A DNA stretch of 64,000 nucleotides. Origin: Clavaria fumosa. Taxonomy: Eukaryota > Basidiomycota > Agaricomycetes > Agaricales > Clavariaceae. The translations under genes were made by a program, and so were the position numbers. The DNA is taken from contig OX637797.1 in the NCBI GenBank assembly GCA_951802425.1, forward strand, positions 930,001 to 994,000, in the 5' to 3' direction. Below are positions 1 to 64,000 of this stretch, piece after piece. Positions within the stretch are counted from its first letter, which is position 1; every line of letters begins with the position of its first letter. A model generated the notes under the pieces. It ran no database searches. It had not been told where the DNA came from and saw only the letters and a list, made by a program, of their open reading frames with translations.

Positions 1-4
1 TCTG

Positions 5-1981
5 ATGGGTGTCTATCCTGCTTTGGATGGAAGTAGTGCAGAATCTGTTAAGGCTTGGAAAAATCTGCTGGGAAATATTGCAGATATGTACAACCAAAGC
101 CCTCTTGGAAAACGTGCAGGGCACTTGCTCCGGGCAGTAGATATTTTCATCAAGTTGGATGGGATGCACACTGATCATTGTGCCAAGGAAAAGAAGGATG
201 TGAAACTTCTAGAGAAGGAGAAAATGTTGGCCACATACCAGTGTCTTGGAGAGGACCAGATTGCAGAAAGATCAAGTCAGGAACTTCTGCCCCACTTCTT
301 TGAAGCACAGAAAAGAATGATAAATCTTGCTGGAGGCAAAAAGAAGTGGGATACTCTTTCTGAGGAAGAGAAGGCTGAAAGGCATGCTGCCTCTATGGAG
401 CAATTGACCAAGGACTTGGGGAAAGACCACTATGACCAATTGTCAGATGATGAGAAAAGAATCCTGAAGCTGTTTATCTGGGCTGGGTGTGGCTGCCACA
501 AAGATCTCAACACAGTGCGTGGAGGAAATGCAGCTATGATGGCTTGGTGGGAGAAGAATGGTGTTGAACCTCCTGTATTGTTGGCAAACAGAGACAATGC
601 AGCAATCTTGAAAGACAAATCTCAAGCTGATGGTGTGGCAACACCTGCACAGGAACGAGCATTTCAGATGACAACTCGTGGTGGGGTGAAAGCAGCACAG
701 ATTGCAGGAGAAATTTTCAACAATAAAAATGACAAAAAGGGGCATCATGATTCATTCTGGTGGTGGTGGATGTCTAATGTGAAGCAAGCATTTACATTTC
801 CTGGCACTTCCAACAATCGCTTTCAGTCCCATTGTGAAGCTGCAGCTGTCCTCATACAGCACAAGCCTCAATTTGTCAAGTTCCTGGAGTATGTCAAGGA
901 GAAAAAGCAGGCCATGAGATTCAGTCATATGGAAGAGAATCTGTGGAAAGCACTCCATTGCACTGCAACACTGACTGAGCTTGCAGTTCTGGCATTGTAT
1001 GCACAAGCTGTGTCACATCCATACATGAGAAGTGTTCGCATGTCTGGGGCTGTGAAGGTCAACATGTTGGACTTGGGCCCATTACACCAAAAGGTTTACA
1101 GACACATACAAAGGGTCATAGGAGACCCAAGCTTTCTTGTTGGGGACTCTATCACATGGGAAACTGGTGCAATGGATGGACAGATGTGGCAGACACCAGC
1201 AGCAGTTGCAGCAGTGCAAAATATTGCACCTTCTCTGCCTCATCTGAGAGAAGTGTTGGTTGCATTTTTTGAAGGAGCAGCTGTGACATGGAAACGCTTC
1301 ACTTCTGAATTTGCACCTGGTGGTCTGATTGATGAGGCCACCATGGAGGAAAAGGAATTAGCCTGGATGCCACCCACAAATGATGCAAATGAAGGTGCTC
1401 TTGGCTCATTTCGAGTACTTATGCGACACCAACCACACCTCACATCATTGCAATACAATGCTCAGGCAATGTATGCTCACAATGATACCCAAGCCTTCAT
1501 GGAGAAGATGTTCCAGCCTGAAGATTACAAGCATATTCATCAGCTTGCACGTAAAGATGAGGCAAAGGGGGTGGAACAAGCAGGGAGGGAGGCAATTATC
1601 AGGCATGCCAAAGCCAAGATTGATGAGCGTGAGGCTGCAAGGGATGCAAAAAAGAAGAAGGCAGCCAAAGTAGCTGGACATGTGGCTGCAGTGAAGCTGA
1701 TATTTGACAAGGAGCAAGTCAAGAAGCTCAAAGGAGACAAGCTCAAAGACCATCTTCTGGCATTTCAAAGGGCTGGAGCTCCAAACCTGCAGAATCTGTC
1801 CCTTAGGACAGCTGTGGTAAAGATTAGGGAAGGACTTGTGCAATCAATTGATCTCTATAATACTGGGCAATGGAAGCCAAACACAAGTGTGGACCCTCAA
1901 ACAATTCCAATGGAGTCAGAATCTGGGGAAGAATTTGACCTGGATGAAGGAATGGAAGACTGGGAGGACATGGATGAATAG
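5..1981 (+). CDS. Uncharacterised 658-residue protein, possibly a transposase-like protein; 5' end may lie outside the window
   Basis: A single open frame without introns runs almost from the window edge to a TAG at 1979-1981. The frame is still open upstream of the first ATG, so the N-terminus may be missing. Visible blocks are a DHCAKEKKD stretch near residue 59, a Cys/His cluster (CGCHKDLNTVRGG, about residues 161-173), a Trp-rich WWWWM run near 256 and NDANEGALGSFR near residue 460. A Lys/Glu-rich helical segment (about 510-560) and a very acidic C-terminal tail follow. Spaced conserved-looking Asp/Glu residues, an intronless structure and repeat-rich surroundings would fit a DDE-type transposase, but I cannot assign a family. 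It points towards the convergent broken gene whose 3' end is at 4612. Function is not claimed. Confidence 0.6.
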   Translation: MGVYPALDGSSAESVKAWKNLLGNIADMYNQSPLGKRAGHLLRAVDIFIKLDGMHTDHCAKEKKDVKLLEKEKMLATYQCLGEDQIAERSSQELLPHFFEAQKRMINLAGGKKKWDTLSEEEKAERHAASMEQLTKDLGKDHYDQLSDDEKRILKLFIWAGCGCHKDLNTVRGGNAAMMAWWEKNGVEPPVLLANRDNAAILKDKSQADGVATPAQERAFQMTTRGGVKAAQIAGEIFNNKNDKKGHHDSFWWWWMSNVKQAFTFPGTSNNRFQSHCEAAAVLIQHKPQFVKFLEYVKEKKQAMRFSHMEENLWKALHCTATLTELAVLALYAQAVSHPYMRSVRMSGAVKVNMLDLGPLHQKVYRHIQRVIGDPSFLVGDSITWETGAMDGQMWQTPAAVAAVQNIAPSLPHLREVLVAFFEGAAVTWKRFTSEFAPGGLIDEATMEEKELAWMPPTNDANEGALGSFRVLMRHQPHLTSLQYNAQAMYAHNDTQAFMEKMFQPEDYKHIHQLARKDEAKGVEQAGREAIIRHAKAKIDEREAARDAKKKKAAKVAGHVAAVKLIFDKEQVKKLKGDKLKDHLLAFQRAGAPNLQNLSLRTAVVKIREGLVQSIDLYNTGQWKPNTSVDPQTIPMESESGEEFDLDEGMEDWEDMDE

Positions 1982-2640
1982 TGCAGAGTTTTCCCATTAT
2001 TGTGCCAATATTTTTACTTCAAACAAGCAGTGTAGAGTCTCTTGAGTATCTGCAGTGTATCTAGTTTCTATATAACCAAGAAAACAGTGTTGTTGCCATG
2101 TCTGAGGCCTGTAATTGAGCTGGGTCAGCCATTGTCACGCTTTCTGTCACAGGCCGTTACGTCACGCTGCCGCGTCGTGTAGCGGAGTTGCCCAACCCCA
2201 ATTGTAGTCAAGGATATGCTAAGAAATCAAGAGCCAATAAGTTGGTCAAGACCAATAAGAAACAATTGTAGTCAAGAGCCAATAAGATGATCAAGACTAA
2301 TTAGAAAACAAGCAGTAAAAAAGATGTCAAGAAGCTATCTCAAAAGCATGGTGATCAATGAACTTATTTACATAGTAGCTACAAAAGACATCAACATCAG
2401 CAAAACCTGAATTGGACTTCAAAAGAAATTTCGACATAAGGTCACATGATCTATGTTGAACTTTGTTCAAAGTCCGACCCCGCTTGTCAGTCGTGCCCAC
2501 AACACTACTCTCACATCCTCGATCTAACACCCCCCCACTCCTCTTCCTCTCCCTCTCTCTCTCTCTTTGTGTGACAACGAAAATGGCGGCAACGACCCCA
2601 GGTGACCTCCTCTGTCTTTCCCTCTGCTGACCCCAGGTAA
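1982..2640. other. AT-richer spacer with repeated TCAAGA/CCAATAAG motifs
   Basis: No gene is visible. Between about 2213 and 2310 the phrase TCAAGAGCCAATAAG occurs twice, with related GTCAAGACCAATAAG copies between. The same TCAAGA/TCTTGA core recurs on the other side of the GC-rich block (4156-4336), so the two flanks may belong to one old element. This is inference only. Confidence 0.4.
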
Positions 2641-3559
2641 GGAAATGGCAGGGGTAACGACAGCAGCGGTTGTTGACGATGACGGTGGCAGCAGCAGCAG
2701 CGGCAATGGACAGTGACGACGGCGGCAGCAGCAGCAACGGACGACGAGCGGCGGCAGCAGCAGACGGCGTTGACGGCGGCGGCAGCAGCGGGTGACGTGG
2801 ACGGCGGTGGCAGCGGCAGTGGACAGCAGCAGCAGGAACAATGGACGACAACTCAGGTGATGCCGCCCCCTCTCTTTTTCTCCCTTTCTCATGACCCCAA
2901 ATGCAGAAACGGCAGGCGGCAACGACGACAGTGGCAGCAGAAGCGGTCGACATCGGCAGCGGCAATGGACAGCGACGACGATGGCGGCGGCAGCAATGGA
3001 CGGCGGCGGCGGCAGCAGCAAAGCAGCGACAATGGTAGCGGCGGCACTAGCAGCGACAACGACGGTAGCAGCGGCACCAGCAGCGATGGTGGTGGCGGCG
3101 GCGGCGGCACCAGCAGCGACGGCGGTGGCAGCGGCGGAGGCAGCACCAGCAGTGAAGGCGGCGGCAGCGGCACCGGCTGCGATGGCGGCGGCGGCAATAC
3201 CAGCAGTGACGGCGACAGCAGCGGCACCAGCAGCAGCGGCGACGGCACCAGCAGCAGTGGCGGCGGTGCAGCGATGACGACGGTAGCGGTGGCACTAGCA
3301 GCGACGGCGGTGGCGGCAGTGGCGGCAGCACCAGCAGCAGCGGCGACGGCACCAGCAGCGATGGCGGTGGCGGCGGCACCAGCGGCGGCAGCGGCGGCGG
3401 CGCAGTGACAATGACGGTAGCGGCGGCGGCGGCGGTGGCACCAGCAGCAGCGGCGACGGCACCAGCAGCAGCGGCGGTGGCGGCAGTACCAGCAGTGATG
3501 GCGGCAGCGGCAGCACCAGCACCAGCAACAGCGGCAGCGGCGCAGTGATGATGACGGTA

Positions 3560-3592
<33 letters not shown>

Positions 3593-4145
3593 ACAGCGAT
3601 GGCGACGGCGGTACCAGCAGTGACGGCGGCAGCGGCAGCACAGCGATGACGACGGTAGCGGCAGCACTAGCAGCGACGGCGGTGGCGGCGGCAGCGGTGG
3701 CACCAACAGCAGCGGTGATGGCACCAGCAGCAGCGGCGATGGCACCAGCAGCGGCAGCGCGACCGCAGCGGCGGCAGCAGCGCACAACAGCGGCAGCAGC
3801 GCACGACCGCAGCGGCAGCAGCAGCACACAACCGCAGCGGCGGCAGCAGCGCATGACCGCAGCGGCGGCAGCAGTGCACGACGGCAGCAGCGCACGACGG
3901 CGGCGGCAGCAGCGCACAATGGCGGCGGCGGCGGCATCAGCACACGATGGCAGCGGTAGCAGCGCTTGACGGCGGCGGCAGCAGCGCACAACCACAGTGG
4001 CGGCAGCAGCGCACGACCGCAGCGGCGGCAGCAGTGCACGACGGCAGCAGCGCACGACGGCAGCGGCAGCAGCGCACAATGGCGGCGGCGGCGGCATCAG
4101 CACACGATGGCAGCGGTAGCAGCGCACGACGGCGGCGGCAGCAGC
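2641..4145. repeat. GC-rich (GGC/GCA)n-like low-complexity block
   Basis: About 1.5 kb is built almost entirely from GGC, GCA, GAC and ACC triplets. Every frame on both strands reads as Ala/Ser/Gly or Leu/Pro/Cys/Arg homopolymer-like sequence. The long open frames here are by-products of the triplet composition and are not called as genes. The block begins abruptly after a CT-rich run at about 2530-2570 and ends at about 4145. Confidence 0.85.
3821..4140. repeat. 160-bp tandem duplication inside the triplet block
   Basis: Two head-to-tail copies occupy 3821-3980 and 3981-4140. Landmarks recur exactly 160 bp apart: GCAGTGCACG at 3871 and 4031, and CAGCGGTAGC at 3951 and 4111. A few substitutions separate the copies. 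Confidence 0.8.
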
Positions 4146-4285
4146 GGAACCATTGTCTTGACCCCTTATCACATCTTGTACACTTGATTACTTTGTACAC
4201 TTGATTGTTCTTGAATCAAGAACTTTAACTTGTATAAGTAGGTTCGTTTTGCATTTTCAAGACGGAGTTCTTGACCAAAAAAGTT

Positions 4286-4324
4286 CTTGATCTGTCTTGA
4301 CCACTAAGGTCAAGACAGATCAAG
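4286..4324. repeat. Perfect palindrome, 17-bp arms and 5-bp loop
   Basis: Arms at 4286-4302 and 4308-4324 are exact reverse complements around ACTAA. Further TCTTGAC/GTCAAGA copies sit at about 4157, 4269 and 4331. The palindrome lies downstream of the acidic-tail gene fragment ending at 4612. A cruciform or transposon-end role is possible but not shown. Confidence 0.75.
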
Positions 4325-4357
4325 CTGGGTCAAGACATTTTGAGGTTTCCTGATGCT

Positions 4358-4395
4358 GTCGTGCATTGTGATTGTGCTCCTGCCCATCTGTGTTG
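4358..4395 (+). repeat. Left member of a 38-bp inverted repeat pair (partner 24320-24357)
   Basis: The reverse complement of this segment occurs without mismatch at 24320-24357, about 20 kb away. Once the three LTR elements and the inversion are removed, the two copies flank the broken gene at a distance of roughly 2.8 kb. No matching target-site duplication was found outside the pair, so a terminal inverted repeat is only one reading. Confidence 0.7.
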
Positions 4396-4453
4396 TAATC
4401 GTAACAGATGTTAAATCATATGAAACTATATGCAATTTTGTCATGACACTATG

Positions 4454-4586
4454 CATCAGCAAAACAGATTGGACAGGGGCTAGGTATGTACTGGTATATA
4501 CTTCTCTATACTACCTATAGGTGTTATAAACCACTTATAATAAAACCAGTACATACCTAGCCCCTGTCCAATCTGTTTTGCTGATG
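4454..4586. repeat. Hairpin element with perfect 42-bp arms
   Basis: Arms at 4454-4495 and 4545-4586 are perfect reverse complements separated by 49 bp of AT-rich sequence. The outer ends are CATCAGCAAAAC / GTTTTGCTGATG. It sits 25 bp beyond the stop codon of the acidic-tail gene fragment. It may be a very short MITE-like or foldback element, or a 3'-end hairpin. No target-site duplication is evident. Confidence 0.75.
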
Positions 4587-4611
4587 TGGAGATTATATTT
4601 TATGAAGATAT

Positions 4612-4989
4612 TCAAAAGGTTTCCTCCTCCTCCTCCTCCTCATCGTCATCATCATCAAACTCTTCATCATCTACCAGTAAGTATTTCTCCAAAATAGATT
4701 GTGCATACTTGTCCATAAACTGGTGGTCAGTGAGCTCCTCATCTTGATGGGATGTGAATGAAAGAGACACATCAGGTATAAGGGCCAGTTTCCCAGTTGT
4801 GATGCACTTGCAGAGTCGAGGCTGCAATTGGTTAAAGTATCCAGGATTGAAATAGTCAATGGGCATCCCCAGTGGAAGTGCAGGGAACTCTGTTGCCTTC
4901 TGGACCTCGGGGACTACTCGCACACGCTCACGCCATTTTCTCTTTGGGTCCAAATGAGCTTCCTCCTCCCTTTTCTTGTCGAGGAGTCG
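4612..4989 (-). pseudogene. C-terminal fragment of a split gene, with acidic tail
   Basis: This minus-strand coding piece begins exactly at the target site of E1 and ends with a TGA at 4614-4612. It encodes RLLDKKREEEAHLDPKRKW..., then a region with MPIDYFNPGYFNQLQP, and finishes in a run of Asp and Glu. Reading upstream, the frame enters the E1 LTR, so this is not a real start. Its codon phase continues without a gap from the plus-strand fragment that ends at 18260: EVWI joins RLLDKK. The TSD copy at 4990-4994 is not counted as coding. The protein family is not identified. The fragment is now stranded by insertion and inversion. Confidence 0.8.
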
Positions 4990-4994
4990 GATCC

Positions 4995-5299
4995 TGTCAG
5001 GATCGCTTACATAAGCAGGTTGGAAAGGCCAAGAAAGGATCGCAAAAGAGTTGCGGGAAGTTTGCGGACGAGTCACGTGACCCGAATGGGTGGTGGATTA
5101 CATAATGGGAAAATCACGTGACCCGGGCCTGGACGCATCACGTGACGCACGGGGTCCGAGCGTGGGAACGCCGGCAACTCCCGAACTGTTCGCTATATAT
5201 ACCACGTCGTTTTCTTACTTGTACCCTTTTCCCCTTATGTTAGTATCGTCATCATCGACCTTACATTAAGTTGTGTGAACCGTGAGACTAAGTCTGACA
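4995..5299 (+). repeat. 5' LTR of E1
   Basis: 305 bp with a TATA-like TATATATA at 5194-5201 and a predicted transcription start near 5237, where ATGTTAGTAT begins. Several CACGTGA motifs lie upstream of the TATA box. The R-U5 part is short, about 63 bp. Confidence 0.9.
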
Positions 5300-5952
5300 C
5301 AATACTAACATCAACCCCTGTCCGCCCTAGCCCCGTGTCCTAACCCGGCTAGCCTGGACCCCTATCTCAAACTGTCACACTCTGTGACAGCTTATCCCCC
5401 TCATCCTCTTTCTCTTTACCCTGCCCACGGTGTGCAACAGAACCATGTGAAATTTTTACTGTGTGTAGATACACGTGACCAGACCCGGAGGAAGTCTACT
5501 GTGACCCTCCCCAAGAGACACCGAGTGCCAAAGGCCCGGAACTTTGCTTTACAGCTACGTACCAGTGAATCGTGTAGTGTACAGGGCACGGAAAGGCCCT
5601 ATACATAGTTTTTCTGTAGTTTCCTGGTCCAGTGGACAGGGCCCTTGCTCTGTGACCATTGTCAGAAGGGCACACAGGCAACTCACTAGGAGTTGTGGAG
5701 TGACCACCTGGGACACCATTCGGGCCCCACGCTAGCAACAAGTTTTATAGAATAAGAGTTCTATAAGTACCTAGATACATAGAGAGCAGCCTGAGAGGAC
5801 AGGACTGCTAAGAGATCGAAGAAATCCTGAGTGCCCAAGGCCCGGAATTCTATTTACAGCGTCTGCGTCCGAGACCGGGTCGAGCCCAGCTCCCCCCCGA
5901 TTCCCCCGTTACTGATGTCCCTGAAACCCCATCACCACCACCGGGGTCTGTG
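5300..5952 (+). other. E1 5' leader with duplicated acceptor-like motif
   Basis: The untranslated leader contains an imperfect direct repeat at 5523-5554 and 5829-5859. Each copy reads GAGTGCC(A/C)AAGGCCCGGA and ends in a pyrimidine-rich TTTACAG, which resembles a 3' splice site. E2 has equivalent copies at 17348-17379 and 17045-17076. E3 lacks the stretch corresponding to about 5434-5560. Confidence 0.5.
5301..5311 (+). promoter_or_regulatory. Predicted self-priming primer-binding site of E1
   Basis: AATACTAACAT begins one base after the LTR. Ten of its eleven bases are complementary to 5237-5247 of the LTR, the likely first bases of the transcript. This is the arrangement known from Tf1-type self-primed elements. 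The single mismatch is at the primer 3' end. Confidence 0.6.
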
Positions 5953-6953
5953 ATGGCTGACCACGTCGCCCCGCCTGAAGTCCATGCCACGAGGCTGGAT
6001 TTAGTCGTCACCCCATTCGATGGGCAAAAAAGAAATTTCTGTACATTCCTCCAGTCGCTCCGCCTCCTGTTTATGGCGAATCCGATAATCTATGCCACGG
6101 ACCTGGCAAAGGTCCTCTACACCCTCAGCAAAATTACTGGTGAGGGGTTTGCCGCAGAATGGGCAAATGTGAAGGGAGAGGAAATCCTGGGTAACAACGA
6201 GGTTGGAACCTGGGCAGAATTTGTGGAAGAGATGAAGCGAGCGTTCGATGACCCGAACGACTGTGCAACTGCCCTCGCAGACATTGCGAGGTTGAAACAG
6301 GGTGTCATGACGGCACCTGAGTTCTTCACAAAGTTCGAAACGATGTTCTGAAGAGCGGGGATGACAGAAGTGGCCGATTTGGACATCCTGGTCCATTGGC
6401 TGGAGTCGAATCTGAGCAGGAGGCTAGTGGGAAAGGTCTATGGTGTTTTGCCAATGCCAGAGACCTACGTGCAGTGGAAGGCACTTGCCGAAAAGCTAGA
6501 TGCTCAGCAGCGTCGCCTCAATGGAGTCATCGCACAACAGAACTCTGTGCGTCCGGCTCTGCCTGCAACCAGCCGCCCCCTCCCTCAACAAACCCGCTTT
6601 GCCCCAGCCCCCCATCCCTTCCTGGCCCAGCCTCTGGCCCGCACCACTGCCCCTCCCACCATGCCGTGTCCCACCAATGCCGGTGATGCCATGGTGGTGG
6701 ATCGTGCCCGTGCCCCTGGAGTGTTGCGCACCTGCTTCCGATGTGGCCAAGCTGGTCACATGGTGAGAGATTGCCAGCTCCAGGACACATGTCCGCAGAT
6801 CCCGAGGCCGCAGGTCCGCGCCGTGGAAAGCCAGGTACGTAGTGCAGAGGACTATGAGAACAAGATCGCACTGCTCCGAGACTGTCTGGATTTGCTCGAG
6901 AGAGAGAAGAGGGCTCCTGTTGAGGAGCCGGATTTTGGAGACAAGGCCCAGTG
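5953..6953 (+). pseudogene. E1 gag with one in-frame TGA
   Basis: A Gag-like frame starts at ATG 5953 (MADHVAPPEVHATRLDL) and runs to TGA 6951-6953?the stop overlapping the pol frame?with one internal TGA at 6349-6351. E3 has CGA at that site. The capsid-like region is followed by a CX2CX4HX4C zinc knuckle (CFRCGQAGHMVRDC). Pol lies in a different frame, unlike E2 where gag and pol are fused. Nucleic-acid binding and particle assembly are the known roles of this family. Confidence 0.8.
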
Positions 6954-9900
6954 AGTCCGAACTGGAGTCTCAGGAGTAGATATCCCAGCCCCCCTCCCGT
7001 CCCTGTACCCGCAGCTAGTATCCCAAAATACACTATCTTGCAGCGGAGACACACCCGGATTGGGGCTGAGGTGAAGGACAAAGCGGAAATGGAAACCGCT
7101 AAAAGTGAAATACCGAAAAGAGAAAAGGGGACTAGCAGCCAAGTGGAGCCAACAAAGCACCTTGCAGAGGTGCTGAAGGACACCCTATTGCATATGCCCT
7201 GAGAGCTCTCCATCCAGGTGCACCTGGAGGCTCTCAGCACTGGCAAAGGGACAACTACGAAAGCCCTTGTCGACTCAGGCTGCACCAACTGCTTTATGGA
7301 CTTGGAGTGGGCGAAAAAAGTGGGATTGGAACCATCTCCCTTGCTGAATCCAATCACCATGTATAATGTGGATGGAACACAGAACAGAGATGGTAAGATC
7401 CGGTATGGGATGGAGCTGCTTGTGATGGTTGGCGACCACCAGGAGTGGATCCACTTCCTGCTAGGGAAGACCCAGTCCCACACGGCGATCCTTGGGCATG
7501 ATTGGCTAAAGCGTCATAATCCAGAGATTGACTGGGTGAAAGCTGAAGTAAGGCTCACCCGCTGCCCCAACACCTGTGCCTCCTCCCCACACAGCCACCG
7601 GTCCCCTGTTCAACCCTCAGTTCCACCAAAAGCGAGTACCCTGGCCTCGGCCAGTATCCCGGACACCCGTTTTCCCAACACTGGCCCTACCCCTGATTGG
7701 CCCAGCTGCTACCCTTTGGTTTTTAGTGAAGCAAAGTGGGATGAGCTCCCCTGCTCCCACCCTGACTTTAATATCAAAATCGAGTTTAAAACAGACCCTG
7801 GACACCTCTCCTCTAAGCTATACTCTCTGACGCGAGAAGAGATGGTGGAAATGAATCACTGGGTGGATGAGCAGCTAGCTTCTGGACGAATCCGACCTTC
7901 GAAGTCCCCGTACACGAGCCCCTTCTTCTTCAAACATGAGAAGGACAAGCTGTGGCCGATTATCGATTACTCTAGGCTGAACTCGTATCTAATCAAAGAC
8001 AAGTACCCCCTCCCCCTCATACGAGACACTGTGGATGTGTTAAAGGGGGCGACCATCTATTCCAAGATTGATGCGAAGGGAGGTTTCCCATCAATGCAGG
8101 TCTGGCCAGAACATCAGCACTGCTGTGCTTTCCTAATGCCTCGTGGACTCTTCGAACTGGCAGTTATGTGGTTTGGGCTGCAGAATGCGCCTGCAACCTT
8201 CCAGCGCTTCATGAACCATGTGTTGAGAGAAGAGATTGCAGGGGGGCATGTCCGAGCCTATGTCGATGATGTTATAGTGTTTGCAGAGGATTTGGCTACA
8301 CATCGGTATTGGATGGATCAGGTCTTGAAGAAGTTTGGGGAGAATGGCCTGTGTCTCAGACTCAGCAAGTGTGAGTTCGAGAAGAGTGAGGTTTTCTTCC
8401 TGGGGATGAAGATCTCCCACAACCATCTAGAGCATGACCCAGCTAAAGGCGCGGCGATCCGTAACTGGCCCAGACCGAAAAATGTGAAAGAGGTACAAAG
8501 ATTCAATGGGATGCTGAACTACCTCCGCCGGCACATCCTGAACCTCTCTGCCCGGGCAAAACCACTCTTCCGGCTGACAGGGAAAGTCCCGTGGAGATGG
8601 GAGGAGGAGGAGGAAGCAGCCTTCCAAGATCTCCGCCTGGCACTAGTATCAGCCCCAGTCTTGGCTCTACCACAAGACAAAGGGAGATGGAAGGTAGAAA
8701 CGGATGCGAGCAACTTGGCAACTGGAGGAGTTCTCTCACAGCAGCAGGTGGATGGGACTTGGAGAGTTGTAGACTACATCTCCAAAGCCCTCACTGCAGC
8801 TGAGAAGAATTACGATGTGTACGACAAGGAGTTCCTGGCTGTAATCCGGGCACTACGCGAGTGGCGGGCTTACCTGATTGGGGTGGAAGAGACTATTGAA
8901 ATCTGGACAGACCATGCTAACCTCCAGTACTTCCGGAAGCCCCAGAAGTTGAAACCGAGGCAGGTCCGTTGGGTTGGAGAGCTCCAGTGCTTTGACTTCG
9001 AGATCAAGTACCGTACTGGGAAGTCAAACACGAAAGCTGATGCACTCTCATGGAGGCCAGATTATGGAGAGATGGTGGAGGAGGATGCACCAGTACAGGT
9101 CTTCCCAGAGGCTGAGACCCGCACATTGTTCACATCGGAGATGGAGACGCTACTCCAGAAAAACAGCATGGTATATGTGCAGAAGCCAGAGGAGCTTGAT
9201 GATAAGTGGATGAGAGATCAGATGGGACTCTGGCGGAAGGCAGAAATCACTTGGGTGCCCCCAGAAGCACATGAGGCAGTGCTCACCTTTGAGCATGACC
9301 TCCCCATCGCAGGGCACCCTGGTCCACGGAAACTGAGGGTGGCTCTGCTGAGGTCCTACTGGTGGGTGGGCATGGTGAAGGATTCCAATCAGTATGCAGG
9401 TGGATGCGAGACATGCCAACGAATCAAGCCTGATCGTACCAGGCGCGCTGCTCCACTCCATCTGCACCCTGTCCCTGAGAGCCCCTGGGCAGTCATCTCT
9501 TGGGACATTGTTGGGCCTTTCCCCCTCTCACGTGGTCACAATGCGATCCTTGTCATTGTCGACAAGTTTACAAAATGAACTCTCATCGAAGCTATTGGCC
9601 TTGACCTCACGGGACTTGGTGCTGCTCGGATCCTTCGAGACTGGGTCTTCTGCAACCATGGAGTCCCACAGAAAGTTGTGAGTGACCGGGGAACCCAATT
9701 TGTGTCCAGATTCATGAGGGAGTTCTATGGGATGATTGGAGTTAAGGTGAACCCGAGCACTGCCTTCCACCCACAAACAGATGGACAGACAGAGCGGGTC
9801 AATCAGGAGGTTGAAGTGTATCTCCAGGCCTATGTTGACCATCTGCAGGATGATTGGGCAGAGTGGCTATCCACAGCTGAATTTGTGCTCAATAACCGTG

Positions 9901-10574
9901 AGCACTCAGCCACTGGATTCACACCTTTCTATCTGGAGTATGGCCGGCACCCTTGGAATGGTGGTATCTGGCCACCTTCTGAAGTGAACCCTGCAGCAGA
10001 CGAGTGAATGGCCAAGCTCACGGAATCCTGAAGAGCAGCCAGGAATGCAATGGGGAAGGCGGCAGATGCGATGAAGGCTAGTTATGATAAAGGAAAGCGC
10101 CTGAGTCGTGAATACTCAAAGGGGGACTTAGTCTGGCTGGATACCCAGAACCTGAAAATGGATTGACCATCCAAGAAGCTTGACAACAAGCGGGCTGGAC
10201 CCTTCACTATCGAAGAGAAGGTTGGACCAGCAGCATACCGACTCAAGCTCCCCCAAGCATGGCGCATTCACTGGGTTTTCAATGAGTTGCTACTCACCCT
10301 GTATATTGCTCCCTCTTTCCCTTCCCAGAACTTGCCTCCACCCCCACCCCCCACGATTGACGATGACCACTTGGAGTATGAGGTGGAGGTAATTCTTGAT
10401 GTCAAGAAGGTTGGACGGGGAGTGAAGTATTTGGTGAAGTGGTTAGGATACCCTGCAGAGGAGAACACCTGGGAACCTCGTTGCAACCTCACTAATGTTG
10501 CACTGTTGCTCCGGGACTTCTTCCAGCAATACCCTGACAAGGCGAAGTTGGCAGGTCAAGACGCCCAGCCTTAA
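6951..10574 (+). pseudogene. E1 pol (protease-RT-RNase H-integrase-chromodomain), stop-damaged
   Basis: One frame is continuous for 3.6 kb with no indels but is interrupted by TGA at 7200, 9576, 10005, 10029 and 10164. Comparison with E2 shows CGA at four of these sites and TGG at 10005. Visible motifs are protease ALVDSGCTNCFMD, reverse transcriptase YVDD, RNase H ETDAS, the integrase HHCC finger and catalytic WDIVGP and SDRGTQF, and a chromodomain (YLVKWLGYPAEENTWEP). The element cannot make a full-length enzyme now. Some stops are shared with E3. Confidence 0.9.
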
Positions 10575-10585
10575 GAGGGGGGTGA
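10571..10585 (+). promoter_or_regulatory. E1 polypurine tract
   Basis: The run TTAAGAGGGGGGTGA directly abuts the 3' LTR. It is the expected plus-strand primer site, and it overlaps the end of pol. Confidence 0.75.
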
Positions 10586-10890
10586 TGTCAGGATCGCTTA
10601 CATAAGCAGGTTGGAAAGGCCAAGAAAGGATCGCAAAAGAGTTGAGGGAAGTTTGTGGACGAGTCACGTGACCCGAAAGGGTGGTGGATTACATAATGGG
10701 AAAATCACGTGACCCGGGCCTGGACGCATCACGTGACGCACGGGGTCCGAGCGTGGGAATGCTGGCAACTCCCGAACCGTTCGCTATATATACCACGTCG
10801 TTTTCTTACTTGTACCCTTTTCCCCTTATGTTAGTATCGTCATCATTGACCTTATGTTAAGTTGTGTGAACCATGAGACTAAGTCTGACA
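10586..10890 (+). repeat. 3' LTR of E1
   Basis: 305 bp, ending CTGACA, followed by CTACC. It differs from the 5' LTR at about ten positions, mostly C/T or G/A. Confidence 0.9.
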
Positions 10891-11235
10891 CTACCCCCTT
10901 CCTGATGTACCATTACCCTGTCCTGTCTTTCAATTTGCTAATCATATGCTGCTCCAGCTTTTATTTCCTCATGCACACTCCTTCCTGGGCCATATCTGCA
11001 CCCCGTTGAGGACCCTTACTGCCTTACTTCTTCGCCCTCACCAACAACTCCAACACGCATCACTTGTGCTCTTGATGTGCACTCACAAGTGGGGAGAAGT
11101 TCACGCACCAGCTGCGTTTCATTCTTCATGCGCTGTCTTCGCCAAACATAAATTTAGTACCATAGAAGCGTGACCAAACATAACAGACTGTTTTCTGCTT
11201 TTTTTTCCATCCACAAATCAAGTCCTTCTCCAGCG
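10891..11235 (+). promoter_or_regulatory. Upstream region of the split gene
   Basis: Pyrimidine-rich, non-coding 345 bp precede the first ATG of the split gene. In the inferred ancestral order this region was continuous with the reverse complement of DNA right of 24018, because CTACC at 10891-10895 pairs with GGTAG at 24018-24022. A CT-rich tract at about 11200-11230 lies just before the start codon, as is common for fungal transcription starts. Confidence 0.45.
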
Positions 11236-12323
11236 ATGAATGTCGAGAACCAACCGCAACCCTCTCAGCATGATGGCACTGCCCAGCCGATGGATCCCAG
11301 AATAATGGCCATGTTTGAGAATATGATGCAGTCAAAACTGAGCGAGATGCAACAGGTGTATCACCACAAACTTCAAACTTGTGACGAAGCCTGGCAGAAG
11401 CACGAGAAAGAGGTGCAGGCCCGTGAATCAGCACTGCAGGGACAGCTCGAGAGCTTAACGCATGAGCTTGAAATGGCTAGGATCCAGTTAAGGTGTGTTT
11501 CTGGTCTCGGTCCTTGAACTATGCCCCATCTAATGGAACATCAGAAATGTGAACATCAACGATGCACCCATGGAAGAAGACACTCACCTTCCAGCACAAA
11601 ACCTAAGCAGCGGCCCAACACTGCAGCGCCAACATCCATGCGCTGTCCCAACACGAAACCGCCGCCCGCCCAAGCGTCAGGCTGCCAGCGGACCAGCTGA
11701 CAGCCTTCCTTCGGGCCAGACAAGAAAAAAACATAGAAACACATCTGCGAAGAGAGCCAAGGTGGTTATGAAACCGTCATCTCATATCCATAGGTTGTTA
11801 GAATCTGAGATCCCCTCTGATATTGGAGGGCTGCAGGTGCGTGATCTCATTAGTTTGATTGTTGCTCAGAGGTGCTCATTAAGACATTGTAGAGAGCTAT
11901 ACATCTCCACATACGGCTACTATGGGGACTACTCGACCCAAAGCAAGTTCCAGGAAACCCTCCCAATGAAGTCCTCGCGCAGTTTGCAAGCCACTTCACC
12001 ACTGAAGAGTCTATTCTCACAACACAGCAGGGACCATTGCTCATTGCACCATCCCTTGTGAAGGTGGGCAGGGCTGCTGCGAGCACAAATAGCGGGCAGA
12101 TTGCCACTCAGATTCGGCAGGTTGAGGAACACATTATCGACTACATCCAGAATTGTCTTGCCCGTTTTGGCTTGATATGCCAGTGCCCGGATCTTCGGCA
12201 GACACCCTATGCGCTGTACAATGCGGTGTGCCATGTAATTGCGCTCGATACCTTCAAACAAGCGCTCGTCTCACATGCCTTTGCACACATGAGCCCAAAC
12301 ACAATCTATGCGAAGGATCTCAA
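11236..12323 (+). pseudogene. N-terminal and middle fragment of the split gene, broken by E2
   Basis: Three exons can be read: 11236-11492, 11545-11836 and 11893-12323, with introns of 52 and 56 bp (GT...AG, phases consistent). The product begins MNVENQPQPSQHDG. It has a coiled-coil-like helix over about residues 20-85, a basic stretch (RRPPKRQ...RKKHRNTSAKRAK) and a helical domain containing RAIHLHIRLLWGLLDPKQVP. The third exon stops at the E2 target site after AKDLN and resumes in frame at 17899 with LLTRFYDHF. The family is not identified. By impression it resembles a multicopy family of basidiomycete repeat-associated proteins. Confidence 0.75.
12319..12323. repeat. Target-site duplication CTCAA of E2 (left copy)
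   Basis: CTCAA here is repeated at 17894-17898, directly beyond the other LTR. Confidence 0.9.
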
Positions 12324-12614
12324 TATCAGACTGGGTCTCACACAACTTAAGCGTAAGGTCATGACGACAATACTAAGATAAGGGGAAAAGAGTACAAAAA
12401 AGGAAAAGCGAAAGTACTTATAGCGAACGCTTCGGCACTTGCCGACTTTCCCACGCTCGGACCCTCGGATCACGTGATGCGCCCAGGCCCCAGGTCATGT
12501 GATCTTACATGATTACATAATCCGACCCAGCCACAGGTCATGTGACCTTCCAACAACCCTCCCCAGTTTCTCCACAACTGCACTTTGGGATGGCTTACAT
12601 AAGCGATCCTAACA
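12324..12614 (-). repeat. 3' LTR of E2
   Basis: 291 bp, identical by eye to 17603-17893. Confidence 0.95.
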
Positions 12615-12630
12615 TCACCCCCCTCTTAAG
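12615..12630 (-). promoter_or_regulatory. E2 polypurine tract
   Basis: On the minus strand CTTAAGAGGGGGGTGA abuts the 3' LTR and overlaps the stop codon of gag-pol. Confidence 0.75.
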
Positions 12631-15600
12631 GCTGGGCGTCCCGACCAGCTAGCTTGGCCTTGTCGGGGTGAGCAAGGAAGAAGTCCTGGAGAAGCAGTGC
12701 CACATTGGTGAGGTTCCGTCGTGGCTCCCAAGTGTTCTCCTCTACAGGGTATCCCAACCACTTCACCAGGTATCTCACTCCACGCCCCACCTTCTTAACA
12801 TCAAGGATCGCCTCCACATCATACTCCAGGTGGTCATCATCAATCGTAGGGGGCGGAGGGGGAGGCAGGTTCTGAGAAGGGAAGGAAGGGGGGTGGTATG
12901 GTGTCAACAGCAACTCATTGAAGACCCGATGGATGCGCCAGGCCCGAGGGAGCTTGAGGCGATACCCAGCAGGTCCCACCTTCTCCTCAACTGCAAAGGG
13001 GCCTGCTCTCTTGTTGTCAAGCTTTTTACAGGGCCGGTCCATCTTCAAGTTTCTAGTATCCAGCCAGACCAGATCTCCCTCAGAGTACTCCCGACTTGGG
13101 CGTTTCCCCTTATCATAGCTCTTCTTCATTGCTGCCACTGCTTTTTCCATTGCCTCCTTGGCTGCTCTTCGGGACTCCGTGAGCTTAGCCATCCACTCGT
13201 CCGCTGCCGGGTTCACCTCAGAAGGTGGCCGGAGCCCCCCATTCCATGGGTGTCGTCCATAATCGAGGAAGAAAGGTGTCTGTCCTGTTGCTGAGTGCTC
13301 ACGATTATTAAGAGCAAACTCCGCAGTGGACAACCATTCAGCCCAGTCATCCTGGAGATGGTCCACGTAAGCCCGGAGATAGATCTCCATCTCCTGGTTC
13401 GCCCGTTCCGTCTGTCCATCAGTCTGTGGATGAAAGGCAGTACTTGGATTTGCTTTTACCCGGATCATGGAGTAGAACTCCTTCATGAAGCGGGACACGA
13501 ACTGGGACCCCCGGTCACTCACAACCTTGTGAGGGACTCCATGGTCACGAAACACTCGATCCCGGAGGAGACGCGCCGCTCCAAGTCCTGTGAGGTCGAG
13601 CCCAATTGCTTCGAGCAGTGTCCGTTTCGTGAATTTGTCGACAATAACAAGGATGGCATTATGTCCACGGGAGAGGGGGAGGGGACCGACTATGTCCCAT
13701 GAGATCACCGACCAGGGACCATCGGGCACCAGATGGGGGTGCAGTGGGGCAGCACGCTTGGTACGGTCGGGCTTCGTCCGCTGGCATGTCTCACACCCCT
13801 GGGCATACCGATCCGCGTCTTTTACCATGTCCGGCCACCAATAACCCTTCACTAGTGCTGCTCTCAACTTCCGGGGCCCAGGGTGTCCAGCAGCGGGGAG
13901 GTCATGCTCAAACTCGAGAACGGCCTCACGAGCTCCTAGGGGGACCCAAGTGACTATCCCCTTTCGCCAGAGTCCAGCACGATCTCGTGTCCACTCATCA
14001 TCAAGCTCCTCTGGCTTCTGTATGTGTACCGCGCTATTTTTCTGGAGTAGCGTCTCCATTTCCGATGTGAATGACACACGGACTTCCGTTTCCGGGAAAA
14101 CCTGCACTGGTGCATCCTCCTCCACCATCTCTCCATAGTCCGGTCTCCGGGAGAGTGCATCTGCCTTTGTATTCGACTTGCCAGTGCGATACTTTATCTC
14201 AAAGTCAAAGCACTGGAGCTCTCCAACCCAACGAACCTGCCTCGGCTTCAACTTCTGGGGCTTCCGGAAGTACTGGAGGTTTGCATGGTCCGTCCAGATC
14301 TCGATCGTCTCCTCTGCTCCAATGAGGTATGCTCGCCACTCGCGAAGTGCCCGAATCACAGCCAAGAACTCCTTGTCGTACACATCGTAGTTCTTCTCAG
14401 CTGCAGTGAGGGCCTTGGAGATATAGTCAACAACTCTCCAGGTTCCATCCGCCTGCTGCTGCGAGAGCACTCCACCAGTTGCCAAGTTGCTTGCATCTGT
14501 CTCTACCTTCCATCTCCCTTTGTCCTGAGGCAGAGCCAAGACTGGGGCCGATACAAGTGCCTGGCGGAGATCTCGGAAGGCTGCTTCCTCCTCCTCCTCC
14601 CATTTCCACGGAACATTCCCAGTCAGCCGGAAGAGTGGCTTTGCCCGGGCAGAAAGATTCGGGATGTGCCGGCGGAGGTAGTTCAGCATCCCATTGAACC
14701 TCTGGACATCCTTCACATTCTTAGGACGTGGCCAATCTCGGACTGCCGCACCCTTGGCCGGATCATGCTCTAGTCTGTTGTGGGAGATCTTCATCCCCAG
14801 GAAGATGATCTCACTCTTCTCAAACTCGCATTTACTGAGTTTGAGACACAACCCATTCTCTCCAAACTTCCTCAAGACCCGATCCATCCAGTACCGGTGT
14901 GTAGCCAAGTCCTCTGCAAACACAATGACATCATCCACATAGGCCCTCACATGTCCTCCTGCAATCTCCTCCCTCAACACATGATTCATGAAGCGTTGGA
15001 AGGTGGCAGGGGCATTCTGCAGTCCAAACCACATGACAGCTGGTTCGAAGAGTCCACGGGGTGTCAGGAAGGTGCAGCGGTGCTGGTGCTCAGGCCAGAC
15101 CTGCATAGATGGGAAACCTCCTTTTGCATCAATCTTAGAGTAGATCGACGCTCCTTTAAGCACATCCACTGTGTCTCGGATGCGGGGAAGGGGGTACTTG
15201 TCCTTGATCAGGTGTGCATTCAGCCTCGAGTAGTCGATGATTGGCCGCAGTTTGTCCTTCTCATGTTTGAAGAAGAAGGGGCTGGCATACGGGGATTTCG
15301 AGGGCCGGATTCGTCCAGAAGCAAGCTGCTCATCCACCCAACGGTTCATCTCCACCATCTCCTGCCGTGTCAAAGAATACAGCTTGGAGGAGAGGTGCTC
15401 AGGGTCCTTTTTGAATTCGATCTTAATATCGAAGTCTGGTCGGGAGCGGGGAAGTTCATCCCACTTCGCTTCACTAAACACCAAAGGGTAGCGGCTGGGC
15501 CAATCGGGGGTAGGGCCAGAGTTGGGAAAACGGGTGTCCAGAATACTCGTGGATGCGAGGGTACTCGTTTTCAGGGGTGCAGGGGCTCGAGGGGATGGGG

Positions 15601-17035
15601 AACACTGTGGGGGGCAGCGGGTAAGGCTCAGCTCTGCCTTCTGCCAGTCAATATCCGGGTTGTGCCGCTTGAGCCAGTCATGCCCAAGGATGACCTTGTG
15701 GGACTGGGTCTTTCCCAGCAGAAAGTGGATCCGCTCCTGGTGGTCACCAACTCTCACCAGCACCTCTATCCCATACCGGACCTTTCCATTCCTGTTCTGT
15801 GTCCCATCCACATTATACATGGTGATTGGGTTCAGCAGGAGAGATGGCTCCAGTCCCACTCCTTTCGCCCACTCCAAATCCATGAAGCAGTTGGTGCACC
15901 CTGAGTCGACAAGGGCCTTCATTGTAGTCCCTTTGCCAGTGCTGAAAGCCTCCAAGTGCACCTGGATGGCTAGCTCTCGTGGCACATGTTTCCGCACTTC
16001 TGGCCGCACTCTGGTTAGGCGCTCTGCCAGTCTCACTTCCTCCTTCACCTCAGCCCCAATTCGGGTATGTCTCCGCTGCAAGATAGTATATCGGGGTATA
16101 CTTGCAGCAGGCACAGGGACGGAAAGGGGGCTGGCACACTTCTTCTCCCCAGTGGGAGTCCTCCTCTCTCTCTCACACAGCTCTATACAGGCTCGGAGCC
16201 ATGCAATCTCTTTCTCATATCCCTCCACCATTTGGGGGGCACATGGTGCTGCCCGGGTTTGGGCCCTTGGGACCTGCGGACGCGTATCAGGCAGGGGGCA
16301 GAAACGGACAGCATGGCCAGTCTGGTGGCATCGGAAACAACATCTCTCATCAGCAGGGGCCCATCCTCGGGCCATGGCCACATCTGGAGTACACAGCAGA
16401 GGGGTCACAGGAGGTCGCGAAACGGTCACGGCAGGTCGCGGTAGGGTTGTGGTGGGTCGCGCGGGGGTCACAGTGGGTCGCCGTGTCCATTCCGTGAGTA
16501 TCCCATCCAGTCGCCTTTGCTGGGCATCAAGCCTCTCAGCCAGCACCTTCCATTCTCCATATGTCTCTGGCATTGGGGAGACACCATAGATTCTCTCCAC
16601 CAACCTCCTACTCAGGTTCAACTCCAGCCAATGGACTAGGATTCCTGAGTCCTTCTCTGCACTCAACTTCGCCCGTTGGAACAGCATCTCGAATTTCGCG
16701 AAGAACTCTGGTGCTGTCATGGCACCCTGTTTCAGCCCTGCAATATCGGCAAGGGCAGTCGCACGGTCATTCGGGTCATCGAATGCGCGCTTCATCTCCT
16801 CCACAAACTCTGCCCAGGTTCCGGCCTCGCCACTACCCAGGATCTCTTCTGCCTTCATATTCGCCCATTCTGCAGCGAATCCATCTCCAACAATTTTGCT
16901 CAGAGCAAAGAGGACCTTCACCAGGTCCACAGCATAGGTAGTCGGGTTCGCCATAAACAGGAGGCGAAGGGATCGGAGGAACGTACGGAAGTTCCTTTTC
17001 TGCCCATCAAAGGGGGCAACGGCTAGGTCCAGCAT
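12626..17035 (-). CDS. E2 Gag-Pol polyprotein with C-terminal chromodomain
   Basis: First in-frame ATG at 17035 gives 1469 residues; the frame stays open upstream to 17074. Numbered from 17074, the zinc knuckle C246-C249-H254-C259 ends Gag and the aspartic protease motif DSG is at 390-392. Reverse transcriptase YVDD is at 712-715 and RNase H Asp859 lies in ETDAS. The integrase has an HHCC finger (His1064, Cys1094, Cys1097) and a DD35E triad D1127-D1187-E1223. A GPY/F-like module and a chromodomain at about 1416-1465 (YLVKWLGYPVEENTWEP) follow. This makes it a chromovirus of the Tf1/sushi type. Gag and Pol are one frame, so protein ratios must be set by proteolysis or degradation rather than frameshifting. 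No inactivating change is seen. Confidence 0.95.
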   Translation of the reverse strand: MLDLAVAPFDGQKRNFRTFLRSLRLLFMANPTTYAVDLVKVLFALSKIVGDGFAAEWANMKAEEILGSGEAGTWAEFVEEMKRAFDDPNDRATALADIAGLKQGAMTAPEFFAKFEMLFQRAKLSAEKDSGILVHWLELNLSRRLVERIYGVSPMPETYGEWKVLAERLDAQQRRLDGILTEWTRRPTVTPARPTTTLPRPAVTVSRPPVTPLLCTPDVAMARGWAPADERCCFRCHQTGHAVRFCPLPDTRPQVPRAQTRAAPCAPQMVEGYEKEIAWLRACIELCERERRTPTGEKKCASPLSVPVPAASIPRYTILQRRHTRIGAEVKEEVRLAERLTRVRPEVRKHVPRELAIQVHLEAFSTGKGTTMKALVDSGCTNCFMDLEWAKGVGLEPSLLLNPITMYNVDGTQNRNGKVRYGIEVLVRVGDHQERIHFLLGKTQSHKVILGHDWLKRHNPDIDWQKAELSLTRCPPQCSPSPRAPAPLKTSTLASTSILDTRFPNSGPTPDWPSRYPLVFSEAKWDELPRSRPDFDIKIEFKKDPEHLSSKLYSLTRQEMVEMNRWVDEQLASGRIRPSKSPYASPFFFKHEKDKLRPIIDYSRLNAHLIKDKYPLPRIRDTVDVLKGASIYSKIDAKGGFPSMQVWPEHQHRCTFLTPRGLFEPAVMWFGLQNAPATFQRFMNHVLREEIAGGHVRAYVDDVIVFAEDLATHRYWMDRVLRKFGENGLCLKLSKCEFEKSEIIFLGMKISHNRLEHDPAKGAAVRDWPRPKNVKDVQRFNGMLNYLRRHIPNLSARAKPLFRLTGNVPWKWEEEEEAAFRDLRQALVSAPVLALPQDKGRWKVETDASNLATGGVLSQQQADGTWRVVDYISKALTAAEKNYDVYDKEFLAVIRALREWRAYLIGAEETIEIWTDHANLQYFRKPQKLKPRQVRWVGELQCFDFEIKYRTGKSNTKADALSRRPDYGEMVEEDAPVQVFPETEVRVSFTSEMETLLQKNSAVHIQKPEELDDEWTRDRAGLWRKGIVTWVPLGAREAVLEFEHDLPAAGHPGPRKLRAALVKGYWWPDMVKDADRYAQGCETCQRTKPDRTKRAAPLHPHLVPDGPWSVISWDIVGPLPLSRGHNAILVIVDKFTKRTLLEAIGLDLTGLGAARLLRDRVFRDHGVPHKVVSDRGSQFVSRFMKEFYSMIRVKANPSTAFHPQTDGQTERANQEMEIYLRAYVDHLQDDWAEWLSTAEFALNNREHSATGQTPFFLDYGRHPWNGGLRPPSEVNPAADEWMAKLTESRRAAKEAMEKAVAAMKKSYDKGKRPSREYSEGDLVWLDTRNLKMDRPCKKLDNKRAGPFAVEEKVGPAGYRLKLPRAWRIHRVFNELLLTPYHPPSFPSQNLPPPPPPTIDDDHLEYDVEAILDVKKVGRGVRYLVKWLGYPVEENTWEPRRNLTNVALLLQDFFLAHPDKAKLAGRDAQP

Positions 17036-17590
17036 TCTATAGCACTGTAAAATAAAATTCCGGGCCTTCGGCACTCAGGATTTCTTCGATCTCTTAACAG
17101 TCCTGTCCTCTCAGGCTGCTCTTCTAGGTACTTATGTACCTATAGAACTCTTATTCTATGAATCTTTTGTTAACGTGGGGCACGAATGGTATCCCAGGTG
17201 GTCACTCCACAACTCCTAATGAGTTGCCCGTGTGCCCTTCTGACAATGGTCACAGAGCAAGGGCTCTGTCCACTGGACCAGGAAACTACAGAAGACTATG
17301 TAGGGGCTTTCCTTGCCCTGTACACTAAGCGATTCACTGGTACGTAGCTGTAAAATAGAGATCCGGGCCTTTGGCACTCGGTATCACTTGGGGAGGGTCA
17401 CAGTTGACTTCCTCTGGGTCTGGTCACGTGTATGTACACACAGTAAAAATTTCACGCAGTTCTGTTACACACTGCGGGCAGGGTAAAGAAGAAGAGGATG
17501 ATAGGGGCTGAGCTGTGACAACGTGTCACAGTTTGAGATTAAGGGTCCAGGCTAGCCAGGTTAGGACACGGGGCTAGGGCGGACAGGCGG

Positions 17591-17601
17591 ATCTTAGTAT
17601 T
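17591..17601 (-). promoter_or_regulatory. Self-priming primer-binding site of E2
   Basis: On the minus strand AATACTAAGAT lies one base inside the 5' LTR. It is complementary at all eleven positions to 17658-17648 of the LTR, the likely 5' end of the transcript. A TATA-like TATAAGT lies about 40 bp upstream of that point. Confidence 0.7.
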
Positions 17602-17602
17602 A

Positions 17603-17893
17603 TATCAGACTGGGTCTCACACAACTTAAGCGTAAGGTCATGACGACAATACTAAGATAAGGGGAAAAGAGTACAAAAAAGGAAAAGCGAAAGTACTTAT
17701 AGCGAACGCTTCGGCACTTGCCGACTTTCCCACGCTCGGACCCTCGGATCACGTGATGCGCCCAGGCCCCAGGTCATGTGATCTTACATGATTACATAAT
17801 CCGACCCAGCCACAGGTCATGTGACCTTCCAACAACCCTCCCCAGTTTCTCCACAACTGCACTTTGGGATGGCTTACATAAGCGATCCTAACA
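17603..17893 (-). repeat. 5' LTR of E2
   Basis: 291 bp containing the predicted promoter and transcription start at about 17658 on the minus strand. Confidence 0.95.
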
Positions 17894-17898
17894 CTCAA

Positions 17899-18260
17899 CC
17901 TTTTGACTCGGTTCTATGATCATTTTGTGCATCATTACATGTACAAACGGTATCAAAAAGAAGAATGAGAGCCGGGAAGAGTCAAGATTGTTGAAGAGAT
18001 GCAGCCTCAGTATCAAGGCCGTATTAGAGTAATTTATTTTTCCTCCAGAGTTGTTCTTTACTAATAACCTTTGTCAGCTTGCCTCTGCCCGCCTTGAATT
18101 TCTTAGGGCAAATGGATATCCTAAGCGGTACCAGGATCTCATAGATCCCAAGGCCACTTCAGATGATGAGCCTAGTTCAACAGAGCCACAAGTGAGAAGC
18201 TCCAAGGAATATCATATCAGGAAGCGGCCTGAGCGCTCTCCCGAATTTGAGGTGTGGATC
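17899..18260 (+). pseudogene. Middle fragment of the split gene, between E2 and E3
   Basis: Coding continues at 17899-18028 (LLTRFYDHFVHHYMYKRYQKEE, a TGA at 17966-17968, then EPGRVKIVEEMQPQYQGRIR). A 49-bp intron (18029-18077) follows, then 18078-18260 (LASARLEFLRANGYPKRYQD... to EVWI). The exon ends at the E3 target site GGATC. Counting through all pieces and using each duplicated target site once, the ancestral frame is 557 codons with the TGA at codon 350. GAA GAA TGA GAG CCG would read EEREP if TGA derives from CGA. The last part of the gene is now at 4989-4612 on the other strand. Confidence 0.75.
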
Positions 18261-18565
18261 TGTCAGACTTAGTCTCACGGTTCACACAACTTAACGTAAG
18301 GTCGATGATGATGATACTAACATAAGGGGAAAAGGGTACAAGTAAGAAAACGATGTGGTATATATAGCGAACGGTTCGGGAGTTGCCAGCATTCCCACGC
18401 TCGGACCCCGTGCGTCACGTGATGCGTCCAGGCCCGGGTCACGTGATTTTCCCATTATGTAATCCACCACCCTTTTGGGTCACGTGACTCGTCCGCAAAC
18501 TTCCCGCAACTCTTTTGCGATCCTTTCTTGGCCTTTCCAACCTGCTTATGTAAGCGATCCTGACA
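18261..18565 (-). repeat. 3' LTR of E3
   Basis: 305 bp; the adjoining PPT on the minus strand (18580-18566) is AAGAGAGGGGTGA-like. Flanked on the outside by GGATC. Confidence 0.9.
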
Positions 18566-18589
18566 TCACCCCTCTCTTAAGGCTGGGCG

Positions 18590-21500
18590 TCTCGACCTGC
18601 CAACTTCGCCTTGTCAGGGTATTGCTGGAAGAAGTCCCAGAGCAACAGTGCAACATTAGTGAGGTTGCAACGAGGTTCCCAGGTGTTCTCCTCTGCAGGG
18701 TATCCTAACCACTTCACCAAATACTTCACTCCCCATCCAACCTTCTTGACATCAAGAATTTCCTCCACCTCATACTCCAAGTGGTCGTTGTCAATTGTGG
18801 GGGGTGGGGGTGGAGGCAAGTTCTGGGAAGGGAAAGAGGGAGCAATATACGGGGTGAGTAGCAACTCATTGAAAACCCAGTGAATGCGCCATGCTCGGGG
18901 GAGCTTGAGTCGGTATGCTGCTGGTCCAACCTTCTCTTCGATAGTGAAGGGTCCAGCCCGCTTGTTGTCAAGCTTCTTGGATGGTCAATCCATTTTCAGG
19001 TTCTGGGTATCCAGCCAGACTAAGTCCCCCTTTGAGTATTCACGACTCGGGTGCTTTCCTTTATCATAGCTAGCCTTCATCGCATCTGCCACCTTCCCCA
19101 TTGCATCCCTGGCTGCTCTTCGGGATTCCGTGAGCTTGGCCATCCACTTGTCTGCTGCAGGGTTCACTTCAGAAGGTGGCCGGATACCACCATTCCAAGG
19201 GTGCCGGCCATACTCCAGATAGAAAGGTGTGAATCCAGTGGCTGAGTGCTCACAGTTATTGAGCACAAATTCAGCTGTGGATAGCCACTCTGCCCAATCA
19301 TCCTGCAGATGGTCAACATAGGCCCGGAGATACACTTCAACCTCCTGATTGACCTGCTCTGTCTGTCCATCTGTTTGTGGGTGGAAGGCAGTGCTCAGGT
19401 TCGCCTTAACTCCAATCATCCCATAGAACTCCCTCATAAATCTGGACACAAATTGGGTTCCCCGGTCACTCACAACTTTCTGCAGGACTCCATGGTCGCA
19501 GAAGACCCAGTCTCGAAGGATCCGAGCAGCACCAAGTCCCGTGAGGTCAAGGCCAATAGCTTCGATGAGAGTTCATTTTGTAAACTTGTCGACAATGACA
19601 AGGATCGCATTGTGACCACGTGAGAGGGGGAAAGGCCCAACAATGTCCCAAGAGATGACTGCCCAGGGGCTCTCAGGGACAGGGTGTGGATGGAGCAGAG
19701 CAGCGCACCTGGTACGATCAGGCTTGATTCGTTGGCATGTCTCGCATCCACCTGCGTACCGATTGGAATCCTTCACCATGCCCACCCACCAGTAGGACCT
19801 CAGCAGAGCCGCCCTCAGTTTCCGTGGACCAGGGTGCCCTGCGATGGGGAGGTCATGCTCAAAGGTGAGCACTGCCTCACGTGCTTCTGGGGGCACCCAA
19901 GTGATTCCTGCCTTCCGCCAGAGTCCCATCCGATCTCTCGTCCACTTATCATCAAGCTCCTCCAGCTTCTGCACATATACCATGCTGTTTTTCTGGAGTA
20001 GCGTCTCCATCTCCGATGTGAACAATGTGCGGGTCTCAGCCTCTGGGAAGACCTGTACTGGTGCATCCTCCTCCACCATCTCTCCATAATCTGGCCTCAA
20101 TGAGAGTGCATCAGCTTTCGTGTTTGACTTCCCAGTACGGTACTTGATCTCGAAGTCAAAGCACTGGAGCTCTCCAACCCAACGGACCTGCCTCGGTTTC
20201 AACTTCTGGGGCTTCCGGAAGTACTGGAGGTTAGCATGGTCTGTCCAGATTTCAATAGTCTCTTCCACCCCAATCAGGTAAGCCCGCCACTCGCATAGTG
20301 CCCGGATTACAGCCAGGAACTCCTTGTCGTACACATCGTAATTCTTCTCAGCTGCAGTGAGGGCTTTGGAGATGTAGTCTACAACTCTCCAAGTCCCATC
20401 CACCTGCTGCTGTGAGAGAACTCCTCCAGTTGCCAAGTTGCTCGCATCCGTTTCTACCTTCCATCTCCCTTTGTCTTGTGGTAGAGCCAAGACTGGGGCT
20501 GATACTAGTGCCAGGCGGAGATCTTGGAAGGCTGCTTCCTCCTCCTCCTCCCATCTCCATGGGACTTTCCCTGTCAGCCGGAAGAGTGGTTTTGCCCGGG
20601 CAGAGAGGTTCGGGATGTGCCGGCGGAGGTAGTTCAGCATCCTGTTGAATCTCTGTACCTCTTTCACATTTTTCGGTCTGGGCCAGTTACGGATCACCGC
20701 GCCTTTAGCTGGGTCATGCTCTAGACGGTTGTGGGAAATCTTCATCCCCAGGAAGAAAACCTCACTCTTCTCGAACTCGCACTTGCTGAGTCTGAGACAC
20801 AGGCCATTCTCCCCAAACTTCTTCATGACCCGATCCATCCAATACCGATGTGTAGCCAAATCCTCTGCAAACACTATAACATCATCGACATAGGCTCGGA
20901 CATGCCCCCCTGCAATCTCTTCTCTCAACACATGGTTCATGAAGTGCTGGAATGTTGCAGGCGCATTCTGCAGCCCAAACCACATAACTGCCGGTTCGAA
21001 GAGTCCACGAGGCATTAGGAAAGCACAGCAGTGCTGATGTTCTGGCCAGACTTGCATCGATGGGAAACCTCCTTTCGCATCAATCTTGGAATAGATGGTC
21101 GCCCCCTTTAACACATCCACAGTGTCTCATATGAGGGGGAGGGGGTACTTGTCTTTGATTAGATACAAGTTCAGCCTAGAGTAATCGATGATCGGCCGCA
21201 GCTTGTCCTTCTCACATTTGAAGAAGAAGGGGCTCGCGTACGGGGACTTCGAAGGTCGGATTCATCCAGAAGCTAGCTGCTCATCCACCCAGCGATTCAT
21301 TTCCACCATCTCTTCTCACGTCAGAGAGTATAGCTTAGAGGAGAGGTGTCCAGGGTCTGTTTTAAACTCGATTTTGATATCAAAGTCAGGGTGGGAGTGG
21401 GGGAGCTCATCCCACTTTGCTTCACTAAAAACCAAAGGGTAGCGGCTGGGCCAATCAGGGGTAGGGCCAGTGTTGGGAAAACGGGTGTCCGGGATACTGG

Positions 21501-21933
21501 CCGAGGCCAGGGTACTCGCTTTTGGTGGAACTGAGGGTTGAACAGGAGACCGGTGGCTGTGTGGGGAGGAGGCACAGGTGTTGGGGCAGTGGGTGAGCCT
21601 TACTTCAGCTTTCACCCAGTCAATCTCTGGATTATGACGCTTTAGCCAATCATGCCCAAGGATCGCCGTGTGGGACTGGGTCTTCCCTAGCAGGAAGTGG
21701 ATCCGCTCCTGGTGGTCACCAACTGTCACAAGCAGCTCCATCCCATACCGGATCTTACCATCTCTGTTCTGTGTTCCATCCACATTATACATGGTGATTG
21801 GATTCAGCAAGGGAGATGGTTCCAATCCCACTTTTTTCGCCCACTCCAAGTCCATAAAGCAGTTGGTGCAGCCTGAGTCGACAAGGGCTTTCGTAGTTGT
21901 CCCTTTGCCAGTGCTGAGAGCCTCCAGGTGCAC
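18590..21933 (-). pseudogene. E3 pol, stop-damaged
   Basis: The pol frame carries the same domains as E1: protease DSG, YVDD, ETDAS, integrase WDIVGP and SDRGTQF, and a chromodomain. It is interrupted by TGA codons. Several are private to E3 (in place of CGA in LIRDTV, SGRIRPS and LTREEM) and others are shared with E1 (FTK-stop before TLIE, and MD-stop). It cannot encode a functional polyprotein. Confidence 0.9.
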
Positions 21934-21948
21934 CTGGATGGAGAGCTC

Positions 21949-23195
21949 TCAGGGCATATGCAATAGGGTGTCCTTCAGCACCTCTGCAAGGTGCTTTGTT
22001 GGCTCCACTTGGCTGCTAGTCCCCTTTTCTCTTTTCGGTATTTCACTTTTAGCGGTTTCCATTTCTGCTTTGTCCTTCACCTCAGCCCCAATCCGGGTGT
22101 GTCTCTGCTGCAAGATAGTGTATTTTGGGATACTAGCTGCGGGTACAGGGATGGGAGGGGGGCTGGGATATCTACTCCTGAGACTCCAGTTTGGACTCAC
22201 TGGGCCTTGTCTCCAAAATCCAGCTCCTCAACAGGAGCCCTCTTCTCTCTCTCGAGCAAATCCAGGCGGTCTCGGAGCAGTGCGATCTTGTTCTCATAGT
22301 CCTCTGCACTACGTGCCTGGCTTTCCACGGCGCAGACCTGCGGCCTCGGGATCTGCGGATGTGTGTCCTGGAGCTGGCAATCTCTCACCATGTGACCAGC
22401 TTGGCCACATCAGAAGCAGGTGCGCAACACTCCAGGGGCACAGGCACGATCCACCACCATGGCATCACCGGCATTGGTGGGATGCGGCATGGTGGGAGGG
22501 GCAGGGGTGCGGGCCAGAGGCTGGGCCAGGAAGGGACAGGGGGCTGGGGCGAAGTGGGTTTGTTGAGGGAGGGGGCGGCTGGTTGCAGGCAGAGCAGGAC
22601 ACATGGAGTTCTGTTGTGCGATGACTCCATTGAGGCGACGCTGCTGAGCATCTAGCTTTTCAGCAAGTGCCTTCCACTGCACGTAGGTCTCTGGCATTGG
22701 CAAAACACCATAGACCTTTCCCACTAGCCTCCTGCTCAGATTCGACTCCAGCCAATGGACCAGGATGTCCAAATCGGCCACTTCTGTCATCCCTGCTCTT
22801 CGGAACATTGTTTCGAACTTTGCGAAGAACTCAGGTGCCGTCATGACACCCTGTTTCAACCTCGCAATGTCTGCGAGGGCAGTCGCACGGTTGTTCAGGT
22901 CATCGAATGCTCACTTCATCTCTTCCACAAATTCTGCCCAGGTTCCAACCTCGTTGTTACCCAGGATTTCCTCTCCCTTCACATTTGCCCATTCTGCGGC
23001 AAACCCCTTGCGAGTAATTTTGCTGAGGGTGTAGAGGACCTTTGCCAGGTCCGTGGCATAGATTATCGGATTCGCCATAAACAGGAGGTGGAGCGACTGG
23101 AGGAATGTACAGAAATTTCTTTTTTGCCCATCGAATGGGGCGACGACTAAATCCAGCCTCGTGGCATGGACTTCAGGCGGGGTGACATGGTCAGC
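21949..23195 (-). pseudogene. E3 gag and gag-pol junction, stop-damaged
   Basis: Gag starts MADHVTPPEVHATRLDL (about 23198) and includes the zinc-knuckle region, where CFRCGQ has become CF-stop-CGQ by a CGA-to-TGA change. A second TGA replaces the Arg codon after EEMK. The Gag stop overlaps the pol frame exactly as in E1. Confidence 0.8.
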
Positions 23196-23700
23196 CATCA
23201 CAGACCCCGGTGGTGGTGATGGGGTTTCGGGGACGTTGGTAACGGGGGAATTGGGGGGGAGCTGGGCTCAACCCGGTCTCGGACGCAGACGCTGTAAATA
23301 GAATTCCGGGCCTCGGGCACTCAGGATTTCTTCGATCTCTTAGCAGTCCTGTCCTCTCAGGCTGCTCTCTATGTATCTAGGTACTTATAGAACTCTTATT
23401 CTATAAAACTTGTTGCTAGTGTGGGGCCCGAATGGTGTCCCAGGTGGTCACTCCACAACTCCTAGTGAGTTGCCCGTGTGCCCTTCTGACAATGGTCACA
23501 GAGCAAGGGCCCTGTCCACTGGACCAGGAAACTACAGAAAAACTATGTATAGGGCCTTTCTGTGCCCTGTACACTACACGATTCACTGGTACATAAAGAG
23601 AAAGAGGATGAGGGGGATAAGCTGTCACAGAGTGTGACAGTTTGAGATAGGGGTCCAGGCTAGCCGGGTTAGGACACGGGGCTAGGGCGGACAGGGGTTG

Positions 23701-23711
23701 ATGTTAGTATT
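23701..23711 (-). promoter_or_regulatory. Predicted self-priming primer-binding site of E3
   Basis: Same 11-base segment as in E1, complementary at ten of eleven bases to 23765-23775 in the 5' LTR. Confidence 0.6.
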
Positions 23712-23712
23712 G

Positions 23713-24017
23713 TGTCAGACTTAGTCTCACGGTTCACACAACTTAATGTAAGGTCGATGATGACGATACTAACATAAGGGGAAAAGGGTACAAGTAAGAA
23801 AACGACGTGGTATATATAGCGAACGGTTCGGGAGTTGCCAGCGTTCCCACGCTCGGACCCTGTGCGTCACGTGATGCGTCCAGGCCCGGGTCACGTGTTT
23901 TTCCCATTATGTAATCCACCACCCATTCGGGTCACGTGACTCGTCCACAAACTTCCCGCAACTCTTTTGCGATCCTTTCTTGGCCTTTCCAACCTGCTTA
24001 TGTAAGCAATCCTGACA
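23713..24017 (-). repeat. 5' LTR of E3
   Basis: 305 bp; TATA-like TATATATA is present at about 23811-23818. Flanked on the outside by GGTAG. Confidence 0.9.
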
Positions 24018-24642
24018 GGTAGGAGGTGGGTACATCAGCTACGACGCAGAATACACCGCGTTCTGCAAGGGGGTACCAAGTGCATCAACTGGGTGTCGCA
24101 GTGTCACACAAGGGTTAACACATACTGAGATCAAGGTGTGTGGAGGTCCTCACCCTTTGCCTGAGGCCCCGAGACGACACAACAACAACGTTGATCTGTA
24201 ACACAATGCAAGTTCTTGATAAGCATGGGAAGGGGGTATGAGGCTGACTCACCTTCTTATAACACTTGAACAATGTCAAGGTGTCTCAGCAATGCAGAGG
24301 CTATGAGGGAGACAGCGAGCAACACAGATGGGCAGGAGCACAATCACAATGCACGACGGATTGCCACTGCAGAACAGTCACAAGTGTGACATTTGTGACG
24401 GGACAGACGATTATACGGGAGGGTTCGGTCACATGAGTGTGACAAGAAGACAATGTCTTGGCCAACGAAAGGCCTCATCAATCACGTGCAACCATGTTCA
24501 CTGCCCGCGATCCTTCACATCTCGATGCTCTCAGCACACCCGATGACATCACCCCCTCTGCACATACTTAAACTCCCCCTCTCCTTCCCCAGTCTCATCA
24601 CTCACCCCATCCCCCACACTTGCTCCCGCTTCGTTTCGCGCT
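24018..24642. other. Spacer, inferred former upstream region of the split gene
   Basis: No gene is visible. The reverse complement of this stretch would have led into 10891 before the inversion. It carries the right copy of the 38-bp inverted repeat at 24320-24357 and a cluster of GTGACA/TGTGAC motifs at about 24370-24440. Confidence 0.5.
24320..24357 (-). repeat. Right member of the 38-bp inverted repeat pair
   Basis: Exact reverse complement of 4358-4395. Confidence 0.7.
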
Positions 24643-25443
24643 ATGGCTTTCACCACTCGCAGCTCCGCAGCTCCGGTGACTCCGTCCTTCAGGACCATTC
24701 CCCTCAGGACTCCGATCCATCTCTCCAGCCTCCCAGAGACAGTCCTCTGGGTCACTAGTACTTCCAATCCGGACTCACATCCGGCACCTGCTGGGGCCTG
24801 CTGCGGCGCCGCTCCCTGGTCCGAGCGGGACGCTGGGTTGGCCCACGGTGGCCTCGGGCTCTCCCCACCCCGGCGGGTAGAGACCCTGGGAGGAAGAGGG
24901 TTTGCCTTGACCCGCTGGCCGTCGAATCTCCTTCAGTTTCAAGGGGGCACCTCCCAGCGTGGATCGTGGGCCCCCTGCGGCCTCTGCCATTCCTCCTTCT
25001 ACAACCGCTCCCTCCTCTCGGGATCCCAGGGCTCACGTCCCCACATCTGCCCTTCCTTCATCTCCGCCCCGCCGGGCCCCGTCAAGCCCGGTCGTTCCAG
25101 GACCTGGCCGTCCTCCGTCCTGCCTGCACGTCCGGATCCCTCTCTGGGAGCTTCAGCGGCTCCGTTGGTCGGCACTGGCACCGCTGCGCCTCAGGCATCC
25201 GAGGCACCGGGGATGCTGCATGCTCTCCCTGCGAGTTGTGCTCCCGGGTCGGGAGGGTCTGGCATGCTGGTAGATCTGGATCTCACACTCGGCCAGGTTC
25301 TCGGGCATCCAGTCTTCGCTGAAGCGTTGAGACTAACGATCCAACACCTCGGACAAGCTCATCTGCACCCAGGTCTGTTGCACCCCTTGGCTGCGCCAGA
25401 ATCTGCAGCGCCGCCCGCGTTAGCCTCTGCTGCCCACCAGTAA
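24643..25443 (+). CDS. Putative ORF1 (Gag-like) of a decayed tyrosine-recombinase retroelement
   Basis: An open frame of 266 residues starts MAFTTRSSAAPVTPSF. It is rich in Pro, Ser, Ala and Gly, without a recognisable domain. It lies upstream, on the same strand, of RNase H and tyrosine-recombinase remnants, which is where a Gag-like ORF would sit in a DIRS-type element. The composition is simply GC-rich, so chance openness is a serious alternative. No function is claimed. Confidence 0.35.
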   Translation: MAFTTRSSAAPVTPSFRTIPLRTPIHLSSLPETVLWVTSTSNPDSHPAPAGACCGAAPWSERDAGLAHGGLGLSPPRRVETLGGRGFALTRWPSNLLQFQGGTSQRGSWAPCGLCHSSFYNRSLLSGSQGSRPHICPSFISAPPGPVKPGRSRTWPSSVLPARPDPSLGASAAPLVGTGTAAPQASEAPGMLHALPASCAPGSGGSGMLVDLDLTLGQVLGHPVFAEALRLTIQHLGQAHLHPGLLHPLAAPESAAPPALASAAHQ

Positions 25444-25504
25444 CCTAGGAAGGTGCCAGATTCCCAGCGTCCGAGGGTGTTCGATGTCCGGCGGATATCC
25501 TCTG

Positions 25505-25925
25505 TCGCATCACATGCATCTCGGACAGTCCTCTTGGCCAGCAGGCACTGCTTGTGACTGCTGTCGTTCCTCTTTCGCATCGCATTTGTCTCCGGCCAGT
25601 CCTCTTGGCCAGCAGGTGCCGCTTGTGCCTGCCGTCATCCTCTGTTGCATCGCACGCATCTCCGGCCAGTCCTCTTGGCCAGCAGGCACCACTTGTGCCT
25701 GCCGTCGTTCCTCTTTCGTATCGCATGTGTCTCCGGCCATTTCTCTTGGCCAGCAGGCACTGCTTGTGCCTGCTATCGTCTCTGGCCAGCCCTCTTGGCC
25801 ATTGTTCCTCTGTCGCATCGCATGCGTCTCTGGCTAGTCCTCTTGGCCAGCAGGCACTGCTTGTGCCTGCCATCGTTCCTCTGCTGCATCGCATGTGTCT
25901 CCGCTCAGTCCTCTTGGCCAACCGC
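25505..25925. repeat. Minisatellite with about 70-bp unit
   Basis: The phrase CCTCTTGGCCAGCAGG recurs at about 25528, 25599, 25669, 25739 and 25837, with partial copies near 25790 and 25908. Spacing is 70-71 bp. Each unit also contains CTTGTGCCTGC and CGCATCGCATG. Confidence 0.85.
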
Positions 25926-25956
25926 TGGTGCCTTCTGTTGTTGGTCACCGTTGTCA

Positions 25957-26210
25957 TCCTTGCCGCTGCTTGCTGGTGCCTGTACTGTTGTCCCTTGCCG
26001 CTGCTTGCCTGTAACGTTGTTGTCCTTGCCGCTGGTTGCCCGTGCCATTGTTGTCCACACCGCCGCTTGCTGGTGCCTGCACTGTCGTTGTCCTTGCCAC
26101 CGCTTGTACTGTTGTCCCTTGCCGCTGCTTGCCTGTGACGTTGTTGTCCTTGCCACCAGTTGCCCGTGCCGTTGTTGTCCACGCCACCGCTTGCTGGTGC
26201 CTGCACTGTT
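25957..26210. repeat. Second minisatellite, about 124-bp unit
   Basis: TGTACTGTTGTCCCTTGCCG occurs at 25981 and 26105. Most of the intervening sequence is repeated with substitutions, and the unit is itself made of TTGTCCTTGCC-like subrepeats. Confidence 0.7.
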
Positions 26211-27123
26211 GTTGTCCTCGCCATGCTTGCCTGTGCCATTGACGCCCTTGCTGCCGCTCGCTGGTGCCTGCGCCGTTGTCATCCGAGAGGCGCACCCTCG
26301 CGTAGCACGCATTGCAAGAGGATCGACTTGTTTTTCATGCAGAATCTCTCTGTATTCGCTGTCGTGAGAGCGCTCTCTCAGTGCCACCCTCTATTATTAT
26401 ATCATTATTGTTTAGGCCCTGCTCCCGTGTGTGGACGCCGCTCCCCTCTCTGGGGGCTTGTGCCCGGCCGCAGCTGCGGTCCCTAAGTGCGCATGACGCC
26501 GTTCTGGAGCGAGCTTTGAGCTTGCTGCTGCCACGCTCTGCACTTCGCCTCGTGGAGCCCGCCCTCACGTAGCACGCGTCGCAGGGGGATGTTGGGCTAG
26601 GAGCGCTGTGTCGTCCCCTTGCGGCGGCCTGCCGGGCAAGGTCAAGCTCCTCCGTCTCTTGGCTGTGGTCATGGGCCTGGGTGGGCCTGCCTGAGCCATC
26701 TCAGTTGTAGTGGCCACGAGAAGCACCACTGCCACCTCTTGCCTCGTCTCGCCGTTGCCATCGGGGGCTGGAGCGGCAGCAGCTCATCGCTGTCCCCGTG
26801 CCATGGGGCCTGCCCTGCTAAGCACTCGGTCGTCTTCGGCCGCAGCTGCGGGGAGATTAGTGCTTCTGGCCCCCGCCTCCCCTCGGAAAATCCCCGCCTG
26901 TCTACGGCCATTCATAGGGTGAGCTGTCCTGCAGTAACTACAGTATTGTCTACGCAGTATTGACACAGTCAGCGGGCCGCATTGAGAGTCCGTCCTGCCG
27001 TCTGCCCGCCTTTCATGTCGCCACGCGCCAGCTTGTCCTGCCCAGGCTGTGTGAGGTCAGTGCGCCTGCGGGCGGGGTCCGCTTCACGCCCACTGCCGGT
27101 CTCGCGTCCGCCCGCATGGACCA
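26211..27123. other. GC-rich remnant sequence without a supportable gene
   Basis: Short open frames overlap on both strands but none shows a domain. The segment CCCCGCCTGTCTACGGCC at about 26893 has a near copy at about 27988, which suggests shared transposon debris. If the neighbouring remnants are one element, its reverse transcriptase should have been here, but I cannot recognise it. Confidence 0.4.
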
Positions 27124-28013
27124 TTGCTGCTGTTTCGGCTGTGCGATCTCCAGTGGAATTTTCGGCCGCTGTGCAGATGCAGCGAAAGAGATTTTCCTCC
27201 TCCCCGTCCGGGCCATGGTCCTACCTGTATGACGAGTCAGTCATCTGGGTCATGGCATCTGAGCTTGGTTGGCCTTGGTCCGATCCCAGACTCCGAGAGG
27301 GCGAAATTCCTGGAGAAGCTGTCGGCATGGAGGCCTGGCTGTTCGATTGACCACCGGACATGCTTGTCCGCCATAGACTCGCTAAACCACTGCTCAGTGG
27401 TGATCCCGTCGAGCCGCGCTCACCTGCCCTCCCTATATGCCTTCGCAGCCCGCTTCATGCGCTTGAAGTCGGAATTCGTGCGCCTCTTCCCGACGCGTGA
27501 TGTCCTAGCGGACGGGGTGGATGGATCGCTCTCAGTGTCTGGCTGCGGAATCCAGATCAAGGCACATGGCCCCAAGCACGGCTGCCCCTTCGTGGTCGAT
27601 GCCTCCACAACCTGGGGGATAGGGCTGGTCTATAGCAGGAGGTGGCTCGCTTGGCCCCTCCAGGATGGCTGGCTGTCGGATGGGCATGACATAGGCCGGG
27701 CGGAGATGGTGGCGCTCGAGATGGCGGTACTGGTCGCGATCCAGATGGGCCTGAGCAGGGCCACCCTCGTGGTGCATTCAAACGACCAAGGGATCATCCT
27801 GGCCTTTGCGGCAGGTCACTCCAGTGAGACCCATCAGAATACTGTCCTGCGCCACATCCTGCTGCTTCTGTAAGAGCACGAACTCTGGCTCCGTGTGCTG
27901 TGGATTCCGTCTGCACAGAACCCAGCGGACGGCCCCTTGCGCGGCCTGCATCCTCCTGGACCCCACCCCCCCCTTCCCTGCGAGGTTCCCCGCCTGTCTC
28001 CGCCCGTTCATTG
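27124..28013 (+). pseudogene. RNase H domain remnant of a DIRS/tyrosine-recombinase type retroelement
   Basis: One frame encodes SRAHLPSLYAFAARF followed by a ribonuclease-H-like fold. Candidate acidic residues are seen in VVDASTTWGIGLV (Asp), AEMVALEM (Glu) and HSNDQG (Asp). After a TAA at 27871-27873 the frame continues with WIPSAQNPADGPLRG, which resembles the closing NPAD motif of such RNase H domains. RNase H of this kind degrades the RNA strand during reverse transcription. Family assignment rests on motif pattern and on the tyrosine-recombinase remnant downstream. Confidence 0.6.
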
Positions 28014-28616
28014 ATCATGCTGCCGAAATCTAGCTCACCGCTTGTGCTTCATCGCCTGAGGCGCTGTGTCTCATCGCCCGGTCCGCCGAGCCCGTTGTCA
28101 GTCAGTGCCACCGCATCCTTCATCAGTCAGTCCCACCACGTCCTGCTGCCCCTTGTCCAATCCAGGCGCCTGGTCGGTCGGTCCCCCGTCCTGTCCCATC
28201 TATCTCGCGCCTGCGCGCCCCCGCCCCGCTTCCCTGGCCTTTTACCCTTGTCTCGTGGTCTGGTCTAGCCTCCCACCGACTACAATAATCTTGGTGGCCT
28301 CTGGCCCTCCCCCCCCCCCCCTTTTTAATGTCGCATGCCCTCCACTGCATGTCGTCGGTTTTGATAAAGCTTTGGTATTGCTGAATTGATAGGACTACCT
28401 GGTATTGCTGAATTGATAGGACCACCTGGTATTGCTGAATTGATAGGACTACCATTGGCCCCTCTTATGGTTCATGGTATTTTCCTGTTGCATTCTGATA
28501 CTATGGTATTTCTACCATTTGCGGCCTCGTGAGGTCTTGCCAGCCGCACCTCCATCGGCGGCATATAAGGGCGAGCGCAGGTCCTGGCCCCCCTCTCTCT
28601 CACCGCTCCGCTAGCA
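28014..28616. other. Spacer with poly-C tract and 27-bp triplet repeat
   Basis: No gene seen. There is a run of C at about 28306-28320, and three 27-bp tandem units occupy 28373-28453. Confidence 0.5.
28373..28453. repeat. Three tandem 27-bp units
   Basis: Units at 28373-28399, 28400-28426 and 28427-28453 each read TGGTATTGCTGAATTGATAG plus seven bases. The middle copy differs by one T-to-C change. Confidence 0.9.
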
Positions 28617-29480
28617 ATGCCCTTGTCACCCTCCAAGTCTATCGTTGAGCTTATGGCACACCAGTCGTCGACGCTGTGCCATCCGGGACGCAAAGCCTGC
28701 TTCTGCGACCATCACAAGTTCCGGTATCTAAGGCCCTGGTAGCTTCATGGGCAGAAAACGTGTCGCAACTACATCCGCAGCATCGCGTTGAATCTTAAGT
28801 GGTGCTTCGCTAGAGGAATCCCTGCGCAGGGTCAACAGCCTGCATTGGAGTGGGTCGCTACTCGGGCTCCACTGCTCGCAACGCCCTGGCCGGTGTATGG
28901 GCACTGGGCCCGCGTCTGCAGCAGGCCCTGCGGGTCGTGGTGAACCTGCGCCCTTCCAGCTCGTGACTCCTGCACGGCACCCAATAACCATCGCCCGCCT
29001 CCTTGCACTGTGCGCAACATGCGACAGGGGGGAACCGCTCGATGCCGCCTGCCTGGCAGCAGCCACGACAGCCTTTTGTTCACCTCTCGCTCAGACTTGG
29101 GCGCTGTAACGACGCGGAGAGGCTCGCGCTCGCTGCGCCTACCCTGGACTAAGACCGCCGGTTCGCAGGGAGCCTCAATTTTGATTGTTTCGAGTCCGGT
29201 CCCAGCGACCCGATCTCGGCAATGAGCAACCATCTGTCGGTCAATGATGGCCCTGCCGACCTGCCCCTGTTCGGATACCGCATGGGCGAGGGGTGGTGAT
29301 TTCTAAGCAAGACGAAGCTCCTGGACTGGTGCATCGCTGTCTGGGCCACGAGAGGGGAATCGTACGTTTACCCGGGCCATAGCTTCCGCATCAGAGGAAC
29401 AACGGACTTGCTTCTGCGTCGCTTGGTCAGTGACTCGCTGGCCCAGATCCACGTTGGAGTCTGGCCGGCTTCTCTCCTCG
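28617..29480 (+). pseudogene. Degenerate tyrosine recombinase
   Basis: Coding traces in shifting frames include ALCATCDRGEPLDAACLAA (about 29007-29070) and LPWTKTAGSQGA (about 29139). A long frame from 29228 (NHLSVNDGPADLPLFGY) runs through one TGA to GHSFRIRGTTDLLLRRL. HSFR at 29378-29389 fits the conserved HxxR box of tyrosine recombinases. The segment after ATTAF, where an Arg-containing RLGE-like box would be expected, is corrupted. Such enzymes integrate DIRS/PAT elements and Cryptons. Frameshifts and stops show the gene is dead. Confidence 0.6.
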
Positions 29481-29819
29481 CCGTCTGGCGCCCTCCCGGG
29501 CTAGGGGGTGCCGTCTCCGCTCCCGCACGTCATCGCCCGTCGGCTCGTAGTTGGGCGGTCCTGTCGCTCCCCCCGGCACACCCAGCTTGGGCCCAGACAA
29601 GCTTATCGTTTTGTCCGGTCCCGGCTCACCCATAGCCAGCCTCTAGTTTACCATTGCACTGCTTATATCCTATTACCTAAGCCCCTTCCCACCATTGGCC
29701 TGAGTACAGAGCCAAGACAGGTAACTGCGGCAAAACTTAACAGGTAAGTTCACATGACATGTGGCTGACTGATTCTACAGCTATTTGTGCGCCGTGACAT
29801 GACTGCCAAGACTCGCTCC
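29481..29819. other. Spacer at the 3' side of the histone deacetylase gene
   Basis: No gene recognised; likely holds the end of the decayed retroelement and the 3' region of the minus-strand deacetylase gene. Confidence 0.4.
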
Positions 29820-31943
29820 TTATCCAAGATTCCAGTCCTCTTCGTCTACATCAACCATAGACTCGTCATCATCCCCTTCGTCCTCGTAATCCTGGTCGCC
29901 CTCTTCTCCTTCATCAACATCGTCAGTCTTCTTGAGCGCGCCCCCATTTGGCGCCGCTGTCATCGACAGCGCGTTTCTCTCCTCGCCAGCACGGGGCAGA
30001 CCCTGTCTCCCAACAAGCACTCTCTCTAGTCCCGCGTCCCACCGCGCCGCACTCATGAAAAATCGCCGCCGCGAGCCCTTGCCCGGCGCGCCGTGTTCCA
30101 AGTGTCCATTCGCTTGCTCCAGCGCTGGCACGTCAAAGTAGTGGTTCGTCAAAATGCTCATCTGCTTCCTCGTCGACGTCTTGGCGTGACGCTGCTGTCG
30201 CCGCCGACGCCGCGAATGCGAACGCGAGCCCGCCGTAGATTCGCCCTCCGAGTCATCGCGCGACGACTCAAGGTCGGAGATGTCGGTCGAATCAGAGCCT
30301 TGGAGGTTGTAGACAAACCGCGCATGCTCTGATGACTGAGGTTGATGTGTTGTTCGCAATCGCCATCGGAGAATGCACTCACGGGCCAACTGTTCATCTA
30401 ACTCGTCTCTCCCTTCTTCCTCATCAAACTTCATTTTGAGGTGACGACCTAAGGTCTCTCTCGGGACATCGTGCATTCCAACAGACGGCACTGGTTGCAA
30501 TTCTGACAGTTGCTGCAACGCGATGGCTCTAGAATATAGAACGCTGAGAAGAGGTCTTTGATGCGGATCGCCGTACTCACCGCACTTGATCTAGTGTACC
30601 CTCCTTCGTATTCAAATCGTCCATATTGTTCTCCGCCACCTCCAAACGATACTTCGGTCCGAACCACTCGAAATACTCGTTCCAAGGTAGATTCGGGTCG
30701 ATTGTATCCTCTATTCCTAACGCACACGCCGTCTCGTACGTCCATGTTCGGGCGACGTTCTTGACGGTGTACCCACCGCCGCCGAGGAGGATGAGCGGGA
30801 TGTTGGCTTTGCGAAGGTGTTGAACACAGTATGCATGCCCGTGCATAGTGAGATTGAAGCAGCCGAGCTTGTCGCCTGCGAGGGAGTCTGCGCCGCATTG
30901 TAGGACCACCGCAGAGGGTCGATACACTTCCAGTATCCTGTCAATGATCTGGCACATATTTTGTTCGCTCAACTGCGCACTAAACAGCCCAGAAGCAGAA
31001 AAGAACGCACAGGAACAAAGACGCTCTTGAAGCTCCCATCTGTGATCCCATCTTTGAGTGGGACGTTCAGTGAGTAGCCCCTACCCCTACCCCTGCCTTT
31101 GTCTTCTTGGGTGCCTGTGCCAGGAAAGTACTCCCCAAATTTGTGAAAGCTGCATGTCATGACGCGGTCCGTGGTGTAAAATGCCTCCTCTACGCCATCA
31201 CCGTGGTGGCAGTCGATGTCGATGTAGAGCACACGCGCGTACGTCCGCAGCAGCTCAAGGATGCCGAGTACGATGTCGTTGATGTAGCAGAAGCCAGACG
31301 CCTCACGCTTCTTGGCGTGGTGTAAACCTCCCGCCCAGTTTACGGCGATGTCAGCAGCTCCAGAAGCGAGCCGCTGTGCCGCGCCTTTGAGTATCATCTG
31401 GTAAATCGAGTATTCATTCGCTTGGGAGAGCATAGCGTACATATCGACCCGCCAGCTGAAATTGAGCAGAACTCGAAGACGCCTTCGAATGCGGGGTTAT
31501 CTTCCCCAACCAGAACTTCGGCACAGAGGCGTAAGGATGAGACAACATGTCACATGGGGTGGCCGTGAGCTCACATCGTTGCCCACCAAACGTCAATTCT
31601 TCCGCGGTCTCTGGCGTTACTCTGTTTAGAAAATGAATGTATTCGTCAGTATGGAAGCAGGTCATTGCCTCTGGAGTGGCACGAGCCGGCCTCTACGTCA
31701 ATTTTGAGCATCCACGGCTCGCCTTGTGGTTTTATGGACGTACGAGGACGTGCATTTGATTGAGCATACCGTATGCCGACAGAAGTTCGTGAGTGACGCG
31801 CATTCTGTGAGGTTTCATAGGATGGCCAAGTCCATATGTGAACGACCCGAGATCATCTGCAATTGGGAAGCTTAGGCCAAGAGGAAGAACAGGAATAATT
31901 ACTGCTCACTGTCATAGTAATAAGCAACGCGCCGTCGAGACAT
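29820..31943 (-). CDS. Class I histone deacetylase (Rpd3/Hos2/HDAC3 type)
   Basis: Eight exons read on the minus strand: 31943-31910, 31856-31744, 31692-31575, 31515-31441, 31384-31011, 30972-30581, 30528-30383 and 30328-29820. Phases agree and the product is 586 residues. It starts [20 protein letters not shown]. The catalytic core is complete: the His pair in [20 protein letters not shown], zinc ligands in DIDCHHGDG and GADSLAGD, and [18 protein letters not shown]. Zinc-dependent removal of acetyl groups from histone lysines in nuclear corepressor complexes is the family role. PSVGMHDVP recalls HDAC3 and Hos2, but the subfamily is not certain. The C-terminal tail of about 150 residues is unusually long, with Arg/Ser-rich, then strongly acidic parts. 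Its start lies 173 bp from the CDK8 stop. Confidence 0.93.
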
Positions 31944-32116
31944 GCGTAGGTTAAATTTCTTCTGCCACTGCAGTAGATGGTTTGGAGTTTAAGGAACTGG
32001 CATTCAGCAAGGCTGAACCAAGGGCCTGGAGGTCGAGAGATGGATGGCTGGATCACGTGTGAGGTCGATCGGAATTTCAGTGGCTGTACCTACACCGAAC
32101 AAGGGTAGGGTATCCC

Positions 32117-33823
32117 TTATCGTATCCTAGCCTTTTTTCGAGTAGTCATATGCCCACCAGCACTCCCTTGCACACCGCTATACTGTCCACCATTACCACC
32201 ATTACCATTACCACCACCACCCCCTCCACTCACACTGGCAAAGCTGGCGGAGCTGCCAGCTTTCGAGTGTTGTGAATGCTGCGAATGTTGTGACTGCGAC
32301 GTCTGCGGGAACGGCGGTGCATGTCCCATGCCCTGGTGCTGCGGTTGCGACGTCTGAGGCATCATGGATGGCACCTCGTCCTGAGTGATTCGCCGGTGTG
32401 GCGGTATCTGGTGCGATAAAATTGTCTGAAAGGCACTGCATGACCCTCAGCAAGAATGAAAACGCAAAGAGGAGCAAGATGTGAGTACAAAGACAAAACG
32501 AGACATGTGGAAAAAAGAAGAAAACTGGGAGCAAAATGAAGTAGAATGGAAACGCACTTTCGCGTCGGCTTAGGCTCTTCTTGGAACCATTTGTGCCGCA
32601 AAGCTTGGCGCGCGGTCAGCCTCTTCTCCGGGTCGTAAGTAAATAGCTGCCGGAGAAGGTCGTAGCCTTGTGGTGATCGGATTCGCGACTGACACCATTC
32701 TGAAAGGCGGTTCGAGAACCTGAGGGTGAACCGTCAGGAAGGATGAATCATGTACAAAACGAAAACTAAACACACTGATCAAGCCGAAGCATGCTCTGGT
32801 ATTCTGGCATGTCTTTGAGGCCAGGCCAGTCTTTGTCTGACATAGCCCCAGTGAACATGGTTCGCCCAAGGGATGATCAGAAACCCTACCTTCCGGTGTA
32901 CCCAACACCTCAAATATCTTGATGAGCTGATCGCGCTGGAATAGCACATTCTTCTTCGAGTCCAGCTTCGCCTCCTCGCCCTTGAAGATAGGCCGCAGGC
33001 TCGCCAGCTCTGCCATGACGCACCCGACGGCCCAGCAGTCAACTGCCTTATTGTAGTGCTTCGCGCCCATGAGGAGCTCCGGCGCGCGGTACCAGATTGT
33101 CACGACGACCTTGTCCCCGGCGAACAGCGGCTGCAGCGGCTCGTACACGAGGCGCGCGAGCCCGAGGTCCGCGATCTTGACCACCCCGTCGGAGGTGATG
33201 AGGATATTCGCGGGCTTCAGGTCCCGGTGCAGGATATGGCTCGCGTGCAGGTACACCAGCCCGTTGAAGAGCTGGTAGATCAGCGATTTCAAGACCGCCG
33301 TTGGAATGGGGGACCGCAGCGTCTGTGAGTGGTGGTGGATGACTTGCTGAGACGCGTTGTCAGCTCAGGGTACTAGGATGGAGACAACGGACTGACGAGG
33401 AAGTCGTGCTCGGCATACTCAAACACCATGTAGATAGATTTATCTTCCAGGATGACCTCCTTGAGGGCAACGACGTTCTCATGAGATATCTCCCTGTTCA
33501 GCTGCGTTCGGATGGTCACCGGTCACCCATCAATCGCAACGTATGTGTATAGTACCGACCGCTATTTCCCTGATGGCGCTCTGGCTAATCCCCGTGTAGG
33601 TGACGACATCGCCGTCCTTGTCCGGCTTGAACTTCTTGATAGCATGTATTCGTCCGTCCTCCTCTAGGCTCTGCGCCTTGTACACGCGTCCATATGTGCC
33701 GGACGATATGAACCCCAAAATCGTGTATTTCGAAGTCACTGTCCGCCGCGCGGCGTCTCGCCGTGCGCGGTACAGGCGCATGGGGTCTTGAACCAGGACG
33801 CTGCTGGACCCTTCGTCTAGCAT
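32117..33823 (-). CDS. SSN3: Cyclin-dependent kinase 8 homologue, Mediator kinase (SSN3/SRB10)
   Basis: Six exons: 33823-33560, 33501-33397, 33322-32890, 32836-32776, 32719-32558 and 32435-32117, giving 447 residues. The frame is open upstream of ATG 33823. Motifs are the glycine loop [11 protein letters not shown] (about 40-50), Lys63 in [16 protein letters not shown] in the C-helix, HRDLKPAN with catalytic Asp157, DLG at 175-177 in the magnesium-binding loop, and [30 protein letters not shown] and [11 protein letters not shown] are characteristic of CDK8. The kinase module of Mediator, with cyclin C, phosphorylates RNA polymerase II and transcription factors. The tail is rich in Gln, His, Ser and Gly. 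DLG replaces the DMG usual in CDK8. Confidence 0.93.
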
Positions 33824-33973
33824 TGGGACGCAGGGCAAGTCGAGCGGTGAGCCATGCGGTGGTGCGCAGCGCAACGCGAGACTGTCAACGTATCCGATCG
33901 CGTGCAAAGGCGAACAGTCCGGTCACACGTGGGTTTTGCAGGCGCCCACCTAACATAAATTGCACAAAGACGA

Positions 33974-35465
33974 CTAATCCAGATTAATCTCCATTAGTCC
34001 CACATCGTCATCGTACTCGACGCCCGGGGGTCCCTTGTCATCGTCCTTGGCAAGAGGAGGGGGAGGCGGCACCTCTGCTGCCTTCCCCGCAGCGGACGGC
34101 TCTCCCGTGTCCACAACGGACGGAAACTTAAATTCCCGATTCATGGTTCCGCTCCGGCTCTTTCTCTTTGCCTCCTTGCTCGTTCGTTCCTCCGAAGACG
34201 CCAGGGCCTCGTCTTCGATATCTTCAGGCGTCGGCTCAAACTTGGTGGGCGGCTGGTTGATAAAGGCGGACGGGAGTCCGGGAGATGCGCTCTCCATGCG
34301 CGACGGCGCAGGCATCGAAGCGCGGTTGGTAATTTTTTCTGGCCGCGGGGCCGTGGGGCTAGCGGGCGGGTGGCCGACAGGCACTTGAGACATCGACTGC
34401 GGGCGAGCGCTGAACTGCGCGGGAGGATTTTGGTTGACGCCAAGGTAAAACGACGCGATGGGCACCATTCTAAAGCAGATCGAAGGCTCAGACAAATGTA
34501 TACAGACAGGATAGACGGAAATAACTTTTTCTCGGCATGGCACGCTAGTATCCAGTGCGGTTGCACGACGGGAATGCTCAGTTGCAGCGCTCGCTGATAC
34601 TCCACGCCAGGCGCGCCGGCCATCGCGCCCGAGGGCTGCGCGCCGCTGGGCGTCGCAGCGGGTGTCGTGCACACAAAGTGCGTTGTGTCGATCTGGATCT
34701 TCTCGCTCCACCGCGCCCGCATCTCGCGCAGCGACAGCTTGGCATTCTCCAGCAACACCGGGTCGCCGACGGTGCCGAAGCAGACAGAGATACCTGAGGT
34801 GTCGGTCATGGTGTGCGTGCGGACGCGAATGAGGTTGGACGGGAAGGTCCCCGCTGTAGTGCGCAGGATGAGTTGGAAAGAGTACTCAAAGTTGATCTCA
34901 AGACCGGAGAGCTTGGTGGATGTGTTCGTGAGTGGTGATGGTATTGATGCTAGCCGTTGGCCGTTTCTGTAAATGTCGAGAGAGCGTAATTTGGCGGTGG
35001 CCAACTGCAGTGGGGGCCATTCGAGGGTCACAGACGTCTGAGTGACGTTACGAAGCTATCGTACACCCAGGGATAGTCAGAGCATGAGATACGTGTCACC
35101 GCGCACATACAGACCTCCAGTTTCGGCGGCTCTGGACACCGCACGCCGAATTCCGCGAGAATGTCATCCTGCAGAGTCCAGAACTCGCGGTCGCGTCGCT
35201 TCTCCTCTGTTTCGTTCCGTTGGACAGCGATGTTAACAATAGAACCCGCCGTTGCACCTGGCGGGAGGAGAATTGATGGAAATTCAATGAGATGCGCCCT
35301 TTCTCCAAGAAGAATCTGATAGCCTTTCGGTCAAAGGTCAAGGGATCAAGGTCGCGACATTGGCCCTCACCGCCATTCCGGCGTCTGGATAATTCTAACC
35401 TGAGACGACGGCTTGAAAGGGCAGAGAGCAGAGGAGAAGTCACCTAGCTTCCCGACAGTGAACAT
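33974..35465 (-). CDS. CHS5: Chs5-like exomer subunit (FN3-BRCT protein for chitin synthase export)
   Basis: Five exons: 35465-35444, 35384-35371 (a 14-nt micro-exon), 35315-35115, 35055-34526 and 34469-33974, giving 420 residues. The spliced start MFTVGKLDAGMAILLGERAH resembles the conserved Chs5 N-terminus, and the micro-exon supplies DAGMA. A fibronectin type III domain (NVTQTSVTLEWPPLQ...) is followed by a BRCT domain (HTMTDTSGISVCFG ... IPVVQPHWILACHAEKK). The tail is Pro/Ser-rich and acidic. Chs5 forms the exomer coat at the trans-Golgi and sorts chitin synthase and other cargo to the surface. It is 150 bp upstream of the CDK8 stop and divergent from ABC copy A, 226 bp away. Confidence 0.93.
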
Positions 35466-35599
35466 GAAGCTTTCCTTAGATGGTTCCATGACGAGGCAAA
35501 GTCGCTACGCACTGGTAGGCGCTTGTGAACGCTACCCGTTTGATAAATTTGTTTGCGTTTGCGACACAGTCACGTTACCTCGACGCACCAGCGCGTTTC

Positions 35600-35664
35600 G
35601 GCGTTCAGTTTCTCGGCGTTCAGTTTTTATGGCGTTTCAGTTTTTATGGCGTCTCAGTTTTTAT
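35600..35664. repeat. Four tandem GGCGTTCAGTTTTTAT-like units
   Basis: Units of 14-17 bp begin at 35600, 35615, 35631 and 35648 in the short divergent region between CHS5 and ABC copy A, directly before the transporter start codon at 35692. It may affect the promoter spacing. Copy B lacks it. Confidence 0.8.
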
Positions 35665-35691
35665 TGAACCTCGCTTCTCTGCTCTTACAAT

Positions 35692-38600
35692 ATGGATTCA
35701 GATCTCTGCTTGAGCTCTGGTATCTGGGCATTTTCAAATCCCTGTGTCCGAACGATATGGAGTGCCTTCGCACCAGTTGCATTGGTCTCTCTCATCGGCC
35801 TCAGCCGCATACCGTTGCCCAACCGTATTAGCGAAACCTGGGGCTTCGTCACGTCGCCTCTGCAGACATATATCACCCTTGCAGAAGCCGAAGTCCTCGA
35901 CAACTCGGAAGGAGAATTTACGCGCCGTTCGACGGTCACGGACGAACACGACCAGCCCAACACTGACTATGTTCCTCTGTGGCGCACTATTGTGCTCAGC
36001 TGGGTTGCACTCCTTGAAGCTTTTGCTTGGTTGTCTATTGGTGTCTTTCGACTCATCATCAACTCAAAAGATTTATTGTATACGCTATGTCCCATCGCCA
36101 TCGCTGGAACTTGGCTCTATGCATCTATTCGTCCCATAGTGTATCCAACTCTCACGCCGCCTTTTGACCTCTTTGCATTGTTCTTATGCCATCTAGCAAC
36201 CGGGACATTGCTTTTGGGTGGTGTACTGTACGATTGGGCCATCCTGGAGGAACTTTCGATTGACTGGTTTACATTGATTGGGCTGGGTGCCAATCTATCT
36301 GCTGTGGTAGTCCTACTGTTCGTCATCCTTCAGATGCCGCTTGGGATACCAAGTAAACGAGCTCGCCGAGAAGACATCGTGAGTATTTTCTCTGGTGCAG
36401 ATGCCCTTACATTACTAATTTCTATGAAAGGGCAAGACTGTGTCTCCAGAGGACTACACTTCTCTATGGAGCTGGATTACATTCTCGTGGATCGAACCCC
36501 TACTGAAAGGCGTACATTGTTTGTTAACCTCCCACCATCCTAATGCTGATGCTGTGTTTGATTGCAGGGTTCGGCCCTCAAAGAGAACGACGTCTGGGCC
36601 CTTAGCCCGACAATTAAGTCTCAGCCAATATTTGCCAAGTTCCGACTCACTCTAGATACTCTTCAAAACGCTTCTCCTCCACGATACATCCCAGTCGGAA
36701 AATCGTATAGGCTGATACGTACCCTCTTTGTTACCAATTCACAGGACCTGCTGTAAGATCTCTATTCAACCTTTCGTAGTGCCCAACTAACATCTCCATA
36801 TGTCAGGTTGGACTTCATTCTTACCCTTATCAAGGTGTGCCTGAAATCCTCTGGACCCATTTTCCTTAAGTAAGTGCATCCTCTACATCTTGTTCTCCAC
36901 ATGGTATTTATCCGTTGATGCGAGAGGCATCCTGGAGGCTATTGACCATCCTTCGCATGAGTCTCATGTTCGGGCTTACATTTACGCCTTCTTGGCTTGC
37001 ATAACTCACATTCTTGCTGCCGAGATCGAGATACAGCATCGCTGGCTTTGTCAACGCGCTATCACTCGCATGCGCTCTGAACTCATGGCTGTCATATTTG
37101 ACAAATCGTTGAAGAGGATAGATTGTTCTGGAATCATAGACAAGGAAAAAGAGGCTGCCAATAAGGAAGCGAGACGTAAGAACATGGCGTCTACGTCGAC
37201 ATCTCCTGACAATCAGAAAAGTTCCGCGCCCCATACTCCAATAAGTAAGATATGCATCCATCGACCGAATTGAAGACCTAGCATCACTGACCTTTGATCG
37301 TATAGCGATTGGCAAGCCCGATGCCAAATCGAATGATCCAAGAGGAGGAGCAGATGTGGGCAAAGTCGTGAATTTAATGTCTACAGATGCTAATGAAGTG
37401 TGTACCGACGCCGGTTCTTTGCGGTCCAAAACTCACTTGGCCCTAGCTCTCGGCGCTGCTGGGATGGGCTTACAATGCATACGGCGGTGAGTGCGTCCCG
37501 CATTTGCACTCCACCAGCTTACGTCCCGTCTTCAGCTCCACTCCAAATCTTCATCGCCGGCGCCCTACTATACAAGTGGGTCCCTTCATTTTACTCCTGA
37601 ATTTTGGGTGACACATGGACACTTTCCTTGCCCAGTCTGCTTGGGTGGTCGGCGCTTATGGGTGGTGTGGTCCTACTGGCATGTAAATTTCTGCAATTCA
37701 CGCCCTGGGATCCGACACCAACGGTTGACCAACACTTTAGCATTTCCACTGAACAACTACTTTGCGAGACGGAAGCTGTATATTCACAAAGGCTTCTCTA
37801 TTGCAAGGGATGAGAGAATGACCGTGCTTAACGAGTTCATCGGTGCTGTACGGTCTCTCCATCATTCGACACATGCTGCGCATGAACTTCACCGTATTAG
37901 ATCAAATCGATCAAATTTTTTGCATGGGATGACCGCTGGATTGCGCGGACACTTGAGGCGAGAGATCGCGAAATACAGTGGTTGATCAAAGGTACGACTC
38001 TCCCTTAAGCACCCAACAAATACTTTACCTCTGATCGTGCAGCTCGTAACAATTGGATCCAGTATGATCTTTTGTGGTACTCCGTCCCAGCATTAGTTTT
38101 GCTGGTATCCTTCCTCGCATTTGTGGTTCAAGGCAACGAATTAACCATCCCCATTGCATTTACGGTACGCTATTTCTCTCCGCTGATTCCTGTCCTGAAA
38201 TGTGAGAATTGCAGTCGATCGCATTGTTCGGGCTGTTACAGTGCGTGTTGCGTTGCCAGATCTGTCCGCTTCTTGAGCTAGAATGTAATACAGGCGCCCG
38301 CTCAATATCCTTCCTATGTTTTTTGTTGACCTCATGCAGGTCAGCCTTTTCTTGTCGCAAGGAGGACTGCTCTGATCTGTACAGTAGTGCAAGGTGGCTC
38401 TTGACCGTATCGCGACGTATTTGGACGAAGAAGAAGTTTCCCACCAAGTTTCTACCCTCAAGAGAGCTAGGGTATACCCCGGAGATTCACTGGACGAGAC
38501 GGGTCTCGGGATCCAATCAGGGTTTTTCAGATGGAACGAATCATCAGAAGAGAAGCCAGAAAACACCCTGGCTCCGAGTGGCGATGAGACTGCCACAGAA

Positions 38601-41600
38601 ACAGCGACATCTAGTGGCGATGATGCAATACCGAGGTTCGAACTGAAGGATATCAATGTTATCTTTCCTGAAGGCCAGTTAACCATGGTCACGGGACCTA
38701 CTGGCAGTGGCAAAACGGCACTTCTGGTCAGTGATGGAGTCTCACTTATTTCCATTATTGAAGGAGTGCAGATGGCTCTCCTTGGCGAATTAACGGCGCT
38801 TCCTGGAAGTCGCCTCATTATGTCTAAGGACACTAACCGTATCGACTCCCATGGCCTTATGCATGCTATCTCTTATGCGGCACAATTCCCTTGGCTTAGG
38901 TACCAAAGCATCAGGGGAAATATACTCTTTGGCCAGCCCTTCAATGAGGCGCGATACGAGCAAGTAATAGAGTGTTGCGCTTTGAAACCAGATCTGCAGA
39001 TTTTGGAAGATGGAGATGCAACTGAGATCGGTGCACGGTGGGTACATGGTTTTCTCCGTCATCAACGACTATCTAGACAATCTGGCAAGGGGAATCACCT
39101 TGTCTGGTGGGCAGAAGGCGAGGTAGGAGAATTTCCTTCCATGGGAATATCATAGCTGATGTTCGTATGCAGGGTTGCACTTGCGCGCGCTATTTATGCG
39201 CCCACGAAATACGTACTTTTGGATGACCCATTAAGTGCTGTAGTAAGTCATTCCGTCGTGCTACATTCACTCAGTGACGTATGTGACCTCAGGATAGCCA
39301 AACGGCCCGATTTTTGCTTGAGCGGCTCTTCTGCGGCTCGCTCCTAAAACATCGTACAGTGGTATGATTCGCTTCCACCATTTTCGAAAATATATTCCTG
39401 AACCAGGTCACAGATTCTGGTTACTCACCATGTCGAGCTTATATTACCTGCGGCTTACTATCTAATTCGAATGCTTGATGGCCGTATTGACATGCAGGGA
39501 ACTGTTGCGAATCTGCGGAACCAAGGAATGCTTGAGATTATAAAACAGGATGCCTCTTCTCTGACAAAGGAGGGTGCCGTCTCGGAACAATTCCCAAAGC
39601 AACCGCCGGACGGTGTTGAATCACCAACATCTGCAGACAGGAAGCCCAGGAAGCTAGTCCAGGCTAGTTTTTTATTTATAGTTTTTTTGTTTTGTTTTGC
39701 GCCCTCGTATTGACATTCCTGCTTAGGAAGAACACAGAGAGATGGGGCAAGTGAAATGGTCAATCTACAAGGCTTACCTCAAGGCCTCGTGGGTTCTTCT
39801 GTCTCTCATCAACCGTGTCCACTGTCTAAATCTCAATTAGCTCGTATTGGACATGGATTGCCTTGTTGTTCCTCATTGTTGCTATTGAAGTAGTCTTCTT
39901 CTCTCTCTTGACTCGTTCTTTGTTGAATGATTTTCTAGCTCGTCGGATTATCAGAAAAATTATGGATCAAGGTATGGTTCCTACCTGCCAATCTCTTTGC
40001 TTGCTGCTTGAACTTGTTTTGTAGGCATGGGGCGAAGCCTACGGTCGTGCTGGATCCCTGCATGCTGCTTGGTTCTTGAACCCAAAATTGATAACGCCTG
40101 TCACACGCGAGATATCAGTGGACGTTATGGTTGTGTCAACTCTTCAACTCGTTCATCCCAATCTTCGTGGCCAAATGATGTCCACAAGTGGCTGGGAGTG
40201 GCCCAGTGCACAACAACATCCGATGTTTTACGTTGGCATCTTCTCGGCGTTTCAGATGGCGCAGGTAGCTATTGAGACAATGAGAACTGCGGTGCAGCTC
40301 AACGGGGGGGTGAGGGCATCTCGAACATTATTCAAACGGCTTCTCGTCACAGTTGTTCGTGCCACCATGCGCTGGCATGACACGACGCCACAAGGTCCGG
40401 TGTCTCGTGCTCGTGTTTAATACGACTGAAGTCTCACCATGGTATGCACAGGCCGGATGTTAAATCGCTTTGGAAAAGTGCGATTCTACATGTTCATATG
40501 ACCTGAGCTTACGGGCAGTCAACAGGACATGGAGAAGATAGATACAACCTTGTCCACCTCCCTTTCAGCAGTCAATGCCTCTCTCGCGTTCTTTTTCGCA
40601 AGTACTATCACTGTGGCGTATGTGTTCATGGCATTTTAACTTGATCTCGTTCATTAATTTCTTGGTTTCAGATTTTTCCTTCCTGAATTTATTTTACCTG
40701 GCATAACCTTGGCATTCATATATTACCGATTGGCCGTTTCCTATCTCAATACTGGACGCGATCTTCGCCGCATGGAATCCAACACGCGCTCTCCAATCTA
40801 CAGCGCATTTGGCGAAGTCTTGGAAGGGATTGTGACAGTCCGGGCCTTTTCTGCTGAGAAACAGTTCTTGAATGATCTTCATCACAACATTGATCTCACA
40901 ACCAAAGTGTGTTCTTATGTCCGCACTCTCACTCGTTAGAATTCTAAGAATTTCCTTCGAAGATGTGGTATACATTTTGGATGACGAATAGATGGCTGCT
41001 GCTCCGTTTTGACGTCCTAGGTGCTCTGACGATCCTTTTGACAACTTTCTTTGCTCTCTCTGGTTTTGTATCCACTGGGATTGTATGTGGTCTTTCCCTT
41101 CGCTTGCCCTGCTGATAGCTATGACAAATCATCGAAGGCTGGAATTTGCATAACTTGTGCCATGACATTCACGGAATCAATATATTGGTTGTGCCGGTAT
41201 GTACCGTAAATTTTTCCATCATTTGATCCATTAATATGAGGCATTTCCTGTTAGATTCTGGACTACCATGGAGCTTGATCTTAAGTTCGTGTGAGAGATC
41301 ACCCTGTTTCTGGTATCCTGATTGATCCACAGTGCTGTCGAGCGAGTCGTAGAGTATTTGGACATTCCTCAAGAGCCAGTGGCGATCGTCCAATCGAATC
41401 CACTACCTGCATACTGGCCGTCCACGTCGAACCAAGACTACCTTGTGCAAGTGGACAGTCTTGCTGTCAAGTATGCACCAGAGTTGCCAGAAATACTACA
41501 TGAAGTCTCCTTCAATCTCAAAGCTAAGGAGCGCATCGGTCTGCTTGGTCGAACTGGTATACTTCCACCTAATGTTCTGTGCATCTGCTTACCCTACCTT

Positions 41601-42695
41601 TTTCTCAGGAAGTGGAAAATCCACACTTGCTATGAGTCTACTGCGTTTCGTGAGATGTCTCGGGCCAATTTGTTCTGTCGACCGATCTAAATCATATCAG
41701 GTTGAGCCTTCCAAGGGTAGAATCATCATTGACGGCGTGGATATTTCAACTATTGGTCTACATGATTTGAGGTCGCGCTTGGTGAGTCGATCTTATCGAT
41801 GCATGTTGTGTCAGTCAGGTCTAGCTGTAATGACGTGGACGAAAGATCTTCATCCCGCAAGTAAGACAACATCCAGGAATTCCTTTGATAGCTATTAATA
41901 TGTCTCAAAGGACGCAACCCTATTCTCTGGATCCTTGCGCGAGAACCTGGATCCATTCGGTAAGAAGCTTTCGTCCATATGACTTTGAGTCCTTATCCTA
42001 GGATGCAGAGGAGTATGAAGATAAGGATTGCCTCGACGTGCTATAGAGTCCACCTTCTCAGTCGAAGTGCATTTGGATCGCAGCACCCATCGTGCGCAAC
42101 CTCACGTGCCCCCTCCACACAAGACCTCGAACAAGAAGACTCCCCTTCGTCTATCTTCACCTTTGTAACTACTACTGAGAGCAATGCCCAAATTACGCTC
42201 GACACTGCAGTATCAGCTGGCGGCGCGAACTTTTCTCAAGGCCAGAGACAATTGATAGCCTTGGCGAGGGCTCTTCTTCGGCGTGGATCGATTATTATTT
42301 TAGATGAAGCGACCAGCAGCATAGATTTCGACACGGATGCCAAGATCCAAGCTACGATCCGAGAAGAGTTTTGCAATTCTTTACTGATCACCAGTGCGTT
42401 GTCTCCCTTTCCCTTTATTTCTCACCCTGAGAGTTTGTGCAAACAGTTGCTCATCGGCTTCAAACTATCATTGACTATGATCGCCTCATGATCCTTGATA
42501 ACGGAGAGGTGATTGCCATTATACTTGCTTTTGCATTTTGATTCAGACCTTTCTCCTCAGCTGGTGGAATTTGATACTCCTTTCAACCTGATTCAGAAGG
42601 AAGGCGGTATCTTTAGGTCAATGTGTCTCAATAGTGGGAGTTTTGCAGAGCTCGAGGCCATTGCCAAGTCAAAAGCAGAGGAAGTTGGTTCTTAA
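35692..42695 (+). pseudogene. ABCC (MRP-type) transporter, copy A; probable frameshift in NBD2
   Basis: A multi-exon gene begins MDSDLCLSSGIWAF with about five N-terminal membrane segments. It continues through transmembrane domain 1 (ISALLGWAYNAYG-like exons) and NBD1: Walker [27 protein letters not shown] and Walker [12 protein letters not shown]. After transmembrane domain 2 comes NBD2: GRTGSGKST, a 15-nt micro-exon 41846-41860 coding [21 protein letters not shown] and [12 protein letters not shown]. Full-length MRP pumps export conjugated or bulky organic anions. Compared with copy B, two bases are missing near 42044. The frame then reads CTA TAG at 42041-42046, cutting off the NBD2 signature and Walker B. 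Unless this is a sequencing error or is avoided by splicing, copy A is non-functional in NBD2. Confidence 0.8.
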
Positions 42696-42905
42696 CCCCA
42701 CCAACCGATTCTCAGATTGAATAGATTTTGTGGGGTGTAGACTCCCATTCAGATGGATTTACCACAGACCTGTGAGCTGTTTGAATGCGAATTGTTGATC
42801 ATTTGACAACTGCGACTCGTGGTATATATGACACACCTCATCTTGACTTCCATACGAGTTCATTGCATAGTAACACAGCTGAGGATACAGAACGTGGCAT
42901 GTCAT

Positions 42906-44901
42906 TCACGGCACACAGGCAAATCCCTCATGCACCCAAGCCGGCAGCTCATTAGTTCCGTATGTCCCCAGACTTGTCTCGTACCTCCACGCATGCAGGT
43001 ACAGCGTCAGTTGCATCAGATCTGGGTCTGGATGCAGAGGCAGCAAACACTCGCCACAGTATGTGTGCGCAAATGCTGATCGCAGCACGTGAGACGAATT
43101 GGGAGGAGGGTGGAGCATCTGGACCGCGGCGTGTAAGCTGGGTTGTTCGGGCCTCGATTCTAGCCCTGTGTCGCCCTGGCGGGGCGGGGAACGCAGGGGA
43201 AATTTAAGGGGTGGTACGGGGAGAAGTGATTTGACGTGTGCGACGGCGGCCTGGAACATGCGCCAGTCTAAGGGCACCATTGTATTCATATTCCCCTGCG
43301 AATGACAATTTGAATGTGCCACTGTCGCGTTCTGGTTAGGAACATGTGTCGGCGCATCTCCTTCTACATCCTGTCCAAGGTTGGAAGGTCTGCGGTGGTA
43401 TTTCTTCGAAGGGGCTTGTGAATAAAGGAACTTACAGAATCGTGTCTAACAAACCTGATTATAAATAGGATCATTTGTGATTGGATGTCCGAGGTACTGT
43501 AGGTGGACTCGGATTTGATGCACTGTTCGATCATGAATTAGAATCCTTTTCAATCGCGAAAACCACGGCTCATACTTCGGCCTGTCAATGGCTCGCCTGA
43601 CACAAGTTGGAGCCGGTATATGTGACATTAGAAAAGTTTGCGCACATTTGATAACGCTGCTATCAGTGTGTCGATCATACCGAATGCGTGTGAAGATCGT
43701 CTTCGCAGTCTTAAGTCAAGGCATTGCATTTTAAAAACGGCGACAGGTCTAAGCAGTGATGTGAGAAACGGGCGCACCTTGCCCTCTGGGTGCACTTCTG
43801 ACAGCCCCCCTGAGTTTCGTATTGGACCCTCGCAGGATACTTGGTCCCTGCAAGATGGTAAGGAAAAGCATGCCAGTTATTTAATTTTTGTGTGGAGTGT
43901 ATGAGAGGCAGCAGATGACCCTGGGAACTCCCCCGCACAGCGCGCAATGTATGTCTTCCGGACCGCCTGCTTCCCAAACTCGCGGGTGAGCGTGTGCGCG
44001 AGCGAGGGCGACAATGGGATTATCATAAGTCCGGACGTCAGTCGGTCAAGCCTGTTGATTGCTGTCGCGTCATGCCTGAGTATCGCTGTCAATGCCGAAG
44101 CGAGAACGAGATACGAAACTGATCGCCGTAGGGAACCCGAGGGTGTGCTTGAGCATATGCACGAGCGTCTGATGCCGGTATCTACCTGTCGGGTGGACAG
44201 GCTGGGAGCGCATGAGTCGTCCTGAAGGATAGGGAAATGCGCGGGCGTAGTCACCACACCGCTGGGCTTGTCGATCACTAGAAAGCCACGCGTCCGGTCG
44301 TGGTGAAGGATCTTGACTGGGGCTGACGAAATGGGGGGTTCGTGCATATGTACGACGTGCCTGGTTCGACGTAACGTGGGTCAGCGCTCACCACGTACTT
44401 CCCCACGACGCACTGCAGGCTATCGCGAGGTCTAAACACGTCGTCCAGCGCAGTGATGACGCCATTAACTTCAATCATTCCACATTCTAATGCGTTTTTC
44501 TGACCACAAGAACCATCCGGCACAGGGGGACGCGTCGGTAAGACGCGACAACGAAGAAAGATTCTGAAGTATCTTACGTAGTATTGAGGCGGGCGGCCTC
44601 GAAACTCATCAGCCATGACCTCTAGAATGGGCCTTTTGAACCAGCGGCCTTTCGCCGCAGACATACGCACGGTCCAATACGGCTCTAGCTTGAGCAGGCC
44701 TGTTGTTGAACAAGCCGAGGGTTTTGGTAGAGGCAATGGACCCTGATCGACCTGCGCGCCGAGACGGAGAAAATGGTAAAGAACGTGGTGAAACTGATGG
44801 TGAGGGTGCAAGGCGACGTGCGGTGTGAGATTACGATGAATCTGACGAGTGTGCTGTGTACAGGTCTTTCTGGCCGTCTGGCACATCAAAGAGGCTTGCA
44901 T
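42906..44901 (-). CDS. RluA-family pseudouridine synthase (Pus8/Pus9/Rib2-like)
   Basis: Minus-strand exons can be joined to read LKLEPYWTVRMSAAKGRWF, an S4-like MIEVNGVITALDDVFRPRDS, then HEPPISSAPVKILHHD. The catalytic block [37 protein letters not shown] and a C-terminal YCGECLLPLHPDPDLMQLTLYLHAWRYE follow. NRLD holds the catalytic Asp of this family, which converts uridine to pseudouridine in tRNA or other RNA. The usual GRTHQIRVH reads GRMHQIRVH here if the intron at about 43533-43582 is placed as I read it. The 5' end is uncertain and the start codon may lie upstream of 44901. It converges on ABC copy A with about 210 bp between stops. Confidence 0.8.
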
Positions 44902-45104
44902 GCTGCGTCACCACATTGGCCGCGCGGGGAAAGTTCACAACGCACGTCTCGCCAAAAGGCAACCCAAGTTTCCAAACCATGGTCTGTAATTTTGCGAATA
45001 CATGGTATACAAAGGGATGTTGGCCTCTCTCAGCCGTGTCTGTTCTGATGGAGCATCTAAATTGACATGGTCGTCGGCATTGACCTTCATGGTGGCTACA
45101 CATA

Positions 45105-45723
45105 CTGTACCATTTAACTCAATTCACCGGTAACGCGTAACGCAGCTCTCAAAATCAGTGAAAAGTAACACATGTAACGCATAACAGTCCAAATTGGTGA
45201 ATTGATTCAACTAGTTACCAAATTGGGTTACTCAGCACTCTCTATGCTCAAGAATGTGAAGGACGGTAAGCCAGTAGGTGATGATCCACAGGGGGAGAAA
45301 AGTTTCCTCCGTTGATTGACTTCCTACACATTTTAAAGACTTGATTTCAGGAGATGCCAATTGTAAGCCTTGATGCAAATTTTGGATCACTGTGGGAGAG
45401 GGTGCCGTGCTGCGAAGGAGGGCTTTTATGTTGTTGGGTGAGATATTAGGAGGTTTGCTAGAAAATGTTAAACTTTTGAAGGTTTTGCCTGTCGGATATC
45501 AAAAGCCAGGAGATCAGTTATGGGTAGTTTTTGGCTTGGGAGATACTCTTTCAGGATATCTGGAGGTATCTTGAGTGCGGACATGGCTGAGAGGGATTTT
45601 TTCAAGGGTGGTGAATGTTACTCCTTGTCACACATAACACTCATTTTTGGTGAAACCCCCAATTCACCAGATGCGTAACGCGTAACACATAGCGGTGAAT
45701 TGAGTTATTAATAAATGGTACAG
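45105..45723. mobile_element. 619-bp MITE-like element with TA target-site duplication
   Basis: The outer ends CTGTACCATTT and AAATGGTACAG are exact inverted repeats. They are followed inside by AACTCAATTCACCG and its complement, offset by a short ATTAATAA insertion on the right. TA flanks both ends (45103-45104 and 45724-45725). Internal near-repeats of GTAACGCGTAACGC occur next to both ends. No transposase is encoded, so mobilisation in trans by a Tc1/mariner-type enzyme is a reasonable guess. Confidence 0.75.
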
Positions 45724-45725
45724 TA

Positions 45726-46407
45726 ATGTCATTTACAATACAGCGATTGAGAATCTCCCTAAATACATCTATGAATCTTCAGCCTTTCCGTACTTGATTT
45801 ACACCAAGTGAGAGGTTTGCTCACCTCTGGTTATTACAGTCGACACAACATATCCAGTGTCCATTCCTGGTTGTGAGCATTCTGGTGTCCCTTTCCATAT
45901 TCCATATGATAGAAGCTCGAACGCCTCCTGAGCTTAAACAACACTCGTTTCTGGTCTTGATAACGGCTTTCCATCATGGGCGGAGTCGAGCAGGCCCTGA
46001 AGCGACAGCAGCAGCGTTACAAGACTCGCAGCTGCCGGTTGCGAAAATTCCGGCTCCGCACCGTTTTGTCTCCTGACACGCGCCGATCTCCCGATTGCCT
46101 TGTTGTACTTCACTACCTTGCATCTGCAATGCCCATATTAGCTTGCGACAGATCTTTGTGACCGATGCACAACTCAAACACCCCTCATTAAGGGACGCGA
46201 AGCGAAAAAATTCGTGTTCCAGCTGCTCGGAAAGGCAATGTGGCCCGCCTTGCGACGTCGGAAAGGCACGACGCCAGGGGTGGGAGATTGAATTAGTATG
46301 CCCCTGTCTAAAACCCGGAGGTTTTCAACACTAATGGAAAAGTCACCCAGTCAAGACGTTAGCTTCGGTTTTAGGGCGAACCCCGCTTCTCTGCTCTTGC
46401 CAATAAC
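45726..46407. other. Upstream region of ABC copy B, no supportable gene
   Basis: A 61-codon open frame at 45976-46161 (MGGVEQALKRQQQRYKTRSC) is basic but shows no domain and is not called. Similarity to the copy A flank begins only at about 46379, shortly before the start codon. Confidence 0.5.
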
Positions 46408-49400
46408 ATGGATTCAGATCTCTGCTTGCATTCTGGTATCTGGGCATTTTCAGATCCCTGTGTCCGAGCAATATGGAGTGCCATTGCACCAGTTGCGTTG
46501 GTCGCTCTCATCGGCCTCAGCCACATACCGTTGCCCGACCGTATTAGCGAAACCTGGGACTTCATCACGTCGCCTCTGCGGACATTTATCACCCTTGTAG
46601 AAGCCGAAGCCCTCGACGACCCGGAAGGAGAATTTACGCGTCGTTCGACAGTCACGGATGAACACGACCAGCCTAACACTGACTATGTCCCTCTGTGGCG
46701 CACTGTTGTGCTCGGCTGGGTTGCACTCCTTGAAGCCCTTGCTTGGTTGTCTATTGGTGTCTTTCGACTCATCGTCAACTCGAAAGATTTATTGTATACT
46801 CTATGTCCCATCGCCATCGCTGGAACTTGGCTCTATGCATCTATTCGTCCCATAGTGTATCCAACTCTCACGCCGCCTTATGACCTCTTTGCGTTGTTCT
46901 TATGCCATCTAGCAACCGGGACATTGCATTTGGGTGGTGTACTGTACGATTGGGCCATCCTGGAGGAACTTTCGATTGACTGGTTTACATTGATTGGGCT
47001 GGGTGCCAACCTATCTGCTGTGGTGGTCCTACTGTTCGTTATCCTTCAGATGCCGCTTGGGATACCAAGTAAACGAGTTCGCCGAGAAGACATTGTGAGC
47101 ATTTCTTTATATACTATAATGGTATCCATATCATTAACATGCGTCGCTGATTTGTTTCGAAGGGGAAATCTGTATCCCCAGAGGACTACACATCTCTATG
47201 GCGCTGGATCACAATCTCGTGGCTCCGACCCATACAGAAACGCGTGCCTTGTTCATTCCTTTTCCATTGTTGTGTCCCTGACGCTGCTTCTCGTTTCAGG
47301 GCTTGTCCACGACTCTCAAAGAGGATGACGTTTGGGCCCTTAGCCCGACAATCAAGTCTCAGCCAATTTTCGTCAAGTTCCGACGCACCCTAGATGCCTT
47401 TCAAAATGTCTCTTCCCCTCTGAACTTTCCCGCTGGAAGGTCCAAGCTGTTGCAAACTCTTTGGGCCACTAGCTCACAGGACCTGCTGTAAAATTCTTAT
47501 TCATCTTATTGTAGTGCTCTGCTCACATCTCTATGCATCAGGTTGGACTTCGGTCTTACGCTTCTTACGGCGATCCTGAAATACGTCTCTCCCTTTCTCC
47601 TAAAGTGAGCCTATCTTCCATATTGTGGGCTACATGCAATGTTGAATAAGCGTGAAAGGCGCATCCTGGATGCCATTGACCATCCCTCTCATGAGTCTTA
47701 TGTGCAGGCTCATATTTATGCCTTCTTGGCTTGCATATTTAACCTTCTCGCCGCCGAGACAGAACTTCTAAGCCTCTGGTTTAACCAACGCGCTCTCACC
47801 CGCTTACGTTCAGAGCTTATGGCTGCCATATTCGACAAGTCATTGAAGAAGAAGGATTATTCCGCAATCGTAGACAAGGAGAAGGAGGCGGCCTTCAAGG
47901 ATGCGAGATGTAAGATGATGACTTCTGTATCGGCATTGCCTGTCAGGCTGAATAGTTGCGCGCCCCGTATTCCAACAGGTGAGATCTGTATCATATCGGC
48001 TAGATTGAAAACCTGGCGCCACTGACTTTCGATCGCACAGCAACCGATACGAAGTCAGATGATCCAAAAGGAGGAGCAAATGTAGGCAAAGTTATGAATC
48101 TAATGTCTGCGAATGCCAGTGAAGTGCGCACCCACACTTCTTTGCAGTCTGGGACTCACGTCATCGTAGGTCGCAATTGTGATAGGCATATTCCACCTTG
48201 CGTACAGCGGTGAGCACGCTCTGCCTTTACGCTTATTTTTGACTGACGCCCCGTCTTCAGCTCCGCTCGAAATCTTCATCGGTGGTGCCTTCTTGTATCA
48301 GTGAGCTCCATATCTTTCCGCTGTCCCAACACCTCATCTCCCTCTCCCTAGACTCCTCGGATGGTCTGCTTTTGCGGGTGGTGCCGTCTTGTTAGCAGGT
48401 GCATTCCTACATTTCATTCTTGGAACTGACATCAATCGTTGACATCAGCATGGCCACTGAACGGTTACTTCTCGAGACGGAAGCTGCAAATTCACAAAAG
48501 CCTCTCCACTGTGAGGGACCAGAGAATGGCTGTGTTAAACGAGCTCATCGGCGGTGTACGGTCTCTCAACCTCTGGCATATAATGCAATGAACTTTGCCT
48601 CCTTAGATCAAATTTATTAAATTTTTTGCGTGGGATGATCGCTGGGTTGCGCGGACACTTGAGGCGAGAGATCGCGAAATACATTGGCTTCGTAAAGGTA
48701 CATCTCTCGCTTCAACGTCCTCGTGACGAAGCATCATCCTCGGGCCATGCAGGTCGCACCAACGCAGTCATGTTCGATACTTTATGGAATTCCGTACCAG
48801 TGCTTATGTTGCTTGTATCCTTCTTCGCATTTGTGGCACAAGGTAATAAATTAACCACACCGATTGCGTTCACGGTACGCCGTTTTACTTCTATCGCATC
48901 GCGTCCTGATTGGTGAGTCCTGTAGTCGATCGCGCTCTTTGGGCTACTCCAGTACGTGCCGTATCACTTGCCCGTCCACTTCCTGAAGTAGAGAGTAATG
49001 CAGGCGCCCACTGAGCATCCTTCCTATGTTTTTCATGGAACTCTTACAAGTCCCTCTTTTCCTTGCGCTAAAAATGGATTGTTGCTGATATGCGTCCATA
49101 GAGCAAGGTGGCCGCCGACCGGATCGAGACGTACCTGAACGAAGAAGAAGTTTCCGGCCAAGTATCTGCCCTCAAAAGGGGGGGAACGTACCCGGGAGAA
49201 TTGCCGAATGATACCGGTCTCGGGATCCGATCGGGCTGCTTCAGATGGAACCAGCCACCACAAGAGAATCCGAGGGGCAGCCTTACTCCGAGTGACAATG
49301 AGACTGCAGCACAGATAACAACGTCTATTAATGACGACACGACCTCGAGATTCGAGCTGAGGGATATCAATGTTGTCGTTCCCGATGGCCATTTAACCAT

Positions 49401-52400
49401 GGTCATGGGACAAACCGGCAGCGGGAAAACAGCGCTTCTGGTCAGTGATGGAGTCTCACTTATTTTCAATACTGAAGGAGTGTAGATGGCTCTCCTTGGC
49501 GAATTAACGGCGCTTCCTGGAAGTTGCCTCATTATGTCTAAAGACATTAACCGTATCGACTCCCATGGCCTTATGCATGCTATCTCTTATGCGGCACAAT
49601 TACCTTGGCTCAGGTGCCAAAGCATCAGAGACAATATACTCTTTGGCCATCCCTTCAATGACACGAGATACGAGCAAGTAATAGAATGTTGCGCTTTGAA
49701 ACCAGATCTGCAAATTTTTGAAGATGGAGATGCAACTGAGATCGGTGCACGGTGGGTACATGGTTTTCTCCGTCATCAACGACTATTTAAACTATCTGGC
49801 AAGGGGAATCACCTTGTCTGGTGGTCAGAAGGCGAGGTAGAAGAATTTCCTTCCGTGGGAATGTCATAGCTGATGTTCGTACGCAGGGTTGCACTTGCGC
49901 GCGCTATTTATGCGCCTACGAAATACGTACTTTTGGATGACCCATTGAGTGCTGTGGTGAGTCATTCTGTCGAACTACGTTTATTCTGTTACACATGATA
50001 TGATTTCAGGATAGCCAAACGGCCCGATTTTTGCTTGAGCGGCTTCTCTGCGGTCCCCTCTTAGAGCATCGCACAGTTGTATGATTCGCTCGCATTCCCT
50101 TTCAAATCTGGCCGTTTTTGACATGAATCAAAGGTTCTGGTTACCCACCATGTCGAGCTCGTCTTACCTGCAGCTTATTATTTGATTCGAATGGTTGATG
50201 GTCGTATTGACATGCAAGGAACTGTCACGGATCTACGGCGTCGGGGCATGCTTGAAGTTATAAAGCAAGCTGGGGCGAGGGAGGACGTTACTCTAGACCA
50301 ACACGTCACACAAGCATTGAACCACGAACCGTCAGCAGACAGGAAACCCAGGAAGCTAGTCCAAGTAAGTTTCCCTTTGATGTAGAAACTTAATCTTAAA
50401 AAGGTACTCTCGCATTGACATTCCGCCTTAGGAAGAGCATAGGGAAATAGGAAGGGTGAAATGGTCAATCTACAAGGCTTACCTCAAGGCCTCGTGAGTT
50501 CTCCTCCATGTCTCTCATCAACTAGCCTCACTACCCGACCCCAATAAGCTCGTTTTGGACATGGATCTTCTTGTTACTCCTCTTTGTCGTCATTGAAGTA
50601 GGTCTCGTCTCACCCTTGTCTCGTTCTTGGTTGAGCAATTATCTAGATCGTCGGATTATCGGAGAAATTATGGATCAAGGTGCGATCTCCTACTTCTTGA
50701 CCTCTCTGCTTGCTTTTGGACTCGTTTCATAGATTTGGAGTGAGGCATATGAAGATGCTAGATCTCTGCATACCCGCCTGTTCCTAAACCCACGATCTTC
50801 GAGCTTGGCCGTACACGAGATACCCGCGAACGTTGTGTCAACTTCTCGACTCGTTCGCCCTGGTGATCTTCGCGGCCAAACATTGTTCGGATTGGGTTGG
50901 GAATGGCGTAGTGCACAACAGCACCCATTTTTTTATGTTGGCATCTTCTCAGTGATAGGGATAGCGAAGATGGCCTTTCAGATAATGAGATATGTGGTGC
51001 AGGTCAACGGAGGGCTCAGAGCATCTCGAACGTTATTCAAGCAGCTTCTCGTCACAGTTGTTCGTGCCACCATGCGCTGGCATGACACGACGCCACAAGG
51101 TTCGGTATCTCGTGCTCGCCCAACGCGACTGAAGTCTTACCATAGCATGCGCAGGCCGGATATTAAATCGCTTCGGAAAGGTACGAATCTACATGTTCAA
51201 ATAACTTAAGCTTACGGGCAGTCAACAGGACATGGAAAAAATAGATATAACTTTGAGCAACTCCCTCTCACATATCAACGCCTCCCTCGCGTTCTTCTTG
51301 TCAGGTTCTTTAACTGTGTTGTATGAGTTCACAGCATCTCAATTGTGTTCTCGACTGATTGGCTATTCTAGTTTTTTCCTTCCTGGATTCATTTTACCCG
51401 CCGTCATTTTGGCATTCATATATTATCGATTAACCGTTAACTATCTCAACGCTGGCCGTGATCTTCGCCGTATGGAGTCTAACACGCGCTCTCCAATTTA
51501 CAGCGCATTTGGCGAAGTCTTGGAAGGGATTGTAACGATCCGCGCTTTTTCTGCCGAGAAGCGGTTCTTGATCGATCTCCATCGCAAGATTGATCTCACG
51601 ACTAAAGTTTGTTCCCGTTATTTGCATCCGCTTTTCATGCACATAAGAATTGCTTTTGAAGCTATGGTACACATATTGGCTGACAAATAGGTGGCTACTC
51701 TTCAATTTCCAATGCGTTGGTACGGCTGTGATCCTTTCGACAACTCTCTTTGCTCTGTCTGGCTTTGTATCCGCCGGGATCGTACGTTCTTTTTCTTCAT
51801 TCGCTGCTGATAATCATGCCAACATTCATTGAGGCTGGGATTTGCATCACATGTGCTTTGACATTCACCGGATCAATGTATTCGATGTGCCGGTATGTGC
51901 TACAACTCTTTCCATCGTTTGCTCTCGTGACATACGCGCGATTCCTGTTAGATTTTGGACTGAGATGGAGCTTGATTTCAAGTTTGTGTGAGGGATCATC
52001 TTGTTTCCGATATCCTGATTGTTCTACAGCGCTGTCGAGCGAGTCGTGGAGTATTTGGAACTTCCTCAAGAGCCAGTGGCAATTGTCCAATCAAACCCAC
52101 TCCCCGCATATTGGCCGTCAACATCGAACAAGGACTATCTTGTACGAGTGGAAAGTCTCGCTGTTAAGTATGCGCCGGAATTGCCAGAAATACTCCATGG
52201 CATCTCCTTCAATCTCAGTGCCAAAGAGCGCATCGGTTTGCTTGGCCGAACTGGTATACCTTAATCTAATGTTCTGCGCATCTGTTTACCCCACTTTTTT
52301 AAGGAAGCGGAAAATCCACACTTGCTATGAGTTTATTGCGTTTCGTGAGATGTCTCGGGCCCATTTGTTCCGCTGATCGATCTAAATCATATTAGGTTGA

Positions 52401-53441
52401 GCCTTCCAAGGGTAGAATCATCATTGACGGCGTGGATATTTCAACTATTGGTCTACATGATTTGAGGTCACGCTTGGTGAGTCGATCTTATCGATGCATG
52501 TCGCGTCAGTCAGGTTTAGCTATAATGACGTGAACGAAAGATCTTCATCCCGCAAGTAAGACAACATCCAAGAATTCCTTTGATGACTATTAATATGACT
52601 CAAAGGACGCAACCCTATTCTCTGGATCTTTGCGCGAGAACCTGGATCCATTCGGTAAGAAGCTTTCGTCTATATGACCTCGAGTCCTTATCCTAGGATG
52701 CAGAGGAGTATGAAGATAAGGATTGTCTCGACGTGCTATATAGAGTCCACCTTCTCAGTCGAAGTGCATTTGGATCGCAGCACCCTTCGTGCGCAACCTC
52801 GCGTGCCCCCTCCACACAAGACCTAGAACAAGAAGACACCCCTTCGTCTATCTTCACCTTTGTAACTACTGAGAGCAGTGCCCAAATTACGCTCGACACT
52901 GCAGTGTCAGCTGGCGGCGCGAACTTTTCTCAAGGCCAGAGACAATTGATAGCCTTGGCAAGGGCTCTTCTTCGGCGTGGATCGATTATTATTTTAGATG
53001 AAGCGACCAGTAGCATAGATTTCGACACGGATGCCAAGATCCAAGCTACGATCCGAGAAGAGTTTTGTAATTCTTTACTGATCACCAGTGCGTTATCTCC
53101 GTTTCTATTTATTTCTCACCCTTTTGCCTTGCTGAGAGGGTCTGTGTGCAAACAGTTGCTCATCGGCTTCAAACTATCATTGACTATGATCGCCTCATGA
53201 TCCTTGATAACGGGGAGGTGATTGTCCATTGTACTTGCTTTTGCATTTTGATTCAGACCTTTCTCCTCAGCTGGTGGAATTCGACACTCCTTTCAACCTG
53301 ATTCAGAAGGAAAGTGGTATCTTTAGGTCAATGTGTCTCAGTAGTGGGAATTTTGCAGAGCTTGAGGCCATTGCCAAGTCAAAGGCAGAGGGGGCTGGTA
53401 CTTACAAGAAAACTCCACCAACCGATTTTCGTATTGAATAG
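46408..53441 (+). CDS. ABCC (MRP-type) transporter, copy B
   Basis: Paralogue of the gene at 35692-42695 with the same exon plan. It starts [17 protein letters not shown] and shows N-terminal membrane segments, transmembrane domain 1 and NBD1 ([27 protein letters not shown] via a donor at about 49750 and acceptor [14 protein letters not shown]). A linker with [22 protein letters not shown], transmembrane domain 2 and NBD2 follow. NBD2 has GRTGSGKST, the micro-exon 52541-52555 (IFIPQ), [16 protein letters not shown] and [12 protein letters not shown]. The frame at 52733-52755 reads [14 protein letters not shown] and is intact where copy A is broken. The 3' third is nearly identical to copy A, including introns and about 100 bp past the stop. 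ATP-driven export of organic anions or xenobiotics is the known family role; the substrate is unknown. Confidence 0.85.
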
Positions 53442-53548
53442 ATTTTGTGGGATTTAGACTACCATTCAGATGGATGTCCTTACCACAGACCTGTGAGCCG
53501 TTTGAATGCGAACCGTTGACCATTTGACAACCGCGACTCGTGGCATAC

Positions 53549-53987
53549 ATTGCCGCAATGGGAACTATAATTGTGTTACTCTATCCCTTTGACAATCCAG
53601 GCAAGTCTCTCAATGTCAGTAACACCAATGCATCTGCTAAACGGCCACTCCTGCCTAAGCCTCAAGGCAGGGCACAAGCAATCGCTGGAGGGTAGACACG
53701 CTTCAAGTCCTGTTTGCCGCGATCAAAACCGCCTTGCCCACCGCTATTTATGGTAGTGATTCGGAGGCCCAGAAGCCTCAGCTGGGTGGAGGCTCGGGGG
53801 ATCCTGCGCGAGTCCAAGTTCGCAAGGACGAACAGACTCTCTTGCGCATCAAGTAACGTCGCCTGAAGAGCCGTTATTTCTTGAATGATCTACACATTAC
53901 CACACAAACAAGTGGGGCCCATACCAGTCTGAGGGGGGAATCATGGACTGGCCAAGCCATCGAATAAATAACAGAATTGTAGACCAT
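53549..53987. other. Intergenic stretch between convergent genes
   Basis: I see no gene or repeat. Similarity with the copy A downstream region ends at about 53548. Confidence 0.5.
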
Positions 53988-56900
53988 CTAAACTAGGCGG
54001 AATGGACAAGTCATCTCCTCTGCGGATGACGAATTGAGCTTCGGAAGGTCCCCCCAGTCGACGACGGCTTTACTCACATCTGACACTGTCAAGGTTTGCT
54101 TGTACGCTTCGATGTCCGGAATATACACAGCTCCGTCGACATCCTGCTTATACTCATCTTCAGCGGGATACTTTTCGGCCAATGCTGGAATCTCGGCCAA
54201 AAGCTCTGGCGCCTGCGTTTGATTGCCCAAGGCCTCTGTCCAATGTGCGACGAAGGCATCGAGCCCAGTCGGCTGTCCGGGTATGTCTTCCGGTAACTTG
54301 CCGCCATTGATAGGTGTGAGGCCGCGGGCAGTTACGAGGGATTCAAACGCCTGAGCTGCGGCATGGCTGATTGGCACTGGCCGAGACAATTGTGAAACCA
54401 AATGGATCGAAAATTTCGACCGTTCCGGCGAAGAAGGGTGAACACGTGTTCTGAACAGGTCCAAAACGTCTTCTTTGGTGACGCTCGGCACATAATCAGC
54501 ATCTTCCCAACCTGTGGGCATGGTAGCAACGTCAGGGGGTCTCCCAGTTTGACAGAAGCAACTCACGGCTCTCGAAATCGAGGTTGGTCGAAACAATCTT
54601 GCGCCAATACTCCTCAGCCTCTTCTCTCAGAGACTTCCAGTTCTCTCGCAGTTTACTGATCAGGCCTCTCTTGTGTTCTTGAAACGCGGCATCCTCCATA
54701 TTTGCAATATATTCTTCCGTGTTTCTTAAAAAATTGTCTACCCTTTGTTCCAGATACGTTGGTCCGCGCTCACTCTGTATCACGATAGCGAGGCGAACAT
54801 GTTCCCGGCCAGGGAGGAGGAACAACGAGCAGAAGACGGCGTATCCTAATTGCTCCTTCGTGCGGAGTGTGTTGAATGCAGGCTGCGAGAGAACTTGCGA
54901 TAGTAGCGAACACAGAACGCGCGCCCGAGGCGTGTCGGAAGGTCCAATGTACAGGCTGTAAGTCAGACAGGAGTTGGATTCCTTCGGATTCGGGACCGGC
55001 GCTCTCCAGACGGCATTGCACACTGCAATATTCAGTATTCGTTTTACACCATACTATGAGAGCTATGGCGCTCGAGACCTCACCTTTCTCAGGAAGCAAA
55101 GCACGTGCGACCACAGATAATGGTGGGATAGGAGATGCCGAGATGATATTTTCAGTCAATTCTGCTATCCGGATTGCTTCCTGTGTTGATGTTAGCCATT
55201 GAAATTCATACTGGACAGGTGGGACTGGGCGCACATCCTGATATATATTGCCCGCGACAAGCATTCTCATATACACTTGCCGGAACAATTTTGCGATGTG
55301 ATTTTGTACCTCTTCCTGAGTGATGGCTATACAAATGTCATTCAGAGAAGATCGGAAGACAAGTAGGTCGCGAAAGAATTACTCGGGACCTCTTTCAACA
55401 AGTCTTCCAGGGAATAGCAATGGTGAGTGAACAGTTGTATCATGTGGTCCGTCGCTATCGTCCACACATCACCGAGGAAGTGGTTCTTCCACTCTCGCTC
55501 AAGCTGTTTGCGAAGAAAAATTGTGAGCAGGACGCTAGGTCAACAGGAAAAGGTCAACGGGAGAACACGGATGCCTACGTCTTCTTTCATCACTTTGAGT
55601 CTGTCCTCCCTGACTACCAAATTCTTCGCTTTCTCTAGTACACGCTGCAGCAGCACAGAGAGCTTATCGTTGTACCCAAAGACGGTGAGTTTAACACCAA
55701 GCCGAATCGACGAAAACGAATAATTGAGCCCGGCAACTTGGGCATCATACGCATACTCAGCAAGGGAGTCTTCGACGAGACTTGCAAACAGACTGCGGGA
55801 TAGCCAGAACGTCGCATCAGCATTAGCAGCTGAGTCATGGTTCGGATGCAACATTACTGATTGAGGACAGCGGAGCGGACACTCTCATTTGCGACGGGGC
55901 TGAACGAGAAATTAGCTCAAGGACCTGCCACACGCGAATCTGAATACGCCAGACCTTCGTATTTCGATCGAGGCCAGTGCTTTGGGGACCCAAAAGCAAT
56001 CGTCCTTCTTATGCCAGAGAGTCGATAACGGCGTCTCGCGGACGAGATGCGGACGCCTGGTCGGCTGGACGAATGAAGGGTAAGCCTCAGGGTCGCAGAG
56101 ATACAGGGCGCAACGCACCTTGGCGACCCCGCGCTTCTCGACGTCCAAGTTAGTAGGAATGAACTGGTTAGGTCTGGGAAGGAAGAGTTCCTTGATACCG
56201 TTGGGCCCTTCGGCCTGTCCCCAGAACCGTAAACCTCGATAGAACGCATAAATCATGTACGCACCTCCTTGATGAACTCGTCATCGAGTCTGGTAACTCT
56301 ATATTCTGTTTGATACCAAGGCTCCTTCTGCCATTCCCCCGAAGCAAGTTTGTCGTGCTCCTCCCCACGAGCCATCAAGACTGACCTGGCCTTCCCGACC
56401 CTCAGGGTGTCGAGAATCTCCCTCATCTCACGCTCCTGTTGACCATCTTTGTCCCAGTCCCAGAGCAGCGATGGACCTGCAATGGTCAACTCAGGTAGCA
56501 CAGGCCACTCCATCCTGCTGGTGAGGGCCAATGCGTAGGCATCGGGTGATTTCTTCTCCAAAGAGTGAAATTTGATCTTGCGCAGTTTCGTGTTCTCCTC
56601 GTGATACAATGCCAACGATGGATGGGAGCGAACAACAGTGAGATAATTGAATAGGGCAAGCATGGCGGCACGGTAATTTCCTTTACAAAAAAGTTCATTC
56701 ATGATCTCTGGCACAAAAAAAAATATTTAAAACTTACGGAAGCCTTCTTGGGTCAGAACAATGGTACACTTGAGGAACGAAAATCCACGTCCCACGGATT
56801 GCACGCCGCTCGACAGACCGACACACCATCCCTTGTCCTTCAGATAGCTGTGAAGCGAACCGGGACCTTCGTGGCCCACCAAGTGGGAAATGTCATCGAA

Positions 56901-58289
56901 TGGCTTGTAACGCCAGTGGTTGCGGAAATCAGGGATCGGAAAGGTGGTCTCAATGGCGTAAAAATCTTGGACGGTTTTGACGGAAACGAGGGTCTACGCC
57001 GATAATTTTAGAAGGGGGAGTAGAGAAGAAGTCGAACTCAATTTACACCCATTTCGTTCGGTCCAAACGGATGATCGGTGATCTCGGGCAAAGGGTCTCG
57101 ACCATGATTGAGGACCGGGGAAAACAGCTTAGAGACCATGCCGGCAAGTTCATCTAGTGATTCTATATTGCCTTGTCAGCGGATTGAAACACTATTAAAA
57201 TCTGGCATACCTCTACCGACGACACAGAGGATCATGCGCTCAGCACAGTATTGTTCAGACCACCATTCCATGACGCGCCTTCTAGTCTCCCTACCAATAA
57301 AGCCACCATCAGGTTCGCTTTCGCTTTCGCTTCCACTGGATAGGGAGCTGGGGACGGGTGAGAGCGCCCTTGACACGACCGGACTGGTCTCCGCACTCGA
57401 AGTCGTAAGTGGTGTCACGCTTCCAGCTTGAGGGGGAAAAAGGGTCTGAGCTGCGATTTTTTGCGGGACTCCCTGCTCCGTTTTGTGATCAACGCGGTCA
57501 TTCAACTTGGCTTTCGCCTTGAGATCCCTTGCCGCCTGCGTGAGAGTTTCCCGATTCCCAGTTCCAAATTTATTCCATGGATGGCCTTCCTTGCAGAGAT
57601 GTTTGTTGACCTGAAAGATACGAAACGGGTCGTTCTGTCTATTTTTCGCGTTTTCCGAATTCACCGCATTAATCTCACGAGTAGTACTACTTGCGGAGAA
57701 AAGTGGGCAATGGAAGAAGGCGGAAAATCGCTCAAGAGCGGGGGAGAGATGGCCCTGTCCGACTTTGAAATAATAGGCGGTGTCCATTGACGCGGTGTAC
57801 GCATTGGAAGCACCATGATTTTTTTTGAGAAACTGAAACAAGAATGAAATGGGGCTGAGCTCATAGGTCAGAAGCAAATCACCTCCATGAAGTCGTCCTC
57901 CTCAGGAAAAGATGCCGTCCCCTGACCCATCATGTCAATGACTAATGGCGAGATATTAGTGATGTACCGACCATGAAAGAGAGATGCTCGCAGAAATGGG
58001 CGAGGCCTGGCACGTCATCCTGGTGGTGGGGTGATCATTGGTAACAACAAGAGGAAGATGCAGGTTAACTCACAGGATCAGACATATGCCCAACAGCGAC
58101 TCTGAGAGCGGCGCCAGCCGTATCTGTGATTGAGTCGTGGACGAGCATTGCACGCAGACCATTAGAGAGGGCTATGAGCCTGTAACCTCGTTTGTCTTGC
58201 TGGGATATAACGATTGGTTTGGTGAATACGGAATACTCGGGAACGTCTTCCTGTTTGGGGACCGTAATCCAATCTTGTTGAGATACCAT
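53988..58289 (-). CDS. STE23: M16 zinc metallopeptidase, insulin-degrading enzyme / Ste23 family
   Basis: A multi-exon gene on the minus strand. ATG 58289 gives MVSQQDWITVPKQEDVPEYS, but the frame is open to 58523, so a longer N-terminus is possible. Family features are YRLIALSNGLRAMLVHD and the inverted zinc motif HFCEH (57998-57984) in DVPGLAHFCEHLSFMG. EINAVNSENAKNRQND carries the third zinc-ligand Glu, and later come KYAPELP-independent domains with SLHSYLKDKGWC and NTLRTKEQLGYAVFCSL. The gene ends MTCPFRLV at 53988. These enzymes cut short peptides in an enclosed chamber; yeast Ste23 processes a-factor. Between domain blocks there is an extra Ser/Thr/Glu-rich stretch (about 57290-57440) not typical of the family. 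Confidence 0.88.
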
Positions 58290-58552
58290 TGCGAAGAAAC
58301 GTCTAGGTGAACAGAATCGATATTGGCTGATAGTCGCTGACGGGGAGAAGATGGATCTCAGTCCCCGAGACCACATAAAACCCCAACTCCTTGTAGGACC
58401 CCAACTCTGCGACGCCGAGGTAAAATTATGTAATACACTCCTTAGTACTGCCTTCTTCGGAACGACGACGATTCCCCGCCCGCTATTTTCTGCCACAACC
58501 CCCGCCGCAAATGTGCCACACAACTGTTGGTGTACGATTCAACCATACTTGA

Positions 58553-58912
58553 TCAAGTCCAGTAGAGTCTAAGTCTAAGTAGCACGTGGAAAAAAGAAAG
58601 GTACAGTGGCTGAATACACGGCCCAGCACGCATGAGTTCTGGAGCCAGCCACTGCTTCTTCCATGTGCTGCGACGAAAACGATGTCGAGGACCGTGGTTC
58701 CTGGTACCGCTTAATCTGCCGCTCAATCTGCCGATGTAATTGTCTGGGTAAGAAGAGGCTTCCTGCATCACTCGCGACAGCCCAAAATCAGTGACGATTG
58801 CTCGGCCATCGGCGCCCACCAGGATGTTCGACTGAGGAGAGGATGTCACTCAGTCACACGCATCCCGTCAGCACCTTTGAGCGGCAGCATAACCCCCCCC
58901 CTCGTACGTCCA
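58553..58912 (-). pseudogene. Protein kinase relic
   Basis: The minus strand encodes SNILVGADGRAIVTDFGLSR and, further on, WLAPEL, the activation-loop landmarks of a TKL-like kinase. Upstream, where HGDLKG would be expected, only PLKG remains, and no N-lobe is present. The C-lobe ends within about 40 codons. It resembles the complete kinase at 60147-61714. Confidence 0.6.
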
Positions 58913-60146
58913 CCAGCGAGCCATGAGTATAGGGCCCTCGCCAGAGCTGAAGTGTCATTCCCTCCGTCAGGTCCTCAAGGTGGCCCTGTGGCCCTCGCCA
59001 TTGTCCAGTTCGATGAGGGTGACCGGCTCGGTGACCATCCGCGTCTTGATTGTCGTCCCCGTCGTGCTCGCCGCCGCCGCCATTAACTAATACTAGCTTC
59101 TTGGAGGATGCCTCGAGTGCGTATTTCTCAAGACGCCGCTCCCTCAGCTGACCATACCAACAGTTCTCGTTGTCACCATCACTAATTGAATGTTCGCCTC
59201 CGATCAACGCGAGCGAGTTCGCGCAACGACGAGAAGTGCACTCACCGTCTGCTACCACCGCCGCTGCTTCCGTTCCGCAGCAGCAGACCTCAACCGTGCT
59301 TTCACAAACATGTCAACAAGGAACTGTTCAGGCCTTGACCCAGGTACACTTACTAAGCCATCCCTTAATGTACAATGCCGTCGTCGGAGTGACGGGGAAG
59401 AAGAGACTCGGACGACGCCTGCTTACCACACCAGGAATTCGAACAGACAAAAAATCGCCCAACTCACATATCGTCGTCGCCTACTTTATTCGCGCCCTTG
59501 GCCTCATCCTGAAGGCAAAGCACAACGACGAGCGATAAGCGAAGCTACGATAGACGTACATCTGGGAGAGTGTCAGATACTGTATCAATAGACACTAATC
59601 ATTTTGGACGGAACATAGGAGCAGAGAGGAGATGGACAGCGGAACAGCTTGTGCAGTACCAAGAAAATAATATGCAAACGTGCAAAGCTGCGCTGAAGAC
59701 TGGAGAGAAGGTTGATGGTAACGTAGCTACATAGACAGAATTGATTGCGTTGATGAAGCAAGCCAGTTCGACCTCTCAATCGGAGATCGATTAATTTCAG
59801 TGAAGGTCGTCGCACACAATGCACCGATATTTGCGATTGCTTGGTGGCTGGGAATGGTGGGAATCGGCACTTTCAAGTGCTCCGCGGACTTTAAAAAAAG
59901 AAGATGAGTCCAGTTTCGTGTCATCTGTGGATTTGAGATTTAAGCGAGGGGGACAGCTCACACGATCCTTCCTTTTTGGGCATTCAAAGTCCATCCAGGA
60001 ACCGTGGAAAGATCTTGGAACGACGGGTGCCTTTCATCCCAGCATCCTCGCCCCAGCGCAGATAAAGCCATGGTAGCCATACCCCGCCGTGCCACCTCCC
60101 TATCCCACTTTTGTGTCTCGGAAGGCGCTCTTGGAAGCTGTCCCCC
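58913..60146. other. Intergenic region with short unassigned frames
   Basis: Open frames of 120-134 codons occur on both strands at about 58850-59590 but overlap each other and show no domain. A start for the kinase further upstream than 60147 cannot be excluded. Confidence 0.4.
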
Positions 60147-61714
60147 ATGCGCAATTTGACAGGACAGGTGGTACGGCTAGACTGGGAACCATTTGCCCGG
60201 GGTGGTCTGGCCGACATCTACACAGGCCAGTGGACTCGTATCAACGGCGAAGCGGAAGTCGTCAGTCGTCAACCCTTAGGTGTAATGCTGATATGCTGAT
60301 GACTTGGTCAGGTTGCGATCAAGGTAATTAGGGCTCGCTCAACCTACCCAGACGACCTCAAAAAGCTCAAAAGAGTCACTCTCCTTTACATCCCCTCCAT
60401 CTCCTCGAAACTGATTTTTTTATCTGTTCCGTAGAGAGTGATCAAAGAGGCTCACTTATGGAGTCGACTCTCCCATCCACACATCGTGCCTTTCCTCGGA
60501 GTATCCTATGACCCACGGTGCCCAGAGTTGCCCTGCCTGATTTCTCCATACTACTCGAATGGAAGCATATATGCGTACCTGAGACACAATCCTGAAGTTG
60601 ACCCCCTCAATCTCGTGAGTGTTTGAGCTGCTTACTCACTTGCAATTTATGCATCATTATTCCAAGGTCTGTCAAATTGCGGCTGGCCTATCGTATCTTC
60701 ACAGCTCACAAATCCGCATCATCCACGGTGACATCAAAGCTGTAAGTTGCTGCTATCCATACCTAGACTTGCACTGACACGGCATAGTCCAACATTCTTG
60801 TGAGCGATGCTGGCCAAGCCTTGCTCATTGATTTTGGTCTCTCTCGCCTCCTGGATCACTCTGGCTTGACTTCCAATGCCGGTGGTGAGTTTCATTTAAC
60901 TGACCCTTTGCCCGTATCATCAATTGTCTGCAGTGGGGACCTATCGTTGGATGGCCCCTGAGCTATTTGAATTCAACGATGATGGGAAGCTTCCGACATT
61001 GACCACTTCCACCGACATATGGGCATTCGCTATGACTATCCTTGAGGTTCATCTGATTCTCCAACCTCGTACATATATGTGTGACTTTTTTCTTCGCAGA
61101 TATACACAGGGCGCGTTCCCTTCTGCCATCTAATGTCCGATGCAATGGTCCCCCTCGCGTTGACGCAAAACGACCTACCACGCCGCAATAGGTGCCCAGA
61201 AGTCAGCCCCGAGATCTGGGCAATCCTCCATCGATGCTGGACAAGCACGTCCCCGCACCACCGCCCGTCGATGCATGCCCTGTCATTGACATTTAACGTC
61301 CTATCTGCTTCGCAACGTGCGAGCAGTAGCGTTCCTGCCCCCGACCCCCTGAAGATCCTAGATGTCCTGGAACGGAAGGAGAGTGAGTGGCGCATGCTAC
61401 GGCTGCTCCAGTCCGAGCGGGAAGGCTGGATTACGAATCCACTGCTGCTCGCTGGCGAGTATTACAGCGAGTGCCGTGGCGCCGGCGATGGCTGTGCTAC
61501 CCGGAAACGGTGCCGGCGCTGGACCATCTCGGATAAGCGGGCGACGGACAAGTACGATGGTGGCCGGCCGTTCTCTATTTGGCCGTTGGATGATGCGCCG
61601 TATCCATGTCATTGGCCGTCGTGTAGCGACCGATTCGCCTCTCTGGTACAATGCCAGGACCACGAGTCTCAACATGTGGCGGAGGAAATTGAGTTCGGGG
61701 CATTCGACGCCTGA
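60147..61714 (+). CDS. Protein kinase (TKL-like) with C-terminal C2H2 zinc finger
   Basis: Seven exons: 60147-60260, 60312-60374, 60435-60614, 60667-60741, 60788-60884, 60934-61046 and 61100-61714, all in phase, giving 418 residues. Motifs are FARGGLADIYTGQW (glycine loop), VAIK with Lys42, HPHIVPFLG, HGDIKASN with catalytic Asp141, DFGLSR with Asp159, and GTYRWMAPE. HGD in place of HRD is common in fungal TKL-like kinases. After the kinase domain come a helical segment (about 290-340) and a finger C384-X4-C389-X12-H402-X3-H406. The kinase should phosphorylate Ser/Thr, but the substrate is unknown. The finger suggests nucleic-acid or protein binding. An additional upstream exon is possible. 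Confidence 0.82.
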
Positions 61715-62341
61715 TGTCATATCTAATGCTTCGTTTTTCTCGCCTCTCCCGCGCACTATCATCGAGTCTTTTATCGATACCAAGTAGGGGTTGGTAAATC
61801 AAGAAGTTATGGTTGTAATTGTAGAACATGTAAGACATACACCGTCTCGACCTTTTCACATTTAGCTTTATGAACGAGCGAGAGACAAGTGAGAGAAGCA
61901 CATGATACAGTACAGATAGCAGCACATGATATGTAGGTCAGCAAGCCAACGCGGAGCAGAAAGATCCGATAGTTGTGACGTCCTTATGTCGAGGCTGGAG
62001 TACCAAGGTCACGACGTGAGTACGCGTGAGTCCTCACCGCCATTCCGGCATCTGTTCAATTCCACCCACGGCCAGAATTTCTGGCTCAGAAAGAGCAGAC
62101 AACAGAGTGATGGGCCATGGCCCCCAGAATTTCCATCAACTAAACTATGATTCACCAGAAGAGCGTATGACGTAACTGCAAAGCATTGCCACTTTTGTGC
62201 TCACTAGTCCGTATCACAGGGCTCGAATCCGAGGAGGCATTTCGCAAGCCCCGAGCTCAGACCCCTTCCCCATCCGAATATCCCGAGCCTGCAATGAAAC
62301 ATATTAGCACCTCGCCCTTTATTGCTAACTCATTAACACAT
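61715..62341. other. Intergenic region with a CHS5-like scrap
   Basis: No gene is supported. The stretch 62033-62055 matches 35365-35387, at the CHS5 micro-exon, with one mismatch over 23 bases. Confidence 0.45.
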
Positions 62342-62537
62342 CACAGGCACTGATTTGGCTCGTATCATCGATACAGGCTTGAAAGACTCTAGCGGCCAAG
62401 ACGTGGCGCACGTGCTCGTCGAACTGGTGAGGCGCTTCCCAAAATACGACCTCGAATCCGACGAGGAAATATATGCGGCAATTGCGGAGATGGAAGCGAA
62501 GCTCGGCCGGGTGGCGCACTTCGAAGAGCCAACATAG
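62342..62537 (+). CDS. Short open frame, possible terminal exon
   Basis: After an acceptor-like CACAG the frame reads TDLARIIDTGLKDSSGQDVAHVL and ends HFEEPT at 62537. It forms an amphipathic, acidic helix-rich peptide with no stop from the acceptor onward. No confident upstream exon was found. It may be the end of a small gene or a chance frame. Confidence 0.25.
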
Positions 62538-63824
62538 CGCGCGGGCTTGTGACCAAAGTAGCGCAATGAGCCCGTCGTCTCGACCTCCCGCTCTCATTCC
62601 TACTCTTGAGGCCTTCCTCCAAACCGCACAACTAATCTTTTACACCACCTCATATCAGTAGACTCTGTCGGGAGGCCTTTGCTGCATGCTAGATATGTTG
62701 ACGGCGCAAAGGTACGCCTATTTGAGTGAGCCGTCATGTCTGACATTGCAGAACCGAGACTACCGAGTCAGATCTTTGCTTGTTTCGTTTCTATCTGTGA
62801 TTACTATAGTAATACCCCACTCCATCCTTTATATTCGACGAAAGATCCAAGTGTGGATGACTCAGAAGTCCGAGTGAGCTGACCGATGACCGGCTGGGTC
62901 GTGCCCTTAGCGATACGTATCTGCCACTCGTCAGTGATGTAATATACAACCACATGGGAGCTCGTGTATAAAAGAGGAGAATCTCGTAAAATCTGGTTAA
63001 AATTAAAGGATTCCGTTCGCCGGCTAAGCGGTTCGGAATGGCAATGCTCCGCATGAATAATTTCTTTGTCTACAAGACTGACTGATTTATGGAGAAGGGG
63101 CTCAGGGGGGACACTTGCCCCTGTACCCTGAGCTCCATCAGCTCTTCCACACTTATGTGGGGGGCAGTAATGAAGAATCATTGCATACTCCTAGTGAGTG
63201 GTAATCCAAGAGCAGAGATAAAGGCAAATCCACGGAGTCACACGCTTGCCGCTAGTGAGTGGTAATCCGAAATCGGAAATAGAGGCAAGGCCATGGAGTA
63301 GTCAAGGGGACTGGGAATGGTTGCTAACCCTAACCTTAGTTTAAGGTCTCAATATCACCATAAGTTTGGGCAATTTTGCAACAAATAACATGTCGTGCAC
63401 TATCCGACCACTTTCAAACTTTGCTTTGGTGAGAGATATTGACTCCGGATGTCATTTCAATGGCCCTCAATAATCAGAATATTTTTAAGAATCTAACCAG
63501 CCCAATATGTGTCATTTTGCATTTCATTCCTCACTCCTCATCCCAACATTCTTGGTTGGCCTTCCTGACAATCTCCGATACCCTGGAAATTGAGTAGCAT
63601 GCACTGCAGCTGCGCCAGCATGAGCGAGCGAAGATTATGAGTCACTCGCCGCTTGCTAGCTAGTACTGCAATTCAACAGTGCTGGTGGTGGCAGTAGCAG
63701 TAAGATTGGGCACTGGCACCAGGCCATCTTGATCAAATGGGCGATCGATCTCACCGGTGGAATGCGGCCGTCAGTAAGCAATCAAGATCCACAAATATCA
63801 TAATAGTGTACAGACCAATGCAGA
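62538..63824. other. Intergenic, with a two-copy direct repeat
   Basis: No gene is visible. A direct repeat lies at about 63190-63238 and 63252-63299; both copies begin CTAGTGAGTGGTAATCC and end GGAGT, with substitutions between. Confidence 0.5.
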
Positions 63825-63990
63825 AATTTGTCACATTCTCCAATCTCGTATATATGTGTGATATATATATTTTGTAGATGTTTATAAGGCTCATTCTCTT
63901 CTGTCCGATGTGTGTGACAACCCCCCTTGCTTTGACGCAAAACAAAATGCCACGCCACGACATAACCGCAAGATGCAGGGTCAAACTATG
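63825..63990 (+). pseudogene. Second kinase relic at the window edge
   Basis: This stretch parallels the intron-exon 7 junction of the kinase gene (about 61055-61200). It has TTCTCCAA(T/C)CTCGTA, a TATATGTGTGA intron motif, an acceptor, then TGTCCGATG and CTTTGACGCAAAAC followed by CCACGCC. The reading frame is lost. It may continue beyond the window. Confidence 0.55.
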
Positions 63991-64000
63991 AGCCTTTCTG

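Follow-up and report, generated by a model that had tools for sequence, protein, structure and literature searches.

The closest described counterpart of the locus reported here is inversion 2z3 of Drosophila buzzatii, at which inverted, chimeric copies of the transposon Galileo carry exchanged target-site duplications, a configuration that the parts of that study considered here present as proof of ectopic recombination (PMC2775673). In Podospora anserina, 7 of the 150 full copies of the LTR retrotransposon crapaud have disparate 5′ and 3′ ends, which the excerpted account attributes to gene conversion or ectopic recombination (PMC10787394). In a 64,000-nucleotide stretch of the genome of the agaricomycete Clavaria fumosa (contig OX637797.1, positions 930,001–994,000; hereinafter the window), two related LTR retrotransposons, E1 and E3, resemble the Galileo copies of 2z3 in their opposite orientation, their exchanged duplications and the presence of one copy of each target in the uninverted state (PMC2775673). 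They are Ty3/gypsy elements with 5-bp duplications and a short intervening segment, whereas Galileo, a DNA transposon, makes duplications of 7 bp; the Galileo study, in the parts considered, compared inverted with non-inverted chromosomes, whereas the reference order for E1 and E3 comes from paralogous repeats; and the Galileo copies are chimeric, whereas the chimerism of E1 and E3 is weakly indicated (PMC2775673). Copies with mismatched ends are shared with crapaud, but neither reciprocal partners nor inversions are traced in the sections of that work considered here (PMC10787394). Ty1 of yeast likewise rearranges chromosomes through homologous recombination between dispersed LTR retrotransposons; its rearrangements, as far as the excerpts describe them, were induced by directed breaks, whereas the E1/E3 case is inferred from a natural genome (PMC9879454). 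A search of titles and abstract openings, with partial coverage of the literature, returned no description of reciprocal duplications at a fungal Ty3/gypsy inversion. The mechanism itself is already known from Galileo; what is new is a Ty3/gypsy case that has its reference order in the same genome and has likely recurred there.

Two inverted Ty3/gypsy elements with exchanged target-site duplications

E1 (5,896 bp) and E3 (5,757 bp) lie in opposite orientation (forward and reverse, respectively) at the two ends of a segment, and the whole arrangement is located within a host repeat that has terminal inverted repeats (TIRs) and is present in multiple copies, L049, L051 and L052 among them. The features, in window coordinates, are as follows:

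4356–4989, unstranded: left arm of the host TIR repeat, matching L049 1179–1276 and 1275–1685; the left TIR is truncated at 4356
4990–4994, forward: GATCC, probable half of the target-site duplication of an original insertion A, the other half being GGATC at 18256–18260; single copy in the empty-site paralogue L049
4995–10890, forward: E1, Ty3/gypsy LTR retrotransposon by Pfam matches on its open pieces, chimeric under the inversion model; LTRs 4995–5299 and 10586–10890
10891–10895, forward: CTACC, probable displaced half of the duplication of an insertion B, the other half being GGTAG at 24018–24022; single copy in L051 and L052
10891–18260, unstranded: very probably inverted segment, covering a portion of the host repeat together with its gene; L049, L051 and L052 have it uninverted with respect to the flanks
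12324–17893, reverse: E2, related Ty3/gypsy element nested in the segment, with a chromodomain and one long open frame (Pfam); absent in L049 and L052
18256–18260, forward: GGATC, probable displaced half of insertion A's duplication, read directly
18261–24017, reverse: E3, second copy of the E1 family, with 139 bp missing near its 5′ end; LTRs 23713–24017 (5′) and 18261–18565 (3′)
24018–24022, forward: GGTAG, probable half of insertion B's duplication, read directly
24023–24419, unstranded: host repeat, right arm; in L051 and L052 it runs directly into the 10891 side
24420–29716, unstranded: distinct 5.3-kb insertion, bordered by ACGGG and ACAGG, within the host repeat's right TIR; absent in L049, L051 and L052
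29717–29798, unstranded: outer portion of the host repeat's right TIR, matching the termini of L049, L051 and L052

Direct reading bore out the original prediction that E1 is flanked by GATCC on the left and CTACC on the right, and E3 by GGATC and GGTAG, with neither element having a target-site duplication of its own: every flanking 5-mer has its reverse complement at the other element. Inversion of 10891–18260 in silico gives both insertions a perfect 5-bp duplication, GATCC and GGTAG, again as predicted. By simple arithmetic, the chance of two exact reciprocal 5-mers is about 1 in 10^6. The two elements differ by 148 substitutions over 5,757 aligned positions (97.4% identical) and by one 139-bp gap. 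As a separate observation, 139 of these 148 differences between 4995–10890 and 18261–24017 are transitions, as expected from cytosine deamination or a RIP-like process.

The segment measures 7,370 bp at present and 1,795 bp after subtraction of E2 and one of the CTCAA copies that border it (12319–12323 and 17894–17898). The long frame of E2 has Pfam matches above the cut-off to the Ty3 capsid/gag, reverse transcriptase, RNase H, integrase H2C2, Tf2-1-like SH3 and chromodomain (chromo E=5.6e-14) and below it to an aspartyl protease and the integrase core (rve). The scan of E1, restricted to its gag, zinc-knuckle and protease-to-H2C2 pieces (E3 being represented by one piece), recovered the Ty3 capsid, zinc knuckle, reverse transcriptase, RNase H and H2C2, with the protease below cut-off. 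From this domain content, the elements classify as Ty3/gypsy of the chromovirus type, the chromodomain being assigned from the E2 frame. Matches to the E2 query that name an organism include Agaricomycetes, such as Armillaria and Mycena, as well as green algae and fish. Because the LTRs of E2 are identical (0 differences over 292 positions compared), its insertion is likely later than A and B.

These features suggest a simple series of events. The same copy of the TIR repeat would have received insertion A at GATCC and insertion B at GGTAG; a crossover somewhere within the paired, oppositely oriented elements would then have reversed the segment between them; and the outcome would be two chimeric elements, one consisting of A's 5′ part and B's 3′ part and the other of the reverse combination. 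The exchanged 5-mers, the opposite orientation, and the uninverted order with single target 5-mers in sister copies are direct observations; that homologous (ectopic) recombination between E1 and E3 inverted the 7,370 bp lying between them is, in our assessment, highly probable.

Uninverted order in paralogous copies of the host repeat

We joined the flanks in silico as they would have stood before insertion and inversion and searched the same genome with the joins: junction 1 connects 18260 to the reverse complement of 4989, and junction 2 the reverse complement of 10891 to 24023. Of the 22 genome matches to junction 1, 18 span it (two over the full query, at 98% and 93%; one over 150–360, at 99%; the other 15 at 68–71%); the four non-spanning ones comprise the two halves in the window itself, one match that stops short of the junction and another that starts beyond it. 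Two of the four matches to junction 2 span it (99% and 98%), and the remaining two are again the window's own halves. L052 (C2:526–529 kb) contains window 24419–24018, 10891–12323 and 17894–18145 unbroken in series; in L049, window 4587–4994 continues into 18260–17894 and then 12323–11552; and in both L051 and L052 the right flank adjoins 10891. Each of the three has a single copy of the target 5-mer at its junction, with none of E1, E2 and E3 at that place. The proposed search for the uninverted order elsewhere was thus answered within the same genome; these copies are paralogues rather than alleles, and what they document is the repeat's original order, rather than the arrangement of this locus in a different strain. 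Among the matches to these pre-insertion queries, which were uninverted joins and not joins of the present order, the present order was not seen outside the window. The restoration of a coding frame across the breakpoint, also part of the original prediction, is real: with 18260 rejoined to the reverse complement of 4989, the reading frame stays open as far as a stop at ~4612, and in the natural copy L049 a frame of 202 aa runs uninterrupted from stop to stop across this junction.

Two host copies on C2 were considered further. The copy at C2:527–552 kb was rejected as a broken junction: its ~23-kb split falls at query 150–156, off the junction, and its outer part still spans junction 1. In the copy at C2:663–675 kb the two junctions lie ~11 kb apart and the L049 and L051 matches overlap at window 11552–11556, which fits a further insertion at that point.

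As for the host repeat itself, its TIR reads CACGGCGCACAAATAG..., and AGT stands on either side of the C2:663–675 kb copy, an observation from this one copy that holds provided its two ends belong together. In CACTA elements, the candidate class for this repeat, the TIR begins with CAC and the duplication is 3 bp. In the search for a transposase, three frames of L049 gave no Pfam match at E up to 0.1; among related proteins, 17 of 17 bear PF26792 as their precomputed label. The left arm contains a 133-bp near-palindromic insertion (4454–4586), absent in L049, that resembles a small inverted-repeat transposon, and the truncated left TIR is adjoined by dense GGC/CAG-type repeats (2680–4180). The insertion at 24420–29716 carries open frames, of which the one at 27055–27870 lacks a Pfam match. 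Elsewhere in the window, a 658-aa frame at 5–1981 is without a match in Pfam and has 536 related proteins (E up to 0.001); its matches that name an organism are from Candolleomyces, Pholiota, Galerina and Phlegmacium, which belong to the Agaricales. The stretches 35689–42694 and 46405–53404 form a direct duplication ~10.7 kb apart, with listed parts 73–97% identical.

Prediction of further reciprocal pairs

The 48.8-Mb genome has 655 matches to the LTR start at up to one mismatch, a count that includes LTRs of close relatives such as E2. Of 40 regions fetched, 34 contain a two-LTR copy (left out were L012, L020, L023, L029, L033 and L044, along with an erroneous pairing that involved a stray LTR of L019). 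The LTR ends TGTCA...TGACA occur in these 34 copies. A perfect 5-bp duplication borders 28 of the 34 other two-LTR copies, so the mismatched flanks of the remaining six are unusual. If such flanks arise by exchange, a mismatched copy should have a partner bearing the same two 5-mers exchanged.

Two of the six led to candidate partners on C6. L034 (C6:609218–615113, reverse strand) is flanked by CTCAC and TGCCC; L033, in the opposite orientation at C6:628853 (forward), has GTGAG at its 5′ end, and a genome search for the LTR end followed by the predicted GGGCA gave a single exact match, at C6:643995–644013 on the predicted strand. The stretch before that LTR is element-internal, and L033 is interrupted after element position 4319; its two ends, between which the interior was read in part, would belong to one element. 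The intervening segment is 13,739 bp. L022 (C6:1512923–1518818, forward) is flanked by ACCCG and GAACT; the predicted GAACT before a 5′ LTR and ACCCG after a 3′ LTR each have one exact match in the genome, at C6:1533432–1533458 and C6:1522785–1522803, respectively, both on the reverse strand. These ends would likewise be those of a single element, hereinafter P, whose interior was read in part, and the segment between L022 and P is 3,971 bp. Given 655 LTR starts, one exact 5-mer match in the genome is not unusual (~0.6 expected); finding both flanks at one site, a few kb away and in opposite orientation, is. These two reciprocal inverted pairs thus appear, from their ends and flanks, to carry the same type of footprint, and the same process would account for them.

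No nearby exact-match partner was found for the mismatched copies L035, L043 and L045, the sole exact match for L035 being L041, on C13 and with its own duplication; mismatched flanks must therefore also arise in other ways, and deletions between direct copies could leave such orphans. L010 was rejected as a member of an inversion: it is followed by CAATA, the sequence that stands after a 5′ LTR, and looks like a tandem.

LTR phase and the search for a switch point

Since a new insertion has identical LTRs, the original LTR pairs would end up in different elements after a crossover. We counted sites at which two states split two against two among the four LTRs of a pair of elements, and scored whether they supported the pre-inversion or the present pairing. 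L022/P has 8 pre-inversion sites against 2 present ones (one further site groups 5′ with 5′), L034/L033 has 1 against 0, and E1/E3 likewise 1 against 0, with three further sites grouping 5′ with 5′ and 3′ with 3′. The control, 378 pairs drawn from the 28 copies that have a duplication of their own, averages 3.92 present against 0.17 pre-inversion sites per pair, and 2 pairs have more of the latter than of the former.

The supporting site of E1/E3, column 70, is weak evidence taken by itself, because it is a CpG, variable among the other copies (4 of 33). The three sites that group by LTR end need conversion or recurrent mutation; at one of them, column 92, both 3′ LTRs have an A that is found in 0 of the 33 other copies. 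Overall, the LTRs differ at 8 and 10 positions across the pairs restored by inversion, hardly fewer than the 10 and 10 within the present pairs, and the two 5′ and the two 3′ LTRs are more alike again, at 6 and 8. E1 and E3 exclusively share seven states, the second highest number among 595 pairs, and conversion between them would fit both these and column 92, with a shared subfamily history as a possible alternative. The pair with the most exclusive shared states of the 595, L030/L042, has 14, which suggests a subfamily or conversion; the seven sites of E1/E3 are therefore weak support, as subfamily history may also yield such sharing. E1 is the closest to E3 of 34 copies (next 2.91%); their distance, 2.57%, is exceeded in closeness by 371 of the 595 pairs. 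Comparison of the two halves of E1 and E3, which had been proposed as a way to locate the exchange, placed no switch point: nearest-copy identity in 500-bp windows revealed no consistent change of partner.

Spacing of inverted pairs

Among the 38 placed copies, between which unfetched copies may lie, three of the four inverted pairs less than 20 kb apart have exchanged duplications, as against none of four inverted pairs at 34–87 kb exchanged with each other. The former figure is biased upward, as E1/E3 was given beforehand and P was found by directed search; without P it is two of three. The neighboring inverted pair L042/L028, 4.6 kb apart, has kept its own duplications.

Alternative explanations

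An assembler that crossed between the elements at both copies would have flipped the segment on paper only, and this would produce an identical signature; its appearance at three of the four close inverted pairs could also be expected from such errors, though random orientation could yield it too. Against this, E1 and E3 are 2.6% divergent and their longest identical run is 370 bp, so reads of several kb can tell them apart; the 48.8 Mb are assembled in 17 contigs; and L042/L028 retains its duplications despite being inverted and so close. We hence regard an assembly artefact as unlikely.

The order of the segment could also have been changed in the cell without a crossover, had two breaks occurred inside the elements and the ends been rejoined after the segment turned. 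That the crossover point is not visible in E1/E3 would agree with such a repair, but the elements are in register over their full length bar the 139-bp deletion near the 5′ end of E3, which disfavors end joining at unrelated points and leaves this a very improbable course of events. Least credible, to the point of being negligible, is that the two are independent insertions which lost their own duplications and match reciprocally by coincidence. The three mismatched copies for which no partner was found do indicate that flanks can become mismatched in isolation; yet chance or decay would have to provide two exact reciprocal 5-mers, an uninverted order at both junctions in sister copies, and two more reciprocal pairs located by prediction. 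Homologous recombination between inverted copies, flipping about 7.4 kb as originally proposed, is supported by the paralogue order, the LTR phase and these two further pairs.

Implications

Taken from the assembled sequence, the three pairs suggest that closely spaced inverted copies of this family seem, in this genome, to invert the intervening DNA on repeated occasions. A far-reaching extension, that such copies act as flip-flop switches, with DNA within ~15 kb near orientation equilibrium, both orientations present among nuclei and short segments continuously reshuffled, is a speculation that we think doubtful. The chain of evidence used here for small LTR-retrotransposon inversions works from sequence alone, combining an internal reference order with a predictive test, and it led to two more likely cases. 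This suggests that mismatched target-site duplications could serve for a genome-wide count of ectopic exchanges, and that the spacing of inverted copies may set the rate of inversion.
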